From NCBI RefSeq assembly GCF_004124235.1, contig NZ_CP032487.1, forward strand, positions 620,001 through 684,000: a stretch of DNA of 64,000 bases. The letters are read 5' to 3'. The notes under the pieces were generated by a model. It saw only the letters and a program-made list of their open reading frames with translations, was not told where the DNA came from and did not search any database. The translations under genes were made by a program, and so were the position numbers. The stretch's first letter is position 1. Every line of letters begins with the position of its first letter. Positions 1 to 64,000 of this stretch are shown here, one piece after another. The stretch is from Yersinia hibernica. Its GTDB lineage: Bacteria > Pseudomonadota > Gammaproteobacteria > Enterobacterales > Enterobacteriaceae.

Positions 1-857
1 GCCGGCAGGCGCAGCAATACCAGCACGCTATCAATCTGAGTCAGTAGATAAGCCCCGAGAATGGCACCAAGGATGGTCCCGGTGCCGCCGAGCAAGCTGA
101 TCCCACCGAGAACACAGGCGGCAATAGCTTTCATTTCCAGACCGCTGCCGGTCTGGTTAGGGATAAAGCCAATTTGGGAGGCAAAGACTATCCCGGCCAG
201 CGCGGCCATCACGCCATTCATTGAGAAAGCAAAGATACGAATGCTATCTGTGCGGATCCCCAGTTGACGTGCGCCCTGTAAGTTATCGCCAGTGGCATAC
301 AAGCTGCGGCCAAAGGCGGTTTTCCCCAGCAAGATGGCCATGGCTACAATCAGCAACATAATCAGCCAGCCAATGGGTGAGATAGAAAACAGAATTGGCG
401 TTGATAAACTTTTCAGATCCGCCGGTAGCCCTTCAATCCATTTGCCGCCGGTCAGCAGCAGCATTAAGCCGCGATATAACCCCAAAGTGCCCAATGTGGC
501 GACAATTGCCGGAATGCGCAGCCAGGTCACCAGAATGCCATTAAAGAAGCCGGTTACCATGCCGACGAGCAGAGCAAACAGGCAGGACAGCGCCAGCCCG
601 AAGCCAGCATTGAGCGCCATACCGACAGTCACCGCACATAAACCAGTGATTGAGCCGACTGACACATCAATATTGCGGGTTAACATCACCAAAGTCGCGC
701 CGATAGCCAGCAGGATAAGAATCTGCGCGCTGCTGAAGATCATGGTGAAAGTTTGTAAATTGAAGTAATTTCTGTCGATGACACCGAGCAGGGCAAATAA
801 GGCGAGGATTGCCAGCAGCGCCGTGGCTTCGCGGTTATTTTGGATGAATTTCAACAT
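1..857 (-). CDS. lsrC: AI-2 ABC transporter permease LsrC (3' end beyond window)
   Basis: Inner-membrane permease of the Lsr ABC importer, which takes up the quorum-sensing signal autoinducer-2. The frame opens with ATG at 857 (N-terminus [18 protein letters not shown]) and stays open to base 1, so about 285 residues are visible and the C-terminus lies outside. The protein is a run of hydrophobic segments and contains the stretch [17 protein letters not shown], nearly identical to E. coli LsrC. Its start overlaps the lsrA stop (ATG at 857-855, TGA at 853-851), indicating translational coupling. lsrD, lsrB, lsrF and lsrG would be expected further left. The rightward open frames at 61-267 and 292-768 are antisense shadows of this gene. 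Confidence 0.95.
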
Positions 858-2416
858 GATGCGCCCTCATTTTCAGCAGGCTGATGGGTGTCGGTATGAT
901 GTTCACCGAAAGCCAAATGCATAATGGTGTCGACATTCATGGCGCTGCCCTCTAGTGCGCCACTGATTTCCCCCTGGTGCATCACCAACACGCGATCCGC
1001 CATTTGCACCACTTCTTCCAGATCAGACGAGATAAAAATGATCGCCACATGTTGATCTGCAATGCTGCGGATCAATTGATAAATATCACTGCGGGCTGCT
1101 ACATCCACCCCACGAGTCGGCTCATCAATAATGAGTAGCAGCGGATTTGCTTCCAGACATTTGGCAATCAGCAGTTTTTGCTGATTTCCCCCGGATAAAG
1201 TACGAACGGGCTGCTCAAGGTGGCTGAATTTGATATTCAACGCGCGACGATAGCGCTCCAAAATGGCGGCTTCTTGGGCGGGATGAGTCCAAATCCCTTG
1301 ATGACCTTGCGTCAATGAACAGACATTCCAGCTCAAAGGGGCATCCAGATACAGCCCGGAGGCTTGGCGGTCTTCCGGCAGGTAAACCAGGCCGGTTGCC
1401 AGGCGGTTGACGGTCTTCATGCTGGTGATGTCGATATCCTCCAGCATGACGCTGCCGCCGCTGGCCGGCCGTAAACCATAGAGGGTTTCAGCCAATTCAG
1501 TGCGCCCAGCCCCCACCACCCCGGCTAACCCCAGAATTTCACCGGCGTGAACTTCAAAGGAGATATGGGCAAAACCTTCGCCGCTCAGGTCATTCACTTG
1601 TATCACCGGCTGATTGGATTGCGCCCGTGCTTGGGAGCGGCGGTTGCCGGGCAACTCTAGCCATAACTTTTGGGTATCAGATAATTCGCTATTTTTAGCT
1701 TGCGGGGTAATTGCCTGAATAATGGTCTCGGTGGAAAAATCGCTAGTGGCCCCGCTCAGCGCAATACCGCCATCGCGCATCACACTGACCCAATCGGCCA
1801 GTTGACGAATTTCCGGCAATTTGTGGGAGATAAACACCACCCCGACCCCTTGGCTCAATAACATTTTTATTTGGCTAAATAAGCGATGGGTTTCCGCCGG
1901 TGTTAGTGAGGCGGTGGGTTCATCAAGGATCAAAATCCGGGAGTCACGCATTAGGCCGCGCATGATTTCGACTAATTGTTGGTCAGCAACATCGAGCGAA
2001 CCGGCGCTGACGGATAAATCTAAATGGCAGCCCAAACTTTGTAGCAATTGGCGCATTTTGTTTTTGTCAGCCTGATGCTTGGGCAGCCGGAACAGAATAT
2101 TTTCCTGCACGGACAGATTGGCAAACAGCATCGGCTCTTGCGGCACCAGATAAATCCCAAGCTGGTGGGCCTTGGCCGGGGTGAGATTTAGGCAAGGTTG
2201 CCCATTGATTTCAATCGAGCCGCTGTCTGGCGGCAGTACCCCGGCGATGATTTTCATCAAGGTTGATTTACCCGCTCCATTCCCCCCTAGCAGCGCGTGG
2301 ACTTGGCCCGGTTGCAGAGTAAAGTCGATACTTTTCAATACCACTACGCCGGAAAATTGTTTGCTAATACCACGAACCTGGAGCAGCGCTGGTGGGGGAA
2401 TATGGGTATTCGGCAT
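851..2416 (-). CDS. lsrA: AI-2 ABC transporter ATP-binding protein LsrA
   Basis: Double ATPase subunit that powers AI-2 import through LsrC/LsrD. It has 521 residues (E. coli LsrA has 511) and two ABC domains in tandem. The first has Walker [10 protein letters not shown] near residue 43 and Walker [11 protein letters not shown] near 160. The second has a degenerate P-loop (GVVGAGRTE) near residue 297, a clear LSGGNQQK signature and [12 protein letters not shown]. An intact first site and a weak second one is normal for sugar-type ABC ATPases such as RbsA. First gene of the leftward lsr operon, transcribed away from lsrR. Its 3' end overlaps lsrC by 7 bases. Confidence 0.96.
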
Positions 2417-2427
2417 TGTGACTCCAG

Positions 2428-2461
2428 GTGAACAAAAATAATTTAAAATTAAAAGTGTTCA
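2428..2461. promoter_or_regulatory. Inverted repeat TGAACA/TGTTCA upstream of lsrA, probable LsrR operator
   Basis: TGAACA at 2429-2434 is mirrored by TGTTCA at 2456-2461 across an AT-rich spacer, within 45 bp of the lsrA start. The right half lies in a block (TTTAAAATTAAAAGTGTTC) repeated with slight changes at 2524-2546 nearer lsrR. Known from the family: LsrR represses both lsr transcripts until phospho-AI-2 releases it. That these bases are the operator is inference. Confidence 0.5.
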
Positions 2462-2491
2462 AAAAAGATAGCCGTATAATCCCATTCACGG

Positions 2492-2507
2492 CGTAATCAA
2501 GATCACA
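2492..2507 (-). promoter_or_regulatory. CRP-binding site in the lsrA/lsrR control region
   Basis: On the minus strand the sequence reads TGTGA-TCTTGA-TTACG inside AAAATGTGATCTTGATTACG. The left half matches the CRP consensus fully, the right half partly. The lsr operons of enteric bacteria are known to need cAMP-CRP, and the site lies between the two divergent starts. Confidence 0.6.
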
Positions 2508-2523
2508 TTTTCGTGAATAAAAA

Positions 2524-2546
2524 AATTTAAATTAAAATGTGTTCAA
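2524..2546. promoter_or_regulatory. Second TGTTCA block near lsrR, probable LsrR site
   Basis: This near-direct repeat of the block at 2442-2463 (AT-rich lead then GTGTTCAAA) sits 143 bp before the chosen lsrR start. The pairing of one copy near each divergent gene suggests dual control by LsrR. Inference only. Confidence 0.4.
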
Positions 2547-2688
2547 ATATGTTGGTTAAGCTGTTAGCGTAGTTATCAATTGAGATTTAACATTCGTTGT
2601 TCAGTGATTGCGCTGATGAATGATGAAAAGCATCAGAAGAGAAATGTCGGTAATGATGAAAGAAAAAGCGGTAACAAAAGAAAAACCT

Positions 2689-3648
2689 ATGTCGTCCAAT
2701 GATGAATACAAATATCCGGGTAATAGCATGAGTGAAGAGGAACTGCTCGCTCGCATTGCGTGGTTTTATTATCACGATGGCTTAACACAAGGGGATATTG
2801 GTGAACTGCTGGGGCTGACCAGATTGAAGGTCTCCAGATTACTGGAGAAAGGCCGACAGTCGGGGGTGATCCGGGTGCAGATTAATTCGCGCTATGAGGG
2901 TTGTCTGGAACTGGAAAATTCGCTGCAACAGCATTTTGGCCTCAAACATATCCGCATTTTGCCGTCACTGGCTGACCTCAGCATTAATAGCCGGTTAGGC
3001 ATTGGTGCTGCCCATTTATTGATGGCATTGATACAACCGCAGCAGCTACTGGCGGTCGGCTTTGGCGAAACGACGATGTGCGCCTTACAGCATCTGAGTG
3101 GGTTTATTGCTTCACAGCAGGTGCGGTTGGTCACTCTCTCCGGCGGCGTGGGGTCTTATATGACCGGGATTGGTCAGCTCGATGCCGCCTGTCAGGTCAG
3201 TATTATTCCTGCGCCACTGCGGGCCTCCAGTGCAAAAGTTGCTGAAACATTCCGCCAAGAAAACAGTGTGCGCGATGTGATGTTGGCGGCACGGGCGGCG
3301 GATGTTGCGGTGGTCGGTATTGGCTCGGTGAATCAGCAAAAGGAAGCCACTATTTTGCGCTCCGGCTATATCGGTGAGGGCGAACAATTGATGTTCAGCC
3401 GCAAAGGGGCGGTCGGCGATATCCTCGGCTACTTTATGCAAGCTGATGGTGCATTGGTGCCGGATATGCAAATTCACCAAGAGTTGATTGGTATTTCATT
3501 GGCAGAGCTGACCAATATCCCGACAGTCATTGGTGTGGCCGGTGGGGTAGAAAAATCAGAAGCTATTGTTGCGGCTTTACAGGGCAAATATGTGAATGCC
3601 TTAGTGACTGATGAGCTGACAGCGCGTTCAATCATCAAACTGATTTAA
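2689..3648 (+). CDS. lsrR: Transcriptional repressor LsrR
   Basis: SorC/DeoR-type repressor of the lsr genes, relieved by phosphorylated AI-2. An N-terminal HTH (about residues 20-60, [14 protein letters not shown]) is followed by a sugar-binding effector domain with [18 protein letters not shown] and [12 protein letters not shown], close to E. coli LsrR throughout. I chose ATG 2689 (319 residues; E. coli has 317). An in-frame ATG at 2620 would add 23 lysine-rich residues with no family support. Divergent from lsrA, followed after 143 bp by lsrK. Confidence 0.93.
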
Positions 3649-3791
3649 TGGGCTATTTGGCTTATCAGCTTGAGATTGGGCAGTGCGCAATCTGATGACG
3701 AAAAGAGCACCCTAGCTTTGGTTATTTTCTAAGTAATAGGCAGTAGAGGGCAGGTTTATTCATAAATTTATATAAAACAGGGGATAGCGTA

Positions 3792-5384
3792 ATGAGTCAA
3801 TTCTCGACGACCGCCCCATCGGGTGATTATCTGATGGCTCTGGATGCAGGCACCGGCAGTGTTCGGGCGGTGATATTTGACCTTAATGGTCATCAGATAG
3901 CCGCTGGACAGGCTGAATGGCGACATCTGCCCGTCCCCGATGTCCCTGGGTCGATGGAGTTTGACTTAGCGACCAACTGGAAATTGACCTGCCAGTGCAT
4001 CCGTCAGGCATTGCATCAGGCTAAATTACCCGCCAGCGCTATCCGTGCCGTTGCGGCGTGTTCCATGCGCGAGGGCATTGTGCTCTATGACCGCAGTGGT
4101 CAGCCAATTTGGGCCTGCGCCAATGTGGATGCGCGCGCCAGCCGCGAAGTCAGCGAATTGAAAGAATTGCACAACTATGGATTTGAACTTGAAGTCTATC
4201 AGTGCTCTGGCCAGACACTGGCACTCAGCGCGATGCCCCGGTTACTGTGGCTAGCGCATCATCGGCCAGATATTTATCGCCAGGCCGGTACATTAACCAT
4301 GATAAGTGATTGGCTGGCGAATATGCTCAGTGGCGAATTGGCGGTGGATCCCTCCAATGCGGGCACCACCGGGATGCTGGATTTAGTCACCCGCAACTGG
4401 CAGCCGAATTTGCTGGAAATGGCCGGGTTACGTGCTGATATTTTATCACCCGTCAAAGAGACGGGCAGCTTGCTCGGGCAGGTCACGGCACAAGCTGCAG
4501 AAGAGTGTGGTTTGCTGGCCGGAACCCCGGTGGTAATGGGCGGGGGGGATGTCCAGCTCGGCTGCTTAGGGCTTGGTGTGGTGCAGCCGGGGCAAACCGC
4601 GGTATTGGGCGGGACTTTCTGGCAGCAAGTGGTTAATTTGCCACAGCCAATCACAGATCCCAATATGAATACACGCATTAATCCTCATGTTATTCCCGGC
4701 ATGGTACAAGCGGAGTCCATCAGCTTCTTCACCGGCTTAACCATGCGTTGGTTCCGTGATGCTTTTTGCGCCGAAGAGAAATTACTCGCCGAGCGACTGG
4801 GTATTGATACCTACAGCTTGCTGGAGGACATGGCGGCGCGGGTGCCTGCGGGGGCTTATGGGGTGATGCCAATTTTCTCTGATGTGATGCGCTTTAAGTC
4901 CTGGTATCACGCCGCGCCTTCATTTATTAACCTGTCACTCGACCCTGAAAAGTGCAACAAAGCCACCTTATTCCGAGCACTAGAAGAAAACGCCGCGATA
5001 GTATCGGCCTGTAATCTGGCACAAATTGCGGAGTTCTCCGGCGTCAAAGCTTCCTCCGTGGTATTTGCGGGCGGCGGTTCAAAAGGTAAATTGTGGAGCC
5101 AGATTCTGGCCGATGTGACCGGTATTCCAGTCCGAGTGCCGGTTGTTAAAGAGGCCACGGCTTTAGGCTGTGCCATTGCCGCCGGGGTGGGGGTCGGGCT
5201 GTATGACGCGCTCGATAAAACCGGTGAGCGGTTGGTGCGCTGGGAGCGGGAATACCAACCAAACAGTGAGCATCAGGCACTTTACCAAGCGGCCAAAACT
5301 AACTGGCAAGCGGTGTATACCGACCAATTATCGCTGGTGGATAGCGGGTTGACGACGTCGCTGTGGAAAGCGCCGGGCCTGTGA
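3792..5384 (+). CDS. lsrK: Autoinducer-2 kinase LsrK
   Basis: Cytoplasmic FGGY-family kinase that phosphorylates imported AI-2 (DPD). The product traps the signal and inactivates LsrR. 530 residues, the normal size. The N-terminal nucleotide-binding motif is [17 protein letters not shown] (residues about 15-31); the C-terminal half carries [20 protein letters not shown] and [15 protein letters not shown], the typical FGGY ATP-binding region. ATG at 3792 follows AGGGGAT. It completes the AI-2 circuit with lsrR and lsrACDBFG. Confidence 0.95.
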
Positions 5385-5400
5385 AATTAACTATCTTGTT

Positions 5401-5437
5401 GGGCAGTTTGAGCTTCGGAGCCGTGCTCAAGCTGCCC
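5401..5437. terminator. Hairpin after lsrK
   Basis: GGGCAGTTTGAGC at 5401-5413 pairs with GCTCAAGCTGCCC at 5425-5437 (one mismatch), 17 bp after the lsrK stop. No T-run follows, so it could be a folded repeat rather than an intrinsic terminator. Its GGGCAGT start is shared with the repeat family at 48437, 52406 and 55171. Confidence 0.45.
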
Positions 5438-5537
5438 GCAGCGATAACGTCAATGGGTTTAGTTGGGTAAGCCAACAGCAAAAACCATTGCTATGTCGCA
5501 AGTGCTTGGATAGCATTGTTGCCCCCTTTTGTTGCCG

Positions 5538-6683
5538 ATGATGCCACATTCGATGATGAATACATCAAACAAGACTGAATCACCTGCTGGGCAATTTAAC
5601 CTGCCAAGTTTGTTGCAGATGAAAGAGAATGTTCAACGCATTTTAGTGATTAAGTTGCGTCATTTCGGCGATGTTCTCCTCACAACTCCGTTGCTAAATA
5701 CGTTAAAAGCCAATTATCCGCAGGCCAAGGTTGATGTGCTGCTATATGGTGGCACGCAAGATATGCTGCGGGAAAACAAAACAGTTAATCACGCGTTTAT
5801 TGTGGACCGTGGCCTCAAACATGCGGGCTTAAAGGCTCAAATCAGTGGTGAAAAAGCGCTGTTTGCGGCTTTGAAAGCACACCATTATGATTTAATCCTC
5901 AATTTATCTGATCAATGGCGAGCCGCAGCCTATTGCCGGTTATTAAAGCCGGGCTTCAGCATTGGTTTTCATTATCCCAAACGCGATACCTGGTTGTGGC
6001 GTTATTGCCATTCCACACTCGTCGATATACCAAATGCCGCCGAGCGACACACTGTTCTCAATAATTTGGACATTCTTGCGCCATTACAACTGACCAATAT
6101 CAGCACTGACGTCACCATGTCTTATGGGCCGCATGATATTGAGCGAGTAAAACAATTGTGTCAGCAACGTAATATTGCTGATTACATATTGATTCAACCC
6201 TCTGCTCGCTGGAAATTCAAAACTTGGGCCAGTGAATCATTCAGTCAATTGATAAACCATCTTACGGAGCAAGGCGAAACTGTGCTGCTGACCGGTGGTA
6301 AAGATAAAGCTGAGTTGGATTATATTGCCGAAATTATTGCAGGCTGCGCACAGCCAGAAAAAGTGATTAATTTATCCGGCCTTTTGGCGCTGCCAGAACT
6401 TGCCGTCCTGATAGATAACGCTAAGCTATTTATTGGTGTCGATTCCGTGGCGATGCATATGGCTGCTGCATTACAAACTCCTGCGGTGGTGTTATTTGGC
6501 CCCAGTAATCTGCACCAATGGCACCCATGGCAAGCGCCACATACCCTTTTATGGGCGGGTCATTACCGCACTTTGCCACATCCTAATGAGATAGATACTG
6601 ACACCACGGATCGTTATTTGAACGCTATCCCAGTGAATGATGTCATAGATGCCGTTGATGCTTGGCGTACGCAGAGCCGATAA
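5538..6683 (+). CDS. waaQ: LPS core heptosyltransferase, WaaQ-like (GT9)
   Basis: Family 9 glycosyltransferase expected to add a branch heptose to the lipopolysaccharide inner core from ADP-heptose at the cytoplasmic face. The GT9 opening RILVIKLRHFGDVLLTTPLL is followed by ILIQPSARWKFKTWASESF, LLTGGKDKAEL and the conserved FIGVDSVAMHMAAALQTPAVVLFGPS. The start is uncertain: ATG 5538 is used, TTG 5529 is also in frame, and homology begins at the internal ATG 5619 (MKENVQRILVIK). None has a convincing ribosome binding site. It lies 65 bp before the broken waaL, so both act on LPS core completion. Confidence 0.85.
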   Translation: MMPHSMMNTSNKTESPAGQFNLPSLLQMKENVQRILVIKLRHFGDVLLTTPLLNTLKANYPQAKVDVLLYGGTQDMLRENKTVNHAFIVDRGLKHAGLKAQISGEKALFAALKAHHYDLILNLSDQWRAAAYCRLLKPGFSIGFHYPKRDTWLWRYCHSTLVDIPNAAERHTVLNNLDILAPLQLTNISTDVTMSYGPHDIERVKQLCQQRNIADYILIQPSARWKFKTWASESFSQLINHLTEQGETVLLTGGKDKAELDYIAEIIAGCAQPEKVINLSGLLALPELAVLIDNAKLFIGVDSVAMHMAAALQTPAVVLFGPSNLHQWHPWQAPHTLLWAGHYRTLPHPNEIDTDTTDRYLNAIPVNDVIDAVDAWRTQSR

Positions 6684-6748
6684 CGCGTCAATCACAGATT
6701 TGTATCAGCCAATTTTTGGCCTTCCAAGCAGCTTAAGCTGAGAGAATT

Positions 6749-7993
6749 ATGATAACCCCATCGACTTCTGCGCCGGGCATCTCCCCGTCTAACCTGCGTA
6801 GTGACATGCTGAGCAGTATTGCTGCACTGCTACTAGGTATTGCTTTACCAACCTCTAATCCACTTATTAATATCTCGCTGGTTTTAATCCTAATCAGTTT
6901 GGTGATTCATCGTAAATCGCTGCAATTAAAACCGTTACTGACGAACCCACTAGTCTACCTACCGGCGATCATGTTTATCTTATTGGCGCTGTCATTGCTG
7001 TTTCATCACAACAGCTATGGCCCGGATATGGTGGGTAAAGATAAGAAATTTCTTTATATCCTGCCATTGGCATTGTTCTTTATTCACCACCCACAGCGGG
7101 TAAAACTTTTTTGCATCGGTTTTTTAACCGCCAATGCTGTGGTGCTGGCGGGTAGCTTGGCTGTGGGAGTATTACACATTCCGCTGGGCAATATTGACCC
7201 TGCCAATCCAACCATCTTTAAGCTGCAAATTACGCAAAACTTCTTTCTTGCCTTGTCGGCGATGCTGTGACTGATGCTGGCGTTTAAACATCAGGGTTGG
7301 AAACGTTGGGCCTACACTCTACTTGTCGTCGCGGCCTGCTACAGTGTTCTGTTCTTGGTCTTGGGCCGAACAGGGTATGTCGCGCTCGTTGTTGGGTTGG
7401 GTGTATGGCTGTTCTTCTCTCTGGGGAGCCGCCAGCGCTGGTTATTGGTTGCGATGGGGGGCTTCGCCTTTGCTGCACTGCTGCTTATCCCCAATAAAGC
7501 GACGGAACGTATTACGCAGGGTGTTGATGAAATTAAAGTTTGTATGACGGCATCTTCAGGTGATGCCGGTGGTGCTTGCCGTACTTCGATGGGGCAACGT
7601 TCAGTTTTTGCGATTGAGGCGGCTCGGTTGATCAAAGAAGCGCCGATGCTGGGGCATGGTGCCGGTGGGTTCTATTATGAAGACCCGACAATAAACTACA
7701 AAATCAATAACCCACATAATCAGTATTTGTTGGAGACTGTCCAGTCAGGTGTTATTGGTTTGCTTATCTTCCTGGCCTGGATTGTCTGTTGTTACCGTGT
7801 TATTTGGCAGCAGACACCGGCTCTACGTAATGTCTTGCTGGCAATATTGACCAGTTATATGGCCTGTAACTTCTTTAATTCATTCTTGCTGGATTCTTCT
7901 GAAGGCCACCTATTTATGATTTTTGTCGCCATTTTGGCGGGGTATTCCGTAACAAGTGCTCAGCAGAATTCGGATAAGCGATTGACACAATAG
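6749..7993 (+). pseudogene. waaL: O-antigen ligase WaaL, interrupted by an in-frame TGA
   Basis: Wzy/WaaL-type polytopic membrane protein that would ligate O-polysaccharide to lipid A-core in the periplasm. Two consecutive reading frames, 6749-7270 (173 residues) and 7274-7993 (239 residues), lie in the same frame and are separated only by TGA at 7268-7270. Together they make a 415-codon protein, normal for WaaL. The downstream part has the ligase-type loop with LIKEAPMLGHGAGGFYYE and INNPHNQYLLETVQSGVIGL, including the H-N-x-Y-L motif of the family. A single nonsense change (or a sequencing error) is the only visible lesion. The ATG at 7274 could restart translation but would lack the N-terminal membrane segments. 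Confidence 0.85.
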
Positions 7994-8030
7994 CGAATAT
8001 CTCGAGTAAACAGAATATATAACTAGCTAA

Positions 8031-8057
8031 GAAACGGTCCCACTGGGGGCCGTTTTC
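8031..8057 (+). terminator. Terminator-like hairpin after waaL
   Basis: GAAACGGTCCC pairs with GGGGGCCGTTTTC around a three-base loop, 38 bp after the waaL stop. The T-run is only four bases within the stem, so termination may be modest. Confidence 0.55.
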
Positions 8058-9056
8058 GCTTATTTCATCAATATAGCCAGGCAAGATATCAGGTATTTCA
8101 GTATCAAACATCAATTCTTCTAATACCGTCAATGAGAAAAGTCTGTATTTTATTATTAATATTAATGAGTTACTGATTTATTTTGTTCTGTGTGATTTAT
8201 TTTCATTGAAGTAAAACACTGATATTTGATTTTTATGAAGCGGTGTATGGCGGCGATTCACTTTAGGGAAATGTAAAAATCAATAATTAACATTAAATCA
8301 ACAATTATTGCCGAAATCTAAATGAATACTAAATAAAACCTAAATAATGACTATCCTATCACTGGTTTTATTGATTTTTGGAGCCAGAGTGACTACTCGT
8401 CTGATTATAAAAAAGAGATTTAGTTTGGTTTTATAAAAACCAAAACACAGGTTATAAGTTTCGCCATTGTTTGTTTTTTATCTGTAATTAAGAGGGGTGA
8501 TACAAAATTGGGATTATGCAGGGAAAGAGAATTTTTCTAAGAAATGGACTATTTCTTTAAAAGAAAAAATTGAGCTCAACTTGTTGATTTATATTGATTT
8601 ATATTGATTTATATTGATTTTTTAATTTAATTTCTAGGGCTTAATCATTAAGACTAGACCATGGGTTTAGCCTGTGCAACATGGTGTTAATTCTATTTAT
8701 GCCCGCATGATTGAAAAAGTGTACCCATTGGAATCATCCTAAATTGCTTATATAAAGAAAACAGATTTCTATGCTAATGGAGTGGCTTTTATTTGGTTAA
8801 TTCAACTGGCGAGTTTTTTCTTAAATATATGAAATGATGATGTAGATCACTATTACAAAATTTTGATGTATGTGATAGTTTTTTCAATAATTTACATATT
8901 GTAAGATTTGGTCTACTTTCCGGGCATTATGCAATAGTTTTAAAGGAAGCTATGATAACTATGTATTTTATATGGTAAGTGGGTCCAGGCGAATCTGTTG
9001 GTGGGATAAACAGAATCTACGTTTAATTTAATTTATCCAACGTCATTGAGAACATC
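8058..9056. other. AT-rich gene-free region before arcD
   Basis: About 1 kb with no credible gene on either strand; the few open frames are short and have no recognisable content. It holds a 10-bp tandem repeat at 8584-8620 and a weak CRP-like site on the plus strand at 8836-8851 (GATGA-TGTAGA-TCACT). The low GC and its place upstream of arcDA suggest a long regulated promoter region, possibly bound by H-NS. That is inference. Confidence 0.6.
8584..8620. repeat. 10-bp tandem repeat, unit ATATTGATTT
   Basis: Three exact copies of ATATTGATTT at 8591-8620, preceded by a partial copy TTGATTT at 8584-8590. The period is close to one helical turn, so every TTGAT faces the same side of the DNA. Confidence 0.9.
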
Positions 9057-10565
9057 ATGGCCAATTCATCTACGAATAAATTATCTTTGCCGGCCCTAAC
9101 ATCTTTAGTGGTCGGTTCAATGATCGGTGCCGGTATATTTTCATTACCCGCAACTTTCGGCAGAGCAACGGGTGGGTTTGGTGCACTCATCGCCTGGTGT
9201 ATCGCGGGTGGTGGGATGCTAATGCTGGCTTTTGTTTTCCAAACATTAGCTCAACGCAAACCTAATCTCGATTCCGGTGTATTCATATATGCAAAAGAGG
9301 GATTTGGCGATTATCTTGGTTTTGCTTCTGCATTAGGTTTCTGGGCCGGTACGTGTATTGGTAACGTTTCTTACTTTGTGCTTATCAAATCAACATTAGG
9401 GGCATTCTTCCCTATATTTGGCGACGGTAACACTATTCCTGCGGTATTAGTGGCCTCCGTGATTCTATGGGGATTCCATATTCTGATTTTGCGCGGTGTT
9501 AAAGAAGCGGCGGCGATTAATACCATTGCCACCTTTGCCAAAATAATTCCTATCTTCATTTTTGTCATCGTCCTTATCTTTGCTTTCAAAGGTGATGTGT
9601 TTGCCCTGAACTTCTGGGGCACGCCAGATGTGGTTAAAAGCGTTGATTTATCTCACCTGAATGACTACGGCTATGTCGGCCATGCGGCGGCAGTTCTGCC
9701 TGCGGTTGTTGAACCTGAATCTTTATTCTCTCAAGTGCGTAGCACCATGTTGGTCACAGTGTTTGTGTTCTTAGGCATTGAAGGCGCGAGTGTTTATTCG
9801 CGTTACGCTAAAGAACGTAGCCATGTGGGTATTGCCACGGTTCTGGGCTTTATCGGCGTGCTGTGCTTATTAGTGCTAATCACCATGTTGTCTTACGGTG
9901 TATTACTGCGCCCTGATTTAGCGGCATTACGTCAGCCGTCTATGGCCGGAGTCCTAGAAGCTATTGTGGGGCGCTGGGGCGCAATCTTTATTAGCGTAGG
10001 TTTGATTATCTCAGTATTGGGTGCTTATTTATCTTGGTCACTGCTGGCAGCCGAAGTGCTGTTCTCGGCGGCGAAAAGTAAAAGCATGCCAAAAGTATTC
10101 GCGACTGAAAATAGCAATGCGGTGCCTTCAGCAGCGGTCTGGCTGACCAATATCTTTATTCAAGTGTTCTTAATTCTGACACTGTTTACTGATTATGCTT
10201 TCCAACTCGCATTGGAATTAACCAGCTCACTCACCCTTATCCCTTATTTGCTGGTTGGGGCATATGGGCTAAAACTGGCTTGGACGGGTGAAACTTACGA
10301 AACAAATACCCGCGGTCACAGAAAAGATCTTATTTTTGCCCTCATCGCGACATTCTATTCCGCACTAATGATTTATGCGGGCGGTCTGAAATACTTGCTG
10401 CTATCGGCCATTATTTACGGCCCGGGCACAATTTTGTATTTGATTGCCAAACGTGAACAGCATCAAAAAGCATTTAATACCTACGAAAGAATACTGTTTA
10501 TTGTTCTGATTGTGGCTGCAGTTGCTGCGATTTATAGCATTGCCACCGGGATTATCACCATATAA
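9057..10565 (+). CDS. arcD: Arginine antiporter, APC superfamily (ArcD-like)
   Basis: Inner-membrane amino-acid exchanger of the basic amino acid/polyamine antiporter family, 502 residues with about twelve hydrophobic segments. The first segment carries the family signature VVGSMIGAGIFSLPATF, and FLGIEGASVYSRYAKER lies mid-protein. It is followed after 15 bp by arginine deiminase, so it most likely imports arginine and exports a deiminase-pathway product. The usual partner is ornithine. Since arcB is absent here, citrulline exchange is possible; this is inference. ATG 9057 is used; the ribosome binding site is weak (TTGAGAAC). Confidence 0.87.
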   Translation: MANSSTNKLSLPALTSLVVGSMIGAGIFSLPATFGRATGGFGALIAWCIAGGGMLMLAFVFQTLAQRKPNLDSGVFIYAKEGFGDYLGFASALGFWAGTCIGNVSYFVLIKSTLGAFFPIFGDGNTIPAVLVASVILWGFHILILRGVKEAAAINTIATFAKIIPIFIFVIVLIFAFKGDVFALNFWGTPDVVKSVDLSHLNDYGYVGHAAAVLPAVVEPESLFSQVRSTMLVTVFVFLGIEGASVYSRYAKERSHVGIATVLGFIGVLCLLVLITMLSYGVLLRPDLAALRQPSMAGVLEAIVGRWGAIFISVGLIISVLGAYLSWSLLAAEVLFSAAKSKSMPKVFATENSNAVPSAAVWLTNIFIQVFLILTLFTDYAFQLALELTSSLTLIPYLLVGAYGLKLAWTGETYETNTRGHRKDLIFALIATFYSALMIYAGGLKYLLLSAIIYGPGTILYLIAKREQHQKAFNTYERILFIVLIVAAVAAIYSIATGIITI

Positions 10566-10580
10566 TTTATTGGAGTTCTT

Positions 10581-11864
10581 ATGTCAGATAAAGCTAAGAA
10601 AACTCACGCGAAGACTAAGTTTGGCGTTCACTCTGAAGTCGGGAAATTGCATAAAGTGATGGTTTGCGCGCCAGGGCGTGCCCATAACCGCCTGACTCCA
10701 AGTAATTGTGATGAATTATTATTTGATGATGTTCTGTGGGTAGAAAGAGCTAAACGCGACCATTTTGATTTTATGACCAAAATGCGCGAACGCGGTGTTG
10801 ATGTGGTTGAGATGCATAATCTGCTGGCTGAGACGGTGGCCATCCCGGCGGCGAAAAAGTGGATTTTAGACCAGCAAATTGTGCCGAATGAAGTGTCATT
10901 GGGCATCTTGCAAGAAACTCGCAGCTACCTGGAAAGCCTGGAGCCGCGAGTGCTAGCCGAAGTGCTGATTGGCGGTTTGTCTACCACTGAGCTGCATAAA
11001 GACGGTAAATGCGACAAAGAAGAACTGAAGCTGATCCGCGAAGCGGTTGGCATCACGGAATATTTGCTCCCTCCGCTACCGAATACACTGTATACCCGCG
11101 ATACCACCTGTTGGATTTATGGCGGTGTGACCCTGAACCCACTGTATTGGCCGGCACGTCATGAAGAAACTATCCTGACCACCGCCATCTATAAATTCCA
11201 CCCAGACTTTGGCGACGCGAATGTGAAAGTATGGTGGGGCGATCCGACACAGCACCACGGTACCGCCACATTGGAAGGTGGTGATGTGATGCCGATTGGC
11301 AATAAAACGGTGTTAATCGGCATGAGTGAGCGCACCTCTCATCAGGCCATTACACAGTTGGCTCAATCACTGTTTAAAAATAGCGCTGGGCAAGTCGAGC
11401 GCGTGATGATTGCCGCTATGCCAAAACTGCGTGCTGCCATGCACTTGGATACGGTATTTACTTTTTGCGACCGTGATGTCGTGACTCTTTACCCGGCAAT
11501 TGTGAATCAGATTCAGACTTTCTCATTACGTCCAGACAGTGGCCCAACCGGCATTAAATTAAGCCGCGACAAAGGCACATTTGTTGAGGCAGTGGCCGGC
11601 GCACTGAACCTGAAAAAACTGCGTGTAGTAGAGACCGAAGGTAATGATTACGACACCGAACGCCAACAGTGGGACAGCGGCAATAACATGGTCGCATTGT
11701 CGCCAGGTGTCGTTCTAGCCTATGACCGTAATACCAAAACCAACACCCAACTGCGTAAAGAAGGGGTGGAAGTCATTGAAATTGTTGGCAGTGAGTTGGG
11801 GCGTGGACGTGGTGGTGGCCATTGTATGACGTGCCCAATCATCCGGGATGCCGTCGATTACTAA
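10581..11864 (+). CDS. arcA: Arginine deiminase ArcA
   Basis: Hydrolyses arginine to citrulline and ammonia, the first step of the deiminase pathway; the ammonia can buffer acid stress. 427 residues, slightly longer than the P. aeruginosa enzyme (418). Guanidino-modifying-fold motifs are visible: [16 protein letters not shown], the [13 protein letters not shown] segment with catalytic acid and histidine neighbourhood, and [12 protein letters not shown] near the C-terminus with the nucleophile at Cys415. AGTTCTT precedes ATG 10581. No ornithine carbamoyltransferase or carbamate kinase gene follows; the next elements are ERIC repeats and a terminator, so the operon is only arcDA. Confidence 0.95.
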
Positions 11865-11866
11865 TC

Positions 11867-11989
11867 CCCTTCGGCCTTGCAGCCACAGGGTTGTTAGCTG
11901 CTCGCACTCACCCGAGTCACTGACTTGAGTCAGCTCATCGGGATTCGTTTGTTGGCAGCCTACCTGTGGCTCCAATGACTTTGGGGATG
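11867..11989. repeat. ERIC element
   Basis: The core CTCACCCGAGTCACTGACTT and the following GTCAGCTCATCGGGATTCG match the reverse complement of the enterobacterial repetitive intergenic consensus core, including both regions used for ERIC primers. The ends are inverted (CCTTGCAGCCACAGG against CCTGTGGCT). Length 123 bp, close to the canonical 127. It starts two bases after the arcA stop, so it is transcribed in the mRNA 3' region. Confidence 0.88.
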
Positions 11990-12013
11990 CCCTTCGGCCT
12001 TGCAGCCACAGGG
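11990..12013. repeat. Direct repeat of the ERIC terminus
   Basis: The 24 bases at 11990-12013 repeat exactly those at 11867-11890, the left end of the ERIC element, and then diverge. This looks like the stub of a second, truncated copy in tandem. Confidence 0.8.
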
Positions 12014-12040
12014 TATTTGACGGGTTCGCTCTTAAAAAAA

Positions 12041-12095
12041 TAGCCGATAGTGGGTAGCAGAACAGCGCTATTTTGCTATCGGCTATCGGTTTTTT
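12041..12095 (+). terminator. Intrinsic terminator of the arcDA transcript
   Basis: TAGCCGATAG at 12041-12050 pairs perfectly with CTATCGGCTA at 12076-12085, followed by TCGG and a six-base T-run. The 25-base loop is long but the stem and T-run are strong. Confidence 0.75.
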
Positions 12096-12136
12096 AATAC
12101 TTAAATGTGGTGGGCTGAGATGAAAAGGATCCTGGC

Positions 12137-12376
12137 GTGAAATATGTTTATGGCGTGTGCTTCTGCATAATCGTGGTGCTAACCACACTGTTTGCGTTCC
12201 AAAATAGTGGAACAGTGAACTTATCTTTACTTTTCACGCAAATAACACTACCCATTTCAGTACTAATTGTGCTGATCTATTTTTTAGGAATGTTTACCGG
12301 GGGATTATTAATCACACTGATAAGAGCGCTGGTACGTAATATGGCGCAGAAAAACCGAGATATCTCGCGTTCTTGA
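12137..12376 (+). CDS. Small LapA-domain (DUF1049-like) membrane protein
   Basis: A 79-residue protein with two hydrophobic segments (about residues 3-20 and 37-62) joined by FQNSGTVNLSLLFTQITLP and ending in a basic, polar tail. This is the layout of LapA-domain proteins (the E. coli YciS/LapA group), which help control lipopolysaccharide assembly. The function here is not established. The GTG start at 12137 has AAGGAT nine bases upstream. It stands alone between a terminator and a second ERIC-like fragment. Confidence 0.72.
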   Translation: MKYVYGVCFCIIVVLTTLFAFQNSGTVNLSLLFTQITLPISVLIVLIYFLGMFTGGLLITLIRALVRNMAQKNRDISRS

Positions 12377-12466
12377 CGTTGTAGGGTGGCTAGCTCTGTG
12401 TACTGACTTGCGTAAGCTCATCGGTTCAATCGCATACAGCTTACCTGCAACTCCAATGACTTGGGG
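12374..12466. repeat. Diverged ERIC-like repeat
   Basis: Contains TGACTTGCGTAAGCTCATCGG, resembling the ERIC core, and ends TACCTGCAACTCCAATGACT like the element at 11867-11989 (CTCCAATGACTTTGGGG). The ends are imperfectly inverted (GTTGTAGG against CCTGCAAC). Shorter than a full element, so probably internally deleted. Confidence 0.65.
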
Positions 12467-12529
12467 TATAAAAAGTGTGAATAACTAATCTGCAATAATT
12501 TTGAAAATCTGACTCAACGAGATCTTATA

Positions 12530-13612
12530 GTGAAGATAAAAACAGTAGTCACTCTGTTATTAGCGTTTCTTCTCGCTGCTTGCGACCGAACTCCCCCAGA
12601 AGTCGTGGAGAGTGTGCGTCCGGTAAAAATATTTACTGTTGAAGACAGTGGACAAAATGGGACTCGTTATTTCCCAGCCCGATTACAGGCGGGCGATGAA
12701 ACCCAACTCTCCTTTAAACGCAGTGGGCAGTTGCAACAATTGCTGGTTCGCGAAGGTGAGCAGGTGAAAAAAGGCCAGGTTATCGCCAAACTGAATGACA
12801 CTGACTTGAGCTTGCGAGTCAGAGATCGTCAGTCCACCTTTAATCTGGCTCGAGATCAGTTTAATCGTTTCAATACCTTGCAAGGGCAACGGGCCGTTTC
12901 ACGCGCCGAGTTGGATGTTCGCCGCGCTGAGATGGAGTCCGCCCGAGCAGCGCTGGAAATTGCGCAAAAAGAGCTCAGTGATGCGACCATCACCGCACCT
13001 TTCGACGGTATTATCGCCAATGTTAATGTGCGGAATCATCAGGTAATGGCACCTGGCCAAACGGTGGCGACATTAAGTGCATTGGATACGCTGGATGTGG
13101 TCTTCAGTGTGCCAGAGCGTCTGTTTACCACATTGGATATCAGCAACCGCAACTACAAGCCGACGGTATTACTTAACCATTTGCCGGGGCGCGAATTTGT
13201 TGCTGAATATAAAGAACACACCACTTCGACGACTTCCGCTTCCCAGACTTTCCAGGTCACATTGACCATGAAACGCCCGGCAGATATGCCATTGCTTTCT
13301 GGTATTAGTGGCCGGGTAAGAATTAACTCTGGAAATCTTTCAGGGACTAACCACCCCACCATTGTGGTGCCAGTCGAGGCGGTATTTAACCCCGACACTA
13401 CCCAGTTGAATGATGCTCGGGTTTGGGTCATCAAGAATGATGATGGTCAGATGCATGTTGAAGAGCGCAAAGTGCAAGTGGGCCAGCTAACAGCGAATGG
13501 CATTCAAATCACGTCTGGACTGGCTGACGGTGAGCAAATTGTCTCGGCCGGTACTGGTGAGCTTCGCCCCAATCAAATTGTCCGGGCTTGGGTTCGTGAG
13601 CGGGGTCTCTAA
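12530..13612 (+). CDS. RND efflux periplasmic adaptor, lipoprotein
   Basis: Membrane fusion protein linking an RND pump to an outer-membrane channel. A lipoprotein signal peptide (MKIKTVVTLLLAFLLAACDR) puts the acylated Cys at residue 19. Then follow the lipoyl half-motif GQLQQLLVREGEQVKKGQ, an alpha-hairpin (about residues 95-145), the second lipoyl half with ATITAPFDGIIANVNV, and beta-barrel and membrane-proximal domains. 360 residues, normal for the family. GTG start at 12530. The stop overlaps the pump start (TAATG), so the two are co-translated. No outer-membrane factor gene is adjacent; TolC would be the expected partner. Confidence 0.9.
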   Translation: MKIKTVVTLLLAFLLAACDRTPPEVVESVRPVKIFTVEDSGQNGTRYFPARLQAGDETQLSFKRSGQLQQLLVREGEQVKKGQVIAKLNDTDLSLRVRDRQSTFNLARDQFNRFNTLQGQRAVSRAELDVRRAEMESARAALEIAQKELSDATITAPFDGIIANVNVRNHQVMAPGQTVATLSALDTLDVVFSVPERLFTTLDISNRNYKPTVLLNHLPGREFVAEYKEHTTSTTSASQTFQVTLTMKRPADMPLLSGISGRVRINSGNLSGTNHPTIVVPVEAVFNPDTTQLNDARVWVIKNDDGQMHVEERKVQVGQLTANGIQITSGLADGEQIVSAGTGELRPNQIVRAWVRERGL

Positions 13613-16600
13613 TGAAGCTGCTTGATAATTTTATCAATAATACTACCCGTATCTGGTTAACAATTTTGTTGCTGGGTATTGGTGGCGTTATTGCCTATCT
13701 CAATATAGGTAGGCTGGAAGACCCCGCTTTTACCATCAAAACGGCGGTAGTGGTGACTCGCTATGATGGGGCATCGGCGCAACAGGTTGAGGAAGAAGTC
13801 ACATTACCTCTTGAGAATGCCATTCAGGAGCTCTCTTATGTTGATGATGTGACCTCTATTTCCAGTGCCGGGTTGTCGCAAATCACTATCAATATTCGTG
13901 CGCAATATGGTGCGAATGAGTTGCCGCAAATCTGGGATGAATTACGGCGCAAAATAAATGATAACAGTGTGCGTTTGCCACCGGGGGCCAGTGCGCCGAT
14001 GGTCAATGACGACTTCGGCGATGTGTACGGCTTCTTCTTCTCACTCACCGGGGACGGCTACAGCAATCAGGATTTACGTAACTTTGCTGAGCAGTTGCGG
14101 CGTGAGTTGGTACTGGTGCCCGGCGTCGGGAAAGTGGGGATTGTCGGTATCTTGCCGGAAGAAGTTCAGGTGGAGATTTCTCGCGCCCAGATGACGGCGG
14201 CCGGTATTACACCGCAGCAGTTGTCCGATTTGCTGGCGCGCCAGAATGTGGTGTCCGATGCCGGCCAGTTGCAGGTTGGCAGTGAGTCGATTCGTCTGCA
14301 TCCGACCGGTGAATTCCAGAGTGTCCAAGAGCTTGGAAACTTACTGGTGAGTCAGCCTGGCAGCCCAAAAAGTGTCTATTTGCGCGACATCGCGACTGTG
14401 ACACAAGGTTTTGGCCATTCACCGACTAATATTTATCGCGCTAATGGTAAGCCGGCACTGGCGCTGGGGATCTCATTTGCCCCGAATGTCAACGTTGTGA
14501 ATGTGGGTAATGCCATTAAAGCTCGGCTGGCGCAGTTGGAGGGTGAGCGCCCGTCAGGCATGCATATCAATGTATTTTATGACCAGTCCCATGAAGTTGA
14601 AGGGGCGGTTAATGGCTTTATTCTGAACTTCCTGTTGGCGCTGTTAATTGTTGTTGTCACCCTGCTGATTTTTATGGGGGTGCGCAGTGGCGTGGTGATT
14701 GCCATCTCACTGGCACTGAACGTGCTCGGCACCTTGCTCATTATGTGGCTGTTTAATATTGAGCTACAGCGAGTGTCATTAGGGGCGCTGATTATCGCGC
14801 TCAGTATGTTAGTGGATAACGCCATTGTGGTGGTGGAGGGGATTGTGGTTGGCCGTCAGCGCGGCGAAAGCATTTCCACGGCCATCGGCAATGTCGTGAA
14901 GCGCTCAATGATGCCGCTGTTAGGGGCGACCATCATTGCCATTCTGGCCTTTGCCCCTATCGGCTTGTCTAATGATGCAACCGGTGAATACTGTAAATCG
15001 TTATTCCAGGTGTTGTTGATTTCTCTGATGTTGAGCTGGTTCACCGCCCTGACGTTAACGCCGGTCTTCTCCAAATGGGCATTTGATAATCAGAAACCGG
15101 CGAAAGTGGCGGCGGATGAACCCGCCAAGCAACCTTATGATGGTTGGTTATTCCGCTATTATCGCGTAGTGCTGAATAAGTTACTGCGGCATCGTACGGT
15201 GACTTTGGTGCTGCTGGCGACAATGTTAGTGGCGTCAGTCGTGGGCTTTGGTCATGTTCGCCAAAGTTTCTTCCCGCCATCAAACACACCTATTTTCTTT
15301 GTTGATATTTGGCTGCCGAATGGCACTGATATCAGCTATACCGAAGGGGTGGCGAATAAGGTCGAGCAGTATATCAAGCAGCAAACAGGGGTGGCTGACA
15401 CCATGGCAACCATAGGTCAGGGCGCAATGCGCTTTATGCTGACTTATAACGCCCAACGTCACTATCCTAACTATGCGCAGGTGATGGTGCGCACTGAGCA
15501 GCTTGACCAGATCCCCGGTTTGATTGATGAAATCGAATCCTATATGCACGATGAATACCCGCAAGTTGATGCGCAGATAAAACGCATCATGTTCGGGCCA
15601 TCAAACAACAGTTCCATTGAAGCCCGCTTTGTTGGTCCGGACCCAGAAGTGTTGCGTAGTTTGGCAGCACAGGCAGAAAAAGCGATTATTGCGGACCCGA
15701 TGGCGGATGGTGCCAGGCATGATTGGCAGGATCGTAGCAAAATGATCCGGCCACAATTCTCTGATTATCTGGGCCGCGAGTTGGGGGTCGATAAACGTGA
15801 GGTTGATGGCACATTGCGCATGAGTTTTGGCGGCCTACCGGTAGGGTTGTACCGCGATGGTACTCGCCTGATGCCGATTGTCCTGCGCACACCGGATTCC
15901 GAGCGACTCAATGCTGAGCGGCTAAATGATGTGATGGTGTGGAGTCAGGCGCGGCAGGCCTTTATCCCGATTGATAATGTTGTCACCAGTTTTGAAACCG
16001 AGTGGGAAGACCCGCTGATTATGCGTTTGGATCGCAAGCGGACATTAACGGTGCAAACAGACCCAACCCAGCAGGGCGGGGAAACCTCAGCAGAGTTATT
16101 GCAGCGCATCAGGCCTGGGGTGGAATCCATCCAGCTGCCACGCGGTTATGAACTTGAATGGGGCGGTGACTATGAAAGTACCACAGAAGCACAACGGGGT
16201 ATTTTCATCAGCTTGCCCATCGCCTTCCTGATAATGTTTGTGGTGACGGTCTTGATGTTTAGCTCGGTACGTAATGCTCTGGCTATTTGGCTGACAGTAC
16301 CATTAGCCCTTATTGGCGTGACGGTCGGCTTCTTACTTACCGGTATTCCATTTGGTTTTATGGCGCTGTTGGGGCTGCTCAGTTTGAGTGGGATGTTGAT
16401 ACGTAACGGGATTGTGTTAGTGGAAGAAATTGGCTTACAGCGGCAGGAAAAACCGTTGCGTGATGCCATTATTGATGCTTCAACTGCGCGTCTGCGCCCT
16501 ATCATGCTAACCGCGTTTACCACGGTATTGGGGCTGGCTCCGCTGCTGAGTGATGCTTTCTTCCAAAGTATGGCCGTGGTTATTATGTTCGGTCTGGGCT

Positions 16601-16698
16601 TTGCTACCGTGCTGACATTGCTGGTGTTGCCAGTGATATATAGCTGTATGAACCCGGAACCTAAAGATAAGGTGCACGATGAGCCGGTCAGTGAGTAA
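13612..16698 (+). CDS. RND multidrug efflux transporter, inner-membrane pump
   Basis: Proton-driven AcrB/MexB-superfamily pump, 1028 residues. It has an N-terminal transmembrane helix, a first periplasmic domain (about 35-335), helices 2-6 with the proton-relay stretch LGALIIALSMLVDNAIVVVEG (two acidic residues), a cytoplasmic break near residue 500, then the second periplasmic domain and helices 8-12 (LLSLSGMLIRNGIVLVEEI). It belongs to the subgroup that starts MKLLDNFINNTT rather than to AcrB itself. The substrate cannot be told from sequence. One-base overlap with the adaptor gene. Confidence 0.92.
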   Translation: MKLLDNFINNTTRIWLTILLLGIGGVIAYLNIGRLEDPAFTIKTAVVVTRYDGASAQQVEEEVTLPLENAIQELSYVDDVTSISSAGLSQITINIRAQYGANELPQIWDELRRKINDNSVRLPPGASAPMVNDDFGDVYGFFFSLTGDGYSNQDLRNFAEQLRRELVLVPGVGKVGIVGILPEEVQVEISRAQMTAAGITPQQLSDLLARQNVVSDAGQLQVGSESIRLHPTGEFQSVQELGNLLVSQPGSPKSVYLRDIATVTQGFGHSPTNIYRANGKPALALGISFAPNVNVVNVGNAIKARLAQLEGERPSGMHINVFYDQSHEVEGAVNGFILNFLLALLIVVVTLLIFMGVRSGVVIAISLALNVLGTLLIMWLFNIELQRVSLGALIIALSMLVDNAIVVVEGIVVGRQRGESISTAIGNVVKRSMMPLLGATIIAILAFAPIGLSNDATGEYCKSLFQVLLISLMLSWFTALTLTPVFSKWAFDNQKPAKVAADEPAKQPYDGWLFRYYRVVLNKLLRHRTVTLVLLATMLVASVVGFGHVRQSFFPPSNTPIFFVDIWLPNGTDISYTEGVANKVEQYIKQQTGVADTMATIGQGAMRFMLTYNAQRHYPNYAQVMVRTEQLDQIPGLIDEIESYMHDEYPQVDAQIKRIMFGPSNNSSIEARFVGPDPEVLRSLAAQAEKAIIADPMADGARHDWQDRSKMIRPQFSDYLGRELGVDKREVDGTLRMSFGGLPVGLYRDGTRLMPIVLRTPDSERLNAERLNDVMVWSQARQAFIPIDNVVTSFETEWEDPLIMRLDRKRTLTVQTDPTQQGGETSAELLQRIRPGVESIQLPRGYELEWGGDYESTTEAQRGIFISLPIAFLIMFVVTVLMFSSVRNALAIWLTVPLALIGVTVGFLLTGIPFGFMALLGLLSLSGMLIRNGIVLVEEIGLQRQEKPLRDAIIDASTARLRPIMLTAFTTVLGLAPLLSDAFFQSMAVVIMFGLGFATVLTLLVLPVIYSCMNPEPKDKVHDEPVSE

Positions 16699-16731
16699 CT
16701 TATGGTGTTATTGAATCTAAGATAACTTCAG

Positions 16732-16758
16732 CAGCCCCATTATTGGGGCTGTTTTTTT
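16732..16758 (+). terminator. Intrinsic terminator of the RND operon
   Basis: CAGCCCC (16732-16738), loop ATTATT, GGGGCTG (16745-16751), then seven T. Thirty-three bases after the pump stop codon. Confidence 0.92.
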
Positions 16759-16844
16759 ATGTGTCACATGGGCTGGATTTATTCTTAAGCCCTAAACGCA
16801 TTCTGTGCACTGGCTCTCTTCCCACTCCTGAATACTCACTCTTT

Positions 16845-16893
16845 CGTTCCATTATGAAACGCAACTAACACAGTGAAGTTTCATAATGGAACG
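16845..16893. promoter_or_regulatory. Paired inverted operator upstream of gldA
   Basis: CGTTCCATTATGAAAC at 16845-16860 is repeated as its exact reverse complement at 16878-16893. Each arm is itself a near-palindrome (GTTyCATwATGrAAC), so this looks like two operator copies about 33 bp apart, roughly three helical turns, on the same face. It ends 114 bp before gldA. The regulator is not identifiable here. Confidence 0.7.
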
Positions 16894-17007
16894 TTTTCAT
16901 TATCGATTCCCAGTCTATTTTTTGCGCTTATAGTAGTTCCAGTTTCATCAAATTGACCTTAAAAAATATTCATTCTTACGTTATCTCTTACGCTACAGGA
17001 GCAAGAT

Positions 17008-18102
17008 ATGCTGAAAGTCATTCAATCTCCGTCTAAATATATTCAAGGTGCCAATGCATTACAGTCCATTGGTGAATTTGCTAAGTTACTGGCTAATAAC
17101 TATTTTATTATTGCTGATGATTTTGTGATGAAGCTAACGGCGGATGCTGTTGGCGCGAGTTTACAAGCCAATGAGTTGGAAAATCATTTCAGCCGCTTTA
17201 ACGGCGAATGTTCACGGCAGGAAATTGAGCGCCTCACGGTTGAGCTGAAAAAACATCATTGCAACGGAGTGATTGGTATTGGGGGAGGGAAAACTCTCGA
17301 TACAGCAAAAGCAATTGCTCACTATCAACATATTCCCGTCATTGTGGTGCCGACCATTGCTTCTACCGATGCGCCAACCAGTGCATTATCAGTGATTTAT
17401 ACCGAACAGGGCGAATTTGCTGAATATCTTATTTACCCCAAAAACCCAGACATCGTCCTGATGGATACCGCGATTATTGCAAAAGCGCCGGTGCGTTTAC
17501 TGATTGCCGGTATGGGGGATGCGCTCTCGACTTATTTTGAAGCACAGGCCTGTTTTGATGCCAAAGCCACCAGCATGGCCGGGGGCGCGTCAACATTAGC
17601 CGCAGTCACTTTGGCCCGTTTATGCTACGAAACCCTACTGGCGGAGGGTTTCAAAGCCAAGCTGGCAGTAGAAGCGGGGGTGGTCACTGAGGCCGTGGAA
17701 CGTATTGTCGAAGCCAATACTTACTTAAGTGGTATTGGTTTTGAAAGTAGTGGTTTGGCGGCGGCACATGCTATTCATAATGGTTTCACCGTCTTGGAAG
17801 AGTGCCACCATCTGTATCATGGCGAGAAAGTGGCCTTCGGTACTCTGACTCAACTGGTATTACAAAACAGCAGTATGGAAGAGATAGAAACGGTGCTTTC
17901 ATTCTGCCAACAACTCGGTTTACCCATCACATTAGCCGAAATGGGGGTGTCACAGGATATTGAAAGTAAGATTCGCGCGGTTGCTGAGGCCAGTTGTGCC
18001 GAGGGTGAAACCATTCACAATATGCCGTTTGCCGTCACAGCAGATAGCGTTTATGCCGCTATTATTGTGGCTGACCGTTTAGGCCAGGCTTTCCTCAATT
18101 AA
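17008..18102 (+). CDS. gldA: Glycerol dehydrogenase GldA
   Basis: NAD-dependent, metal-containing (group III) alcohol dehydrogenase interconverting glycerol and dihydroxyacetone. 364 residues; E. coli GldA has 367. NAD-binding GVIGIGGGKTLDTAKAIAHY lies near residue 90. Metal-ligand regions are LLIAGMGDALSTYFEAQA, GLAAAHAIHNGF and ECHHLYHGEKVAFG. ATG 17008 follows AGGAGC. It lies 93 bp before dhaK in the same direction, forming a glycerol-to-dihydroxyacetone-phosphate module. Confidence 0.95.
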   Translation: MLKVIQSPSKYIQGANALQSIGEFAKLLANNYFIIADDFVMKLTADAVGASLQANELENHFSRFNGECSRQEIERLTVELKKHHCNGVIGIGGGKTLDTAKAIAHYQHIPVIVVPTIASTDAPTSALSVIYTEQGEFAEYLIYPKNPDIVLMDTAIIAKAPVRLLIAGMGDALSTYFEAQACFDAKATSMAGGASTLAAVTLARLCYETLLAEGFKAKLAVEAGVVTEAVERIVEANTYLSGIGFESSGLAAAHAIHNGFTVLEECHHLYHGEKVAFGTLTQLVLQNSSMEEIETVLSFCQQLGLPITLAEMGVSQDIESKIRAVAEASCAEGETIHNMPFAVTADSVYAAIIVADRLGQAFLN

Positions 18103-18195
18103 GTGGGCCGATAGGCAAGCTAACTGACCGAGTTCGCCGGTGTGATTCATCATCGGCAACTCAACTTCCCAGCATTCCCGCTCGCGGAGCATAAA

Positions 18196-19266
18196 ATGAA
18201 AAAATTAATTAACAGCGTTGAGAGTGTATTACAGGAACAAATTCAGGGGTTGGTTGCGGCCCATCCTGAGCTGGTATTGCATCAGGAACCTCTTTTTATC
18301 ACTCGGATAGATGCCCCGGTGAGGGGCAAAGTGGCCTTGATGTCTGGCGGTGGCAGTGGTCATGAACCTATGCACTGCGGTTTTATCGGCGCAGGTATGC
18401 TGGATGGTGCTTGCCCTGGTGAGATTTTCACCTCGCCGACCCCCGATCAAATGTATGAATGCGGCCAAGCCATTGATGGCGGGCAGGGCGTACTGATGCT
18501 AATCAAGAATTACACTGGCGATATTCTTAATTTTGAAACGGCGGCAGAGCTGTTACATGCCGAGGGAACCGCAGTTGGCACAGTAGTCATTGATGATGAT
18601 GTGGCCGTCAAAGATAGCCTGTATACCGCCGGCCGGCGAGGGGTGGCCAATACGGTCATTATTGAAAAGTTACTCGGGGCTGCTGCGGTTCGTGGTGATT
18701 CATTGGATGAATGCGTGGCGCTCGGCCAAAAAATCAATAATCAGGGGCACTCTATCGGCATTGCTCTCGCCGCTTGTACTGTACCTGCGGCGGGTAAACC
18801 GTCCTTTACATTAGCTGAAAATGAGATGGAATTTGGGGTGGGCATCCATGGCGAACCCGGCATTGAACGGCGGCCATTTACCTCGTTGAATGACACCGTG
18901 GACGCCATGTTCCAAACCCTGATTGAACATGGTAGCTACCAGCGCACATTGCGCCATTGGGACAGACAAGCAGAGGATTGGCGTGAGACGCGCCAAAGCA
19001 AGCAGCCACTGGCGAAAGGTGATCGAGTCATTGCTCTGGTCAATAATTTGGGGGCGACGCCGCTATCAGAGCTTTATGGTGTCTGGCACCGTCTGGCTGC
19101 CTGTTGTGCCGATTTTGGTTTGACCATTGAGCGCAAACTGATTGGCTCTTATTGCACCTCATTGGATATGCAGGGCATGTCTATTACGTTGTTGAAGGTG
19201 GACGATGAGCTACTGTCTCTATGGGATGCACCAGTGAATACCCCGGCCCTTCGCTGGGGCTGCTGA
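18196..19266 (+). CDS. dhaK: PTS-dependent dihydroxyacetone kinase, substrate-binding subunit DhaK
   Basis: Binds dihydroxyacetone covalently as a hemiaminal; DhaL then phosphorylates it. 356 residues, equal to E. coli DhaK. Seen: LMSGGGSGHEPMHCGFIGAG near residue 49, KNYTGDILNFETA near 104, and the substrate-binding histidine in FGVGIHGEPGIERRPF (His218, same number as in E. coli). ATG 18196 is chosen by homology; the longer frame from 18142 adds 18 unsupported residues. It ends 93 bp before dhaL. Confidence 0.96.
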   Translation: MKKLINSVESVLQEQIQGLVAAHPELVLHQEPLFITRIDAPVRGKVALMSGGGSGHEPMHCGFIGAGMLDGACPGEIFTSPTPDQMYECGQAIDGGQGVLMLIKNYTGDILNFETAAELLHAEGTAVGTVVIDDDVAVKDSLYTAGRRGVANTVIIEKLLGAAAVRGDSLDECVALGQKINNQGHSIGIALAACTVPAAGKPSFTLAENEMEFGVGIHGEPGIERRPFTSLNDTVDAMFQTLIEHGSYQRTLRHWDRQAEDWRETRQSKQPLAKGDRVIALVNNLGATPLSELYGVWHRLAACCADFGLTIERKLIGSYCTSLDMQGMSITLLKVDDELLSLWDAPVNTPALRWGC

Positions 19267-19359
19267 TGCCCGGTGAATTTGACATTGCAGGGCCGTGGTA
19301 CCAGAAATTTATTAGCAAACAACATTTATTAGCAAACAATAATGTGCCAGGAGAAAGTC

Positions 19360-19992
19360 ATGGGACTTACCAAACAACAGATTGTCAGTTGGTTGCAACT
19401 TTGTGCTGAGGTTTTCAGTGAACAACGGGATTTTCTGACACAGCTGGATACTGAAATCGGCGATGGTGACCACGGCCTGAATATGAATCGTGGTTTTAAT
19501 AAAGTGGTCGAAAAATTACCCTCCTTTGCTGATAAAGATATTGGTTTCATTCTGAAAAATACCGGTATGACCCTGCTTTCAAGTGTTGGCGGCGCGAGTG
19601 GCCCTCTGTTCGGCACTTTCTTTATTCGCGCAGCACAAAGTACCAACGCCAAGCAGAGCCTGGATTTGCCCGCAGTCTGCCAGATGTTTAAAGATGGTGT
19701 TGAAGGGGTGGTGATGCGCGGCAAAGCTGAGCCGGGTGATAAAACCATGTGTGATGTTTGGTGGGCGGTGGTGGCACAACTTGAACAGGCCAACCAGCAA
19801 GGGGTGCCGCTGGTGGATGCATTACAGCAAACTGTTGAACGCGCCCAGCTTGCATTGGCTGGGACTATCACCATGCAGGCGCGCAAAGGCCGTGCCAGTT
19901 ATCTTGGCGAGCGAAGCATTGGCCATCAAGACCCGGGGGCGACATCCGTGATGTTGATGATGCAGGCGCTGTGGCAGGTTGCTAGCCACTAA
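19360..19992 (+). CDS. dhaL: Dihydroxyacetone kinase ADP-binding subunit DhaL
   Basis: Carries a tightly bound ADP that is rephosphorylated by DhaM and passes the phosphate to dihydroxyacetone on DhaK. 210 residues, as in E. coli. The metal/ADP-binding aspartates are in DTEIGDGDHGLNMNRGF (about residues 28-44), and LSSVGGASGPLFGTFF is the conserved glycine-rich loop. ATG 19360 follows GGAGAAAG. The gene runs to within 30 bp of dhaM. Confidence 0.95.
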   Translation: MGLTKQQIVSWLQLCAEVFSEQRDFLTQLDTEIGDGDHGLNMNRGFNKVVEKLPSFADKDIGFILKNTGMTLLSSVGGASGPLFGTFFIRAAQSTNAKQSLDLPAVCQMFKDGVEGVVMRGKAEPGDKTMCDVWWAVVAQLEQANQQGVPLVDALQQTVERAQLALAGTITMQARKGRASYLGERSIGHQDPGATSVMLMMQALWQVASH

Positions 19993-20021
19993 TGTGGTTC
20001 ACAAGATTATCAGGAGGAAAG

Positions 20022-21455
20022 ATGGTCAATCTCGTTGTAGTTTCTCATAGCGCGCTGCTGGCTCAGGGTGTGGCCGAACTGGCACAGCAAATGACACAAG
20101 GTGGTTGCCAGCTCGCGGTGGCCGCCGGTGTAGACGACCTGGATCATCCTATCGGCACGGATGCTATTAAAGTGATGGAAGCCATTGAATCGGTTTATTC
20201 TCCATCAGGTGTATTGGTGCTGATGGATTTAGGCAGCGCATTACTCAGTGCTGAAACCGCACTGGAGTTATTAGACCCCGAGAGGGTGAAAAACGTGCAG
20301 CTTTGCGCCGCTCCACTGGTCGAGGGGACTCTGGCTGCGGTGGTTGCGGCCTCATCCGGGGCATCCTTGGACGAGGTGTGTGCTGAAGCAATGGGGGCGA
20401 TGGCGGCTAAAGCGGCACAGTTAGGTGAAAGTGTCAGCCCGCCCGCCAGGAGTGATGAAATGGCCAAGGCGGCCCCTGATGCACAGAGTGTGAGTTGGGT
20501 GGTGCGTAATCCTAATGGATTACATGTCCGCCCTGCGGCTAAATTAGTCGAAGTATTAGCGCCGTTTGCCGCAGATTTACTGCTGGAAAAAAATGGTCAA
20601 TGTGTTAATCCCCGTAGCCTGAATCAGCTCGCCATTTTGCAAGTACGTAAAGGCGATACCATTCGTTTACTGGCCAGCGGCGAGCAAGCAGGCGAGGCAC
20701 TGGATGCTTTTATGCAACTGGCCCATCAGCACTTTGGCGAATCTGTCACCACTGCCAGTGATAGTGGATTCACCGGCATAATGGTTCCTCGCCGGACGAT
20801 TACCGCGCCCATACTTCAATGGTTACCCGCCATTCCGGTCTTTTTACCGCGCACCATTAATGCTGAGAATATTGCTAACGAACAATTGCGTTTACATCAG
20901 GCTTTAGCGCACACCCTGGCTGACCTCCAGCAGCTGGCACGGCAGGCGGAACAGCAGATTGGTGCTCAGGCGGCCGATATTTTTACTGCACATGCCATGC
21001 TAATTGATGATGAAGAGCTTTACAGATCAATGGATAAACGGATAGAACAGCAACAGATTTGTGCGGAATCGGCATTACAGGATGAGTTAATGGCCATGGT
21101 GGCGGACTATCAGGCACTGAATGATGACTATCTGCGTGTTCGTGAGCTGGACATTCGAGATATTCTTAATCGCAGTTTAGGTCATTTGACGGGATTGCCG
21201 CCAGTGGCGATTTCAGTCGACAGCGAGATTTTATTATTGGCTGAGGAGTTATTCCCATCGCAAATGATTGGTCTGAATCACCAGCAAGTAAAAGGTATCT
21301 GTTTAAGTCACGGGCATATTCTTTCTCACAGTGCAATTCTGGCCACAGAATTGGATATTCCGATGTTAGTGGGGGCGACAGGTTGCCTTGAGGCCAGTCG
21401 TAATGGTCAAACAGCGTTATTGGATACCGCAACTGGAGCACTCAAACTCCAGTAA
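20022..21455 (+). CDS. dhaM: Dihydroxyacetone kinase phosphotransferase subunit DhaM
   Basis: Multidomain phosphoryl carrier from the PTS to DhaL-ADP. 477 residues (E. coli 472). Order: mannose-type EIIA domain with His9 (VVVSHSALLAQGV), HPr-like domain with His168 (NPNGLHVRPAAKLVE), and an EI N-terminal-like domain whose histidine is in GICLSHGHILSHSAILA. All three phosphorylatable histidines are present, so the relay looks intact. ATG 20022 follows AGGAGGAAAG; the longer frame from 19992 is ignored. Confidence 0.95.
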   Translation: MVNLVVVSHSALLAQGVAELAQQMTQGGCQLAVAAGVDDLDHPIGTDAIKVMEAIESVYSPSGVLVLMDLGSALLSAETALELLDPERVKNVQLCAAPLVEGTLAAVVAASSGASLDEVCAEAMGAMAAKAAQLGESVSPPARSDEMAKAAPDAQSVSWVVRNPNGLHVRPAAKLVEVLAPFAADLLLEKNGQCVNPRSLNQLAILQVRKGDTIRLLASGEQAGEALDAFMQLAHQHFGESVTTASDSGFTGIMVPRRTITAPILQWLPAIPVFLPRTINAENIANEQLRLHQALAHTLADLQQLARQAEQQIGAQAADIFTAHAMLIDDEELYRSMDKRIEQQQICAESALQDELMAMVADYQALNDDYLRVRELDIRDILNRSLGHLTGLPPVAISVDSEILLLAEELFPSQMIGLNHQQVKGICLSHGHILSHSAILATELDIPMLVGATGCLEASRNGQTALLDTATGALKLQ

Positions 21456-21487
21456 ACGGTTTCGTCTCCCATCTCTATCATCATTGA

Positions 21488-21516
21488 GATAGCGGCCTCA
21501 ATTCAGGGCCGCTATC
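21488..21516. terminator. Bidirectional hairpin between dhaM and the island
   Basis: GATAGCGGCC (21488-21497) pairs with GGCCGCTATC (21507-21516). The stop codon of the leftward glycosyltransferase lies in the loop. No T-run on either strand, but it sits exactly between the converging transcripts. Confidence 0.5.
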
Positions 21517-22853
21517 TGAGGAATTAAGCAACTCAGTGGCGTCAGAATTTGGTTTTTCCAGTTATAGCGATCTGCTATTAATGCAGCACTTGCTTGCCTA
21601 ATTTTATCTATTTCAAACTCAGTTAATTGGCAAACATGACGTATAACTTCCGCTAAATTTGCCGCATCACCCGGAATATGCACGAACCCATCAACACCCT
21701 CTTCAACTTGTTCACGCAGGCCACCAGAGTCGGCCACAATTAATAAAGCTCCCTGCTTTCTTGCTAACCAGCGTGATTCCATAGGAATAAGTCCATTCGG
21801 TTCATTTTCAGCAGACAGAATACATGCACGCGTATTACGCCACTGGATCAGACAAGCCATCAGTTCGCGATCAAACGAATTTATAATTGACGTATTTACA
21901 TCAAGCTGGCTGGCTAATGCGGATAATTCTGGCAAGACAGGGTCACTCACGATAACGGTATGTATATCATCGCCCAGATAACTCGCCGCTTTAAGCAACA
22001 AATCATAGCGCTTATAATATACTCCTCGCCCAAGAGTGACTGCCAGTGGGGAGTCGAGTGATATTCCATAAGCAGATAGCGTGTTGCAGATCTCTTGCTC
22101 ACTGCGTATCCGATACCACGGGTCACTGATATTTATCCCGGCGGGAACCGGTATAAATGTTTGTGGGTCAGCGCCATATTCTGAAACTAAGTGATCCGCC
22201 AGAAAATCGCTGATAGTGCCGAGCTTGATATTAGAATCAATCTTCGCCCATTGAATGGGTAATGATTCTGCCATCAGCCGTTCAGGATTGGGTAATGGCA
22301 TTTCATGATTAAATGCGGTGCCGTGGGAGACATAGATAATCTTTAGATTCACCTCTTCGACTGCGGCATGTAAGCTGGCAATTAAAGGTGTAAATGAGAA
22401 TGGCAGTTCATGACAGAATGCTAAAGTAATATCGTAATTCTCACTGATATCAATAATTTTGGCAGCAGCTGCAGCTGAGGATATCTTCCAGTTTTGTAAG
22501 TCACCAAGGAAAGCATCGCCGTAAGGCCATAAACATCCGACCCCATTACCCAAGGTCATATTTGGCACCGTTGAGAATGTTCCCCCCATCTGATTAATTC
22601 TTTCTATATAATAATTACGACAATCTGCATCAAAGAATGAATTATATTTGTTGTATGCAATTTCAATAAAATGAGGTTCTAACCTTATATCATACACAGC
22701 CAGTGAATCAATCACTTCAGGTAGAGCCTGAATTTGCCCTCTGATATAAGAGCCAACCCCACCAACAAAGATTTGAATACCTTCTGTGGATAGATGAATA
22801 ATACCTATTTTTAGATTGTTTTTTTTATAGATTGGAAATATGTTTCCTTGCAT
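21498..22853 (-). CDS. Glycosyltransferase, GT4-like (island gene 6)
   Basis: Predicted cytoplasmic sugar transferase of 451 residues. Seen: N-terminal Rossmann-type segment with the acceptor loop EGIQIFVGGVGSYIRGQ; C-terminal donor domain with LAVTLGRGVYYKRYDLLLKA; and the retaining-GT4 signature region SAENEPNGLIPMESRWLARK followed by LIVADSGGLREQVEEGVDG. These are the E-x7-E and nucleotide-sugar contacts of the glycogen-synthase/GT4 fold. Donor and acceptor are unknown. Last gene of the six-gene leftward operon, 52 bp after the carbamoyltransferase. More AT-rich than the neighbouring dha genes. Confidence 0.8.
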   Translation of the reverse strand: MQGNIFPIYKKNNLKIGIIHLSTEGIQIFVGGVGSYIRGQIQALPEVIDSLAVYDIRLEPHFIEIAYNKYNSFFDADCRNYYIERINQMGGTFSTVPNMTLGNGVGCLWPYGDAFLGDLQNWKISSAAAAAKIIDISENYDITLAFCHELPFSFTPLIASLHAAVEEVNLKIIYVSHGTAFNHEMPLPNPERLMAESLPIQWAKIDSNIKLGTISDFLADHLVSEYGADPQTFIPVPAGINISDPWYRIRSEQEICNTLSAYGISLDSPLAVTLGRGVYYKRYDLLLKAASYLGDDIHTVIVSDPVLPELSALASQLDVNTSIINSFDRELMACLIQWRNTRACILSAENEPNGLIPMESRWLARKQGALLIVADSGGLREQVEEGVDGFVHIPGDAANLAEVIRHVCQLTEFEIDKIRQASAALIADRYNWKNQILTPLSCLIPQIAALN

Positions 22854-22905
22854 ATAAAACCTCGAAATTTAAACGAGAAATATGATTTATAGGTATATAA
22901 ATTAG

Positions 22906-24615
22906 TTAACAGGTTATTTTCTTCTTCGATACTCTGTAGTTATTGATAAATAACAGATCCAAGCCACAGCTTAAAAATAGATTAATTGCATCCTTGGGGG
23001 TCTCGACTATTGGCATGCCTTTAATATTCAATGAGGTATTCAGTAATATAGGTATTTTAGTCTCATCAAAAAAAGCGGTTATCAATTTATGGAATTTTCT
23101 ATTGATATCTTCTTTAACCGTCTGGACTCGAGCAGTTCCATCAACATGGACAATTGAGGGAAGATCAGTATGGTATTGCTCTTTTACATAAGCAATAAAT
23201 AGCATGTAGTCACTATCATGATTTAAATGGAAATAGTCATGTACTTTTTCATGTAAAACAGCGGGGGCAAAAGGTCGGAAATCCTCCCGAAACTTCACAT
23301 TGGCATTAATGTGATCTTTCATTTGTGAACTGCGGGGGTCGGCCAAGATACTTCTATTTCCTAAGGCACGTGGCCCGAACTCAGACTCCCCTTGGAACCA
23401 GGCAATAACATGACCAGAGGCAATGGCTACCGCAGCCATAGTTTCAATATCTTCACAGTAAGCATATTCAATCTTATCCGCTTGTTTTTCAAGCTCGGCT
23501 GTCACGCTAATATCATTATAGTTTTTGCCAAAATAAGTTGCACCTGAATGCTTAATTCGCTCTTTTTTGAGGACTTCCAACCAGCCATAATAACAACATC
23601 CGATAGAAAGCCCATTATCGCCTGCTGCTGGTTGAATATATAGATTATCAAACTCACATCTATTAATGAGTTTTTCATTTGCTGTAGCATTTAATGCGAC
23701 CCCGCCGGCATAAGCAAAGTTTTTCATAGGATGAAGTTGATAGTAATAGTTGAACAGATAGAATAAGGCTTCTTCAAGTTGGGTTTGTGCCCAATAAGCC
23801 AGATCTGCATAATATTGGAAGTTATCGTTAAAATGTGTTGGGTGAGTATTTAGTAATGGGTCAATATTTTCCCACCAATCATTACGTAATATCACTTTCC
23901 CAGCACTGAAAAAGAAAGGTTGCCAATTAATAATATTCGCTCTGCCGTAGGGAGCTAACCCCATTAATTTACCTGCACAGTCGAGTTCACCGAAAATATA
24001 CAGTGCTATTCCTTCATAAAACTCGCCAATAGAATTTTCTATTTCCCATGTTGACGCAGGATAAATTTTTCTATCTTTCCGGTTCACCCAACGGGAAAAG
24101 TCTTTAAAGATGGGCATCATTTTACCACTTTGATAAATATAGTAGCTACAGGTTTCCCAGTATCGGTAGCGATTATTAAGATGAATAGTATCTGCGCCAG
24201 AGATATGGGTAATAATGTCATTGCAACTATCTGCACTGCCACCATGCCCATCAATAACGACCACCCCCATATCGTCAAAAGGTGATGTACCAATGGCACT
24301 ATAAGCATGAGCTAGGTGATGAGAAAGTGTGACAATAGGCACCATTGGCGGCAAAACGCGATTCTTCCGATATTCTAATTGCTCGCTAAAAAGTGGGTTA
24401 TGAGAGCTTTGCTCCACAATTAATGTGAGATCATTATATTTAATACCTGCAGCATCTAAGCAGTATTGAATTGTATCATTATCATTAAAGCCATCATGCT
24501 TTATTCTGGATATTCTTTCTTTCTCGATTGCGAATATAATTTCGCCGTCTTTCATTAAGCAGGTTGAACCATCGTGAGATAGAGCCGTGCCAAGAATGTA
24601 AATTGGTTTTTGCAT
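22906..24615 (-). CDS. O-carbamoyltransferase, NodU/CmcH family (island gene 5)
   Basis: Enzymes of this family move a carbamoyl group from carbamoyl phosphate via carbamoyl-AMP onto a hydroxyl of a sugar or antibiotic (TobZ on tobramycin, NodU on Nod factors, CmcH on cephamycin). 569 residues, full length. N-terminal Kae1-like domain: ILGTALSHDGSTCLM, metal-binding histidines in LSHHLAHAYSAIG (His99, His100, His103), VVIDGHGGSADS, and FAYAGGVALNATANEKLI. C-terminal YrdC-like domain: WFQGESEFGPRALGNRSILA and ILLNTSLNIKGMPIVETP. All hallmark motifs are intact. Acceptor unknown. Confidence 0.88.
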   Translation of the reverse strand: MQKPIYILGTALSHDGSTCLMKDGEIIFAIEKERISRIKHDGFNDNDTIQYCLDAAGIKYNDLTLIVEQSSHNPLFSEQLEYRKNRVLPPMVPIVTLSHHLAHAYSAIGTSPFDDMGVVVIDGHGGSADSCNDIITHISGADTIHLNNRYRYWETCSYYIYQSGKMMPIFKDFSRWVNRKDRKIYPASTWEIENSIGEFYEGIALYIFGELDCAGKLMGLAPYGRANIINWQPFFFSAGKVILRNDWWENIDPLLNTHPTHFNDNFQYYADLAYWAQTQLEEALFYLFNYYYQLHPMKNFAYAGGVALNATANEKLINRCEFDNLYIQPAAGDNGLSIGCCYYGWLEVLKKERIKHSGATYFGKNYNDISVTAELEKQADKIEYAYCEDIETMAAVAIASGHVIAWFQGESEFGPRALGNRSILADPRSSQMKDHINANVKFREDFRPFAPAVLHEKVHDYFHLNHDSDYMLFIAYVKEQYHTDLPSIVHVDGTARVQTVKEDINRKFHKLITAFFDETKIPILLNTSLNIKGMPIVETPKDAINLFLSCGLDLLFINNYRVSKKKITC

Positions 24616-24645
24616 AACTAATATCCTTATTAATTTATAGTATTG

Positions 24646-26145
24646 TCAGCTAAGTAAATAGGCGAGTCTGCGGGATAGTGCGAGTGTCGTTAATGATGGG
24701 TTGGCAGCACCTGGCCGTGGAAATGTACTGGGGCCGACAGCAAATAGATTACTGATGTGATTAAACTCATGATTGTCATTTAATATCGTCCCGAGGGGCA
24801 GAGTGCTACTTTCATGATTCTCTGTCCCCAGAGGACTAATCCAGGTTGTTGGTACATTATAATTGACAATTCTGGAAGGGGAGCGAAATTGATGGTGGAC
24901 ATCTCCCATGGTGCGGGCATGAATCATAAATCCTGTCTCAAAATCTAGAGGCTCAAAGGGTATTTTTTTATTTTCACACACTTCGCGCCAAAATATATTT
25001 AATTCATCTTTTTCTTTTTGTATTAGTATATTATCGTCATTTCCAAAGTCACATGAAATGGATAATGGTACAATATCATCATCTATTTTTATGTTAATAC
25101 ATCCATGAGTGGAAGGGATTTGTTCACCCATCGTCCATACCTCTAATTCAATACCAAAGTTGGATCTACTGATTGTAAAAAATAAATTAAATCTTTCTCC
25201 AGACATGCTGGGGCTGAAAAATATAGTATCGGGATAGCGGTCAATTAGCGCCTCAATTTTAGCCGGATTTTTATTATGCTCAAATGTGACATTAAATCCT
25301 TGCACAATATGATCAACAAGACCTGTTATTTTTTTCTTTGTAAAATCGCCTGAATCATAGAGGGCTTGAGCGGCTAAACGTGAGTTTTCAATAGTGCCTA
25401 AGGCAAGTACGCATTTATCGGCTAACACGTGATGTATTTTATTTGATGCAATTTCTCTTAATTTTGCACCAATGCATTTCCCATTTTTAATAATAAGCGC
25501 GACTGCTTCATATCCGGGGATAATGAGGGGGCTGTTCCTGAGTTTGTTATCCTCTTTCCAATAAGATAGGGGTGAATAAGCTTCCCAACGACCAGATTCT
25601 CCATGTATTTTGGTCGCTTGGGGGGTAACATTAAATTCAAAATGAGTGAATTTGAAAGAATAGTCAGCATTATCTTTTTTTTCAGCCCAGGCTAATATTT
25701 CCGATTGTACTTGACTATAAAGAGATGGGCCTCCTAACCAGCTCTCTGTAAGGTCACTGACAATCTTTGGCGGCCAATACTTGAGAATTTCGGCCTCTAT
25801 TGGCAAGATAACACCATGCCAGTAGAGTGAGCGGCCACCGACTCTTCGCCGTAAACAGGTTCCTTTTGAGAAATGAGGCTCACTTAAAGATAGCCATGAG
25901 CGGTAAGCATATTTATCAGATTCTTCATTTTTCCAAAGTTCATTGGCTTGCTGATATTCTTCTCCAGCATTAATGTGATTGCAATCATCCGCGGGCCCTG
26001 CCTCTATAACAACTATGTTTTCCACTTCTCTATTATTTAAATGTTTAGCTAACTCTAATCCTGACATTCCTCCACCTAATATCAGAATATTGATTTTGTC
26101 AGGGATCTCTGCCACCTTTTTTGGGGTCGTCTCTATGATATTCAT
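24646..26145 (-). CDS. GMC-family FAD oxidoreductase (island gene 4)
   Basis: Flavoprotein expected to oxidise an alcohol (often a sugar or cyclitol hydroxyl) to a carbonyl. 499 residues. The dinucleotide-binding motif ILILGGGMSGLELAKHL (Gly24-Gly29) is followed by VIEAGPADD. RRVGGRSLYWHGV matches the GMC flavin loop. Near the C-terminus NHESSTLPLGT provides the catalytic His (444) and AANPSLTTLALS the conserved Asn (482). Some aminoglycoside pathways use GMC-type dehydrogenases on aminocyclitols or amino sugars. The substrate here is unknown. No signal peptide, so cytoplasmic. Confidence 0.82.
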   Translation of the reverse strand: MNIIETTPKKVAEIPDKINILILGGGMSGLELAKHLNNREVENIVVIEAGPADDCNHINAGEEYQQANELWKNEESDKYAYRSWLSLSEPHFSKGTCLRRRVGGRSLYWHGVILPIEAEILKYWPPKIVSDLTESWLGGPSLYSQVQSEILAWAEKKDNADYSFKFTHFEFNVTPQATKIHGESGRWEAYSPLSYWKEDNKLRNSPLIIPGYEAVALIIKNGKCIGAKLREIASNKIHHVLADKCVLALGTIENSRLAAQALYDSGDFTKKKITGLVDHIVQGFNVTFEHNKNPAKIEALIDRYPDTIFFSPSMSGERFNLFFTISRSNFGIELEVWTMGEQIPSTHGCINIKIDDDIVPLSISCDFGNDDNILIQKEKDELNIFWREVCENKKIPFEPLDFETGFMIHARTMGDVHHQFRSPSRIVNYNVPTTWISPLGTENHESSTLPLGTILNDNHEFNHISNLFAVGPSTFPRPGAANPSLTTLALSRRLAYLLS

Positions 26146-26170
26146 GATGTATCCTTCTAAAGAAGAAAGT

Positions 26171-27613
26171 TTATTTGAAAACTAATGGATTTAAATTAGA
26201 ATTGGATAACTCACCTCGTAATTTATGTATAAATTCATGCCATGGTTTTTCGGGGAATTTTGATTGAACCAGCAGTTTATTACTGGCTAGCTGCATCTTA
26301 ATATCTACTTCACCCGCAGCCTGTTTACGCATCCATTCAAATAATTGCTGTGCCGCATTCTCAGGCGCATTGGGATTCACTTTTATATGATGATATTCGC
26401 AGCCATAAAATTCAGTGAAAGCAGTATATTCAGTGACGGCGCAAGGAATGCCTGCGATAGCTGCGAGGGCGGGGCCCAAACCGACACTTTCAACATTTTC
26501 GACATTGGGGGTGAATAAAACAGCCCCGGATAAAGCATGACATATGATAAGCAAGTCAATCTCATCTAAATACCAACGATTATCTTTACTCTTATAAGTT
26601 TGAAGCGGAACCTCATCTAAAAATATAATATCATCATCGAGATGCAAAGCATTAACTTGCATTTTTAGACAAAGTGCATACTCAGAGTCTTCATTCATAT
26701 TGCCAAATATAAATAACTTAGGTGTGCATAACCCTTTATTTTTATAAATATTAAGCAGAGAGCTAAAAACATCAATTGATATTTCGATACCTTTGACTCT
26801 AAATACCCTAACAGGAACAATAATTATGGGCGAACCTACGGCTATATTATGTTGATTTAAAAATTCACTATGAATCTCATTAAATCCAAATTTATCTATA
26901 GAAGGTAATATATTGGGAATGACATCGACCGCCAGTTCTGTTGGGTAGTATCTGCATTCATTGGCCAGAGCCTCTGAGGCAACTATCCATTTAGTATAGT
27001 TATTATTTTGTGGTATCGGAGTCAATGCATTGGGAGTTTGTGGGTATAGCCTTTCTGTATGCTCATAAATACTATAGCTACCAAAAAGATCATGCTCCCA
27101 GAAAATTACACCGCCATAGTTTTTTTTCGCCCAATACTCTTTTGCAGCATGATGGATAGCCAGGTTTACCGGAACAGCATCGGAAAGTGTCATGTTTAAG
27201 CAGAATAACCAGTCAATTTCGTTATCCTCAAGCCAATTGATAAAGTAACTTTTATAGTGTTCAGAAATTGCATGTATCTTTTTTTTAATATCGGTTGTTT
27301 CCGACACTGTTAAATATTCATATTTAGCAATGTTACTCCTTAACTGCGTAAATTCATTGCCGAAATCTTCTTCACACATTGAATACTGATGAATAGAACT
27401 CACTTTCATCCATGTCGGATAGTATGAACCTTGGCTCCCGTGAGGGAAGAATTTTATTTTATCTGGCCGCCAGGAAAATCCCAGATCAGTAGGGATTTCA
27501 TGAATTATAATATTACTTTCTATGGCTATTTTAGCTACATTTCTAAATATAGTTAATAGACCACTGGTTGGGAGACCATCTCCTGATATAATCGCCCACT
27601 TCATTTTCTTCAT
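26171..27613 (-). CDS. Glycosyltransferase, GT4-like (island gene 3)
   Basis: A 480-residue protein with a two-Rossmann layout: MKWAIISGDGLPTSGLLTIF at the N-terminus; GVIFWEHDLFGSYSIYEHTE mid-protein; then the donor domain IIIVPVRVFRVKGIEISIDVF, KLFIFGNMNEDSEYALCLK and the C-terminal VESVGLGPALAAIAGIPCAV, equivalent to the GT4 sugar-nucleotide contact region. It is not close to the second glycosyltransferase of the cluster, so two different sugars or positions are likely (inference). ATG 27613 lies 16 bp after the transporter stop. Confidence 0.75.
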   Translation of the reverse strand: MKKMKWAIISGDGLPTSGLLTIFRNVAKIAIESNIIIHEIPTDLGFSWRPDKIKFFPHGSQGSYYPTWMKVSSIHQYSMCEEDFGNEFTQLRSNIAKYEYLTVSETTDIKKKIHAISEHYKSYFINWLEDNEIDWLFCLNMTLSDAVPVNLAIHHAAKEYWAKKNYGGVIFWEHDLFGSYSIYEHTERLYPQTPNALTPIPQNNNYTKWIVASEALANECRYYPTELAVDVIPNILPSIDKFGFNEIHSEFLNQHNIAVGSPIIIVPVRVFRVKGIEISIDVFSSLLNIYKNKGLCTPKLFIFGNMNEDSEYALCLKMQVNALHLDDDIIFLDEVPLQTYKSKDNRWYLDEIDLLIICHALSGAVLFTPNVENVESVGLGPALAAIAGIPCAVTEYTAFTEFYGCEYHHIKVNPNAPENAAQQLFEWMRKQAAGEVDIKMQLASNKLLVQSKFPEKPWHEFIHKLRGELSNSNLNPLVFK

Positions 27614-27629
27614 TATTTATCTCCTGATA

Positions 27630-28844
27630 TTAACTGCTTAGTCGAGTTGATTTTATGGATAGAATATTAATTAAGAAAAAGATTAATATGCAACTGATTA
27701 ATATGGCTATAAAAGCAGTCCTCAGAGAGGTGAAATCTGCTAGTACGCCGATTAAAGGGGGGAAGACCAGTAAACCAATTCTTGACATCCAAGTGGCAAA
27801 AGTAACTCCGCTGGTCGCATTTATATTGGGCAATTGACCAATAAATGATATCGTTAATGGGAATACTACTGATATGCCTAAACCAATGAGAGAAAAACCT
27901 AATATTGTAAAAAAAGATGAGTTAATGGTTATTATTAATGCTACGCCAGATATCGATAATAATATTCCATATTTTAATGTCTGTATCTTCCCCCAGTTGT
28001 TGGTGAAATAATCACCAAATATACGCCCAATAACCATGCATATTTGGCATGCGAGATAAGGCAAGCCAGAAATGACGGAAGAGACGTTATAAATATCTTT
28101 CATATATATTGCTCCCCAGATGCTTGCGGTTTCTTCTATATTGCATGTAAATACTAGAATTATTAAAGATATAATGTAGAGTTTGGTTTCTAGTAACATT
28201 TTTTTCCGTTCTTTATGCGATTTTATATTTAAGTAATTATAGCTAGTTGCAGATGCTTTTTTAAATAGCACCATATATATGGTGAACATTGTTAAATTTA
28301 TCATTAATAATATTAGGTTGAATTGCTCCATTGAAAAACCGAAGCCAATTGCCATTACAGCAATAAACCCTCCCCATATTGTCCCGATACTCCCGGCACC
28401 ATGAACTCTATTAATTAAACTCTGTCCATATGTTCTTTGTATATTCAGGGCCTGAACATTGATGCATGTATCGCCCCAAGAATCAAAAATACCAAACAGA
28501 AAAAGTAATAATGTTATTTCATACCATGATGATGAAAATGCAACGGTTGATATTGCAATGACTAATAATAAAAATGTTATATTTGTTGCCCAATACAGCC
28601 CTATAAAATTGATAAACTTTTTCGATAGTAAACCAAAAATTATCGATCCAGCTGGAATAGCCGATACCATTATTCCAACCATATAGTTGCTGAGATTAAA
28701 CTTTTCTTTTAAATCTGGAATCCAGGGAACCAAGCTTGCATAGGTTACGCCATGAATAAAAAAGAGTATCGATAATATGATACTTTGTTTTTCTTGTCTT
28801 TTTCTTATCATCATTACATTAGCTTCATAGGAGGTTACATTCAC
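27630..28844 (-). CDS. MFS transporter, YbjJ-like (island gene 2)
   Basis: Twelve-segment major facilitator protein of 404 residues, resembling the YbjJ/fucose-permease-like branch (FFIHGVTYASLVPWIPDLKE in segment 1, GIFDSWGDTCINVQALNIQ in segment 4, RVHGAGSIGTIWGG in segment 5). Placed inside a biosynthetic operon it is best read as the exporter of the product, though import of a precursor cannot be excluded. ATG 28844 overlaps the dioxygenase stop (ATGA), showing tight coupling. An alternative start pair lies at 28814/28811. Confidence 0.8.
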   Translation of the reverse strand: MNVTSYEANVMMIRKRQEKQSIILSILFFIHGVTYASLVPWIPDLKEKFNLSNYMVGIMVSAIPAGSIIFGLLSKKFINFIGLYWATNITFLLLVIAISTVAFSSSWYEITLLLFLFGIFDSWGDTCINVQALNIQRTYGQSLINRVHGAGSIGTIWGGFIAVMAIGFGFSMEQFNLILLMINLTMFTIYMVLFKKASATSYNYLNIKSHKERKKMLLETKLYIISLIILVFTCNIEETASIWGAIYMKDIYNVSSVISGLPYLACQICMVIGRIFGDYFTNNWGKIQTLKYGILLSISGVALIITINSSFFTILGFSLIGLGISVVFPLTISFIGQLPNINATSGVTFATWMSRIGLLVFPPLIGVLADFTSLRTAFIAILISCILIFFLINILSIKSTRLSS

Positions 28845-29707
28845 GATATATAATTGAAATCAAATCCTAATATATTTCTATATCCCATTTTTATTGATGG
28901 GTCCTTTAATTTTATAGGTGTGACTTGATGCCAAATCGTCGAATTTTTATCGATATGAAATAATCCCTCGCCACACTCTAGTGTATGGGATTTGATGAGC
29001 ATATCTTTTTCAGCACAATAGAGTTTACTTACACCTCCTTCAATATTATATTTATCAATGACTAATGCGGAAACAATATAATTACTCCCATCCTGATGTA
29101 ACCCTTCCGGCGAATTAGAAACTGAGTGTGTTGTATTATCGATAATTAAAGATACTTGATGGCAAGTGACTTCAATTTTTTTTATACCTCTCTGCGGTTC
29201 GCATTCACATAACATTTCGATGAATTTTTTAATCAGTATCTTCAATGTCGGAGAATGAACTGTGGTTTTATCCATTGGTGGAAATCGGCGTATTAATTGT
29301 CTTAAATCTAATTGATGATCAGCATGTTGAGTAAAGCGAGTTAATGAAGGAAGATTAATATGGTTAACTTCCCATTTATTATCAATATATTCAACAATAA
29401 ATTGACTAATACCCCTTTTTCTAAAAGGTTTATACGCGTAAAAAGTTTTTTTATCTGGCATGGATAATGCGGATATAAGGGCTTGAATATTTTCGGGAAC
29501 CAAACTTTCATCAAGATAGTGTTGAGCTTCCTGTAGAATTATTTTTCTATGTGCAGAATATTTACTGATGAGGAATCTTAATTGGGATAATTTTATATCA
29601 TTAGTGTCCCAAGCTAATTTATTAAATGATAATTCATCTTTAATTGATTTTATATTTACATCAAATTCATTTATATTGAACTGAATGATTTTATATTTAA
29701 TTCCCAT
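28841..29707 (-). CDS. 2-oxoglutarate/Fe(II)-dependent dioxygenase (island gene 1)
   Basis: Likely hydroxylase of 288 residues with the iron facial triad His204-x-Asp206 (EGLHQDGSNYIVSALV) and His260 (STIWHQVTPI), plus the 2-oxoglutarate-binding Arg277 in MGYRNILGF. The C-terminal half resembles the 2OG-Fe_Oxy_2 (PF10014) family, some members of which hydroxylate free L-amino acids such as isoleucine. The first 140 residues are not recognisable and may determine substrate. First gene of the operon; ATG 29707 has only a weak upstream GGATAAT. Confidence 0.78.
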   Translation of the reverse strand: MGIKYKIIQFNINEFDVNIKSIKDELSFNKLAWDTNDIKLSQLRFLISKYSAHRKIILQEAQHYLDESLVPENIQALISALSMPDKKTFYAYKPFRKRGISQFIVEYIDNKWEVNHINLPSLTRFTQHADHQLDLRQLIRRFPPMDKTTVHSPTLKILIKKFIEMLCECEPQRGIKKIEVTCHQVSLIIDNTTHSVSNSPEGLHQDGSNYIVSALVIDKYNIEGGVSKLYCAEKDMLIKSHTLECGEGLFHIDKNSTIWHQVTPIKLKDPSIKMGYRNILGFDFNYIS

Positions 29708-30202
29708 AATAAAATTATCCTATCCCACTAGGTTTCATTGATAAGTTATATTAATGTTAACAAGCAATAAAAAAAATATATATATTAATTAAGTTATTCT
29801 ATAATGGTGAGTCTGATTTTTTATTTCGATATTTTTATATCTCAAAGAACTCTTTTCAGCAAGCTTTTATAAATATGCGTCAATATATATATTGATCAAA
29901 TTATATGTTATTGTTTTTTATTGCTTGCTTTATGAAGACATATTTAACCCGTAAAGCTTATATGTAACAGGTTTTTTTACTCATCTCGTTAATTGAAATG
30001 AAATCTAATTTATACCAATTAAGTTAAGAAAATAAAAAATTGTTTTTATGATTTTAATCATAATGTCAAAAGTGTGATCCAAGTTATTGGAGCGATGTTT
30101 CAATTTGTGTATTATGCTTTTATAAAAATCTAACTTTTACTTTATTAATAATAACGCAACGTGAGTTTAATCTGGCGAATATCAGTCACTAAGGATCACG
30201 AA
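29708..30202. other. AT-rich divergent control region between the island operon and the pectinesterase
   Basis: No gene on either strand in about 500 bp of low-GC sequence. It must hold the promoter for the leftward six-gene operon and for the rightward pectinesterase. Visible: the palindrome ATAAAAA-ATTG-TTTTTAT at 30032-30049 and a half-good CRP site TGTGA-TCCAAG-TTATT at 30073-30088. I see no tRNA, repeat or transposase remnant. Confidence 0.7.
30032..30049. promoter_or_regulatory. Palindrome upstream of pectinesterase, possible KdgR-type site
   Basis: ATAAAAA and TTTTTAT flank ATTG, with some resemblance to KdgR boxes that control pectin genes in enterobacteria. Several consensus positions do not match, so this is only a candidate. 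Confidence 0.3.
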
Positions 30203-31288
30203 ATGCCAATTCATTTTCTGGGTAAAACATTATTGTCAGGATTGATGTCGTTTGCTGCATTGGGGGCTGCGCATGCCGCTCAATATAATGCGGTGGTTTC
30301 CACCACTCCTCAGGGGAGCGAATTTTCTTCGATTAATATGGCATTGAAATCAGCACCTATGGATGATTCTCCTTTTATTATCTTCCTCAAGAATGGGGTT
30401 TATACCGAGAGACTTGAGGTGACCCGCAATAATGTCACGCTAAAAGGGGAGACCCGTGATGGTACGGTAATCGCTGCCAATACTGCTGCTGGAATGCTCA
30501 ATCCACAAGGCGAGAAATGGGGGACTTCGGGCAGTAGCACCGTACTGGTTAATGCGCCAAACTTTACAGCGGAAGATCTTACCATTCGAAATGATTTTGA
30601 TTTTCCGGCCAATAAAAAGAAAGCAGATAGTGACCCTACAAAATTAAAAGATCTCCAAGCGGTGGCATTATTGTTAGCCGAAAATAGTGATAAAGCGCGT
30701 TTTAAAAAAGTGAAACTTCAGGGCTACCAAGACACACTTTATAGTAAGACGGGTAGCCGGAGTTATTTCACTGATTGTGAAATCAGTGGTCATATTGATT
30801 TTATTTTTGGCTCCGGTGTCATGGTTTTTGATCATTGCGATATTGTTGCGCGTGACCGCAGTGATATTGAGCCGCCATATGGTTATATCACCGCTCCGAG
30901 CACCTTAACCACATCACCTTATGGTCTGATATTTATTAACAGCCGGCTGACTAAAGAGCCCGGAGTTCCTGCTAAAAGTTTTGCTTTGGGGCGGCCATGG
31001 CACCCGACGACCACTTTTGACGATGGCCGTTATGCTGATCCGGCCGCGATTGGTCAGGCCGTATTTATCAATACGACGATGGATGACCATATTTACGGTT
31101 GGGATAAAATGTCAGGTAAAGATAAGCAAGGCGAGAAAATCTGGTTCTATCCGCAAGATTCACGTTTTTTTGAGGCGAATAGCAAAGGAGTAGGGGCCGA
31201 AATGAATGAGGGACGTCGCCAGTTATCTGCTGAGCAGCTTAAGGCATTCACATTGCCAATGATATTCCCTGACTGGGCAGTTGATTGA
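30203..31288 (+). CDS. Pectinesterase (pectin methylesterase), secreted
   Basis: Family CE8 enzyme removing methyl groups from plant pectin. 361 residues including a signal peptide (MPIHFLGKTLLSGLMSFAAL, cleavage probably after AHA at residue 26), so exported to the periplasm or outside. Right-handed beta-helix motifs in order: LKGETRDGTVIAANTAAG, KLKDLQAVALLL, KVKLQGYQDTLYSKTGSRSY (catalytic Gln and Asp), CEISGHIDFIFGSG (catalytic Asp) and SFALGRPWHP (catalytic Arg). All are present. AAGGATC precedes ATG 30203. The stop is two bases from the dhaR stop on the other strand. Confidence 0.92.
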   Translation: MPIHFLGKTLLSGLMSFAALGAAHAAQYNAVVSTTPQGSEFSSINMALKSAPMDDSPFIIFLKNGVYTERLEVTRNNVTLKGETRDGTVIAANTAAGMLNPQGEKWGTSGSSTVLVNAPNFTAEDLTIRNDFDFPANKKKADSDPTKLKDLQAVALLLAENSDKARFKKVKLQGYQDTLYSKTGSRSYFTDCEISGHIDFIFGSGVMVFDHCDIVARDRSDIEPPYGYITAPSTLTTSPYGLIFINSRLTKEPGVPAKSFALGRPWHPTTTFDDGRYADPAAIGQAVFINTTMDDHIYGWDKMSGKDKQGEKIWFYPQDSRFFEANSKGVGAEMNEGRRQLSAEQLKAFTLPMIFPDWAVD

Positions 31289-31290
31289 TA

Positions 31291-33210
31291 TTAAATCGGC
31301 AGCGATTCGCCCCCCTTAAATTGGTGGATATCCAGCCGATGGAGTTTCACTTTTCGCCATAATGTGGTGCGGCCGATCCCCAATAAGGCCGCCATTTCAT
31401 TCAATTGACCTTGGCATACTAACGCGGCGCGGATAATAGCCTGTCTTTCTAATTCTTGCAGTGATAAGACCGGCTGGGGTTGGGGCATATCCGGCTCCAA
31501 TAGCAATTTTTCGCCGAGCAGATGCTCGGGTAAGTCATTGAGATTTATTCGGTTGTTGCGACAGGCCATGGCGGCCCTTTCCACCACACTTTTCAGTTCC
31601 TGATCATTTCCGGGCCAAGGATATTGGCATAGCTGGCGAATGACACTTTCGTCCGGCTGATATTGGCAGTGAAAATGCTGCCCCAGACTGGCTAGCGTGT
31701 GCTGAACCAGGAGTGGGATATCTTGCTGACGTTGGCGCAAAGGGGGGATATGGAGCTCAAAAGATTGCAGGGTATAGAACAGTTGACGCCGAAAGCGGCC
31801 TTGTTTGACAAGCAAGGGCAGGTCAGCGCCGGTGGCCGTAATTATCCGAACATCGACCGGAATGACTCGATTGGAGTTCACCCGCATCACCATGCCGGTT
31901 TTAACAATTTGTAGCAGCGCTGATTGCATTTCTGGCGACAAATATTCGACTTGTTCCAGATATAAAGTGCCGCCGTTGGCTAACTCAAACTTGCTCGGCT
32001 GCCCTGATTCACCTTCACTGGCATCACTGCCAAGGAACTCCCGCGCCATCAGATTTTGTGGTAATGCCTGACAATTCAATACGATGTAAGGGCCGGATGC
32101 GCGATTACTGGCATTGTGAATGGCTTGCCCTAATTGCTGCTTACCCACCCCTTCTTCGCCATGCAGTAAAATGGGGTGGCGGCCTTTAGCGGCCTGTTTG
32201 CCGTAACGAATTAAGCGCCGCATTTCCAGTGATGCGACCGGCATATCATCAAATGTATAACTGGCTCGCCCTAATTGGCTATGAAGCATTTGCCTCAGTA
32301 ATTCTTGCGGATGCAGCAGTGCAATAAAACCGCAGCGGTCACCATCGGGAATGGGTTTGAGGGTCAGCAAGGCAGGAATAAATTGTTGCTGATTCTCGAA
32401 GGTCACCTCCACATGGCTGAGCGGAGTTCGGTGCAAAATAGCCTGGCTCAGCAAGGCCGGGAGGGTGAGTAAATCAGTGACCGGCTTGCCAAGGCTATTC
32501 GTTTCATTGAGTTGCAAAATGGCGGCTGCCCGGCGGTTAAGGTACAGCAAACAACCCCGCTGATCCCACGCCATTACGCCGTCTTCAACCCCATCTAGCA
32601 GGGCATTGAGTTCATTCAGATGGCGGTTAGTTTCTGCCAAGAGGGTATCGGCGTGGAGGTAATTACCAATTTCTCGGGCAATTGCTAATGTCAGTGGCAG
32701 GTCACTGGCGGCGTTATCAAGTAGCAAACAGCCCAAAACAATGACGGCCCGCTGGCGGCCACTGTTGTCATACACCGGGGTGGCACAAAAATGCCACGGA
32801 TGCAGGGCCTGTTTGAAATGTTGCTGGCCACTGACCTGTATCGGGTGCCCTTCGGCGATGGCCAGTGCCGGGGCATTGGTGCCAATCAATCCCTCGGCCC
32901 AATAACTGCCGCAATCAATCCCCAACTCGCGAAGCTGGCCCATGGTCTGCGGATGGCCGCATTGCCACAAAGTGCAGCCACTTTCATCAAGAATTAACAG
33001 GACGCAATGGCGCGCCTCCATATATTCATAAGCATCTTCCAATGCCGCCTGGCCGAGCACCAGTAAGTCATTTTTCCGCTGACAAATTGACTGGAAAGTG
33101 GCCCCTACCGCGCGGTGTGGTACCCGCCATTGCTGGGCTTGCATCAGTTTTTGGCAGCGCCGCCACGACCCCACTAGCGCTGGCGTGGTGACCGGTTCAG
33201 TGCTGTTCAT
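31291..33210 (-). CDS. dhaR: Transcriptional activator of dhaKLM, DhaR
   Basis: Enhancer-binding-protein-like regulator that senses the DhaK/DhaL state and activates dhaKLM. With ATG 33210 it has 639 residues, the same as E. coli DhaR. N-terminal GAF/PAS-type sensing region ([20 protein letters not shown]), AAA+ domain with Walker [13 protein letters not shown] and [12 protein letters not shown], then a Fis-type HTH ([20 protein letters not shown]). The GAFTGA loop of sigma-54 activators is absent ([14 protein letters not shown]), as in E. coli DhaR, which works at a sigma-70 promoter. It lies 10 kb from dhaKLM, whereas E. coli has them adjacent and divergent. Its start lies inside scrR. Confidence 0.92.
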
Positions 33211-34231
33211 TGAGCGCCTTGGAACCCGGATGCCGCCAATGGATTTGGCCCGGCAGAATGAGCTTATTTTGTGCCAAAGGTGTTTCAGCAATCAGGGCGG
33301 TTATCATCTCGAAACTATGGCGAGCCAGCCCTTGGCAATCCTGGGCGATGCTATCTATTTTTAATGGCAAACAATCAAACAGATAGTGGTCATCAAAGCT
33401 GCAAAGATGAATATCACTGCCCATTAACTGATGCTGATTAAGATAGCGCAGCACCCCCTCCAGCAGGCCACAGGCCGCGGTAAATACCGCTTTGGGCGGG
33501 CGGCCCAATTGGGCGCACAACTGGGCAATCATTTCATAGCCGGAGCTGGGTAAATAATGGCCGTTGAGGATCCATTCCGGGCGGCATTCGATACCTGCTT
33601 GTTTCAGCCCTTGCTGGAAGCCGGCTAAACGGTCTCTGGTCGGCGAGATCCGCGGCTGGCCGCCGAGAAAGTAAAACTCTTGCGGATGTTGGCGCGCCAC
33701 GTTTTCGACCAATGTCGTGGTAGAGGAGAGAGAGTCGGTGATAACCAACGGCAGCTCTGACTCACCCATCAAGCGGTCCATCTGCACCACCGGCAGGCGG
33801 CCATTAATTTTTTGATATTCGCCGTCATTGAGTTGGCTGGAGGCCACAATCAGGCCATCAACTTGGCGCTGTACCAAGCTGTTGACGGCCATTATTTCTT
33901 GGCTAGGGTTTTCGTCGGTACAGGCGATAAGCAGCTGTAATCCTGCTTCACGACACAACATTTCCAGCTCACGCGAAATAAGCGCAAAGCCGTAGTTAGT
34001 CATCTCTGGCACCACCAACCCGATGGTGTGGCTGCGCGGTGAGCGCAGAGCGCGGGCGTGAAAACTTGGCTGGTAGTTATGTTCGCCGGCCAGAGCAATA
34101 ATGCGATCCCGCGTTTCGTCCGAAACACGATATTCCTTGCTACGTCCATTGAGCACCAGACTGGCGGTCGACTTCGACACCCCAGCCAGTTTGGCAATAT
34201 CGTTGATGGTAATGCGTTTATTGTTTTTCAC
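33197..34231 (-). CDS. scrR: Sucrose operon repressor ScrR (LacI family)
   Basis: LacI/GalR repressor, 344 residues. N-terminal HTH and hinge ([20 protein letters not shown]), then a periplasmic-binding-like effector domain. Similarity to ScrR of Klebsiella sucrose operons is strong and long ([53 protein letters not shown]). It would respond to fructose or fructose-1-phosphate. Its own targets nearby are ruined (scrK and scrA fragments), yet the gene is intact. The 3' end overlaps dhaR by 14 bases. Confidence 0.88.
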
Positions 34232-34286
34232 AGATTAATGTTTTCACCGAGTGAATCTGTCGCCCTGAAAGATAACTCATTCTAAC

Positions 34287-34376
34287 ATGGGCGAAGACAA
34301 CAGCCAGTGTTGCCCCCAAATAGGTATTGCCGGCAAACTCTTGGGCGGCGGAGCTGAATATGTCCAGCATGCTAAA
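34287..34376 (-). pseudogene. scrA: Remnant of sucrose PTS permease scrA
   Basis: Minus-strand translation gives MLDIFSSAA directly joined to QEFAGNTYLGATLAVVFAH. Klebsiella ScrA (EIIBC) contains MLDMCSSAA, then a short hydrophobic stretch, then EFGGNPYLGATLGGILTHP. The fragment is therefore about 28 residues of ScrA with an internal deletion; nothing else of scrA, scrY or scrB is visible. It lies between scrK and scrR, where those genes stand in intact operons. Confidence 0.7.
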
Positions 34377-34436
34377 CCGGGCGTTTTGCCACTTGAACGG
34401 TTTTTTCTTCTGCCTGAAGGGGGCAGTCTGTCAGGA

Positions 34437-34456
34437 TTAGCAAAACATTTTGCTAA
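34437..34456. promoter_or_regulatory. Operator palindrome, probable ScrR/LacI-family site
   Basis: TTAGCAAAACATTTTGCTAA: perfect 9-bp arms around CA. It stands upstream (minus-strand sense) of the scrA remnant, where the scrYAB operator is expected. It may still control scrR and dhaR, which lie directly downstream. Confidence 0.7.
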
Positions 34457-34495
34457 CCCGATTCAGCTATTGTGAGCTGCACTGCAAATTGAGGA

Positions 34496-35089
34496 TTAGT
34501 GGCCGCGTTGTAGAAAATCTGCTAATTCCTGGGCATTAGGTAAGGCCGTCATGGCCCCTTTAGCACTGGTGGCAAGCGCACCACATGCTTGTGCTTGTGC
34601 AATAACCGCACTTAAATCTTGGCATTGATACCAATCGGGTTGCTGCGATAATCCTGCGAGTAGCCCGGCAACAAATGCATCGCCAGCCCCCGTGGTGTCT
34701 ACTGGGGTGATTTTCCAACTGGCATATTTTTTCATCTCTCGGCGGTTATGCACCCAAACCCCCTCTGCCCCCAATGTGACCAAGAGTAATTGGCAACCAT
34801 AATCCGCCATAAAGTGTTCCATGGCAGTGGTAATAGCTTGATTCGGGAAGATAAAATCTAGCTCTTCGCGTGACAGTTTTACCACATCCGCTAACTGCAA
34901 AGCTTGCTGCAGAAAGCGGCCAAAGCTGTCTTGCCCAACCCGGCCAATAAATGCACTTTCCCCCTCCAATCTAGCAATACCTACCGCAACATTGGCCGGG
35001 GCTCCCCCCGGGAACTTAAGGTAACTATTTGAATTTTAAGGGACAAAATCAATTACAGCATCACCTAAAACCCAAACGGTATTCTCCAT
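34496..35089 (-). pseudogene. scrK: Fructokinase scrK, degraded
   Basis: From ATG 35089 the minus strand reads MENTVWVLGDAVIDFVP and then TAA (35038-35036). The same frame continues with FPGGAPANVAVGIARLEGE and FIGRVGQDSFGRFLQQAL, matching PfkB-family ScrK. The next residues, QLADVVKLSREELDFIF, correspond to a point about 100 residues further along, so the middle of the gene (substrate region) is deleted. The C-terminus with DTTGAGDAFVAGLLAGL and the anion hole is intact to the stop at 34496. One nonsense codon plus an internal deletion: not a functional kinase. Confidence 0.85.
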
Positions 35090-35575
35090 GGTAAACCCCT
35101 ATTTTCTGCAATTCCAGTTGTTGCTAAAAGTAGAAGAATCGGTTTAGCAAAGCAACAAAATAATTTGTTATCCAATAAAAATCGCGAATGACGGAGTTAA
35201 AAAAGAATTTATCACCCCACCGCAGACAATGATTCAACGTCTGAAAGATATTGATTATCATTATTCTTATTCTGTTATTCGCATAATATTCCGGGTTTGT
35301 TTTGGCCGAGGGAGTCACTTTTGACGAAAGATAGGTGGGTATTGAGGTTGAGATAATAGAGCCAGTTATCATTTAAAAACTAATTTTTATGAATAGAGAA
35401 ATTAGAATGATTAGCTTAAATAGATGTTATCTGCCAATTGATAAACTAGTGATTACATTTTGTCTATGTAATGACATGGTTTAATAACAGAATAAAAGAG
35501 AAATATAATACCGCAGTATTCAACTCAACCATTTACAGAATAATTAATCATCGGGCACTTTATTTAATCATTTTA
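35090..35575. other. Gene-free stretch with an orphan Fur box
   Basis: No credible gene in about 490 bp. A minus-strand open frame at 35124-35372 has no coding character. A Fur-box-like sequence lies at 35247-35265. Just right of it a plus-strand translation with two internal stops (ending GFVLAEGVTFDER, stop, VGIEVEIIEPVII) hints at a decayed small exported protein, but I cannot identify it. Confidence 0.55.
35247..35265. promoter_or_regulatory. Fur-box-like site without an intact target gene
   Basis: GATATTGATTATCATTATT matches the 19-bp Fur consensus at 16 positions. No intact iron gene lies on either side, so it may be left from a lost one. Confidence 0.45.
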
Positions 35576-36676
35576 TCAGAGGGATGATTCAACCTTTGAT
35601 AAATTTTCTTCAGCAAATGCGACCTTATTGCGCCCATCTTTTTTAGCTCGATAAAGTGCATCATCCGCAGCTTTAAGTGAGGAGGCCAGATCATAGGATT
35701 GCAAGGGGGATATCCCGGCGCTGAGTGTGACGGTTGTGGACACTTTATGATTGAAAAAATGTGGAATATCAAGGCTTAAAACTCGCTGTCTTACCCGTTC
35801 AGCTAACTGGGTGGCATACTCTTCGCTCACATGTGTCAACAACACTAAAAACTCTTCACCACCATAGCGCACCACGATATCACGCGAACGGACAGCATCG
35901 CGAATTGCTGCCGCCACTCGCACTAATGCCTGGTCTCCCATGGTATGGCCGTAGTTATCGTTATAGGCCTTAAAATGGTCGATATCCAGTAGTAACACAT
36001 AATGATTACCGGGGGATTGAGCGAGTAATGTCTCCAGTTTATTCTCTAACCCACGGCGGTTATATAAACTGGTGAGTGGGTCTATCATACTTAAATCACT
36101 GAATTTTTCTCTTTCATTATAAAGACGTGCAACAAGCTTACGAGTGAAGTTATCACTGCGGCGTAACATCAAATGATGCAAAGAGAAGCCAATCAGGGGC
36201 AGCATAATCGTGAAGATGATGCGGAAAATATTTTGGAAGTCATCCAAAAAAATAACAGTCAATGCCGAAGGGGCGGTATGCAAACAAAAAGCGAGAAAGT
36301 TATCCGATAGGGCAATGGTGCCAATAAAGAAAATCGTAAACAGACTGAGTAATAAGTAGTTATTTTCATTTGTTCCCAGATACTCAAATTTGAGAATGAT
36401 TTGCCAGGCCCAAAGTGCGCCCATGATAATTGAAAATAAATTCAATTTATCGGCATAATTCTTCGAAATGAAAATCAAATATGCAGCTGCGCTTAGACTG
36501 ATAACCGTGATCATAATGATAGGTAATGTCATGGCGGGTGTTTCAGGGGAGGGTAATATCATACTAAAAATAGCTGACGACGCATTAAGAAATAGAAAAA
36601 GCAGTAAAGAGAGCCGATGCTTACTTTTCAGAAGCTGATCGTAGGAATGGCTATTCATGTTCAATTCACTCTGCAT
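35576..36676 (-). CDS. Membrane-anchored diguanylate cyclase (GGDEF)
   Basis: Makes cyclic di-GMP from two GTP, favouring biofilm and reducing motility. 366 residues: about six to seven hydrophobic segments in the first 190 residues, then a GGDEF domain (about 205-360) with LSMIDPLTSLYNRRGLENKL, VLLLDIDHFKAYNDNYGH (metal-binding Asp) and the active loop RYGGEEFLVLL. An RSRD inhibitory site sits exactly five residues before GGEEF, so product inhibition is expected. No EAL domain. The membrane part is a sensor of unknown input. Monocistronic, with 320 bp of intergenic sequence upstream. The alternative start ATG 36658 would drop six residues. Confidence 0.92.
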   Translation of the reverse strand: MQSELNMNSHSYDQLLKSKHRLSLLLFLFLNASSAIFSMILPSPETPAMTLPIIMITVISLSAAAYLIFISKNYADKLNLFSIIMGALWAWQIILKFEYLGTNENNYLLLSLFTIFFIGTIALSDNFLAFCLHTAPSALTVIFLDDFQNIFRIIFTIMLPLIGFSLHHLMLRRSDNFTRKLVARLYNEREKFSDLSMIDPLTSLYNRRGLENKLETLLAQSPGNHYVLLLDIDHFKAYNDNYGHTMGDQALVRVAAAIRDAVRSRDIVVRYGGEEFLVLLTHVSEEYATQLAERVRQRVLSLDIPHFFNHKVSTTVTLSAGISPLQSYDLASSLKAADDALYRAKKDGRNKVAFAEENLSKVESSL

Positions 36677-36998
36677 AATGGCGTGCTGTCAGTAGAAAAA
36701 TAAACAATACCCTCATGAAGCCCCTTTATTTGAGCATCATGATAAATAGTTATTTTAAGTGATTATTTTTGTTTGAAGCGTTCTAACATTGCTTTGGGAG
36801 TTTTCTTAGTCAAAATTACCATTTTTGTTTCAGCCTGTCATCATGATGTCGATCAACTAATCAATTTACTCCCCTAAATCTGATATATCGATGGTATCAA
36901 TGGCTCAAGATCGCCTAAACCACAGGTTTTGTCATGACAAGTTGATGATGCAGACTCTGCTAGAGTGATATATGATATTGGTTATCATTATCACTTGA
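36677..36998. other. Intergenic region upstream of the cyclase and of yjjZ
   Basis: No gene visible. It contains a 12-bp perfect palindrome TTGTCATGACAA at 36929-36940 and, at the right end, the Fur box for yjjZ. Confidence 0.6.
36974..36992. promoter_or_regulatory. Fur box upstream of yjjZ
   Basis: GATATTGGTTATCATTATC matches the Fur consensus at 16 of 19 positions and lies about 20 bp before the yjjZ start. Binding of Fe-Fur would block the promoter. Confidence 0.75.
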
Positions 36999-37010
36999 GT
37001 GAGCCTCATT

Positions 37011-37295
37011 ATGATTACAGCCAGATTATCAGCTTACCGTTCATGGGGGATAAGTGCTTTATTGAGTCGTGGGATGTCCAGTGGCTGGGGGATGTTACTG
37101 CCGGTTGCTTTGCTCGTGGTATTGGATTGGGCTGATATCACAGTGGATCAGTTACGAGTGCTGATTATGGTCGCAATGCTGGCCACGGTGAGTATGCTCT
37201 ATCATGTAAGGTTGCGCCACTTCCTGCTACTGCCATCTTGTCTGGCACTTTTAGCCGGTATAGCCGCGATATTGATGCACAATGGTATCCATTGA
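37011..37295 (+). CDS. yjjZ: YjjZ-like small membrane protein (DUF1435)
   Basis: Small hydrophobic protein of 94 residues, about three membrane segments, with SGWGMLLPVALLVVLDWADI, LYHVRLRHFLLLPSCLALLAG. It resembles E. coli YjjZ, whose gene lies beside fhuF and leuQPV; here too it neighbours the leucine tRNAs, but no fhuF is present on the left. Function unknown; the Fur box implies iron-responsive expression. ATG 37011 has GAGTGAG seven bases upstream. A GTG at 36999 is a possible longer start, within seven bases of the Fur box. Confidence 0.75.
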   Translation: MITARLSAYRSWGISALLSRGMSSGWGMLLPVALLVVLDWADITVDQLRVLIMVAMLATVSMLYHVRLRHFLLLPSCLALLAGIAAILMHNGIH

Positions 37296-37350
37296 CACAA
37301 CAAAACTATTGAAGAAAGGATGGATTTGCAGCTGATATGAGAAATCATCG

Positions 37351-37437
37351 TGGTGCGAAGGGAGGGACTTGAACCCTCACGTCCGTAAGAACACTAACAC
37401 CTGAAGCTAGCGCGTCTACCAATTCCGCCACCATCGC
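37351..37437 (-). tRNA. tRNA-Leu(CAG), copy 3 of 3 in transcription order
   Basis: 87 bases including an encoded CCA. The minus strand starts GCGATGGTGGCGGAATTGGT, the anticodon loop reads CTTCAGGTG (anticodon CAG), there is a long variable arm as expected for class II tRNA-Leu, and the T loop is GGTTCAAGTCC. Equivalent to leuQPV of E. coli. Confidence 0.98.
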
Positions 37438-37498
37438 CCAAATGATTTCTTACTGTCTATTTTGCAGAGAATAAAACTTAGGATTTATATCACCAGCT

Positions 37499-37585
37499 TG
37501 GTGCGAAGGGAGGGACTTGAACCCTCACGTCCGTAAGAACACTAACACCTGAAGCTAGCGCGTCTACCAATTCCGCCACCATCGC
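37499..37585 (-). tRNA. tRNA-Leu(CAG), copy 2 of 3
   Basis: Identical over all 87 bases to the copies at 37351 and 37643, with CCA encoded. Separated from its neighbours by 61 and 57 bases of unrelated spacer, so probably one precursor transcript cut by RNases. Confidence 0.98.
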
Positions 37586-37642
37586 ATGTGCTGTGCAATA
37601 TAAATCTTTACTGCTGAAGTTGTTGATTGAAAAAGAAATGTT

Positions 37643-37729
37643 TGGTGCGAAGGGAGGGACTTGAACCCTCACGTCCGTAAGAACACTAACACCTGAAGCT
37701 AGCGCGTCTACCAATTCCGCCACCATCGC
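37643..37729 (-). tRNA. tRNA-Leu(CAG), copy 1 of 3
   Basis: First copy after the promoter at 37769-37796. Same 87-base sequence, anticodon CAG, CCA encoded. The three copies supply the tRNA for CUG, the main leucine codon of enterobacteria. Confidence 0.98.
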
Positions 37730-37768
37730 GTACCGGAACATGACTTTTTGATACAACCACGGGGGCGA

Positions 37769-37796
37769 ATTCTAGAGATTTTCGCGTTCAGGTCAA
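37769..37796 (-). promoter_or_regulatory. Promoter of the tRNA-Leu operon
   Basis: On the minus strand TTGACC (-35, 37796-37791), 16 bases, TAGAAT (-10, 37774-37769), then a GC-rich discriminator TCGCCCCCG, the layout of stringently controlled stable-RNA promoters. Confidence 0.8.
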
Positions 37797-37886
37797 TACT
37801 TATTTCCCCTAAGCGGGATGTTTGCTGTAAAAAGCACCATATGTTGATTAAATGATTTAATTACCGACGCTTTTGTTATTTCAGGC

Positions 37887-38807
37887 TTAATTTTTAATGT
37901 GGCTGGATTTCGGCGGATAATGGGCGAATAGCTCAATTAGCCAATCAATTAACACCCTAACTCTGGGGGCCAAAAAGCGCCCCGGCGGGAACATGATAAA
38001 CAGCGGCATTACAGGTGGCGGCATCTGAGATAACACTTCAATCAGTTCACCTTGTGCTAATTGCCCCTGAATTCCTGCCGTTGGCGCTTGAATTAGTCCT
38101 AAACCGGCAACCCCAGCCGCGATATAAGCATCTGCACCGCTGACACTCAATATGCTGGGCACCACGCGATTTTCAATTTTCCCCTGACAAACAAACTCGA
38201 GCGGATAGTTGCGGTGAGTTAACTGGGAGAAATAGCCCACGGCCTGATGGCCCGCTAAGTCATCCAGTGACATTGGAACACCATATTTGGCCAAATAAGC
38301 GGGGGATGCACAGGTTATTTGTGGCTGCTGGCCAATATTTCGCACGGCCAATTGCTCATCATGGGGCAGCCAAGCGCGCAACACACAATCCACACCTTCG
38401 CGTAGCAAATCAATGGTGCTGTCATTGGCCCCGAGAATCAGTGTGATATGCGGATAGCGCTGATAAAAATCACTCAGTGCCGGGATAACCACATTGCGCG
38501 CCAGTGAATGGGGCATATCAATGCGCACTTTCCCCTCCGGTTGTAGCCGCTGGTGACTGAACAGCGAATCCACCTCTTCAAATGCCGACAATAATTGCAA
38601 GCAGCGCTGGTAATAGAGGGTGCCCTCGGCGGTGATATTCACCTGACGGGTGGTGCGCACCAGCAAACGGACTCCTAACCGCTGTTCAAGCCGTTTTAGT
38701 GTGTGGCTGACCGTCGCGCGCGGTAATTGCAGTTTTTCTGCGGCGCGGCTGAAACTGCCCAATTCAACAATACGCACGAATATCCGCATAGCTTGAATCT
38801 GGTCCAT
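37887..38807 (-). CDS. LysR-family regulator
   Basis: 306 residues. N-terminal winged HTH (MRIFVRIVELGSFSRAAEKL, PRATVSHTLKRLEQRLG) then a periplasmic-binding-like effector domain. Divergent from the aldo/keto reductase 116 bp away, which it most likely regulates. It belongs to the common enterobacterial subgroup of solitary regulators beside small oxidoreductases; the inducer is unknown. Confidence 0.9.
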   Translation of the reverse strand: MDQIQAMRIFVRIVELGSFSRAAEKLQLPRATVSHTLKRLEQRLGVRLLVRTTRQVNITAEGTLYYQRCLQLLSAFEEVDSLFSHQRLQPEGKVRIDMPHSLARNVVIPALSDFYQRYPHITLILGANDSTIDLLREGVDCVLRAWLPHDEQLAVRNIGQQPQITCASPAYLAKYGVPMSLDDLAGHQAVGYFSQLTHRNYPLEFVCQGKIENRVVPSILSVSGADAYIAAGVAGLGLIQAPTAGIQGQLAQGELIEVLSQMPPPVMPLFIMFPPGRFLAPRVRVLIDWLIELFAHYPPKSSHIKN

Positions 38808-38923
38808 AATTGCGCCCGCCTATTGTTGGTGTTTTTTGAACAGTGATGAGCTATCTGCATTATTTATCTTTCCGCACGAAACAACCACACTTTCTTTCGA
38901 CATCACTAATGGGGAGTATCGCA

Positions 38924-39916
38924 ATGCAACAACGTCAATTAGGGCTAAATGGCCCACGAGTTTCTGCTTTGGGTCTTGGCTGCATGGGAATGAGTGATTT
39001 CTACTCCACCCATCAGGATGCCAATGAGTCCATTGCTACCCTGCATCGGGCACTGGAACTGGGTGTCACTCTGCTGGATACCGCTGATATGTATGGCCCA
39101 TTGACCAATGAGGAGTTAGTGGGGCGGGCGATTAAGGGCAAACGCGAAAGGGTCTTTTTAGCCACCAAGTTTGGTATTGTTCGTGATCCGACTGACCCCA
39201 CGGTTCGCGGTGTGAGCAGCCGCCCTGACTATATTCGCCAGTCCGTTGACGGCAGCTTGAAGCGCTTAGGTGTTGATGTCATTGATCTTTACTACCAGCA
39301 CCGAGGTGATCCGACGGTGCCGGTTGAAGATGTCATTGGGACGTTGGCGGATTTGGTCACTGCCGGAAAAATCCGCTATATCGGCCTGAGTGAAGTCTCA
39401 GCATCCACATTGGAAAAGGCCCATCAGGTTCATCCGATTACTGCGGTTCAGAGTGAATACTCACTATGGACGCGGGATGTGGAAACATCCATCTTGGCGA
39501 CTTGTGAACGATTAGGTGTTGGGTTTGTGGCCTATAGCCCCTTGGGGCGGGGTTTTCTGACGGGAGCAATACGTAGCCCAAATGATTTGGCCGCTGATGA
39601 TTTCCGTCGTAATAATCCTCGCTTCCAAGGCGATAATTTTACTTTGAACCTGACTCTGGCCGACACCGTGATAAAAATGGCGCAAGATAAAGGGGTTAGG
39701 CCGTCACAATTAGCGTTGGCGTGGGTGTTGGCGCAGAAAAGTTTCATTGTGCCCATTCCTGGCACTAAGCGCCGAACTTATCTGGAAGAGAACTTGGCGG
39801 CATTGGATGTGGTGCTCAGTGCGCAAGAGTTGGCAGCGCTTGATGCAGTATTCCCCTTCCATGCCGCAGCAGGTGAGCGCTACGGCGCGGAAGGGATGGT
39901 CTATCTGAATGCTTAA
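38924..39916 (+). CDS. Aldo/keto reductase
   Basis: NADPH-dependent carbonyl reductase of the AKR (TIM-barrel) superfamily, 330 residues. Seen: [20 protein letters not shown], catalytic Asp and Tyr in [18 protein letters not shown] with the active-site Lys, [19 protein letters not shown], and the cofactor loop [20 protein letters not shown]. It is of the YajO/AKR13 type. ATG 38924 follows GGGGAG; the longer frame from 38843 is not supported by homology. The substrate is unknown. It ends immediately against the rsmC stop on the other strand. Confidence 0.92.
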
Positions 39917-40960
39917 TTAACGTTTTTTCTTAGGATCTCGTGGCGGACGCCCGACAGTTGCCTGATACACCTTAAAACGGCCATTCTGTGCCAGCACTTC
40001 ATGGCTGCCAAATGCAGCATCCAGCAGTGCAGGGTAAGGTAAGAAGGAGTTCGCCACGATACGCAATTTACCGCCCACATGCAGGTGCGCAGTTGCGCCG
40101 CGGATCAGCATCTCTGCCGCAGTCAGGCTGGTTTGGATCCCATCATGGAAAGGCGGGTTTGAAATAATCATCTCAAAGCGGCCTTTAATGTCAGAGTAGA
40201 CATTGCTGGCAATCACTTGTGCATCAATATTATTTGCCGCCAATGTTGCTCGGCTGGCTGCAATTGCTGCGGCGCTCACATCACTCAACGTCCATTTGAT
40301 TTTTGGCGATTGTTGCGCCAATACCACAGCCAGCACACCAGCGCCACACCCGACATCTAACACACTGCCTTTAAACGGCTCGCTGAAAGTAGAAAGCAGC
40401 AAATGGCTACCTGAATCCAGTGAGTCACGGCTGAATACGCCCGGTAAGGTTTTTACTGCCACATTGCCAATCTGATAACTTTCCCACCAGGCATCGACAT
40501 CAAACACTGGCTGTTTATCTAACCGGCCATGGTAGAGGCCGCAGCGGCGGGCGCTATCAATTTTGCTCAATTGTACAAATTCAGACAGAATGTCTTCCGC
40601 GCTGCGCACACCACTGCGATTCTCGCCAACCACGAAAACATCGCAGCCGACGGGCAGTAATGACAGCAAATTCGCCAGTTGGAACTGGGCTTCCTGCTTG
40701 CTTTTGGGCCAGTAATAAACCAGCGTATCGTAGCCAGCTACTGTCTCAGGCGTTGCCACCAGACCGAATTGCACATTCTCTTCCAGCGTATTGCTCAGTA
40801 ATTGCCAGTGGTGATATTGATTGGTGTGAACCCGAACCCCGGCGGCATCAAATTGCGCTGGCAGCGCATCTTGTAAATCACCGGCAAACAACACGTGGCG
40901 GGCTAGAAATTCATCACTATGGCGCAGTATCACTTCACTGGCTGGGGTTAATGCAGACAT
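39917..40960 (-). CDS. rsmC: 16S rRNA m2G1207 methyltransferase RsmC
   Basis: SAM-dependent methyltransferase modifying G1207 of 16S rRNA in the 30S subunit. 347 residues: a catalytically silent N-terminal methyltransferase-like half, then the active domain with [17 protein letters not shown] (SAM motif I) and [15 protein letters not shown] (motif IV, NPPF). Length and order match E. coli RsmC. Divergent from holD by 113 bp, as in E. coli. Confidence 0.95.
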
Positions 40961-41073
40961 CAGTCTTTGGCTCCTTTAAGAATATGATCGGGGATTATAG
41001 AGGTTTGTTGGCGCATGTTCGATGGGTTTGCTAGCATAGTGTCGATATTCGGGTTGCTTTGACAGGAAAGGGC

Positions 41074-41511
41074 ATGGCATCAAGACGAGACTTACTGTTA
41101 CAACAGCTTGGCATTACGCAGTGGATGTTGCGCCGCCCGGCCGCCTTGCAGGGTGAAATTGCAATACGCTTGCCTGATGATACCCGGCTGTTGATTGTAG
41201 CAGACCCGCTTCCTGAATCAGATGACCCACTGTTGTGCGATGTGCTGCGCAGCCTGGGGCTGACTTGCCGTCAGGCTTATGTGCTGACGCCAGATCAGGT
41301 GGCGATGTTACCCGAAGAAACACAGTGCAACAGTTGGCGATTGGGCATCAGTGAACCACTTGCGGTGGCGGGTGCACAATTACACAGCCCGGCACTGGCC
41401 GGACTTTATCAAGACGCGAGCGCTAAGCGCGCACTTTGGCAGCAGATTTGTCACCATGAAGCAGATTTCTATCCTGACGCCAGCCGATCTGGCCACAGCG
41501 TATCAAATTGA
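41074..41511 (+). CDS. holD: DNA polymerase III psi subunit HolD
   Basis: Clamp-loader accessory protein bridging the gamma/tau complex to chi and single-strand-binding protein. 145 residues from ATG 41074, slightly longer than E. coli HolD (137). The N-terminus MASRRDLLLQQLGITQWMLR is the segment that contacts the clamp loader. A good AGGAAAGG lies before ATG 41074, preferred over TTG 41059. Its last 56 bases overlap rimI in another frame; E. coli holD and rimI also overlap. Confidence 0.92.
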   Translation: MASRRDLLLQQLGITQWMLRRPAALQGEIAIRLPDDTRLLIVADPLPESDDPLLCDVLRSLGLTCRQAYVLTPDQVAMLPEETQCNSWRLGISEPLAVAGAQLHSPALAGLYQDASAKRALWQQICHHEADFYPDASRSGHSVSN

Positions 41512-41899
41512 GCAAGCCAGCCATGCTTTTCCGTGGACGGAAAAAACCTTAGCCAGCAATCAAGGCGAGCGTTACCTCAATTTCAAGTTGAGTGTTGATG
41601 AGCAAATGGCCGGTTTTGCCATTACCCAACTGGTATTGGATGAAGCGACATTATTTAATATTGCTATTGATCCGCAGTTTCAGCGCCAAGGTTGTGGTCG
41701 TTTGCTGCTTGAGCATGTGATTACGCAGCTGGAAACACGTAATATTTTCACACTTTGGCTTGAAGTTCGGGCCTCAAATGTAGGCGCGATAGCCTTGTAT
41801 GAAAGCCTCGGGTTTAACGAAGTTTCCGTGCGTCGCAACTATTATCCCAGTGTCAATGGGCGCGAAGATGCCATTATGATGGCGCTACCGATGGGGTAG
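41456..41899 (+). CDS. rimI: Ribosomal protein S18-alanine N-acetyltransferase RimI
   Basis: GNAT enzyme acetylating the N-terminal alanine of ribosomal protein S18. 147 residues, E. coli 148. AFPWTEKTLASNQGERYLNF, the acetyl-CoA loop FQRQGCGRLLLEHV and LWLEVRASNVGAIALYESLG are diagnostic. ATG 41456 is set by homology; the open frame back to 41351 lies within holD. In E. coli yjjG follows; it is missing here and prfC comes next after 144 bp. Confidence 0.95.
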   Translation: MKQISILTPADLATAYQIEQASHAFPWTEKTLASNQGERYLNFKLSVDEQMAGFAITQLVLDEATLFNIAIDPQFQRQGCGRLLLEHVITQLETRNIFTLWLEVRASNVGAIALYESLGFNEVSVRRNYYPSVNGREDAIMMALPMG

Positions 41900-42043
41900 C
41901 ACCGTTTTACCGAGAATAAATTGTCTATCCCGGTTAAATCAGGGAAAATACCGCGCTATAACACTGATTCCCGCTTCCCTGAATCATGCATGCACCCGAA
42001 GTCATGCCAGAGCAGGGCGGCCTAAAAGTAGAAAATTCAAACT

Positions 42044-43633
42044 ATGTCTCCAAGTGAATATGCACTGGAAGTCGCGAAAAGACGTACTTTCGCGATTATT
42101 TCCCACCCCGATGCCGGTAAAACCACCATTACCGAAAAAGTGTTGCTGTTTGGACACGCCATTCAGACTGCAGGCACGGTAAAAGGCCGTGGCTCAAGCC
42201 ATCATGCCAAATCTGACTGGATGGAAATGGAAAAACAACGCGGTATCTCCATCACCACTTCCGTGATGCAGTTTCCGTATGGCGGTTGTCTGGTTAACTT
42301 ACTGGACACCCCAGGGCACGAAGATTTCTCCGAAGATACTTATCGTACGCTAACCGCCGTTGACTGCTGTCTGATGGTGATTGATGCGGCGAAAGGGGTC
42401 GAAGACCGGACACGTAAGCTGATGGAAGTGACCCGTCTGCGCGATACGCCAATTTTGACCTTTATGAACAAATTGGACCGCGATATTCGTGATCCGATGG
42501 AAGTGCTGGATGAAGTGGAGCGCGAGCTGAAAATTGCTTGCTCACCAATCACTTGGCCGATTGGCTGCGGTAAGTTATTTAAAGGCGTTTATCACCTTTA
42601 TAAGGACGAAACTTATCTGTACCAGACAGGTAAGGGCCACACCATTCAGGAAGTCCGCATTATCAAAGGGTTGCATAACCCGGATCTGGATATTGCCGTG
42701 GGTGAAGACTTGGCTAAGCAGTTCCGCCAAGAGCTGGAGTTGGTTCAGGGCGCATCGCATGAATTTGATCATGAAGCTTTCCTGTCGGGCGATTTAACGC
42801 CGGTATTTTTCGGTACGGCGCTGGGTAACTTTGGTGTCGACCATATGTTGGATGGTTTGGTTGAGTGGGCTCCTGCACCAATGCCGCGCAAAACCGACAC
42901 GCGCGAAGTGGTGGCCGCCGAAGAGAAATTTACCGGTTTTGTCTTTAAGATTCAGGCTAATATGGATCCAAAACACCGTGACCGCGTCGCTTTCTTGCGC
43001 GTGGTTTCTGGGCGTTTTGAAAAAGGCATGAAACTGCGCCAGGTGCGCATCAAGAAAGATGTGGTGATTTCAGATGCACTGACCTTTATGGCCGGTGACC
43101 GCTCCCACCTCGAAGAGGCCTATGCAGGGGATATTATTGGCCTGCATAACCACGGCACTATTCAGATTGGTGATACCTTCACTCAAGGTGAAGAGATGAA
43201 GTTCACTGGCATTCCGAACTTTGCACCAGAATTGTTCCGTCGTATTCGTCTGCGTGACCCATTGAAACAGAAACAGTTACTCAAAGGATTGGTTCAGTTG
43301 TCAGAAGAGGGCGCGGTGCAGGTGTTCCGTCCACTGACTAACAATGATCTGATTGTCGGGGCGGTTGGTGTTCTACAGTTTGAAGTGGTGTCTTCACGGC
43401 TGAAAAGCGAATACAACGTGGAAGCAGTGTATGAGTCGGTTAACGTATCAACCGCGCGCTGGGTTGAATGTGACGATGTGAAGAAATTCGAAGAGTTTAA
43501 ACGTAAGAATGAGGTTAACCTGGCGTTGGATGGTGGTGATAATTTGAGCTATATCGCCCCGACTATGGTTAATCTTAATATTACGCAAGAACGTTATCCT
43601 GAAGTTCGTTTCCGTAAAACTCGCGAGCATTAA
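42044..43633 (+). CDS. prfC: Peptide chain release factor 3
   Basis: Translational GTPase that recycles RF1/RF2 from the terminated ribosome. 529 residues as in E. coli. G1 [15 protein letters not shown]2 [13 protein letters not shown]3 [16 protein letters not shown] and G4 FMNKLDRD are all intact, followed by domain II and the C-terminal RF3 domain ([20 protein letters not shown]). Cytoplasmic housekeeping gene. Confidence 0.97.
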
Positions 43634-43942
43634 TCGCGCTGCAAGCCGTATTCTGTCGGGGTACTCAGTGCCCCGATTCATTAATTTCCCTCACTATTTT
43701 CTCTGTAAGATAAATCTTACTTGGCCGCTATATTCTGATTTTAGTCTTATTCCGACTGTTATTTTGCTGAAATGCTCTATCTTTATAGGTACCAGCAAGA
43801 TTGACCCACATCAAAATTGAGTTGGTTAACCTGCAATAATCGTAAAGTATTCATCAAATGCTCACCTATATAAGGTGGCTTAAGAATCTAAGAATTAAGC
43901 ACGATGCTGGTTTTGGATTCATAACAATGAAGGAAGAAATCG
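43634..43942. other. Intergenic region prfC-osmY
   Basis: No gene. TCGGGG/CCCCGA (43656-43661 and 43671-43676) can form a hairpin after prfC, without a T-run. CACCT-ATATA-AGGTG (43863-43877) is a small palindrome containing TATATAA, a possible extended -10 for osmY, which is sigma-S and osmotically controlled in E. coli. I assign neither firmly. Confidence 0.5.
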
Positions 43943-44557
43943 ATGACAAACACAAAATTTGCCCGTTCAATGATGGCTGTTATTTTAGGTACCGCACTGA
44001 TGAGCGGTAGTGTCTTCGCTGAAGAGACAATGATTAATAAGACCACCAATGCTGTTGATAGCGCTGGAGCTAAGCTCGATAGCTCTATGAAGAAAGTTGA
44101 CAACTACATGGGTGATAGCGCTGCAACCGCCAAAGTAAAAAGCGCATTGCTGGAAGAAAAAACACTTAAAAGCACTGATATCTCAGTTGAAACTAGCCAT
44201 GGTGTGGTGACCCTGAGTGGTTTTGTGAGTTCTCAGGCTGAAGCTGAAACCGCAGTTGATATTGCCAAAAATATCGAAGGCGTTAAATCTGTGAGCGATA
44301 AGCTACATGTGAAAGATCAGAAATCACAATCAGTCAGCGAATATGCTGGCGATGCCGCAACAACCAGTTCAATTAAAGCCAAATTACTGGCAGATGATAT
44401 TGTACCGTCACGTAAAATTAAAGTAGAAACCACTGATGGCGTGGTGCAATTATCCGGTAATGTTGAGAATAAAGCGCAAGCCGAACGCGCTGAAAGTATT
44501 GCCAAAGCTGTTGATGGCGTAAAAAGCGTTAAAAACGACCTCAGCATCAAGCCTTAA
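43943..44557 (+). CDS. osmY: Osmotically inducible periplasmic protein OsmY
   Basis: Periplasmic stress protein and outer-membrane-protein chaperone, 204 residues. A signal peptide ([20 protein letters not shown], cleaved after VFA, residue 27) is followed by two BON domains: about 55-125 ([20 protein letters not shown]) and about 135-204 ([20 protein letters not shown]). GAAGGAAG precedes ATG 43943. Followed by ytjA, as in E. coli. Confidence 0.95.
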
Positions 44558-44766
44558 TTATTATTGGGTTGATGGGCATTTCGTGGGCAACTATATAACC
44601 CGCGAAATACCCATTAATAATTCAGCCAAATAAATAATTCATCCAATAAGCCCAAATATCACAATTTCTGTCAAATACGCTACTGTCAAATAGGCAGCAG
44701 TGGTTAAAGAGTGATTTTTGAACCTGAGTTTACGAAGTCATTTTTTCAAACGGGAAGGAGAAGCTT

Positions 44767-44928
44767 ATGTTTCGCTGGGGCATTATATTTCTGATTATTG
44801 CGTTAATCGCGGCGGCATTAGGTTTTGGTGGGCTAGCCGGTACGGCAGCCTGGGCCGCAAAAGTGGTTTTCGTCGTCGGTATTATTCTATTCCTCATCAG
44901 TTTGTTTACAGGACGTAAACGCCTTTAA
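44767..44928 (+). CDS. ytjA: YtjA, DUF1328 small membrane protein
   Basis: 53 residues: [20 protein letters not shown] at the start, a second hydrophobic segment ([17 protein letters not shown]) and a basic end GRKRL. Matches the DUF1328 family; E. coli ytjA lies at the same place after osmY. AAGGAGAAG lies just before ATG 44767. Function unknown; probably an inner-membrane stress protein. Confidence 0.92.
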
Positions 44929-44998
44929 CCCGGCGTGAGGGTTACAGCAGCGGTCAGAAGGGGTATCCTCAACACCTGTTGTAACGTAATGAGGATAG

Positions 44999-46126
44999 AT
45001 GGTGGGATACAGAATACCTATCACGCTCGGTAATATTGAGCCACTCGCCTATAAACCATACCAACCCGGTAAAATGGCGTTGGTCTGCGAGGGCGGCGGG
45101 CAGCGGGGAATTTTTACAGCCGGTGTGCTGGATGAATTCCAGCGCGCCCGCTTTAACCCTTTTGATTTGATGATTGGCACCTCCGCTGGCGCGCAAAATC
45201 TCTCTGCGTTTATCTGTGGCCAGCCGGGCTATGCTCGCCGCGTCATTACCCGTTACACCACCACCGCTGATTTCTTCAATCCATTGCGATTTGTTCGTGG
45301 CGGGCACTTAATTGATCTCGATTGGCTGGTGGATATCACCTCCCAGCAGCTGCCATTGGCCATGGATCAAGCCGAGCAGCATCTACGTGATGGCCGTGAG
45401 TTTCTCATGTGCGCTTGCCGCAGTGATGATTTCGAACCTACCTATATCTCCCCGACCCGAGAAAGCTGGTTACCGGCGATTAAGGCCTCTAGTGCGATTC
45501 CAGGATTGTATCGTCAACATGTTGATTTAGATGGGGTTAGCTATCAAGATGGCGGCATTAGTGATGCCATTCCCGTCGAGGAAGCTTATCGCCGTGGGGC
45601 CGATACCATTGTGGTTATCCGCACAGTACCCTCGCAGGCTTATTATACGCCGCAATGGATGAAGCGGATGGAGCATTGGCTGAGTGAGAGTAGCTTGCAG
45701 CAACTGGTGCGGATTATGCAGCAGCATGAACAGAGTTATCACCGTATTCAGCAATTTATTGAAAATCCGCCGGGTGATTTGCGTATTTTCGAGATTTTCC
45801 CGCCTAAACCTCTGGCCAGTAATGCACTGGGTAGCCGGATTGCGGCTCTGAATCGTGATTATCATTTAGGGCGTCGTTGTGGCCGCTATTTCCTGGCGAC
45901 GGTGGGGCACTGGTTGCTGCCGCGAGATAAATTGGAACAGTCTGAAATCCAAGGGGAAAAACCGTCGATTTCTCTTTCTCGCCGCATGCTGCAACCGCAA
46001 AATATTAACCAACCAGATGAGATGGTTAACTTGATTAATAATGAGGATTCTTCATTTGACCTCACTCAATCGCCAGATATTATTTTGCCGCCAGATATGG
46101 CGAAAACCAAAGGCGATACCGCGTAA
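44999..46126 (+). CDS. yjjU: Patatin-like phospholipase YjjU
   Basis: Predicted cytoplasmic serine hydrolase, 375 residues. The oxyanion motif EGGGQRG (residues 31-37), nucleophile in GTSAG (Ser62) and catalytic Asp in DGG (Asp184) complete the Ser-Asp dyad. GAGGAT precedes ATG 44999. Its stop overlaps the possible yjjV start (TAATG). Substrate not known; same order as E. coli. Confidence 0.93.
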   Translation: MVGYRIPITLGNIEPLAYKPYQPGKMALVCEGGGQRGIFTAGVLDEFQRARFNPFDLMIGTSAGAQNLSAFICGQPGYARRVITRYTTTADFFNPLRFVRGGHLIDLDWLVDITSQQLPLAMDQAEQHLRDGREFLMCACRSDDFEPTYISPTRESWLPAIKASSAIPGLYRQHVDLDGVSYQDGGISDAIPVEEAYRRGADTIVVIRTVPSQAYYTPQWMKRMEHWLSESSLQQLVRIMQQHEQSYHRIQQFIENPPGDLRIFEIFPPKPLASNALGSRIAALNRDYHLGRRCGRYFLATVGHWLLPRDKLEQSEIQGEKPSISLSRRMLQPQNINQPDEMVNLINNEDSSFDLTQSPDIILPPDMAKTKGDTA

Positions 46127-46146
46127 TGGCATGGAGCCGTGGGCAG

Positions 46147-46932
46147 ATGCCCTATTTTATCGATACACATTGTCACTTTGATTTTCCACCTTTCAGCGGT
46201 GCGGAAATGGCGAGCTTAACTAGCGCCGCACAAGCGAATGTCAGGCAAATTATCGTGCCTGCCGTGAGCGCTGATTATTTTTCGCGCATTCTCGATTTGG
46301 CGGCTAACTATCCACCACTATTTGCCGCGCTGGGCCTGCATCCGCTTTATATTGCGCGGCATCAGGAGGCTGATTTAGCCACATTGGCATCGGCCCTGCG
46401 AGATAAAACCGACAAACTGGTGGCCGTGGGGGAAATTGGCCTGGATCTCTATATGGATGAGCCGCAGTTACCACGCCAATTAACGTTATTGAATGCTCAG
46501 TTGCAACTTGCCAAGCAGCATGATCTTCCGGTCATTTTGCATTCGCGCCGATCACATGACCCGCTCGCGGCTGTCTTGCGTAAAGCCGCTTTGCCACGCG
46601 CTGGTGTGGTACACGGCTTTGCGGGCAGTTTAGTGCAGGCGCAAGCATTCATTCGCTTGGGTTATTACATTGGTGTGGGGGGGACTATCACCTATGAACG
46701 GGCGCAGAAAACGCGCCATGTGATGGCGACATTACCCCTATCCGCCCTATTACTGGAGACTGACGCGCCGGATATGCCCCTTGCGGGCTTTCAAGGTCAA
46801 CCCAACCGGCCAGAGCGAGCAGCAAATGTCTTTGCTGTGTTATGTGAGTTACGCCCTGAAACCCCGCAAGAGATTGCAGCTCAGCTATTAGAAAACAGCC
46901 AACAGTTATTCTCATTACCCTCAGTTAATTAA
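46147..46932 (+). CDS. yjjV: TatD-family metal-dependent hydrolase YjjV
   Basis: TIM-barrel metallohydrolase, 261 residues (E. coli 259). Metal-binding FIDTHCHFDFPPF at the N-terminus, VGEIGLD (Glu), PVILHSRRSHD, GVVHGFAGSL and LLLETDAPDMPL complete the five TatD ligand motifs. ATG 46147 fits homology best. ATG 46126, overlapping the yjjU stop, would add seven residues and is also plausible. Nuclease or deacylase role unproven. In E. coli yjjW and yjjI lie between yjjV and deoC; here the nucleoside transporter does. Confidence 0.92.
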   Translation: MPYFIDTHCHFDFPPFSGAEMASLTSAAQANVRQIIVPAVSADYFSRILDLAANYPPLFAALGLHPLYIARHQEADLATLASALRDKTDKLVAVGEIGLDLYMDEPQLPRQLTLLNAQLQLAKQHDLPVILHSRRSHDPLAAVLRKAALPRAGVVHGFAGSLVQAQAFIRLGYYIGVGGTITYERAQKTRHVMATLPLSALLLETDAPDMPLAGFQGQPNRPERAANVFAVLCELRPETPQEIAAQLLENSQQLFSLPSVN

Positions 46933-47007
46933 TGCCCCGATAGTATTTTGATTTCATTATACAAATCATCCTAATAGTTAGCGTGCTTTCACTTTTCGCT
47001 GTTTTAA

Positions 47008-47023
47008 TGTGATTCTCATCACG
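47008..47023 (+). promoter_or_regulatory. Upstream CRP site of the nucleoside transporter gene
   Basis: TGTGA-TTCTCA-TCACG, 9 of 10 consensus half-site bases. Its centre is about 92 bp before the start point predicted from TATAAT at 47096-47101. Confidence 0.8.
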
Positions 47024-47059
47024 TTAATTATCTTACAGTTGCTTCCAGTTGTGTTTATT

Positions 47060-47075
47060 TGTGACAGAGATAGTT
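47060..47075 (+). promoter_or_regulatory. Downstream, weaker CRP-like site
   Basis: TGTGA-CAGAGA-TAGTT: left half perfect, right half poor. Centred 52 bp after the first site, near -40.5 of the predicted start. The same spacing is seen at E. coli deoP2, where CytR binds between two CRP dimers. Confidence 0.5.
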
Positions 47076-47147
47076 TGATAGTCAGGTCATGCCGGTATAA
47101 TCCACTTCCACATTATTACAAAACAAATCATTAACAGGATTATCTGC

Positions 47148-48419
47148 ATGCTCATGAGTTTAGTCGGAATGGCAGTACTGATATTAATAGCCGTGCTACT
47201 TTCCAGTAATTTTAGGGCGATCAATATCCGCACTGTAGTTGGGGCATTTATTCTTCAGGTGGGTATTGGTGCGTTGGTATTATATGTACCTGTAGGGCGT
47301 CGTATTCTTGGCGGGATGTCTGAGGGTGTCGCGAATGTTATTGCTTACGGCAATGACGGGATTTCATTTATGTTTGGCGGCTTGGTTTCCGACAAAATGT
47401 TTGAAGTCTTTGGTGGCGGTGGTTTTGTATTTGCCCTGCGAGTTCTGCCCGTCATTGTATTCTTCTCCTCATTAATTGCCGTTTTATATTATCTCGGCAT
47501 TATGCAACTGGTAATTAAAGTCTTAGGTGGTGGGCTACAGAAACTGTTGGGCACCTCGCGCACTGAATCTCTTTCCGCGACGGCCAATATTTTTGTTGGG
47601 CAAACCGAAGCGCCATTGGTGGTGCGCCCTTATATTGCCACTATGACGCAATCTGAATTGTTTGCCATAATGTGTGGTGGCTTAGCCTCCGTCGCGGGTT
47701 CAGTATTGGCCGGTTATGCCCAAATGGGCGTGCCGCTAGAATACCTGATTGCGGCCTCCTTTATGGCGGCTCCCGGGGGGTTGCTGTTCGCTAAGTTGAT
47801 GGTGCCAGAAACTGAAAAAACGCACGATAAGGTGGATGCGGCCACGTTGATTGCCGAAGATGATCGCCCAGCTAACGTCATTGATGCTGCGGCATCTGGC
47901 GCGGCTTCCGGTCTGCAATTAGCGCTCAATGTTGGTGCGATGCTATTGGCCTTTATTGCATTGATTGCATTACTCAATGGCATCCTGGGTGGCATTGGCG
48001 GCTGGTTCGATTATCCACAACTCTCTATGGAATTAATTCTGGGCTGGGTATTCTCGCCAATTGCTTATCTGATAGGGATTCCCTGGAGTGAGGCCATGGT
48101 GGCTGGCTCCTTTATCGGCCAGAAGATAATTGTGAATGAGTTCGTGGCATTTATGAATTTCGGGCAATACCTACAAGCTGAAGAGTTAGTCAAAGCGGCT
48201 GGTTTACAAGTACTTTCTGAACATTCCAAAGCCATTATCTCTTTCGCCCTGTGCGGTTTTGCTAACTTGTCCTCTGTCGCCATTTTGTTGGGTGGGCTAG
48301 GTAGCATGGCACCTAACCGCCGCCATGATATTGCGCGTTTGGGTCTGAAAGCTGTTGCAGCAGGTACTCTGTCAAATCTGATGAGTGCCACTATCGCTGG
48401 CTTCTTCCTGGCTTTGTGA
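47148..48419 (+). CDS. nupC: Concentrative nucleoside transporter (NupC/CNT family)
   Basis: Cation-coupled inner-membrane nucleoside importer, 423 residues. It is very like the structurally known Vibrio cholerae [22 protein letters not shown] at the start, [40 protein letters not shown] (nucleoside-binding Gln-Thr-Glu), [20 protein letters not shown] and [16 protein letters not shown]. It is closer to that protein and to E. coli NupX than to E. coli NupC, so the symbol is approximate. It lies upstream of deoCABD and feeds that pathway. Confidence 0.9.
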
Positions 48420-48436
48420 TTCGGCGAGTTTGACTT

Positions 48437-48530
48437 GCCATTCTGGATTGGGCAGTGCTCATTAGCGCCACATACTCGCTGTATGCTGCGGCTCTGGTGC
48501 GCTGCCCACATTCAAGCCGTCTGCCCCACC
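48437..48530 (+). repeat. Interspersed palindromic repeat, copy 1
   Basis: Shares with 52406-52495 and 55171-55260 the order TTGGGCAGTGCT, then a central TATAC/GTATG-type hairpin, then GCGCTGCCC and a TCAA-GTCTGC end. The most diverged of the three copies. Located after the transporter gene. Confidence 0.75.
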
Positions 48531-48641
48531 GATGTCTAATTGCTGTCTGGTTCAGCCCATAATTCTGCGGATTCCTCGCCATAAGCTATCCTTGATGCAA
48601 GTGGACATATTAGTGTCAGCTAGCCATAAATCAGGTTATTT

Positions 48642-48657
48642 TGTGACATTAATCACA
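48642..48657 (+). promoter_or_regulatory. Upstream CRP site of deoC
   Basis: TGTGA-CATTAA-TCACA is a perfect match to the CRP half-sites. Fits the known cAMP-CRP/CytR control of deo operons. Confidence 0.88.
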
Positions 48658-48693
48658 TATAATTTATATCCGTTACAAGTTACTATTGATTAC

Positions 48694-48709
48694 TGTGAAT
48701 TTGAACACA
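48694..48709 (+). promoter_or_regulatory. Second CRP site of deoC
   Basis: TGTGA-ATTTGA-ACACA, 9 of 10 half-site bases apart from one change. Centre 52 bp after the first site, as at E. coli deoP2. It overlaps the left arm of the palindrome at 48700. Confidence 0.75.
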
Positions 48710-48735
48710 TCTCATCAGCTGATAACGTGTTCAAA
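48700..48735. promoter_or_regulatory. Nested palindrome at the deoC promoter
   Basis: TTTGAACAC at 48700-48708 is the exact inverse of GTGTTCAAA at 48727-48735; nearly concentric inside is ATCAGCTGAT (48714-48723). A probable repressor site beside or over the promoter. Its half-site resembles the TGAACA/TGTTCA of the lsr region. Confidence 0.6.
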
Positions 48736-48903
48736 TAGAGCGATAAGTTAGTGCGGTGAGATGGATCTCAATTGCCACCCATAAAGGGGCTATCTTCAAG
48801 GAACCAAGTCCGCTCGCCAACGTATTGAGCTAGCACCCTGCTGCTCATAAATAAATGCTCAGTTTTGGCAAGGTGTCAGGGCTGAAAAGTGTTGGAGAGT
48901 TTT

Positions 48904-49701
48904 ATGACCGATTTAACCGCCTGCGCGAATCTAAACGATTATGCTAAACGCGCACTGAGTTTAATGGATTTAACCACCCTGAATGACGACGATACCGATG
49001 AGAGGGTTATTGCTCTGTGTCATCAGGCGAAAAGTCCTGCCGGTAATACCGCGGCAATCTGTATTTATCCTCGCTTTATTCCTATTGCGCGTAAAACATT
49101 ACGCGAGCAAGGAACACCTGAAATCCGCATTGCAACCGTCACTAATTTCCCACATGGCAATGATGATATTGCCATTGCACTGGCTGAAACTCGGGCGGCG
49201 ATTGCCTATGGTGCGGATGAAGTGGATGTGGTTTTCCCCTACCGCGCTTTAATGGCCGGTAACGATAAAGTCGGCTTTGAATTAGTCAAACAGTGCAAAG
49301 CAGCTTGCGCTGACGCCAATGTATTGCTGAAAGTCATCATTGAAACCGGTGAGTTACAGCAAGAGCATTTGATTCGTCAGGCCAGTGAGATTGCTATCAA
49401 GGCTGGAGCTGATTTCATCAAAACTTCCACTGGCAAGGTACCGGTTAATGCCACGCTGGAAAGTGCCAGCATTATGATGCGCACTATCCGTGACTTAGGG
49501 GTGGCGAAAACCGTTGGTTTTAAACCTGCGGGGGGCGTACGTACCGCAGAGGACGCCGCACAATTCCTGCAACTGGCCGACCAATTGATGGGCGAAGGTT
49601 GGGCTGATGCTCGCCACTTCCGTTTTGGCGCGTCTAGCCTGTTGGGCAGCTTGCTGGCGACCTTAGGTCATCAGAGCAACAGCCACAGCACCGGCTATTA
49701 A
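48904..49701 (+). CDS. deoC: Deoxyribose-phosphate aldolase
   Basis: Splits 2-deoxyribose-5-phosphate into glyceraldehyde-3-phosphate and acetaldehyde via a Schiff base. 265 residues. [20 protein letters not shown] and the catalytic lysine in [18 protein letters not shown], with [13 protein letters not shown], are diagnostic. ATG 48904 follows TTGGAGAG; a frame start at 48889 is ignored. First gene of deoCABD. Confidence 0.96.
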
Positions 49702-49788
49702 CCATTATCTCAGTGATTGAACTGAGCAGATACACAGCGGGCTACTTTGTCCGCTGTGCAGCTATTATTTCATAAGCAGGGGGATACC

Positions 49789-51111
49789 TTGTTTCTCGCA
49801 CAAGAAATTATCCGTAAAAAACGCGACGGCCAACCACTGAGTGAAGAAGAAATTCGTTTCTTTATCAATGGTATTCGCGATAACGTGGTTTCCGAAGGGC
49901 AGATTGCAGCACTGGCGATGACCATTTATTTCCACGACATGAGCATGCCAGAGCGGGTTGCGCTCACGATGGCGATGCGCGATTCTGGCACGGTTCTGAA
50001 CTGGAAGAGCTTAAATCTCAATGGCCCCTTGGTGGACAAACATTCCACTGGCGGTGTGGGGGATGTCACTTCCTTGATGCTCGGCCCTATGGTGGCGGCC
50101 TGCGGCGGCTACGTGCCGATGATTTCGGGCCGTGGTTTGGGTCATACTGGCGGCACCCTCGACAAGCTTGAAGCTATTCCTGATTTTGATATTTTTCCTG
50201 ACGATAGCGCATTTCGCAAAATTATTCAGGATGTTGGCGTTGCCATCATCGGCCAAACCAGCTCATTGGCACCGGCGGATAAGCGCTTTTATGCCACCCG
50301 CGATATTACCGCCACGGTGGATTCCATCCCACTGATTACCGCCTCTATTCTGGCTAAAAAGCTGGCTGAGGGGCTGGATGCGCTGGTGATGGATGTCAAA
50401 GTGGGCTCGGGTGCTTTTATGCCGACTTATCAACTATCTGAAGATTTGGCGCAGGCGATTGTCGGTGTGGCCAATGGTGCGGGTTGCAAAACTACCGCAT
50501 TGTTGACGGACATGAATCAGGTGTTGGCTTCCAGTGCCGGTAATGCGGTTGAAGTGCGCGAAGCGGTGCGTTTCCTGACGGGCGAGTATCGTAACCCGCG
50601 TCTGCTGGAAGTGACCATGGCGCTGTGTGTCGAAATGCTGTTGTCTGGTGGGTTGGCACAAGATGACGCCGATGCTCGCGCCAAGCTGCAAGCGGTATTG
50701 GACAATGGCAAAGCGGCGGAAGTCTTTGGCCGCATGGTGGCCGCGCAAAAAGGTCCGAGCGATTTTGTCGAGCGCTACGACAGCTACTTGCCCGCCGCGA
50801 TGTTGAGCAAGCCGGTATTTGCTGAACGCCCCGGAATCATCACCGCCATGGATACCCGCGCCTTAGGTATGGCGGTGGTTTCCCTGGGCGGTGGCCGTCG
50901 ACGGGCAACGGATCCGATTGATTACAGTGTAGGCCTGACCGATATGGCCCGTCTGGGTGCCCATGTTGACAGCCAACATCCCTTAACAGTGATTCATGCC
51001 AATAATGAAGATGATTGGCAACTGGCGGCAGATGCGGTTCGCGCAGCAATGACTTTGGGTGATAAAGCGCCGGAAGAAACCCCGGTGGTTTATCGCCGTA
51101 TTACTGAATAA
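49789..51111 (+). CDS. deoA: Thymidine phosphorylase
   Basis: Phosphorolysis of thymidine to thymine and deoxyribose-1-phosphate. 440 residues, as in E. coli. [18 protein letters not shown] at the start, [20 protein letters not shown] (phosphate site) and [18 protein letters not shown] are diagnostic. Homology fixes the N-terminus at TTG 49789, with AGGGGGA four bases before it. A further in-frame TTG at 49747 would add 14 unsupported residues. A rare TTG start may keep its level below deoC. Confidence 0.94.
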
Positions 51112-51164
51112 ACGCCATACTTTAAAGGTGCCACACTGCGTGTGAACCTCTGCAGGAGAAAATG

Positions 51165-52388
51165 ATGAAACGTACATTTATTATGGTATTAGACTCATTT
51201 GGTATTGGTGCCAGCGCTGATGCTAAGAAATTTGGCGACGAAGGGGCTGACACATTAGGCCATATCGCCGAGGCCTGTGCCCGTGGTGAAGCCGATGTTG
51301 GCCGTAGTGGCCCATTGAAACTGCCTAACCTCAGCCGCTTAGGGCTGGGTAAAGCTGCTGAAGAATCTAGCGGTAAATTCCCGGTAGGGTTGGATAAGAA
51401 TGCCGATATCATTGGTGCTTATGGCTATGCCAGTGAGTTATCTTCTGGTAAAGATACGCCATCAGGTCACTGGGAAATTGCCGGTGTACCGGTGTTGTTC
51501 GACTGGGGCTATTTCAGTGATGTGGAAAACAGTTTCCCGCAAGAATTACTGGATAAACTGGTCAAACGCGCTAATTTACCGGGCTATTTGGGCAACTGCC
51601 ACTCTTCTGGCACCGTCATCCTTGACCAACTGGGTGAAGAGCACATGAAAACCGGGAAACCGATTTTCTATACTTCTGCGGACTCAGTATTCCAAATTGC
51701 TTGCCATGAAGAGACTTTTGGCCTAGACCGCCTGTATGAGCTGTGTGAAATCGCCCGCGAAGAGTTGACGGAGGGCGGTTACAATATTGGCCGAGTGATT
51801 GCGCGCCCATTCATTGGTGATAAGCCGGGTAACTTCCAGCGCACCGGTAACCGCCATGACCTGGCTGTTGAGCCGCCAGCGCCAACCATGCTGAAAAAGC
51901 TGGTGGATGAGAAGGGCGGTGAAGTGGTTTCTATTGGTAAAATTGCCGATATCTACGCCCATGTCGGGATCACCCAGAAAGTGAAAGCCACTGGTCTGGA
52001 CGCCCTGTTTGATGCCACCATTGCAGAGATGAAAAAAGCCGGTGACAACACCATCGTGTTCACTAACTTTGTTGATTTTGACTCTTCATATGGCCACCGT
52101 CGTGATGTCGCCGGTTATGCTGCTGCGCTGGAGTTGTTCGACCGCCGCTTGCCAGAATTGATGGCGCTGGTGCAGGAGGATGACATTCTGATCCTAACTG
52201 CTGACCATGGCTGTGACCCAACCTGGCCGGGCACTGACCATACTCGTGAGCATATTCCGGTCTTGGTTTATGGCCCGAAAGTGAAACCGGGTTCACTGGG
52301 GCATCGTGAGACGTTTGCGGATATCGGCCAGACGGTTGCCAAATATTTCGACCTCTCCCCAATGGATTACGGGAAGAATATGCTGTAA
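51165..52388 (+). CDS. deoB: Phosphopentomutase
   Basis: Converts (deoxy)ribose-1-phosphate to the 5-phosphate, linking the phosphorylases to DeoC. 407 residues. Alkaline-phosphatase-superfamily metal motifs: [18 protein letters not shown] near the start, [13 protein letters not shown] (phosphorylated Thr), and [20 protein letters not shown] at the end. CAGGAGAAA lies before ATG 51165; ATG 51162 directly upstream is equivalent. Confidence 0.96.
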
Positions 52389-52405
52389 GGCTAAGCCGAG
52401 TGTGT

Positions 52406-52495
52406 CATTTTGGGGTTGGGCAGTGCTAAAAATCCTCACATACCTTGTGTATGCTCCGGTTTTTGCGCGCTGGCCGCCCCCAAACTGCCCGCACT
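52406..52495 (+). repeat. Interspersed palindromic repeat, copy 2
   Basis: TTGGGCAGTGCTAAAAATCC, a centre around ATACCTTGTGTAT, then GCTCCGGTTTTTGCGCGCTG and CCCCCAAACTGCCCGC. Lies in the deoB-deoD gap, so it is part of the operon transcript. Aligns closely with the copy at 55171. Confidence 0.85.
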
Positions 52496-52602
52496 CATCT
52501 ATGCTTTCTGATTGATAGAATTCTACTGAATTGGGAGTGTATGAAAACACTAACAGTTCAGTGATATAAATTTTAATTATATGATTTTTAAGGAAAGTGA
52601 TT

Positions 52603-53322
52603 ATGGCAACGCCACATATTAATGCTGAAATGGGTGATTTTGCTGACGTTGTACTGATGCCAGGGGATCCGCTGCGTGCGAAGTTTATCGCAGAAACCTT
52701 CCTGAAAGATGTGCGCGAAGTGAACAATGTGCGGGGCATGCTGGGTTTCACTGGCACATATAAAGGACGTAAGATCTCGGTAATGGGCCACGGTATGGGG
52801 ATCCCATCTTGCTCGATTTACGCCAAAGAGCTGATCACTGATTTTGGCGTGAAGAAAATTATCCGTGTGGGTTCCTGCGGCGCGGTTCGTGCTGATGTTA
52901 AATTGCGTGATGTGGTGATCGGGATGGGGGCCTGTACGGATTCCAAAGTTAACCGCCTGCGTTTTAAAGACCACGACTATGCAGCCATTGCTGATTTCGG
53001 CATGACTCGCAATGCAGTGGATGCCGCAAAAGCTAAGGGAATTGACGTGCGCGTGGGTAACATCTTCTCTGCTGATTTGTTCTACACGCCAGACCCACAA
53101 ATGTTTGATGTTATGGAGAAATACGGCATTCTGGGGGTCGAAATGGAAGCTGCTGGTATCTATGGTGTTGCGGCTGAGTTTGGTGCCAAAGCCCTGACTA
53201 TTTGTACCGTATCTGACCATATCCGCACCGGTGAACAAACCACCGCCGCTGAGCGCCAAACCACCTTCAATGACATGATTGAGATTGCATTGGAATCAGT
53301 GTTACTGGGCGATAAAGAGTAA
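52603..53322 (+). CDS. deoD: Purine nucleoside phosphorylase
   Basis: Hexameric high-molecular-mass enzyme cleaving purine (deoxy)nucleosides with phosphate. 239 residues, E. coli size. [45 protein letters not shown] and [12 protein letters not shown] are the family motifs, with the catalytic Asp in [18 protein letters not shown] precedes ATG 52603; an ATG at 52597 is less likely. About 210 bp separate it from deoB, occupied partly by the repeat. Confidence 0.96.
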
Positions 53323-53352
53323 CGCCGCACTCGGTTTATCTCTATCCCTATT

Positions 53353-53375
53353 CAGCGGCAGAATTTCTGCCGCTG
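53353..53375. terminator. Hairpin between deoD and ytjB
   Basis: CAGCGGCAG pairs perfectly with CTGCCGCTG across a five-base loop. No T-run; it separates the converging genes and may end both transcripts weakly. Confidence 0.5.
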
Positions 53376-53381
53376 CATCTA

Positions 53382-54062
53382 TTAGGGGACATCCTCGCGT
53401 TTCTTGTCTAATTCAGCGGGCTCATCATCACTCTCATCCTCTTTCACTGGCGTATTGGCCGTGAGCAAATAAGGTGATTGTTGCCAGCGGCTACGGCGCC
53501 CTTGCAGTAAAGTCCGCGCCAGAATAATGCCCACCGCCAAAGCCACCAGTATCATCAGCCGCAGCAAATTGGTGGTATTATCCACTTGCTTGGATTCTGT
53601 TGCGAGCACGTGGGTGTCGAGTGTCATGCGCAGAAACCCAGTTGGCCCGCTTTTACCGGGGATCAGTTCAACAATTTGGTGATTGAAATAACTGCCGGGG
53701 CGTTTGCCATCCAAAGCCAGCCGGTCACGCACTTTGACGTTCTCTCCGGCACTGGCAACCAACGTTCCGTCAATCTGATATACACTGGCATCCAAGATGC
53801 GGCTGGATTGAGTCAATTGCTGGAGAATGGCATCGACCTTCTGGCTGTCAATATCATCATCACCGGTATCCATAATAGATGACAGGCTGAAAGTGACTTG
53901 TCTTGCCAGTGTTTTCGCCAGTTCTTCAACCTGCTCCGAACGGGCCAGTTGATGACTGAGGCTGAAATAGGATGCACCTTGCATAAGCAAGACTAACAAT
54001 GCCAGGCAAATCAGCACAATAGCGGTACGGTGCAATCGAAATTTTAATTTGGCCTTCGCCAT
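53382..54062 (-). CDS. ytjB: YtjB/Smp-like membrane protein
   Basis: 226-residue protein with a hydrophobic N-terminal segment (about 13-35), a periplasmic domain (about 40-165, ASVYQIDGTLVASAGENVKV), a second membrane segment (LLRLMILVALAVGIILAR) and an acidic cytoplasmic tail. This matches E. coli YtjB (Smp), which sits beside serB in the same orientation. Function unknown. ATG 54062 (MAKAKLKFRLHRTA) is preferred to the frame start at 54077. Confidence 0.88.
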   Translation of the reverse strand: MAKAKLKFRLHRTAIVLICLALLVLLMQGASYFSLSHQLARSEQVEELAKTLARQVTFSLSSIMDTGDDDIDSQKVDAILQQLTQSSRILDASVYQIDGTLVASAGENVKVRDRLALDGKRPGSYFNHQIVELIPGKSGPTGFLRMTLDTHVLATESKQVDNTTNLLRLMILVALAVGIILARTLLQGRRSRWQQSPYLLTANTPVKEDESDDEPAELDKKREDVP

Positions 54063-54173
54063 GCAGGTTCCTTGCAAGAATCGGTGACTTTATGTTGCCA
54101 GAAGCCAGGGCGATAGGATAGCTTGATGCGTCCTTTTGTCTTGCCTTTACCCCGTTTTCTACAGGAGTCATTC

Positions 54174-55151
54174 ATGTCTAATAGTCTGACCTATTGCGAT
54201 CTTCCCGCAGAGATCTACCAATGGCCGGGTCTACCACTTTCACTCAGCGGTGATGAAGTTATGCCACTGGATTATCGTGCTGGTCATACAGGTTGGCTGT
54301 TATACGGCAGAAAACTGGATAAAAAGCGCATTACCCACTTCCAACGCCAATTGGGGGCGGCAATGGTGATTGTCTCCGCGTGGTGTGTGGAAGATTATCA
54401 GGTGATTCGCCTGGCGGGCAGCTTGACCCCCAGAATTAAAACCCTGGCCGATGACAATGGGCTGGATGTTGCGCCATTGGGCGCGATTCCCCATTTGCGC
54501 ACCCCGGGTTTATTGGTGATGGACATGGATTCCACCGCCATCCAAATCGAATGTATTGATGAGATTGCCAAACTGGCCGGTGTCGGTGAGGAAGTGGCGG
54601 CCGTCACTGAGCGCGCTATGCAAGGTGAGTTGGATTTCTCGGCCAGTCTGCGCCAGCGCGTGGCGACCCTCAAAGGGGCTGATGCCAATATCCTCAAACA
54701 GGTGCGGGACGAATTGCCACTGATGCCGGGGCTGACCAGCTTAGTGCGCAAACTTCAAGCACTGGATTGGCATGTCGCCATTGCCTCCGGCGGTTTTACC
54801 TATTATGCCGAATACCTGCGTGACAAATTACGGCTGGTGGAAGTGGCGGCCAATGAGCTTGAAATCAAAGACGGCAAACTCACCGGCAAAGTGCTGGGGC
54901 CAATTGTTGATGCGCAATACAAAGCAGACATACTGCTCAAATTGGCGGAAAAACTGAATATCCCGATAGCGCAAACTGTGGCCATTGGTGATGGTGCCAA
55001 TGACCTGAAAATGATGCAAGCCGCCGGTCTGGGCCTGGCCTTCCATGCCAAGCCGAAAGTTTATGCCAAAGCCAAAGTGGCTATCCGTCACGGCGATTTG
55101 CTGAGTGTGCTGTGTATCCTGACCGGCAGTCTTAAGCACGAAGAACGCTAA
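54174..55151 (+). CDS. serB: Phosphoserine phosphatase
   Basis: Last step of serine biosynthesis. 325 residues (E. coli 322). An N-terminal ACT-like region (about 1-105) precedes the HAD domain: nucleophile in VMDMDST (Asp117, general acid Asp119), IASGGFTYYAEYL (motif II), and AIGDGANDLKMMQAAGLGLA (motif IV). ACAGGAG lies before ATG 54174. Divergent from ytjB by 111 bp. Confidence 0.96.
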   Translation: MSNSLTYCDLPAEIYQWPGLPLSLSGDEVMPLDYRAGHTGWLLYGRKLDKKRITHFQRQLGAAMVIVSAWCVEDYQVIRLAGSLTPRIKTLADDNGLDVAPLGAIPHLRTPGLLVMDMDSTAIQIECIDEIAKLAGVGEEVAAVTERAMQGELDFSASLRQRVATLKGADANILKQVRDELPLMPGLTSLVRKLQALDWHVAIASGGFTYYAEYLRDKLRLVEVAANELEIKDGKLTGKVLGPIVDAQYKADILLKLAEKLNIPIAQTVAIGDGANDLKMMQAAGLGLAFHAKPKVYAKAKVAIRHGDLLSVLCILTGSLKHEER

Positions 55152-55170
55152 AATAAGCTATTTTATTTGC

Positions 55171-55260
55171 CATTTTGAATTTGGGCAGTGCTCTAAATCC
55201 TCACGTACTTCATGTACGCTCCGGTTTTTGCGCGCTGTCCGCATTCAAACTGTCTGCAAC
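55171..55260 (+). repeat. Interspersed palindromic repeat, copy 3
   Basis: TTTGGGCAGTGCTCTAAATC, centre CACGTACTTCATGTACGC, GCTCCGGTTTTTGCGCGCTG and a tail TCAAACTGTCTGC. Ends pair (TTTGAATTTGGGCAG with TCCGCATTCAAA). Between serB and radA. Confidence 0.85.
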
Positions 55261-55376
55261 AATGACGCCTATTTGAGTTGATGATCAGGCTACCTCGGCA
55301 GACTTTGAACGATAAAATGGGCATGTCTGTATTGGTTTTTTACATTGACTGTTAGACCGTTATATTGAGGTGAAAC

Positions 55377-56759
55377 GTGGCTAAAGCACCAAAACGGGCA
55401 TTCGTTTGTAATGAATGTGGCGCTGATTACCCGCGTTGGCAGGGGCAGTGCAGCGCCTGTAACGCATGGAATACCATTACTGAAATGCGGCTGGCAGCAG
55501 CAACATCCTCGGCCCGTAATGAGCGTTTTGGCGGCTATGCCGGTGATGCTGGCGTGAGTCGGGTACAGAAATTATCCGACATCAGTCTGGCAGAATTACC
55601 GCGTTTCTCCACCGGTTTTCTGGAATTTGACCGGGTGCTGGGCGGCGGAGTGGTGCCGGGCAGCGCCATACTGATTGGTGGGAATCCCGGGGCGGGGAAA
55701 AGTACCCTATTGCTGCAAACGCTCTGCAAACTTTCCGAAAACATGAAAACCCTGTATGTCACCGGCGAAGAGTCATTGCAGCAGGTGGCGATGCGCGCGC
55801 ATCGTCTGGGGTTACCCACTGCTGGCCTGAACATGCTGTCTGAGACCAGTATTGAGCAAATTTGCCTGATTGCCGAACAAGAACAGCCCCGGCTAATGGT
55901 GATTGACTCAATCCAGGTGATGCACATGGCGGATATCCAATCGTCGCCGGGCAGTGTGGCGCAAGTGCGAGAAACCGCGGCTTATCTTACCCGCTTTGCC
56001 AAAACCCGTGGTGTCGCCATCGTGATGGTGGGCCATGTGACCAAAGATGGCTCGCTGGCGGGGCCGAAAGTCTTGGAGCACTGTATTGACTGCTCGGTGA
56101 TGCTCGACGGCGATGGTGACTCGCGGTTTCGCACCTTACGTAGCCACAAAAACCGCTTTGGTGCCGTCAATGAATTGGGCGTATTCGCCATGACCGAGCA
56201 AGGTCTGCGCGAAGTCAGTAATCCGTCGGCGATTTTCCTCAGCCGTGGTGATGAAGTGACATCCGGCAGTTCGGTGATGGTGGTGTGGGAGGGAACTCGC
56301 CCGTTATTGGTTGAAATTCAGGCGCTTGTAGACCACTCGATGATGTCGAACCCGCGCCGGGTGGCCGTCGGTCTAGAGCAAAATCGGCTGGCAATTTTGT
56401 TGGCGGTATTGCACCGTCATGGTGGCTTGCAGATGGCGGACCAAGACGTATTTGTCAATGTGGTGGGCGGGGTGAAAGTCAGCGAAACCAGTGCTGACCT
56501 GGCCTTGCTGATGTCGCTGGTCTCCAGCTTACGTGACCGCCCGCTCCCCCAAGATTTAGTGGTATTTGGTGAGGTCGGGTTGGCCGGCGAGATTCGCCCA
56601 GTACCCAGTGGTCAGGAGCGTATTGCGGAGGCGGCCAAGCATGGTTTTAAACGCGCCATCGTCCCTTATGCCAATATGCCGAAGAAACCGCTGCCCAATA
56701 TGCAGGTTTTTGGGGTGAAAAAGCTGGCCGATGCGCTGGCGGTGTTGGAAGATTTGTAG
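55377..56759 (+). CDS. radA: DNA repair protein RadA
   Basis: Branch-migration ATPase acting with RecA in recombinational repair. 460 residues, same as E. coli. N-terminal zinc finger (Cys11, Cys14, Cys25, Cys28), RecA-like core with Walker A GGNPGAGKST, KNRFG motif in RSHKNRFGAVNE, and a C-terminal Lon-type domain. GTG start at 55377 with TGAGGTG upstream. The serB-radA-nadR order is conserved. Confidence 0.96.
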   Translation: MAKAPKRAFVCNECGADYPRWQGQCSACNAWNTITEMRLAAATSSARNERFGGYAGDAGVSRVQKLSDISLAELPRFSTGFLEFDRVLGGGVVPGSAILIGGNPGAGKSTLLLQTLCKLSENMKTLYVTGEESLQQVAMRAHRLGLPTAGLNMLSETSIEQICLIAEQEQPRLMVIDSIQVMHMADIQSSPGSVAQVRETAAYLTRFAKTRGVAIVMVGHVTKDGSLAGPKVLEHCIDCSVMLDGDGDSRFRTLRSHKNRFGAVNELGVFAMTEQGLREVSNPSAIFLSRGDEVTSGSSVMVVWEGTRPLLVEIQALVDHSMMSNPRRVAVGLEQNRLAILLAVLHRHGGLQMADQDVFVNVVGGVKVSETSADLALLMSLVSSLRDRPLPQDLVVFGEVGLAGEIRPVPSGQERIAEAAKHGFKRAIVPYANMPKKPLPNMQVFGVKKLADALAVLEDL

Positions 56760-56804
56760 CGCTGCATTTAGTCGTGTTAATCGCGCGGTATACTGTGTTA
56801 TTTT

Positions 56805-56822
56805 TGTTTAGTGCGCTAAACA
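56805..56822. promoter_or_regulatory. NadR box in the nadR leader
   Basis: TGTTTA-GTGCGC-TAAACA is a perfect match to the NadR operator pattern TGTTTA-N6-TAAACA. It follows a TATACT -10 (56789-56794) by ten bases and touches the AAGGAGG ribosome binding site, so bound NadR would block its own synthesis. Confidence 0.82.
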
Positions 56823-56832
56823 AGGAGGCGGT

Positions 56833-58128
56833 ATGCTGCAGTTTGATTATCTCAAAACAGCAATTAAGCAAAAAGGCTGTACCTTACAGCAGGTGGCCGA
56901 TGCCAGCGGCATGACCAAAGGGTATTTAAGCCAGTTACTCAATGACAAAATCAAAAGCCCCAGTGCACAAAAGCTTGAGGCCTTGCACCGTTACCTTGAG
57001 CTAGAGTTTCCGCGTCGTGAGAAAAAGGTCGGTGTGGTGTTTGGTAAATTTTACCCACTGCATACCGGCCATATCTATCTTATTCAGCGCGCCTGTAGCC
57101 AGGTCGATGAGCTGCATATTATTCTTTGTTTTGATGAACCCCGTGATCGCGAGCTGTTCGAGAACAGTTCTATGTCACAGCAGCCAACTGTCAGTGACCG
57201 CTTACGTTGGTTGTTACAAACCTTTAAGTATCAGAAAAATATCCATATTCACTCATTTGATGAGCATGGCATTGAGCCTTATCCTCATGGCTGGGATGTG
57301 TGGAGCCATGGCGTGAAAAAATTCATGGCGGAAAAGGGGATTGTGCCGAGTTTTATCTATTCCAGTGAAAGTCAGGATGCACCGCATTATCGTGAACAAT
57401 TTGGTATCGAAACCATTTTGATTGACCCCGAGCGCTCCTTTATGAATATCAGTGGCCGCCAAATCCGCCGTGACCCTTTCCGCTACTGGGATTATATCCC
57501 GACGGAAGTGAAGCCGTTTTTTGTGCGCACGGTGGCAATATTGGGTGGCGAATCCAGTGGAAAATCAACTTTAGTCAATAAGTTAGCCAATATTTTCAAT
57601 ACCACCAGTGCATGGGAATATGGCCGGGACTATGTTTTCTCTCATTTGGGTGGCGATGAAATGGCGCTGCAATATTCCGATTACGACAAAATTGCGCTAG
57701 GGCAAGCTCAATATGTTGATTTTGCAGTGAAATATGCCAATAAAGTGGCGTTTATTGATACTGACTTTGTCACCACGCAGGCATTTTGTAAGAAATATGA
57801 AGGGCGGGAGCATCCATTTGTTCAGGCGCTGATTGATGAATATCGCTTTGATCTGGTGATTTTGCTGGAGAACAACACGCCGTGGGTGGCTGATGGCTTG
57901 CGCAGCCTGGGCAGTGACCGTGAGCGCAAATCTTTCCAAACCTTACTCGAGCAGATGTTGCGCAGCAATAATATTGAATACGTTCATGTGGAGTCGGCGG
58001 ACTACGACGAGCGCTTCTTGCGCTGTGTCGAACTGGTGCAACAGTTATTAGCCGCCGACCTACAAAGACTCGCCCGCCCATCAGTATTGGCTGAAGCACG
58101 GGGAGGGCGGGAAGTTAGTAAGCAATAA
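56833..58128 (+). CDS. nadR: NadR: NAD-responsive repressor, NMN adenylyltransferase and nicotinamide riboside kinase
   Basis: Trifunctional regulator-enzyme of NAD salvage, 431 residues (E. coli 410; the extra lies at the C-terminus). HTH at about residues 15-60 (TLQQVADASGMTKGYLSQLL), adenylyltransferase domain from about 66 (VVFGKFYPLHTGHIYLIQ), then a kinase P-loop (AILGGESSGKSTLVNKL, about 236). AAGGAGG lies before ATG 56833. The C-terminal end overlaps the opposing oxidoreductase gene by 14 bases. Confidence 0.95.
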   Translation: MLQFDYLKTAIKQKGCTLQQVADASGMTKGYLSQLLNDKIKSPSAQKLEALHRYLELEFPRREKKVGVVFGKFYPLHTGHIYLIQRACSQVDELHIILCFDEPRDRELFENSSMSQQPTVSDRLRWLLQTFKYQKNIHIHSFDEHGIEPYPHGWDVWSHGVKKFMAEKGIVPSFIYSSESQDAPHYREQFGIETILIDPERSFMNISGRQIRRDPFRYWDYIPTEVKPFFVRTVAILGGESSGKSTLVNKLANIFNTTSAWEYGRDYVFSHLGGDEMALQYSDYDKIALGQAQYVDFAVKYANKVAFIDTDFVTTQAFCKKYEGREHPFVQALIDEYRFDLVILLENNTPWVADGLRSLGSDRERKSFQTLLEQMLRSNNIEYVHVESADYDERFLRCVELVQQLLAADLQRLARPSVLAEARGGREVSKQ

Positions 58129-59116
58129 CTATCTTGCCCTGCATATGCCCACCGGCGACTTGCGCGTGGGCTGCTTGCAGATTTTCAACTGTCAGGCCAT
58201 GCAGCGTTTCACTCAGTGTCCCGTGCAGTTTTCCCTCGTCGACCAACTGACTGACCTGCTTTAGAATTTCGCCTTGCTGGGCGATATCCGGTGTAGAGAA
58301 CATGCTGCGAGTGAACATAAATTCCCAATGCAGGGCCGCACTTTTTAGTTTCAATTGATTTTGATCCAGCGGCTTTTCATTTTCCACGATGGTACAGATT
58401 TGCCCCAGCGGGGCGATCAATTCACTGATGGCGGGCCAGTGACCGTCTGTATCATTCAAGCAAAGAATATAATCGACTTTATCGATACCTTCTTTTGCTA
58501 GCTGCGCTTTCAGGTCACGATAATCCACTGTTAGGTCGGCACCGCGTTCAAGACACCAGGTGGCGGACTCTGGGCGGGATGCGGTCGCAATCACTTTGAC
58601 TGGGCTGCGCAATGCGGCCAGAGGGATGGCTAATGAGCCGACACCACCGGCCCCACCGATGATAAGCAGGTTTTGGCCCGCGCTAGCCTGTTGAATTTTC
58701 AGGTGTTCGAACAATGCTTCCCACGCAGTGAGCGCGGTTAATGGCAGGGCGGCGGCCTGTGCCCAGTTAAGGGCGCGCGGTTTTTGGGCGGCGATACGCG
58801 CATCGACCAACTGCTGGGTGGCGTTGCTGCCGGGGCGAGTGATATCACCGGCATACCAAACCTCATCACCGGCACGAAAACCGGTGACTTGCTCGCCGAC
58901 ACTGACCACCACACCCGCGGCATCCCAACCGAGAATACGCGGCTGTTGCAAACCATTTTTTTTCAGGCCGTTATGCACCTTGGTATCAACCGGATTGATG
59001 GAGGCGGCTTTAACCTCAACCAGTAAATCAAATGGGCCTGGCGCAAGGGAATCTAAGCTGATTTCAATAAAATCAGTTGGTTGTTGTGGGTTTACCGCAA
59101 TGGCTTTCATTGACAT
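58115..59116 (-). CDS. Zinc-type alcohol dehydrogenase-like / quinone oxidoreductase family protein
   Basis: Medium-chain NADPH-dependent reductase, 333 residues. GroES-like N-terminal domain (FDLLVEVKAASINPVDTKV) and Rossmann domain with LLIIGGAGGVGSLAIPLAAL. The usual zinc ligands are absent, placing it with zinc-free quinone/enone reductases. Start set at ATG 59116 (MSMKAIAVN); the frame back to 59221 crosses the promoter region. Divergent from the next LysR gene, its likely regulator. Substrate unknown. Confidence 0.9.
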   Translation of the reverse strand: MSMKAIAVNPQQPTDFIEISLDSLAPGPFDLLVEVKAASINPVDTKVHNGLKKNGLQQPRILGWDAAGVVVSVGEQVTGFRAGDEVWYAGDITRPGSNATQQLVDARIAAQKPRALNWAQAAALPLTALTAWEALFEHLKIQQASAGQNLLIIGGAGGVGSLAIPLAALRSPVKVIATASRPESATWCLERGADLTVDYRDLKAQLAKEGIDKVDYILCLNDTDGHWPAISELIAPLGQICTIVENEKPLDQNQLKLKSAALHWEFMFTRSMFSTPDIAQQGEILKQVSQLVDEGKLHGTLSETLHGLTVENLQAAHAQVAGGHMQGKIVIAY

Positions 59117-59223
59117 GGTGATGTTCCTGCTGCTGTTGAGTTTATCTATTGAGTCTAGACCTATCCGAGCGGAGTGATAAGATGGACAATCACTAACGCA
59201 GTGTTCGTCTAAGGCAAACAATC

Positions 59224-60132
59224 ATGTTTAAGCAACTTCAGGATATGGCGCTGTTCGCACGCGTTGCTGAATGCGGCAGTTTCACCCGTGCCGCTGCAAT
59301 AGTGGGTTTGCCTAAATCTAGCGTCAGCCAGCGGATCAGCCAGTTAGAGCAAAACCTGGGGATTCGTTTGATCAATCGAACTACCCGGCAACTGAACCTG
59401 ACTTTTGCCGGTGAGCGCTATCTGGTGCACTGTCAGGAGATGCTGCAAGCCGCCGAGCGCGCGGACTTAGCACTGCAACGCCTGAAAGATAACCCCAGTG
59501 GGCGCTTGCGTATTTCAACACCGGCGGGGCTGGGCGCAACCTTACTGGCGCGTTTGGCGACAGATTTTCAGCGGCAATACCCGGATGTGGTATTGGAGGT
59601 TTTAGTGTCGGATACCATGGTGGATTTGGTCGAGGAGGGCTTTGATGTGGCGCTGCGTACCGGCAAACCACAGGATTCGTCACTGATTGGCCGGCGGCTG
59701 GGGTATGCTCCTCGCTATCTATTGGCTTCCCCGGCTTATTTGGCTCAATACCCGCCCTTATTGCATCCGCGCCAACTGGATACTCATCGCTGCATCGCCC
59801 ACCGGGCTTGGCAGGCACTGATTTTACGCCGTGCGGATGAGTTCTATCGCTGGCAGCTTCCCGCGCTGCATGTGACCGATAACTTGCTGTATGCCCGTGA
59901 GTGCGCGCTGAGTGGTGGCGGAGTGACACTGCTGCCCGCATTTTTGAGTCGTGAGGTGGTGGCAAGCCGCCAATTGATTGAAGTATTGCCGCAATGGCAA
60001 GCCGAGGGCAATGAACTGTATTTGGTCTACCCGAGCCGCAAGCTGAACTCCCCGGCACTGAGCTGCTTTATTGATGTGGTGATTGGGCACCCGGTATTTG
60101 AGGATTATGTGCAGGGGCTGGAAATATCCTAA
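59224..60132 (+). CDS. LysR-family regulator
   Basis: 302 residues: HTH (MALFARVAECGSFTRAAAIV, PKSSVSQRISQLEQNLG) and effector domain (LRISTPAGLGATLLARLATDF, VALRTGKPQDSSLIGRRLGY). Starts 107 bp from the divergent oxidoreductase; that gap would hold its binding site. Inducer unknown. Ends 67 bp before the convergent ettA stop. Confidence 0.9.
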   Translation: MFKQLQDMALFARVAECGSFTRAAAIVGLPKSSVSQRISQLEQNLGIRLINRTTRQLNLTFAGERYLVHCQEMLQAAERADLALQRLKDNPSGRLRISTPAGLGATLLARLATDFQRQYPDVVLEVLVSDTMVDLVEEGFDVALRTGKPQDSSLIGRRLGYAPRYLLASPAYLAQYPPLLHPRQLDTHRCIAHRAWQALILRRADEFYRWQLPALHVTDNLLYARECALSGGGVTLLPAFLSREVVASRQLIEVLPQWQAEGNELYLVYPSRKLNSPALSCFIDVVIGHPVFEDYVQGLEIS

Positions 60133-60151
60133 ATGATGCGCCGTTTACATA

Positions 60152-60176
60152 TTAAAAAGGCCTGCAATGGCAGGCC
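60152..60176 (-). terminator. Intrinsic terminator of ettA
   Basis: On the minus strand GGCCTGC, loop CATT, GCAGGCC, then five T. The inverse orientation lacks a T-run, so it chiefly ends ettA. Confidence 0.85.
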
Positions 60177-60199
60177 GTTAGCTAAGATAAAATGCAAAA

Positions 60200-61867
60200 C
60201 TACTTGGTCATTTTCTTATACTTGATACGGTGTGGTTCCAGTGCTTCGGCACCCAGAGTGCGTTTTTTCCACTCTTCGTATTCAGTAAAGTTACCCTCGA
60301 AGAATGCCACTTTGCCCTCATCTTGATAATCAATGATATGGGTGGCGATTCGGTCAAGGAACCAACGGTCATGGGAAATAACCATGGCACAACCCGGGAA
60401 TTCCAGTAAGGCGTTTTCCAGTGCGCGCAGGGTTTCGATGTCTAAGTCGTTGGTCGGTTCATCGAGCAGCAACATGTTACCGCCCACTTGCAGCAATTTA
60501 GCCAGATGAATACGGCCGCGTTCACCACCGGACAACTCACCCACCCGTTTGCCTTGATCAATACCTTTAAAGTTAAAGCGGCCAACATAGGCACGGCTTG
60601 GAATTTCAAAGTTGCCGATCTTCATGATGTCTTGGCCGCCGGAGACTTCTTCCCACACGGTTTTGCTGTCATCCATGTTGTCACGGAACTGATCAACTGA
60701 GGCCAATAACACAGTATCACCCAGTGAAATGGTACCGGAATCTGGCTGCTCTTGGCCTGATAACATGCGGAACAGGGTTGATTTACCCGCGCCGTTCGGC
60801 CCGATAATCCCGACAATTGCCCCTTTAGGCAGTGAGAAGGTCAAGTCATCAATCAGAACACGGTCACCGTAAGACTTGCTCAGATGCTCAACTTCCAGCA
60901 CTTTGTCACCTAAACGTGGGCCAGGTGGAATAAACAACTCACTGGTTTCATTGCGTTTTTGGTATTCAACACTGTTAAGCTCTTCAAAGCGAGCCAGACG
61001 CGCTTTACCTTTCGCCTGACGGCCTTTGGGATTCTGACGCACCCATTCCAGCTCTTTCTCAATAGATTTACGACGTGCAGCTTCAGAAGAGGCTTCCAGT
61101 GCCAGTCGGGCATCTTTTTGCTCCAGCCATGAGGAGTAGTTGCCCTCCCATGGAATACCCTCACCACGGTCCAGTTCCAGAATCCAGCCCGCCACGTTAT
61201 CGAGGAAGTAACGGTCATGGGTGATGGCGACCACGGTGCCTTCGTAATCATGCAGGAAGCGCTCCAGCCAAGCCACGGATTCGGCATCCAAGTGGTTGGT
61301 TGGTTCATCCAGCAGCAGCATGTCTGGTTTTTCTAACAGCAGGCGGCAAATGGCCACACGGCGGCGTTCACCACCGGACAAATTGGCAATTTTTGCATCC
61401 CAAGGTGGCAGGCGCAAAGCATCCGCGGCGCGTTCTAACTGGTTATCCAGATTATGGCCGTCATGGGATTGAATAATCGCTTCCAGCTCACCTTGCTCTT
61501 TGGCCAACTTATCGAAATCGGCATCAGGATCGGCATACAGCGCATAAACCTCATCCAAACGAGTCAGCGCGCGTTTCACTTCACCGACGGCTTCTTCAAC
61601 TGATTCGCGCACCGTTTGTTCAAGGTTCAGCTTGGGTTCCTGTGGCAGATAGCCAATTTTGATACCGGGTTGCGGGCGAGCTTCGCCCTCAATGTCGGTA
61701 TCAATGCCCGCCATAATGCGCAGCAGAGTCGATTTACCGGAGCCGTTCAGACCCAGCACACCAATTTTGGCCCCAGGGAAGAAACTCAGGGAGATGTTTT
61801 TCAGAATATGCCGCTTCGGCGGAACAACTTTGCCGACACGATGCATAGAATAGACGTATTGAGCCAC
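60200..61867 (-). CDS. ettA: Energy-dependent translational throttle protein EttA
   Basis: ABC-F ATPase that binds the ribosomal E site and gates the first elongation step according to ATP/ADP. 555 residues, as in E. coli. Two ABC domains: Walker A GLNGSGKST near 43 and GPNGAGKST near 357; LSGGERRRVA and LSGGERGRIH signatures; EPTNHLDAESV and EPTNDLDIETL. The arm and linker lie between. GTG start at 61867 by homology. In E. coli slt lies upstream; here an integrase-bearing element begins within 30 bp. Confidence 0.96.
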   Translation of the reverse strand: MAQYVYSMHRVGKVVPPKRHILKNISLSFFPGAKIGVLGLNGSGKSTLLRIMAGIDTDIEGEARPQPGIKIGYLPQEPKLNLEQTVRESVEEAVGEVKRALTRLDEVYALYADPDADFDKLAKEQGELEAIIQSHDGHNLDNQLERAADALRLPPWDAKIANLSGGERRRVAICRLLLEKPDMLLLDEPTNHLDAESVAWLERFLHDYEGTVVAITHDRYFLDNVAGWILELDRGEGIPWEGNYSSWLEQKDARLALEASSEAARRKSIEKELEWVRQNPKGRQAKGKARLARFEELNSVEYQKRNETSELFIPPGPRLGDKVLEVEHLSKSYGDRVLIDDLTFSLPKGAIVGIIGPNGAGKSTLFRMLSGQEQPDSGTISLGDTVLLASVDQFRDNMDDSKTVWEEVSGGQDIMKIGNFEIPSRAYVGRFNFKGIDQGKRVGELSGGERGRIHLAKLLQVGGNMLLLDEPTNDLDIETLRALENALLEFPGCAMVISHDRWFLDRIATHIIDYQDEGKVAFFEGNFTEYEEWKKRTLGAEALEPHRIKYKKMTK

Positions 61868-61896
61868 GTTGCGCTAACCCTCGCTATAACTGGTTT
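61868..61896. other. Probable attachment-site junction (attL) between ettA and the integrated element
   Basis: The 29 bases between the ettA start and the integrase stop are where chromosome and element must meet, because a lambdoid-type int points with its 3' end toward its att site. The exact core cannot be seen without the other end of the element. Confidence 0.45.
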
Positions 61897-63195
61897 TTAT
61901 GATGTCCCACTTTTTGTGTGGGGCATGTATGGGGCATTAGAGCCTAACTTTGCGTTTAGCAACGCAAGCTGGTCAGCATTATGATCCGGCATCCAATCAC
62001 CGTAGACGCTAAACAGCATTTGTGCCGAGGTGTGTCCCATTTGCATTGCAATAAATGCAGGGTTCGCCCCAGCGGATAATGACCAACACGCGAAAGTATG
62101 GCGCGATTGGTATGCATTTCGATGTCGCAGTTTAGCCCGTTTCACTGCCCGATCCCAGCTATCAGCTAGAGCAGTTGGTGTAAAACGTTCACCAGCTCTA
62201 TTTCCTTTTGCATTTATCTTCGGATCGAACACGAAAGTGCATAGATCTGTACGGCTTTTGCCATGCTCTCGCATCAACACTTTTACTTTGCTGGTGGGTT
62301 TTAACCGCGTTAATGCCTGTTGCTTTCTTAATGCTTCCTTCGCTGGTTCCATCAGAAAAATAGTGCGATCGGTACCGGCCTCAGTTTTTGGCAAAGTGTA
62401 TTGTTTCACACTAGTCCAGTTCCGCCGAACCGTTAATGTGCCAGCTTCCAGATCGATATCTTCCCAAGCCAATGCACAAAGCTCCCCATGACGAAGGCCG
62501 GTATAGACAGCAATTGTCCAGATATTGGCGGTCTGCTCATTTAGGCAGGCAGAAATAAAGCGAGTGAATTCATCTCTCGATAAAGGGTCTGGCCGGACTC
62601 TGGCGCGCTTAAGTTTACTGACTGATGTGGTGGGATCTTCTTTTAAATAGCCACTTTCCACCGCGAATTTTACAGCGCCTTTCATACAGATCACATAATC
62701 GTTAACTGTGGCCACAGTCCTACCAACAGGTATCACTTTCTTATTTCTTGCTGGCCGGTGGTGTCCGGTTAACAGTTCATTTCTCATCGCGAAAATATCT
62801 TCACTGGTAAGAGAGCTGATCATTCGACTTTGGCCCAATATGCGACCACATGTCTCCAGTTTCACTTTGTACCGCCGCAAGGTGTTAAGTGACAATTCTG
62901 GCTGCTTCAACTCAAGCCAACGATCAAATAGAGCTTTCACGCTTAATTCTCGGGTGCTATTGGTGGCGAACCGATGGGCGTTTGGTGATTCAGGAAACTG
63001 ACGCGCGTAATCAAATGAACCCGTTTTAATTGAGTAAACAATTGACTGGCGCATCTCGCTGGCCATCTTTCTATTTTTGGGAGTATCCGGTATACCGAGG
63101 GATTCACGGAATCGTTCATTCTGATACATAAACCAAATCCGTAAAAAACCACCGTGGTTCTCCACCCCGGTGGGATAGATAATTTTCTTCTGCAT
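61897..63195 (-). CDS. int: Tyrosine recombinase (phage integrase)
   Basis: Site-specific integrase of 432 residues. N-terminal arm-binding segment (ENHGGFLRIWFMYQNERFRE), core-binding domain (about 85-190), catalytic domain with Arg in YTGLRHGELCALAWEDID, SRHTFACWSLSAG (His-Arg pair region), MGHTSAQMLFSVYGDW with the nucleophilic Tyr. All catalytic parts are present, so it may be active. AAGGGCG precedes ATG 63195. Its 3' end faces ettA. Confidence 0.93.
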   Translation of the reverse strand: MQKKIIYPTGVENHGGFLRIWFMYQNERFRESLGIPDTPKNRKMASEMRQSIVYSIKTGSFDYARQFPESPNAHRFATNSTRELSVKALFDRWLELKQPELSLNTLRRYKVKLETCGRILGQSRMISSLTSEDIFAMRNELLTGHHRPARNKKVIPVGRTVATVNDYVICMKGAVKFAVESGYLKEDPTTSVSKLKRARVRPDPLSRDEFTRFISACLNEQTANIWTIAVYTGLRHGELCALAWEDIDLEAGTLTVRRNWTSVKQYTLPKTEAGTDRTIFLMEPAKEALRKQQALTRLKPTSKVKVLMREHGKSRTDLCTFVFDPKINAKGNRAGERFTPTALADSWDRAVKRAKLRHRNAYQSRHTFACWSLSAGANPAFIAMQMGHTSAQMLFSVYGDWMPDHNADQLALLNAKLGSNAPYMPHTKSGTS

Positions 63196-63214
63196 GATTC
63201 GCCCTTATGGGGAA

Positions 63215-63478
63215 TTATACCGCTGGCTGTTTTGTAGCCTGATTAGCAAACCATAGGTTTATGGCAGTGACGTTATAGAGCGCCTCACTGGTTTTGCTTG
63301 GTGTACCTGTTGGCGAAACCAATAACCACTCCTTTCCCTGCCTCCACCCGCGCTGGCGGTATGAGCGTATTTTCTCAAAGCTAAAGCCAGTGATTGAGCT
63401 TAAAATAGCTTTTGTCACCCACTCGTTAGCTTGGAGCTGTATCATGCTTGGCAAATCAACAACTGTAAGATCTACCAT
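63215..63478 (-). CDS. xis: Excisionase-like protein (DUF1233 type)
   Basis: 87 residues. LQANEWVTKAILSSITGFSFEKIRSYRQ resembles a winged-helix excisionase, and GKEWLLVSPTGTPSKTSEAL is typical of the DUF1233 group found just upstream of lambdoid integrases. GGAGGGG precedes ATG 63478, which I prefer to GTG 63493. It ends 19 bp before int. Directionality factor by inference. Confidence 0.75.
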   Translation of the reverse strand: MVDLTVVDLPSMIQLQANEWVTKAILSSITGFSFEKIRSYRQRGWRQGKEWLLVSPTGTPSKTSEALYNVTAINLWFANQATKQPAV

Positions 63479-63556
63479 TATTAACCCCTCCACACTGTTT
63501 ATTTAAAGGCCCACCGCAAACGGGCCGTGACTAAAATTATTTGGTAACTCAAGTAG

Positions 63557-63673
63557 TCATCCCTGAACGCCCTTCATAAAATCACCCACTACATAGACAA
63601 CCAGGCATATAAAGAACAGAGTGAGAATTATCACTACTAATATCTCGGTTGGTAATCTGATTCGTTTCATCAT
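63557..63673 (-). CDS. Small single-pass membrane protein, phage-type
   Basis: 38 residues: basic start MMKRIRLPTEI, a hydrophobic helix (LVVIILTLFFICLVVYVV) and a short tail GDFMKGVQG. Its ATG at 63673 overlaps the stop of the preceding gene as ATGA, so it is translationally coupled. Not recognised; size and place suit a prophage early-region peptide. Confidence 0.55.
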   Translation of the reverse strand: MMKRIRLPTEILVVIILTLFFICLVVYVVGDFMKGVQG

Positions 63674-63948
63674 TTCACCTGTTTAGCAGTAACGCCGTGA
63701 CGATTTAACACACCAATAATTAATTCCCGCTTACAGCCGATCGCTGGTACATCGCGCAATTCATTTACCAGCATTGAGAAAACATGCCGTAGTAATGGCT
63801 TCTGCTCCCCCTTAATTGCCGCCAGTTCTGCGCGTAAATCCAATAACTCAGCCGCCATTTGTGTAACGATAGGGCTTTGAGCGCCGCCGATATCGCACGC
63901 ACCCGGATTAGCGATTTTCTGTAGTTGCTGCTCAGTTAGCTTGTTCAT
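63670..63948 (-). CDS. Hypothetical phage protein
   Basis: 92 residues, starting MNKLTEQQLQKIANPGACD, with a short coiled-coil-like segment (MAAELLDLRAELAAIKGEQK). The type is common among small early genes of enterobacterial prophages near int/xis. No function assigned. Its ATG overlaps a TGA of the frame to the right. Confidence 0.6.
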   Translation of the reverse strand: MNKLTEQQLQKIANPGACDIGGAQSPIVTQMAAELLDLRAELAAIKGEQKPLLRHVFSMLVNELRDVPAIGCKRELIIGVLNRHGVTAKQVK

Positions 63949-64000
63949 ACAACGCCCTCAGCTAAATAGTGTCGATATGGGGGGGCCTGTCGATTCCTGC
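63945..64000 (-). CDS. C-terminal end of a further phage gene (partial)
   Basis: The last 17 codons of an open minus-strand frame (ending RQAPPYRHYLAEGVV, stop) reach the window edge and stop exactly over the next start (GTATGA). Coupling suggests a real gene, but only the end is visible. Confidence 0.35.
   Translation of the reverse strand, partial: RNRQAPPYRHYLAEGVV

Follow-up and report, generated by a model that had tools for sequence, protein, structure and literature searches.

In the window analysed here, which is the whole 64-kb stretch of Yersinia hibernica DNA at 620001-684000 of its contig, six open reading frames, all of them intact, occupy positions 21498-29707 of the minus strand (Table 1). 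Profile searches give their order of transcription as OX, MFS, GTB, GMC, CT and GTA. Read 5′ to 3′ along the operon, the gaps between them are -4, 16, 25, 30 and 52 bp, in agreement with the original prediction of six leftward genes spaced by at most 52 bp; however, the 4-bp overlap of OX and MFS reads GTGA, and not ATGA as had been stated. The start codons used for the gaps, the GC values and the dN/dS values are guesses placed near the homologous start, and in the MFS gene an alternative ATG lying 30 bp further in may be the true one. The GC fraction of the operon genes runs from 0.304 (OX) to 0.419 (GTA). The operon had been described as more AT-rich than its flanks, which holds against dhaL, dhaM and dhaR (0.510-0.530), while the pectinesterase is intermediate at 0.449. 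The nearest named relatives of the window are from Yersinia. Repeats within the island are short imperfect pairs only, and an Rfam scan returned three tRNAs and nothing else.

Table 1. Genes and other features of the locus, with positions counted from the first letter of the window
Feature	Position	Strand	Description
Gene 1 (OX)	28841..29707	-	Fe(II)/2-oxoglutarate dioxygenase, PF10014; Pfam 94 bits, PDB 9dqp match
Gene 2 (MFS)	27630..28844	-	MFS transporter, putative exporter; MFS_1 73.1 bits; start codon uncertain
Gene 3 (GTB)	26171..27613	-	divergent GT4-type glycosyltransferase; non-Yersinia named relatives actinobacterial
Gene 4 (GMC)	24646..26145	-	pyranose-oxidase-like FAD alcohol oxidoreductase; conserved His444, Asn482
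Gene 5 (CT)	22906..24615	-	O-carbamoyltransferase, TobZ/NovN/NodU family
Gene 6 (GTA)	21498..22853	-	GT4 glycosyltransferase, distant LmbT relative; EX7E pair E351/E359
Promoter-like block	29833..29863	-	TTGC(C/T)G - 17 - TATAAA, ~125 bp 5′ of the OX start codon
dhaL + dhaM, left flank (host dha locus)	19342..21455	+	convergent with the operon; NCBIfam equivalogs
Pectinesterase, PemA-like, outside the operon	30161..31288	+	divergent neighbour; variably present
dhaR, regulator of the dha locus, right flank	31291..33291	-	NCBIfam NF008485, 1016 bits

Upstream of OX, the promoter-like block is kept in 17 of 17 aligned Yersinia upstream regions, with a majority fraction of 0.92 over 30 bp against a mean of 0.50 for the non-coding upstream part. 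This suggests that the whole six-gene block may be transcribed from there. A scan for consensus promoters found 46, against 40.0 ± 6.1 in shuffled sequences, which is no excess; since the conserved block was absent from its list, the argument for the block is its conservation.

Families and residues of the encoded proteins

The match of OX to PF10014 lies far above the cut-off of 23.1 bits, and the match to 9dqp has an E-value of 2.7e-7. Its HQD, distal WH and YRN stretches are invariant in 17 Yersinia rows, and we take the HQD together with the distal H to be the metal-binding residues. Members of PF10014 hydroxylate free L-amino acids (excerpt of PMC3684760). CT carries both Pfam domains of a carbamoyltransferase above their cut-offs (Carbam_trans_N and Carbam_trans_C at 232.8 and 106.6 bits; cut-offs 27 and 24), and it matches TobZ at E 3e-65 and the novobiocin enzyme at E 1.2e-65. 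On plasmids, CT has 309 matching records, and no GMC gene is annotated near the matches in the three plasmid contexts examined.

The GMC protein scores 23.2 bits against GMC_oxred_C, below the cut-off of 24.6, and has the GMC fold and the His/Asn catalytic pair; the 50 Foldseek matches listed for it are pyranose and C-glycoside oxidases. In a quick tree, the Yersinia enzymes fall in a group of 23 rows together with GTA-linked enzymes (support 97), and the window enzyme lies outside a clade of 45 rows that holds the streptidine-linked enzymes (P0073, P0069). This placement weighs against an aminoglycoside-like pathway with a cyclitol core, in which imported inositol would be oxidised by GMC, glycosylated by both GT4 enzymes, hydroxylated and carbamoylated, and which we consider rather unlikely. 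In its favour, genes for a StrS-type aminotransferase, an amidinotransferase and a DHQ-synthase-like protein accompany the GMC homologue in a single gene run in Streptomyces sp. NBC_00853, and this homologue shares the 45-row clade with the one from S. mashuensis, a streptomycin producer. GTA also shows a weak match to MshA, an inositol-phosphate transferase (33.7 bits; cut-off 462.5). In Nocardia sp. NBC_01377, the gene run that includes a distant relative of GTA (26%) also encodes an aminotransferase, a TauD dioxygenase and an FAD oxidoreductase. In the tobramycin gene table, TobQ, which has an 89% match annotated as a GMC family oxidoreductase, is listed beside TobZ (excerpt of PMC8304502), so that a GMC-type dehydrogenase accompanies an O-carbamoyltransferase as in genes 4 and 5 here. 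The operon differs in having neither cyclitol synthase nor aminotransferase; an amidinotransferase is likewise absent from the six genes, and the genome, which has one DHQ-synthase-family gene, gave no match to inositol-phosphate synthase, although a cyclitol core might possibly be imported from outside. Because the cyclitol and amino-transfer genes are missing and the GMC enzyme lies outside the clade, a plain 2-DOS or streptidine aminoglycoside cluster was rejected. The aminoglycoside link first proposed for this DNA is supported at the family level for GMC and CT; a true aminoglycoside is not supported.

GTB matches the GT4 profile below the Pfam cut-off, with a GT-B fold and the donor-site residues of GT4 present. 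It is closest to BshA, which has been solved with L-malate and with N-acetylglucosaminyl-malate. Among 394 sampled Enterobacterales genomes, GTB turned up in three, all of them Yersinia, and among 398 sampled Pseudomonadota in one, its own genome; tblastn against plasmids with GTB, and also with an actinobacterial GTB, gave no match, nor did a scan of viral contigs with P0203. At least four of the best 120 of 230 GTB relatives are fused to dioxygenases. Two of these carry a TauD-type domain, whose closest matches are GntD, an enduracididine hydroxylase (340 and 300 bits; cut-off 345), and VioC, an arginine hydroxylase (289 and 268 bits; cut-off 418.6), and two others carry a PhyH domain. The core had been given as a sugar, a cyclitol or an amino acid, and because relatives of GTB are fused to amino-acid hydroxylases, a hydroxy amino acid is the likelier of these and a sugar or cyclitol less likely. 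The same fusions argue against the tailoring of a surface glycan or compatible solute, such as a modified capsule, an O-antigen side group or a glycosylglycerate-type osmolyte, a reading to which we give little credence. It would account for the two GT4 enzymes in the operon and for weak matches to mannosylglucosylglycerate synthase and EPS transferases, but no polymerase, flippase, lipid-carrier transferase or NDP-sugar gene was recognised among the six.

GTA matches the LmbT structures 8il0/8ixp at E 1.3e-29. It matched in 43 of the 398 sampled Pseudomonadota, the only full-length match being its own and the next best 28% over half the protein, and plasmid tblastn returned matches of 26-27% in Embleya and Nocardia only. 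LmbT, from the lincomycin pathway, is an ergothioneine S-glycosyltransferase (excerpt of PMC12945683), and this relationship is what favours thiol S-glycosylation as in lincosamides, where GTA would use ergothioneine or another thiol as the acceptor of a sugar. The arginine at the LmbT Arg260 position is kept in 33 of 33 GTA rows, whereas the ergothioneine-binding Trp101 is apparently not conserved, its position holding Leu in 32 rows and Ile in one, and the Gln313 position holds Phe in 32 of 33. Because the alignment has a gap just before the Trp101 position and the GTA rows share an invariant Trp122 six residues beyond it, the Trp101 comparison is tentative. Also against this reading, PF10017, which we take to be the family of EgtD, has no match in the genome, though it is a family that matches in E. 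coli as well. S-glycosylation of ergothioneine by GTA appears unlikely, and thiol S-glycosylation as an account of the operon very improbable indeed.

Actinobacterial relatives of GMC, GTB and GTA

In searches of 5.8 billion proteins, in which many hits are unnamed, the named relatives of GMC, GTA and GTB outside Yersinia are actinobacterial among the rows listed, with one exception for GTA, a metagenome bin called 'bacterium'. Identities to the listed non-Yersinia relatives are 33-43% for GMC, 39-52% for GTA and 38-44% for GTB. Linkage was read from contigs of equal length (at least 5 kb), with Yersinia rows and contigs under about 2.5 kb dropped. Counted in this way, relatives of GMC and GTB share at least 13 contigs, those of GMC and GTA at least 3 and those of GTA and GTB at least 6, compared with means of 0.07, 0.008 and 0.011 when the lengths were jittered. 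These counts, and that of the fusions, are lower bounds, since the best 120 of 253 GMC matches and the best 120 of 230 GTB matches were visible and proteins longer than 1.75 times the query were not candidates. Relatives of all three lie on equal-length contigs in Streptomyces sp. NPDC004752 and NPDC094034 and in Micromonospora sp. NPDC050686; these sets hold homologues of three of the six operon proteins (41-51% identity), and to our knowledge they have no known product. The GMC and GTB relatives of Nonomuraea carry the consecutive locus tags ABT294_13565/13570, and an 811-residue GTB fusion (P0229) and a GMC homologue (P0062) are on contigs both 24998 long.

The alignments combined the sequence from the window with 93 of 120 listed matches (A1, and again A2) or with 32 of 42 (A3). 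In the GTA tree Yersinia stands next to a group of 12 rows, of which those with names are from Streptomyces or Micromonospora (99/93), while the placement of Yersinia in the GTB tree is not resolved (support 41). Judged by their sequences, GMC, GTB and GTA share ancestry with linked actinobacterial genes. The named relatives, the linkage and the GTA and GMC trees make a transfer from actinobacteria into Yersinia likely, and the AT-rich make-up of the operon suggests that such a transfer was old or indirect.

Inheritance within Yersinia

GMC is present in 19 of 25 Yersinia genomes (18 of the 24 other than our own) and OX in 20. All 18 other GMC-bearing loci have the same gene order, with dhaL-dhaM on the GTA side; of the 16 loci uncut by a contig end, 15 have dhaR on the OX side, and in genome G022 (locus L059) it is reduced to fragments. 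The pectinesterase was matched in 12 of the 25 genomes, in one of them weakly. Each of the six genes is a single tblastn match in 14 of the 18 loci. MFS is in two pieces in G021, GMC and GTB are split in G010, and a contig end falls inside GTB in G002 and G017. Genome G006, which lacks GMC, retains OX alone; the gene lies at the end of a contig and is divided between two frames. Five genomes (G001, G003, G009, G012 and G014) have neither GMC nor OX; the distance from dhaM to dhaR is about 70-215 bp in four of them, and G014 has the pectinesterase about 340 bp from dhaM. On a DhaR tree of 21 rows (midpoint root, several open forks; G002, G006, G017 and G022 not included), the island-less G001, G009 and G012 form one side, and G003 and G014 sit among species that carry the island, so that a minimum of three changes is needed, which one gain and two losses would fit.

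Median dN/dS is 0.136 for OX, 0.160 for MFS, 0.127 for GTB, 0.128 for GMC, 0.061 for CT and 0.110 for GTA, with a maximum of 0.207 across the six genes, after pairs whose dS reached or passed 1.5, and two GTB rows interrupted by a stop in the frame used, were left out. The six genes have been inherited as one block, under purifying selection. Their arrangement is not due to chance, since the order is the same in all 18 loci and dN/dS is low; unlinked genes in relatives, which the original prediction had named as a refuting result, were not seen in Yersinia.

A proposed pathway and its nearest parallels

By the families of its proteins, the operon probably builds and exports a small molecule that is sugar-decorated and carbamoylated. 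We think, with moderate confidence, that the specialised metabolite made by its genes is a small carbamoylated glycoside, built without PKS or NRPS on an amino-acid core. In the scheme that we infer, with its co-transcription, amino-acid core, substrates, order of steps and direction of transport, OX would hydroxylate an amino acid from primary metabolism, either free or as a close derivative, and GTB would place a sugar on the new hydroxyl. GMC would then turn one of the secondary ring alcohols of this sugar into a ketone, CT would put a carbamoyl group onto a sugar hydroxyl, GTA would add a second sugar, and the MFS protein would export the product. Hydroxylation, oxidation, glycosylation and carbamoylation of a small core had been foreseen from the sequence, and the predicted functions would bear this out, with the exporter putative; so too for a core from primary metabolism, as the operon contains no core-building enzyme, PKS or NRPS. 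The claim that no product with this gene set has been described agrees with searches of open-licence PMC papers, in which none of the titles and abstracts listed describes the set or its product. Taken as a whole, the earlier interpretation is partly supported.

More tentatively, and with some doubt, we suggest a new PKS- and NRPS-free class of carbamoylated keto-glycosides of hydroxy amino acids, whose core of OX or another hydroxylase, GTB and GMC would be spread through Actinobacteria, would have reached the ancestor of most Yersinia in one transfer, and would be kept under selection in pathogenic and environmental species as an exported molecule. If these readings are true, many Yersinia species (going by GMC in 19 of 25), including Y. 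enterocolitica, would make an exported small molecule for which our searches gave no description, along a compact pathway that has its core enzymes in common with actinobacteria. As a tractable model, the operon would then represent a biosynthetic family without PKS/NRPS signature genes, one that could escape searches built on those signatures, and it would raise the question of what use the compound is to Yersinia.

The operon would be a new version of the glycoside pathways that are built from tailoring enzymes. In bleomycin the sugars are attached to beta-hydroxyhistidine on an NRPS/PKS backbone, in which the operon differs, and we know of no GMC enzyme in the bleomycin module, whereas the operon has one. 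Pantoea natural product 3 was also considered as a candidate. In the bleomycin disaccharide module (BlmE, BlmF, BlmD) a hydroxylase, a glycosyltransferase and a carbamoyltransferase act on an amino-acid-derived core (excerpt of PMC7017467), and the likeness of the module to the operon is one of gene logic only. The excerpt of PMC3684760 names no glycosyltransferase, GMC enzyme or carbamoyltransferase for the short Hil/IDO operons; like OX and MFS, these join a hydroxylase of PF10014 to an exporter, which is either an MFS protein or RhtA.

Apparently damaged copies of the operon and a different gene set in Yersinia

The six-gene operon looks broken in some of the Yersinia genomes (loci L064, L067 and L070): the gene for the MFS transporter lies in two pieces in G021, those for the pyranose-oxidase-like GMC flavoenzyme and the glycosyltransferase GTB are both split in G010, and the sole remnant in G006 is the gene for the PF10014 dioxygenase OX, which is found in two frames.

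A different gene set, flanked by gldA and a gene of AcrB size, occupies the far side of dhaKLM in G014, a Yersinia genome from which the operon is absent. Its carbamoyltransferase matches that of the window, CT, at 36% over the C-terminal part.

Plasmid neighbourhoods of relatives

Relatives of the operon's proteins were also found on plasmids (Table). The carbamoyltransferase of Streptomyces sp. BB1-1-1 matches CT at 35%. For the homologues of GMC, the row on the Streptomyces sp. NBC_00853 plasmid is apparently a plasmid-borne aminocyclitol pathway, and the genes on the Roseibium aggregatum plasmid possibly make up another unstudied pathway.

Other features of the window

In the 30% GC stretch that follows the Wzy_C/O-antigen-ligase-like ORF, there is no ORF of at least 200 aa. 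The pectinesterase that adjoins the operon is patchy across Yersinia, with matches in 12 of the 25 genomes, one of them weak and partial.

Table. Features of the window and of the loci compared with it
Feature	Location	Content or setting
Nocardia sp. NBC_01377 plasmid	L073:7356-15397	Gene run: distant relative (26%) of glycosyltransferase GTA, StrS-type aminotransferase, FAD oxidoreductase, TauD dioxygenase, further glycosyltransferases
Streptomyces sp. BB1-1-1 plasmid	L072:1619-22066	Carbamoyltransferase, TauD dioxygenase, glycosyltransferases, MFS genes, aminotransferase, condensation-domain protein
Streptomyces sp. NBC_00853 plasmid	L037:10245-16479	One row: DHQ-synthase-like gene, StrS aminotransferase, "streptomycin biosynthesis protein", inosamine-phosphate amidinotransferase, GMC enzyme
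Roseibium aggregatum plasmid	L038:11986-25296	GMC homologue; nearby radical SAM protein, DegT aminotransferase, three phytanoyl-CoA dioxygenases, GT9, sugar-phosphate isomerase
G014 gene set	L069:16715-20000 and L118	Nitroreductase-family protein, another carbamoyltransferase, further putative MFS-like ORF
Wzy_C/O-antigen-ligase-like ORF, 239 aa, with the stretch after it	window 7274-9000	ORF ahead of the 30% GC stretch
PemA-like pectinesterase	window 30161-31288	Adjoins the operon
GGDEF protein	window 35576-36676	In AT-rich stretch by the tRNA-Leu(CAG) genes
Three tandem tRNA-Leu(CAG) genes	within window 35576-37729	Adjoining the AT-rich stretch
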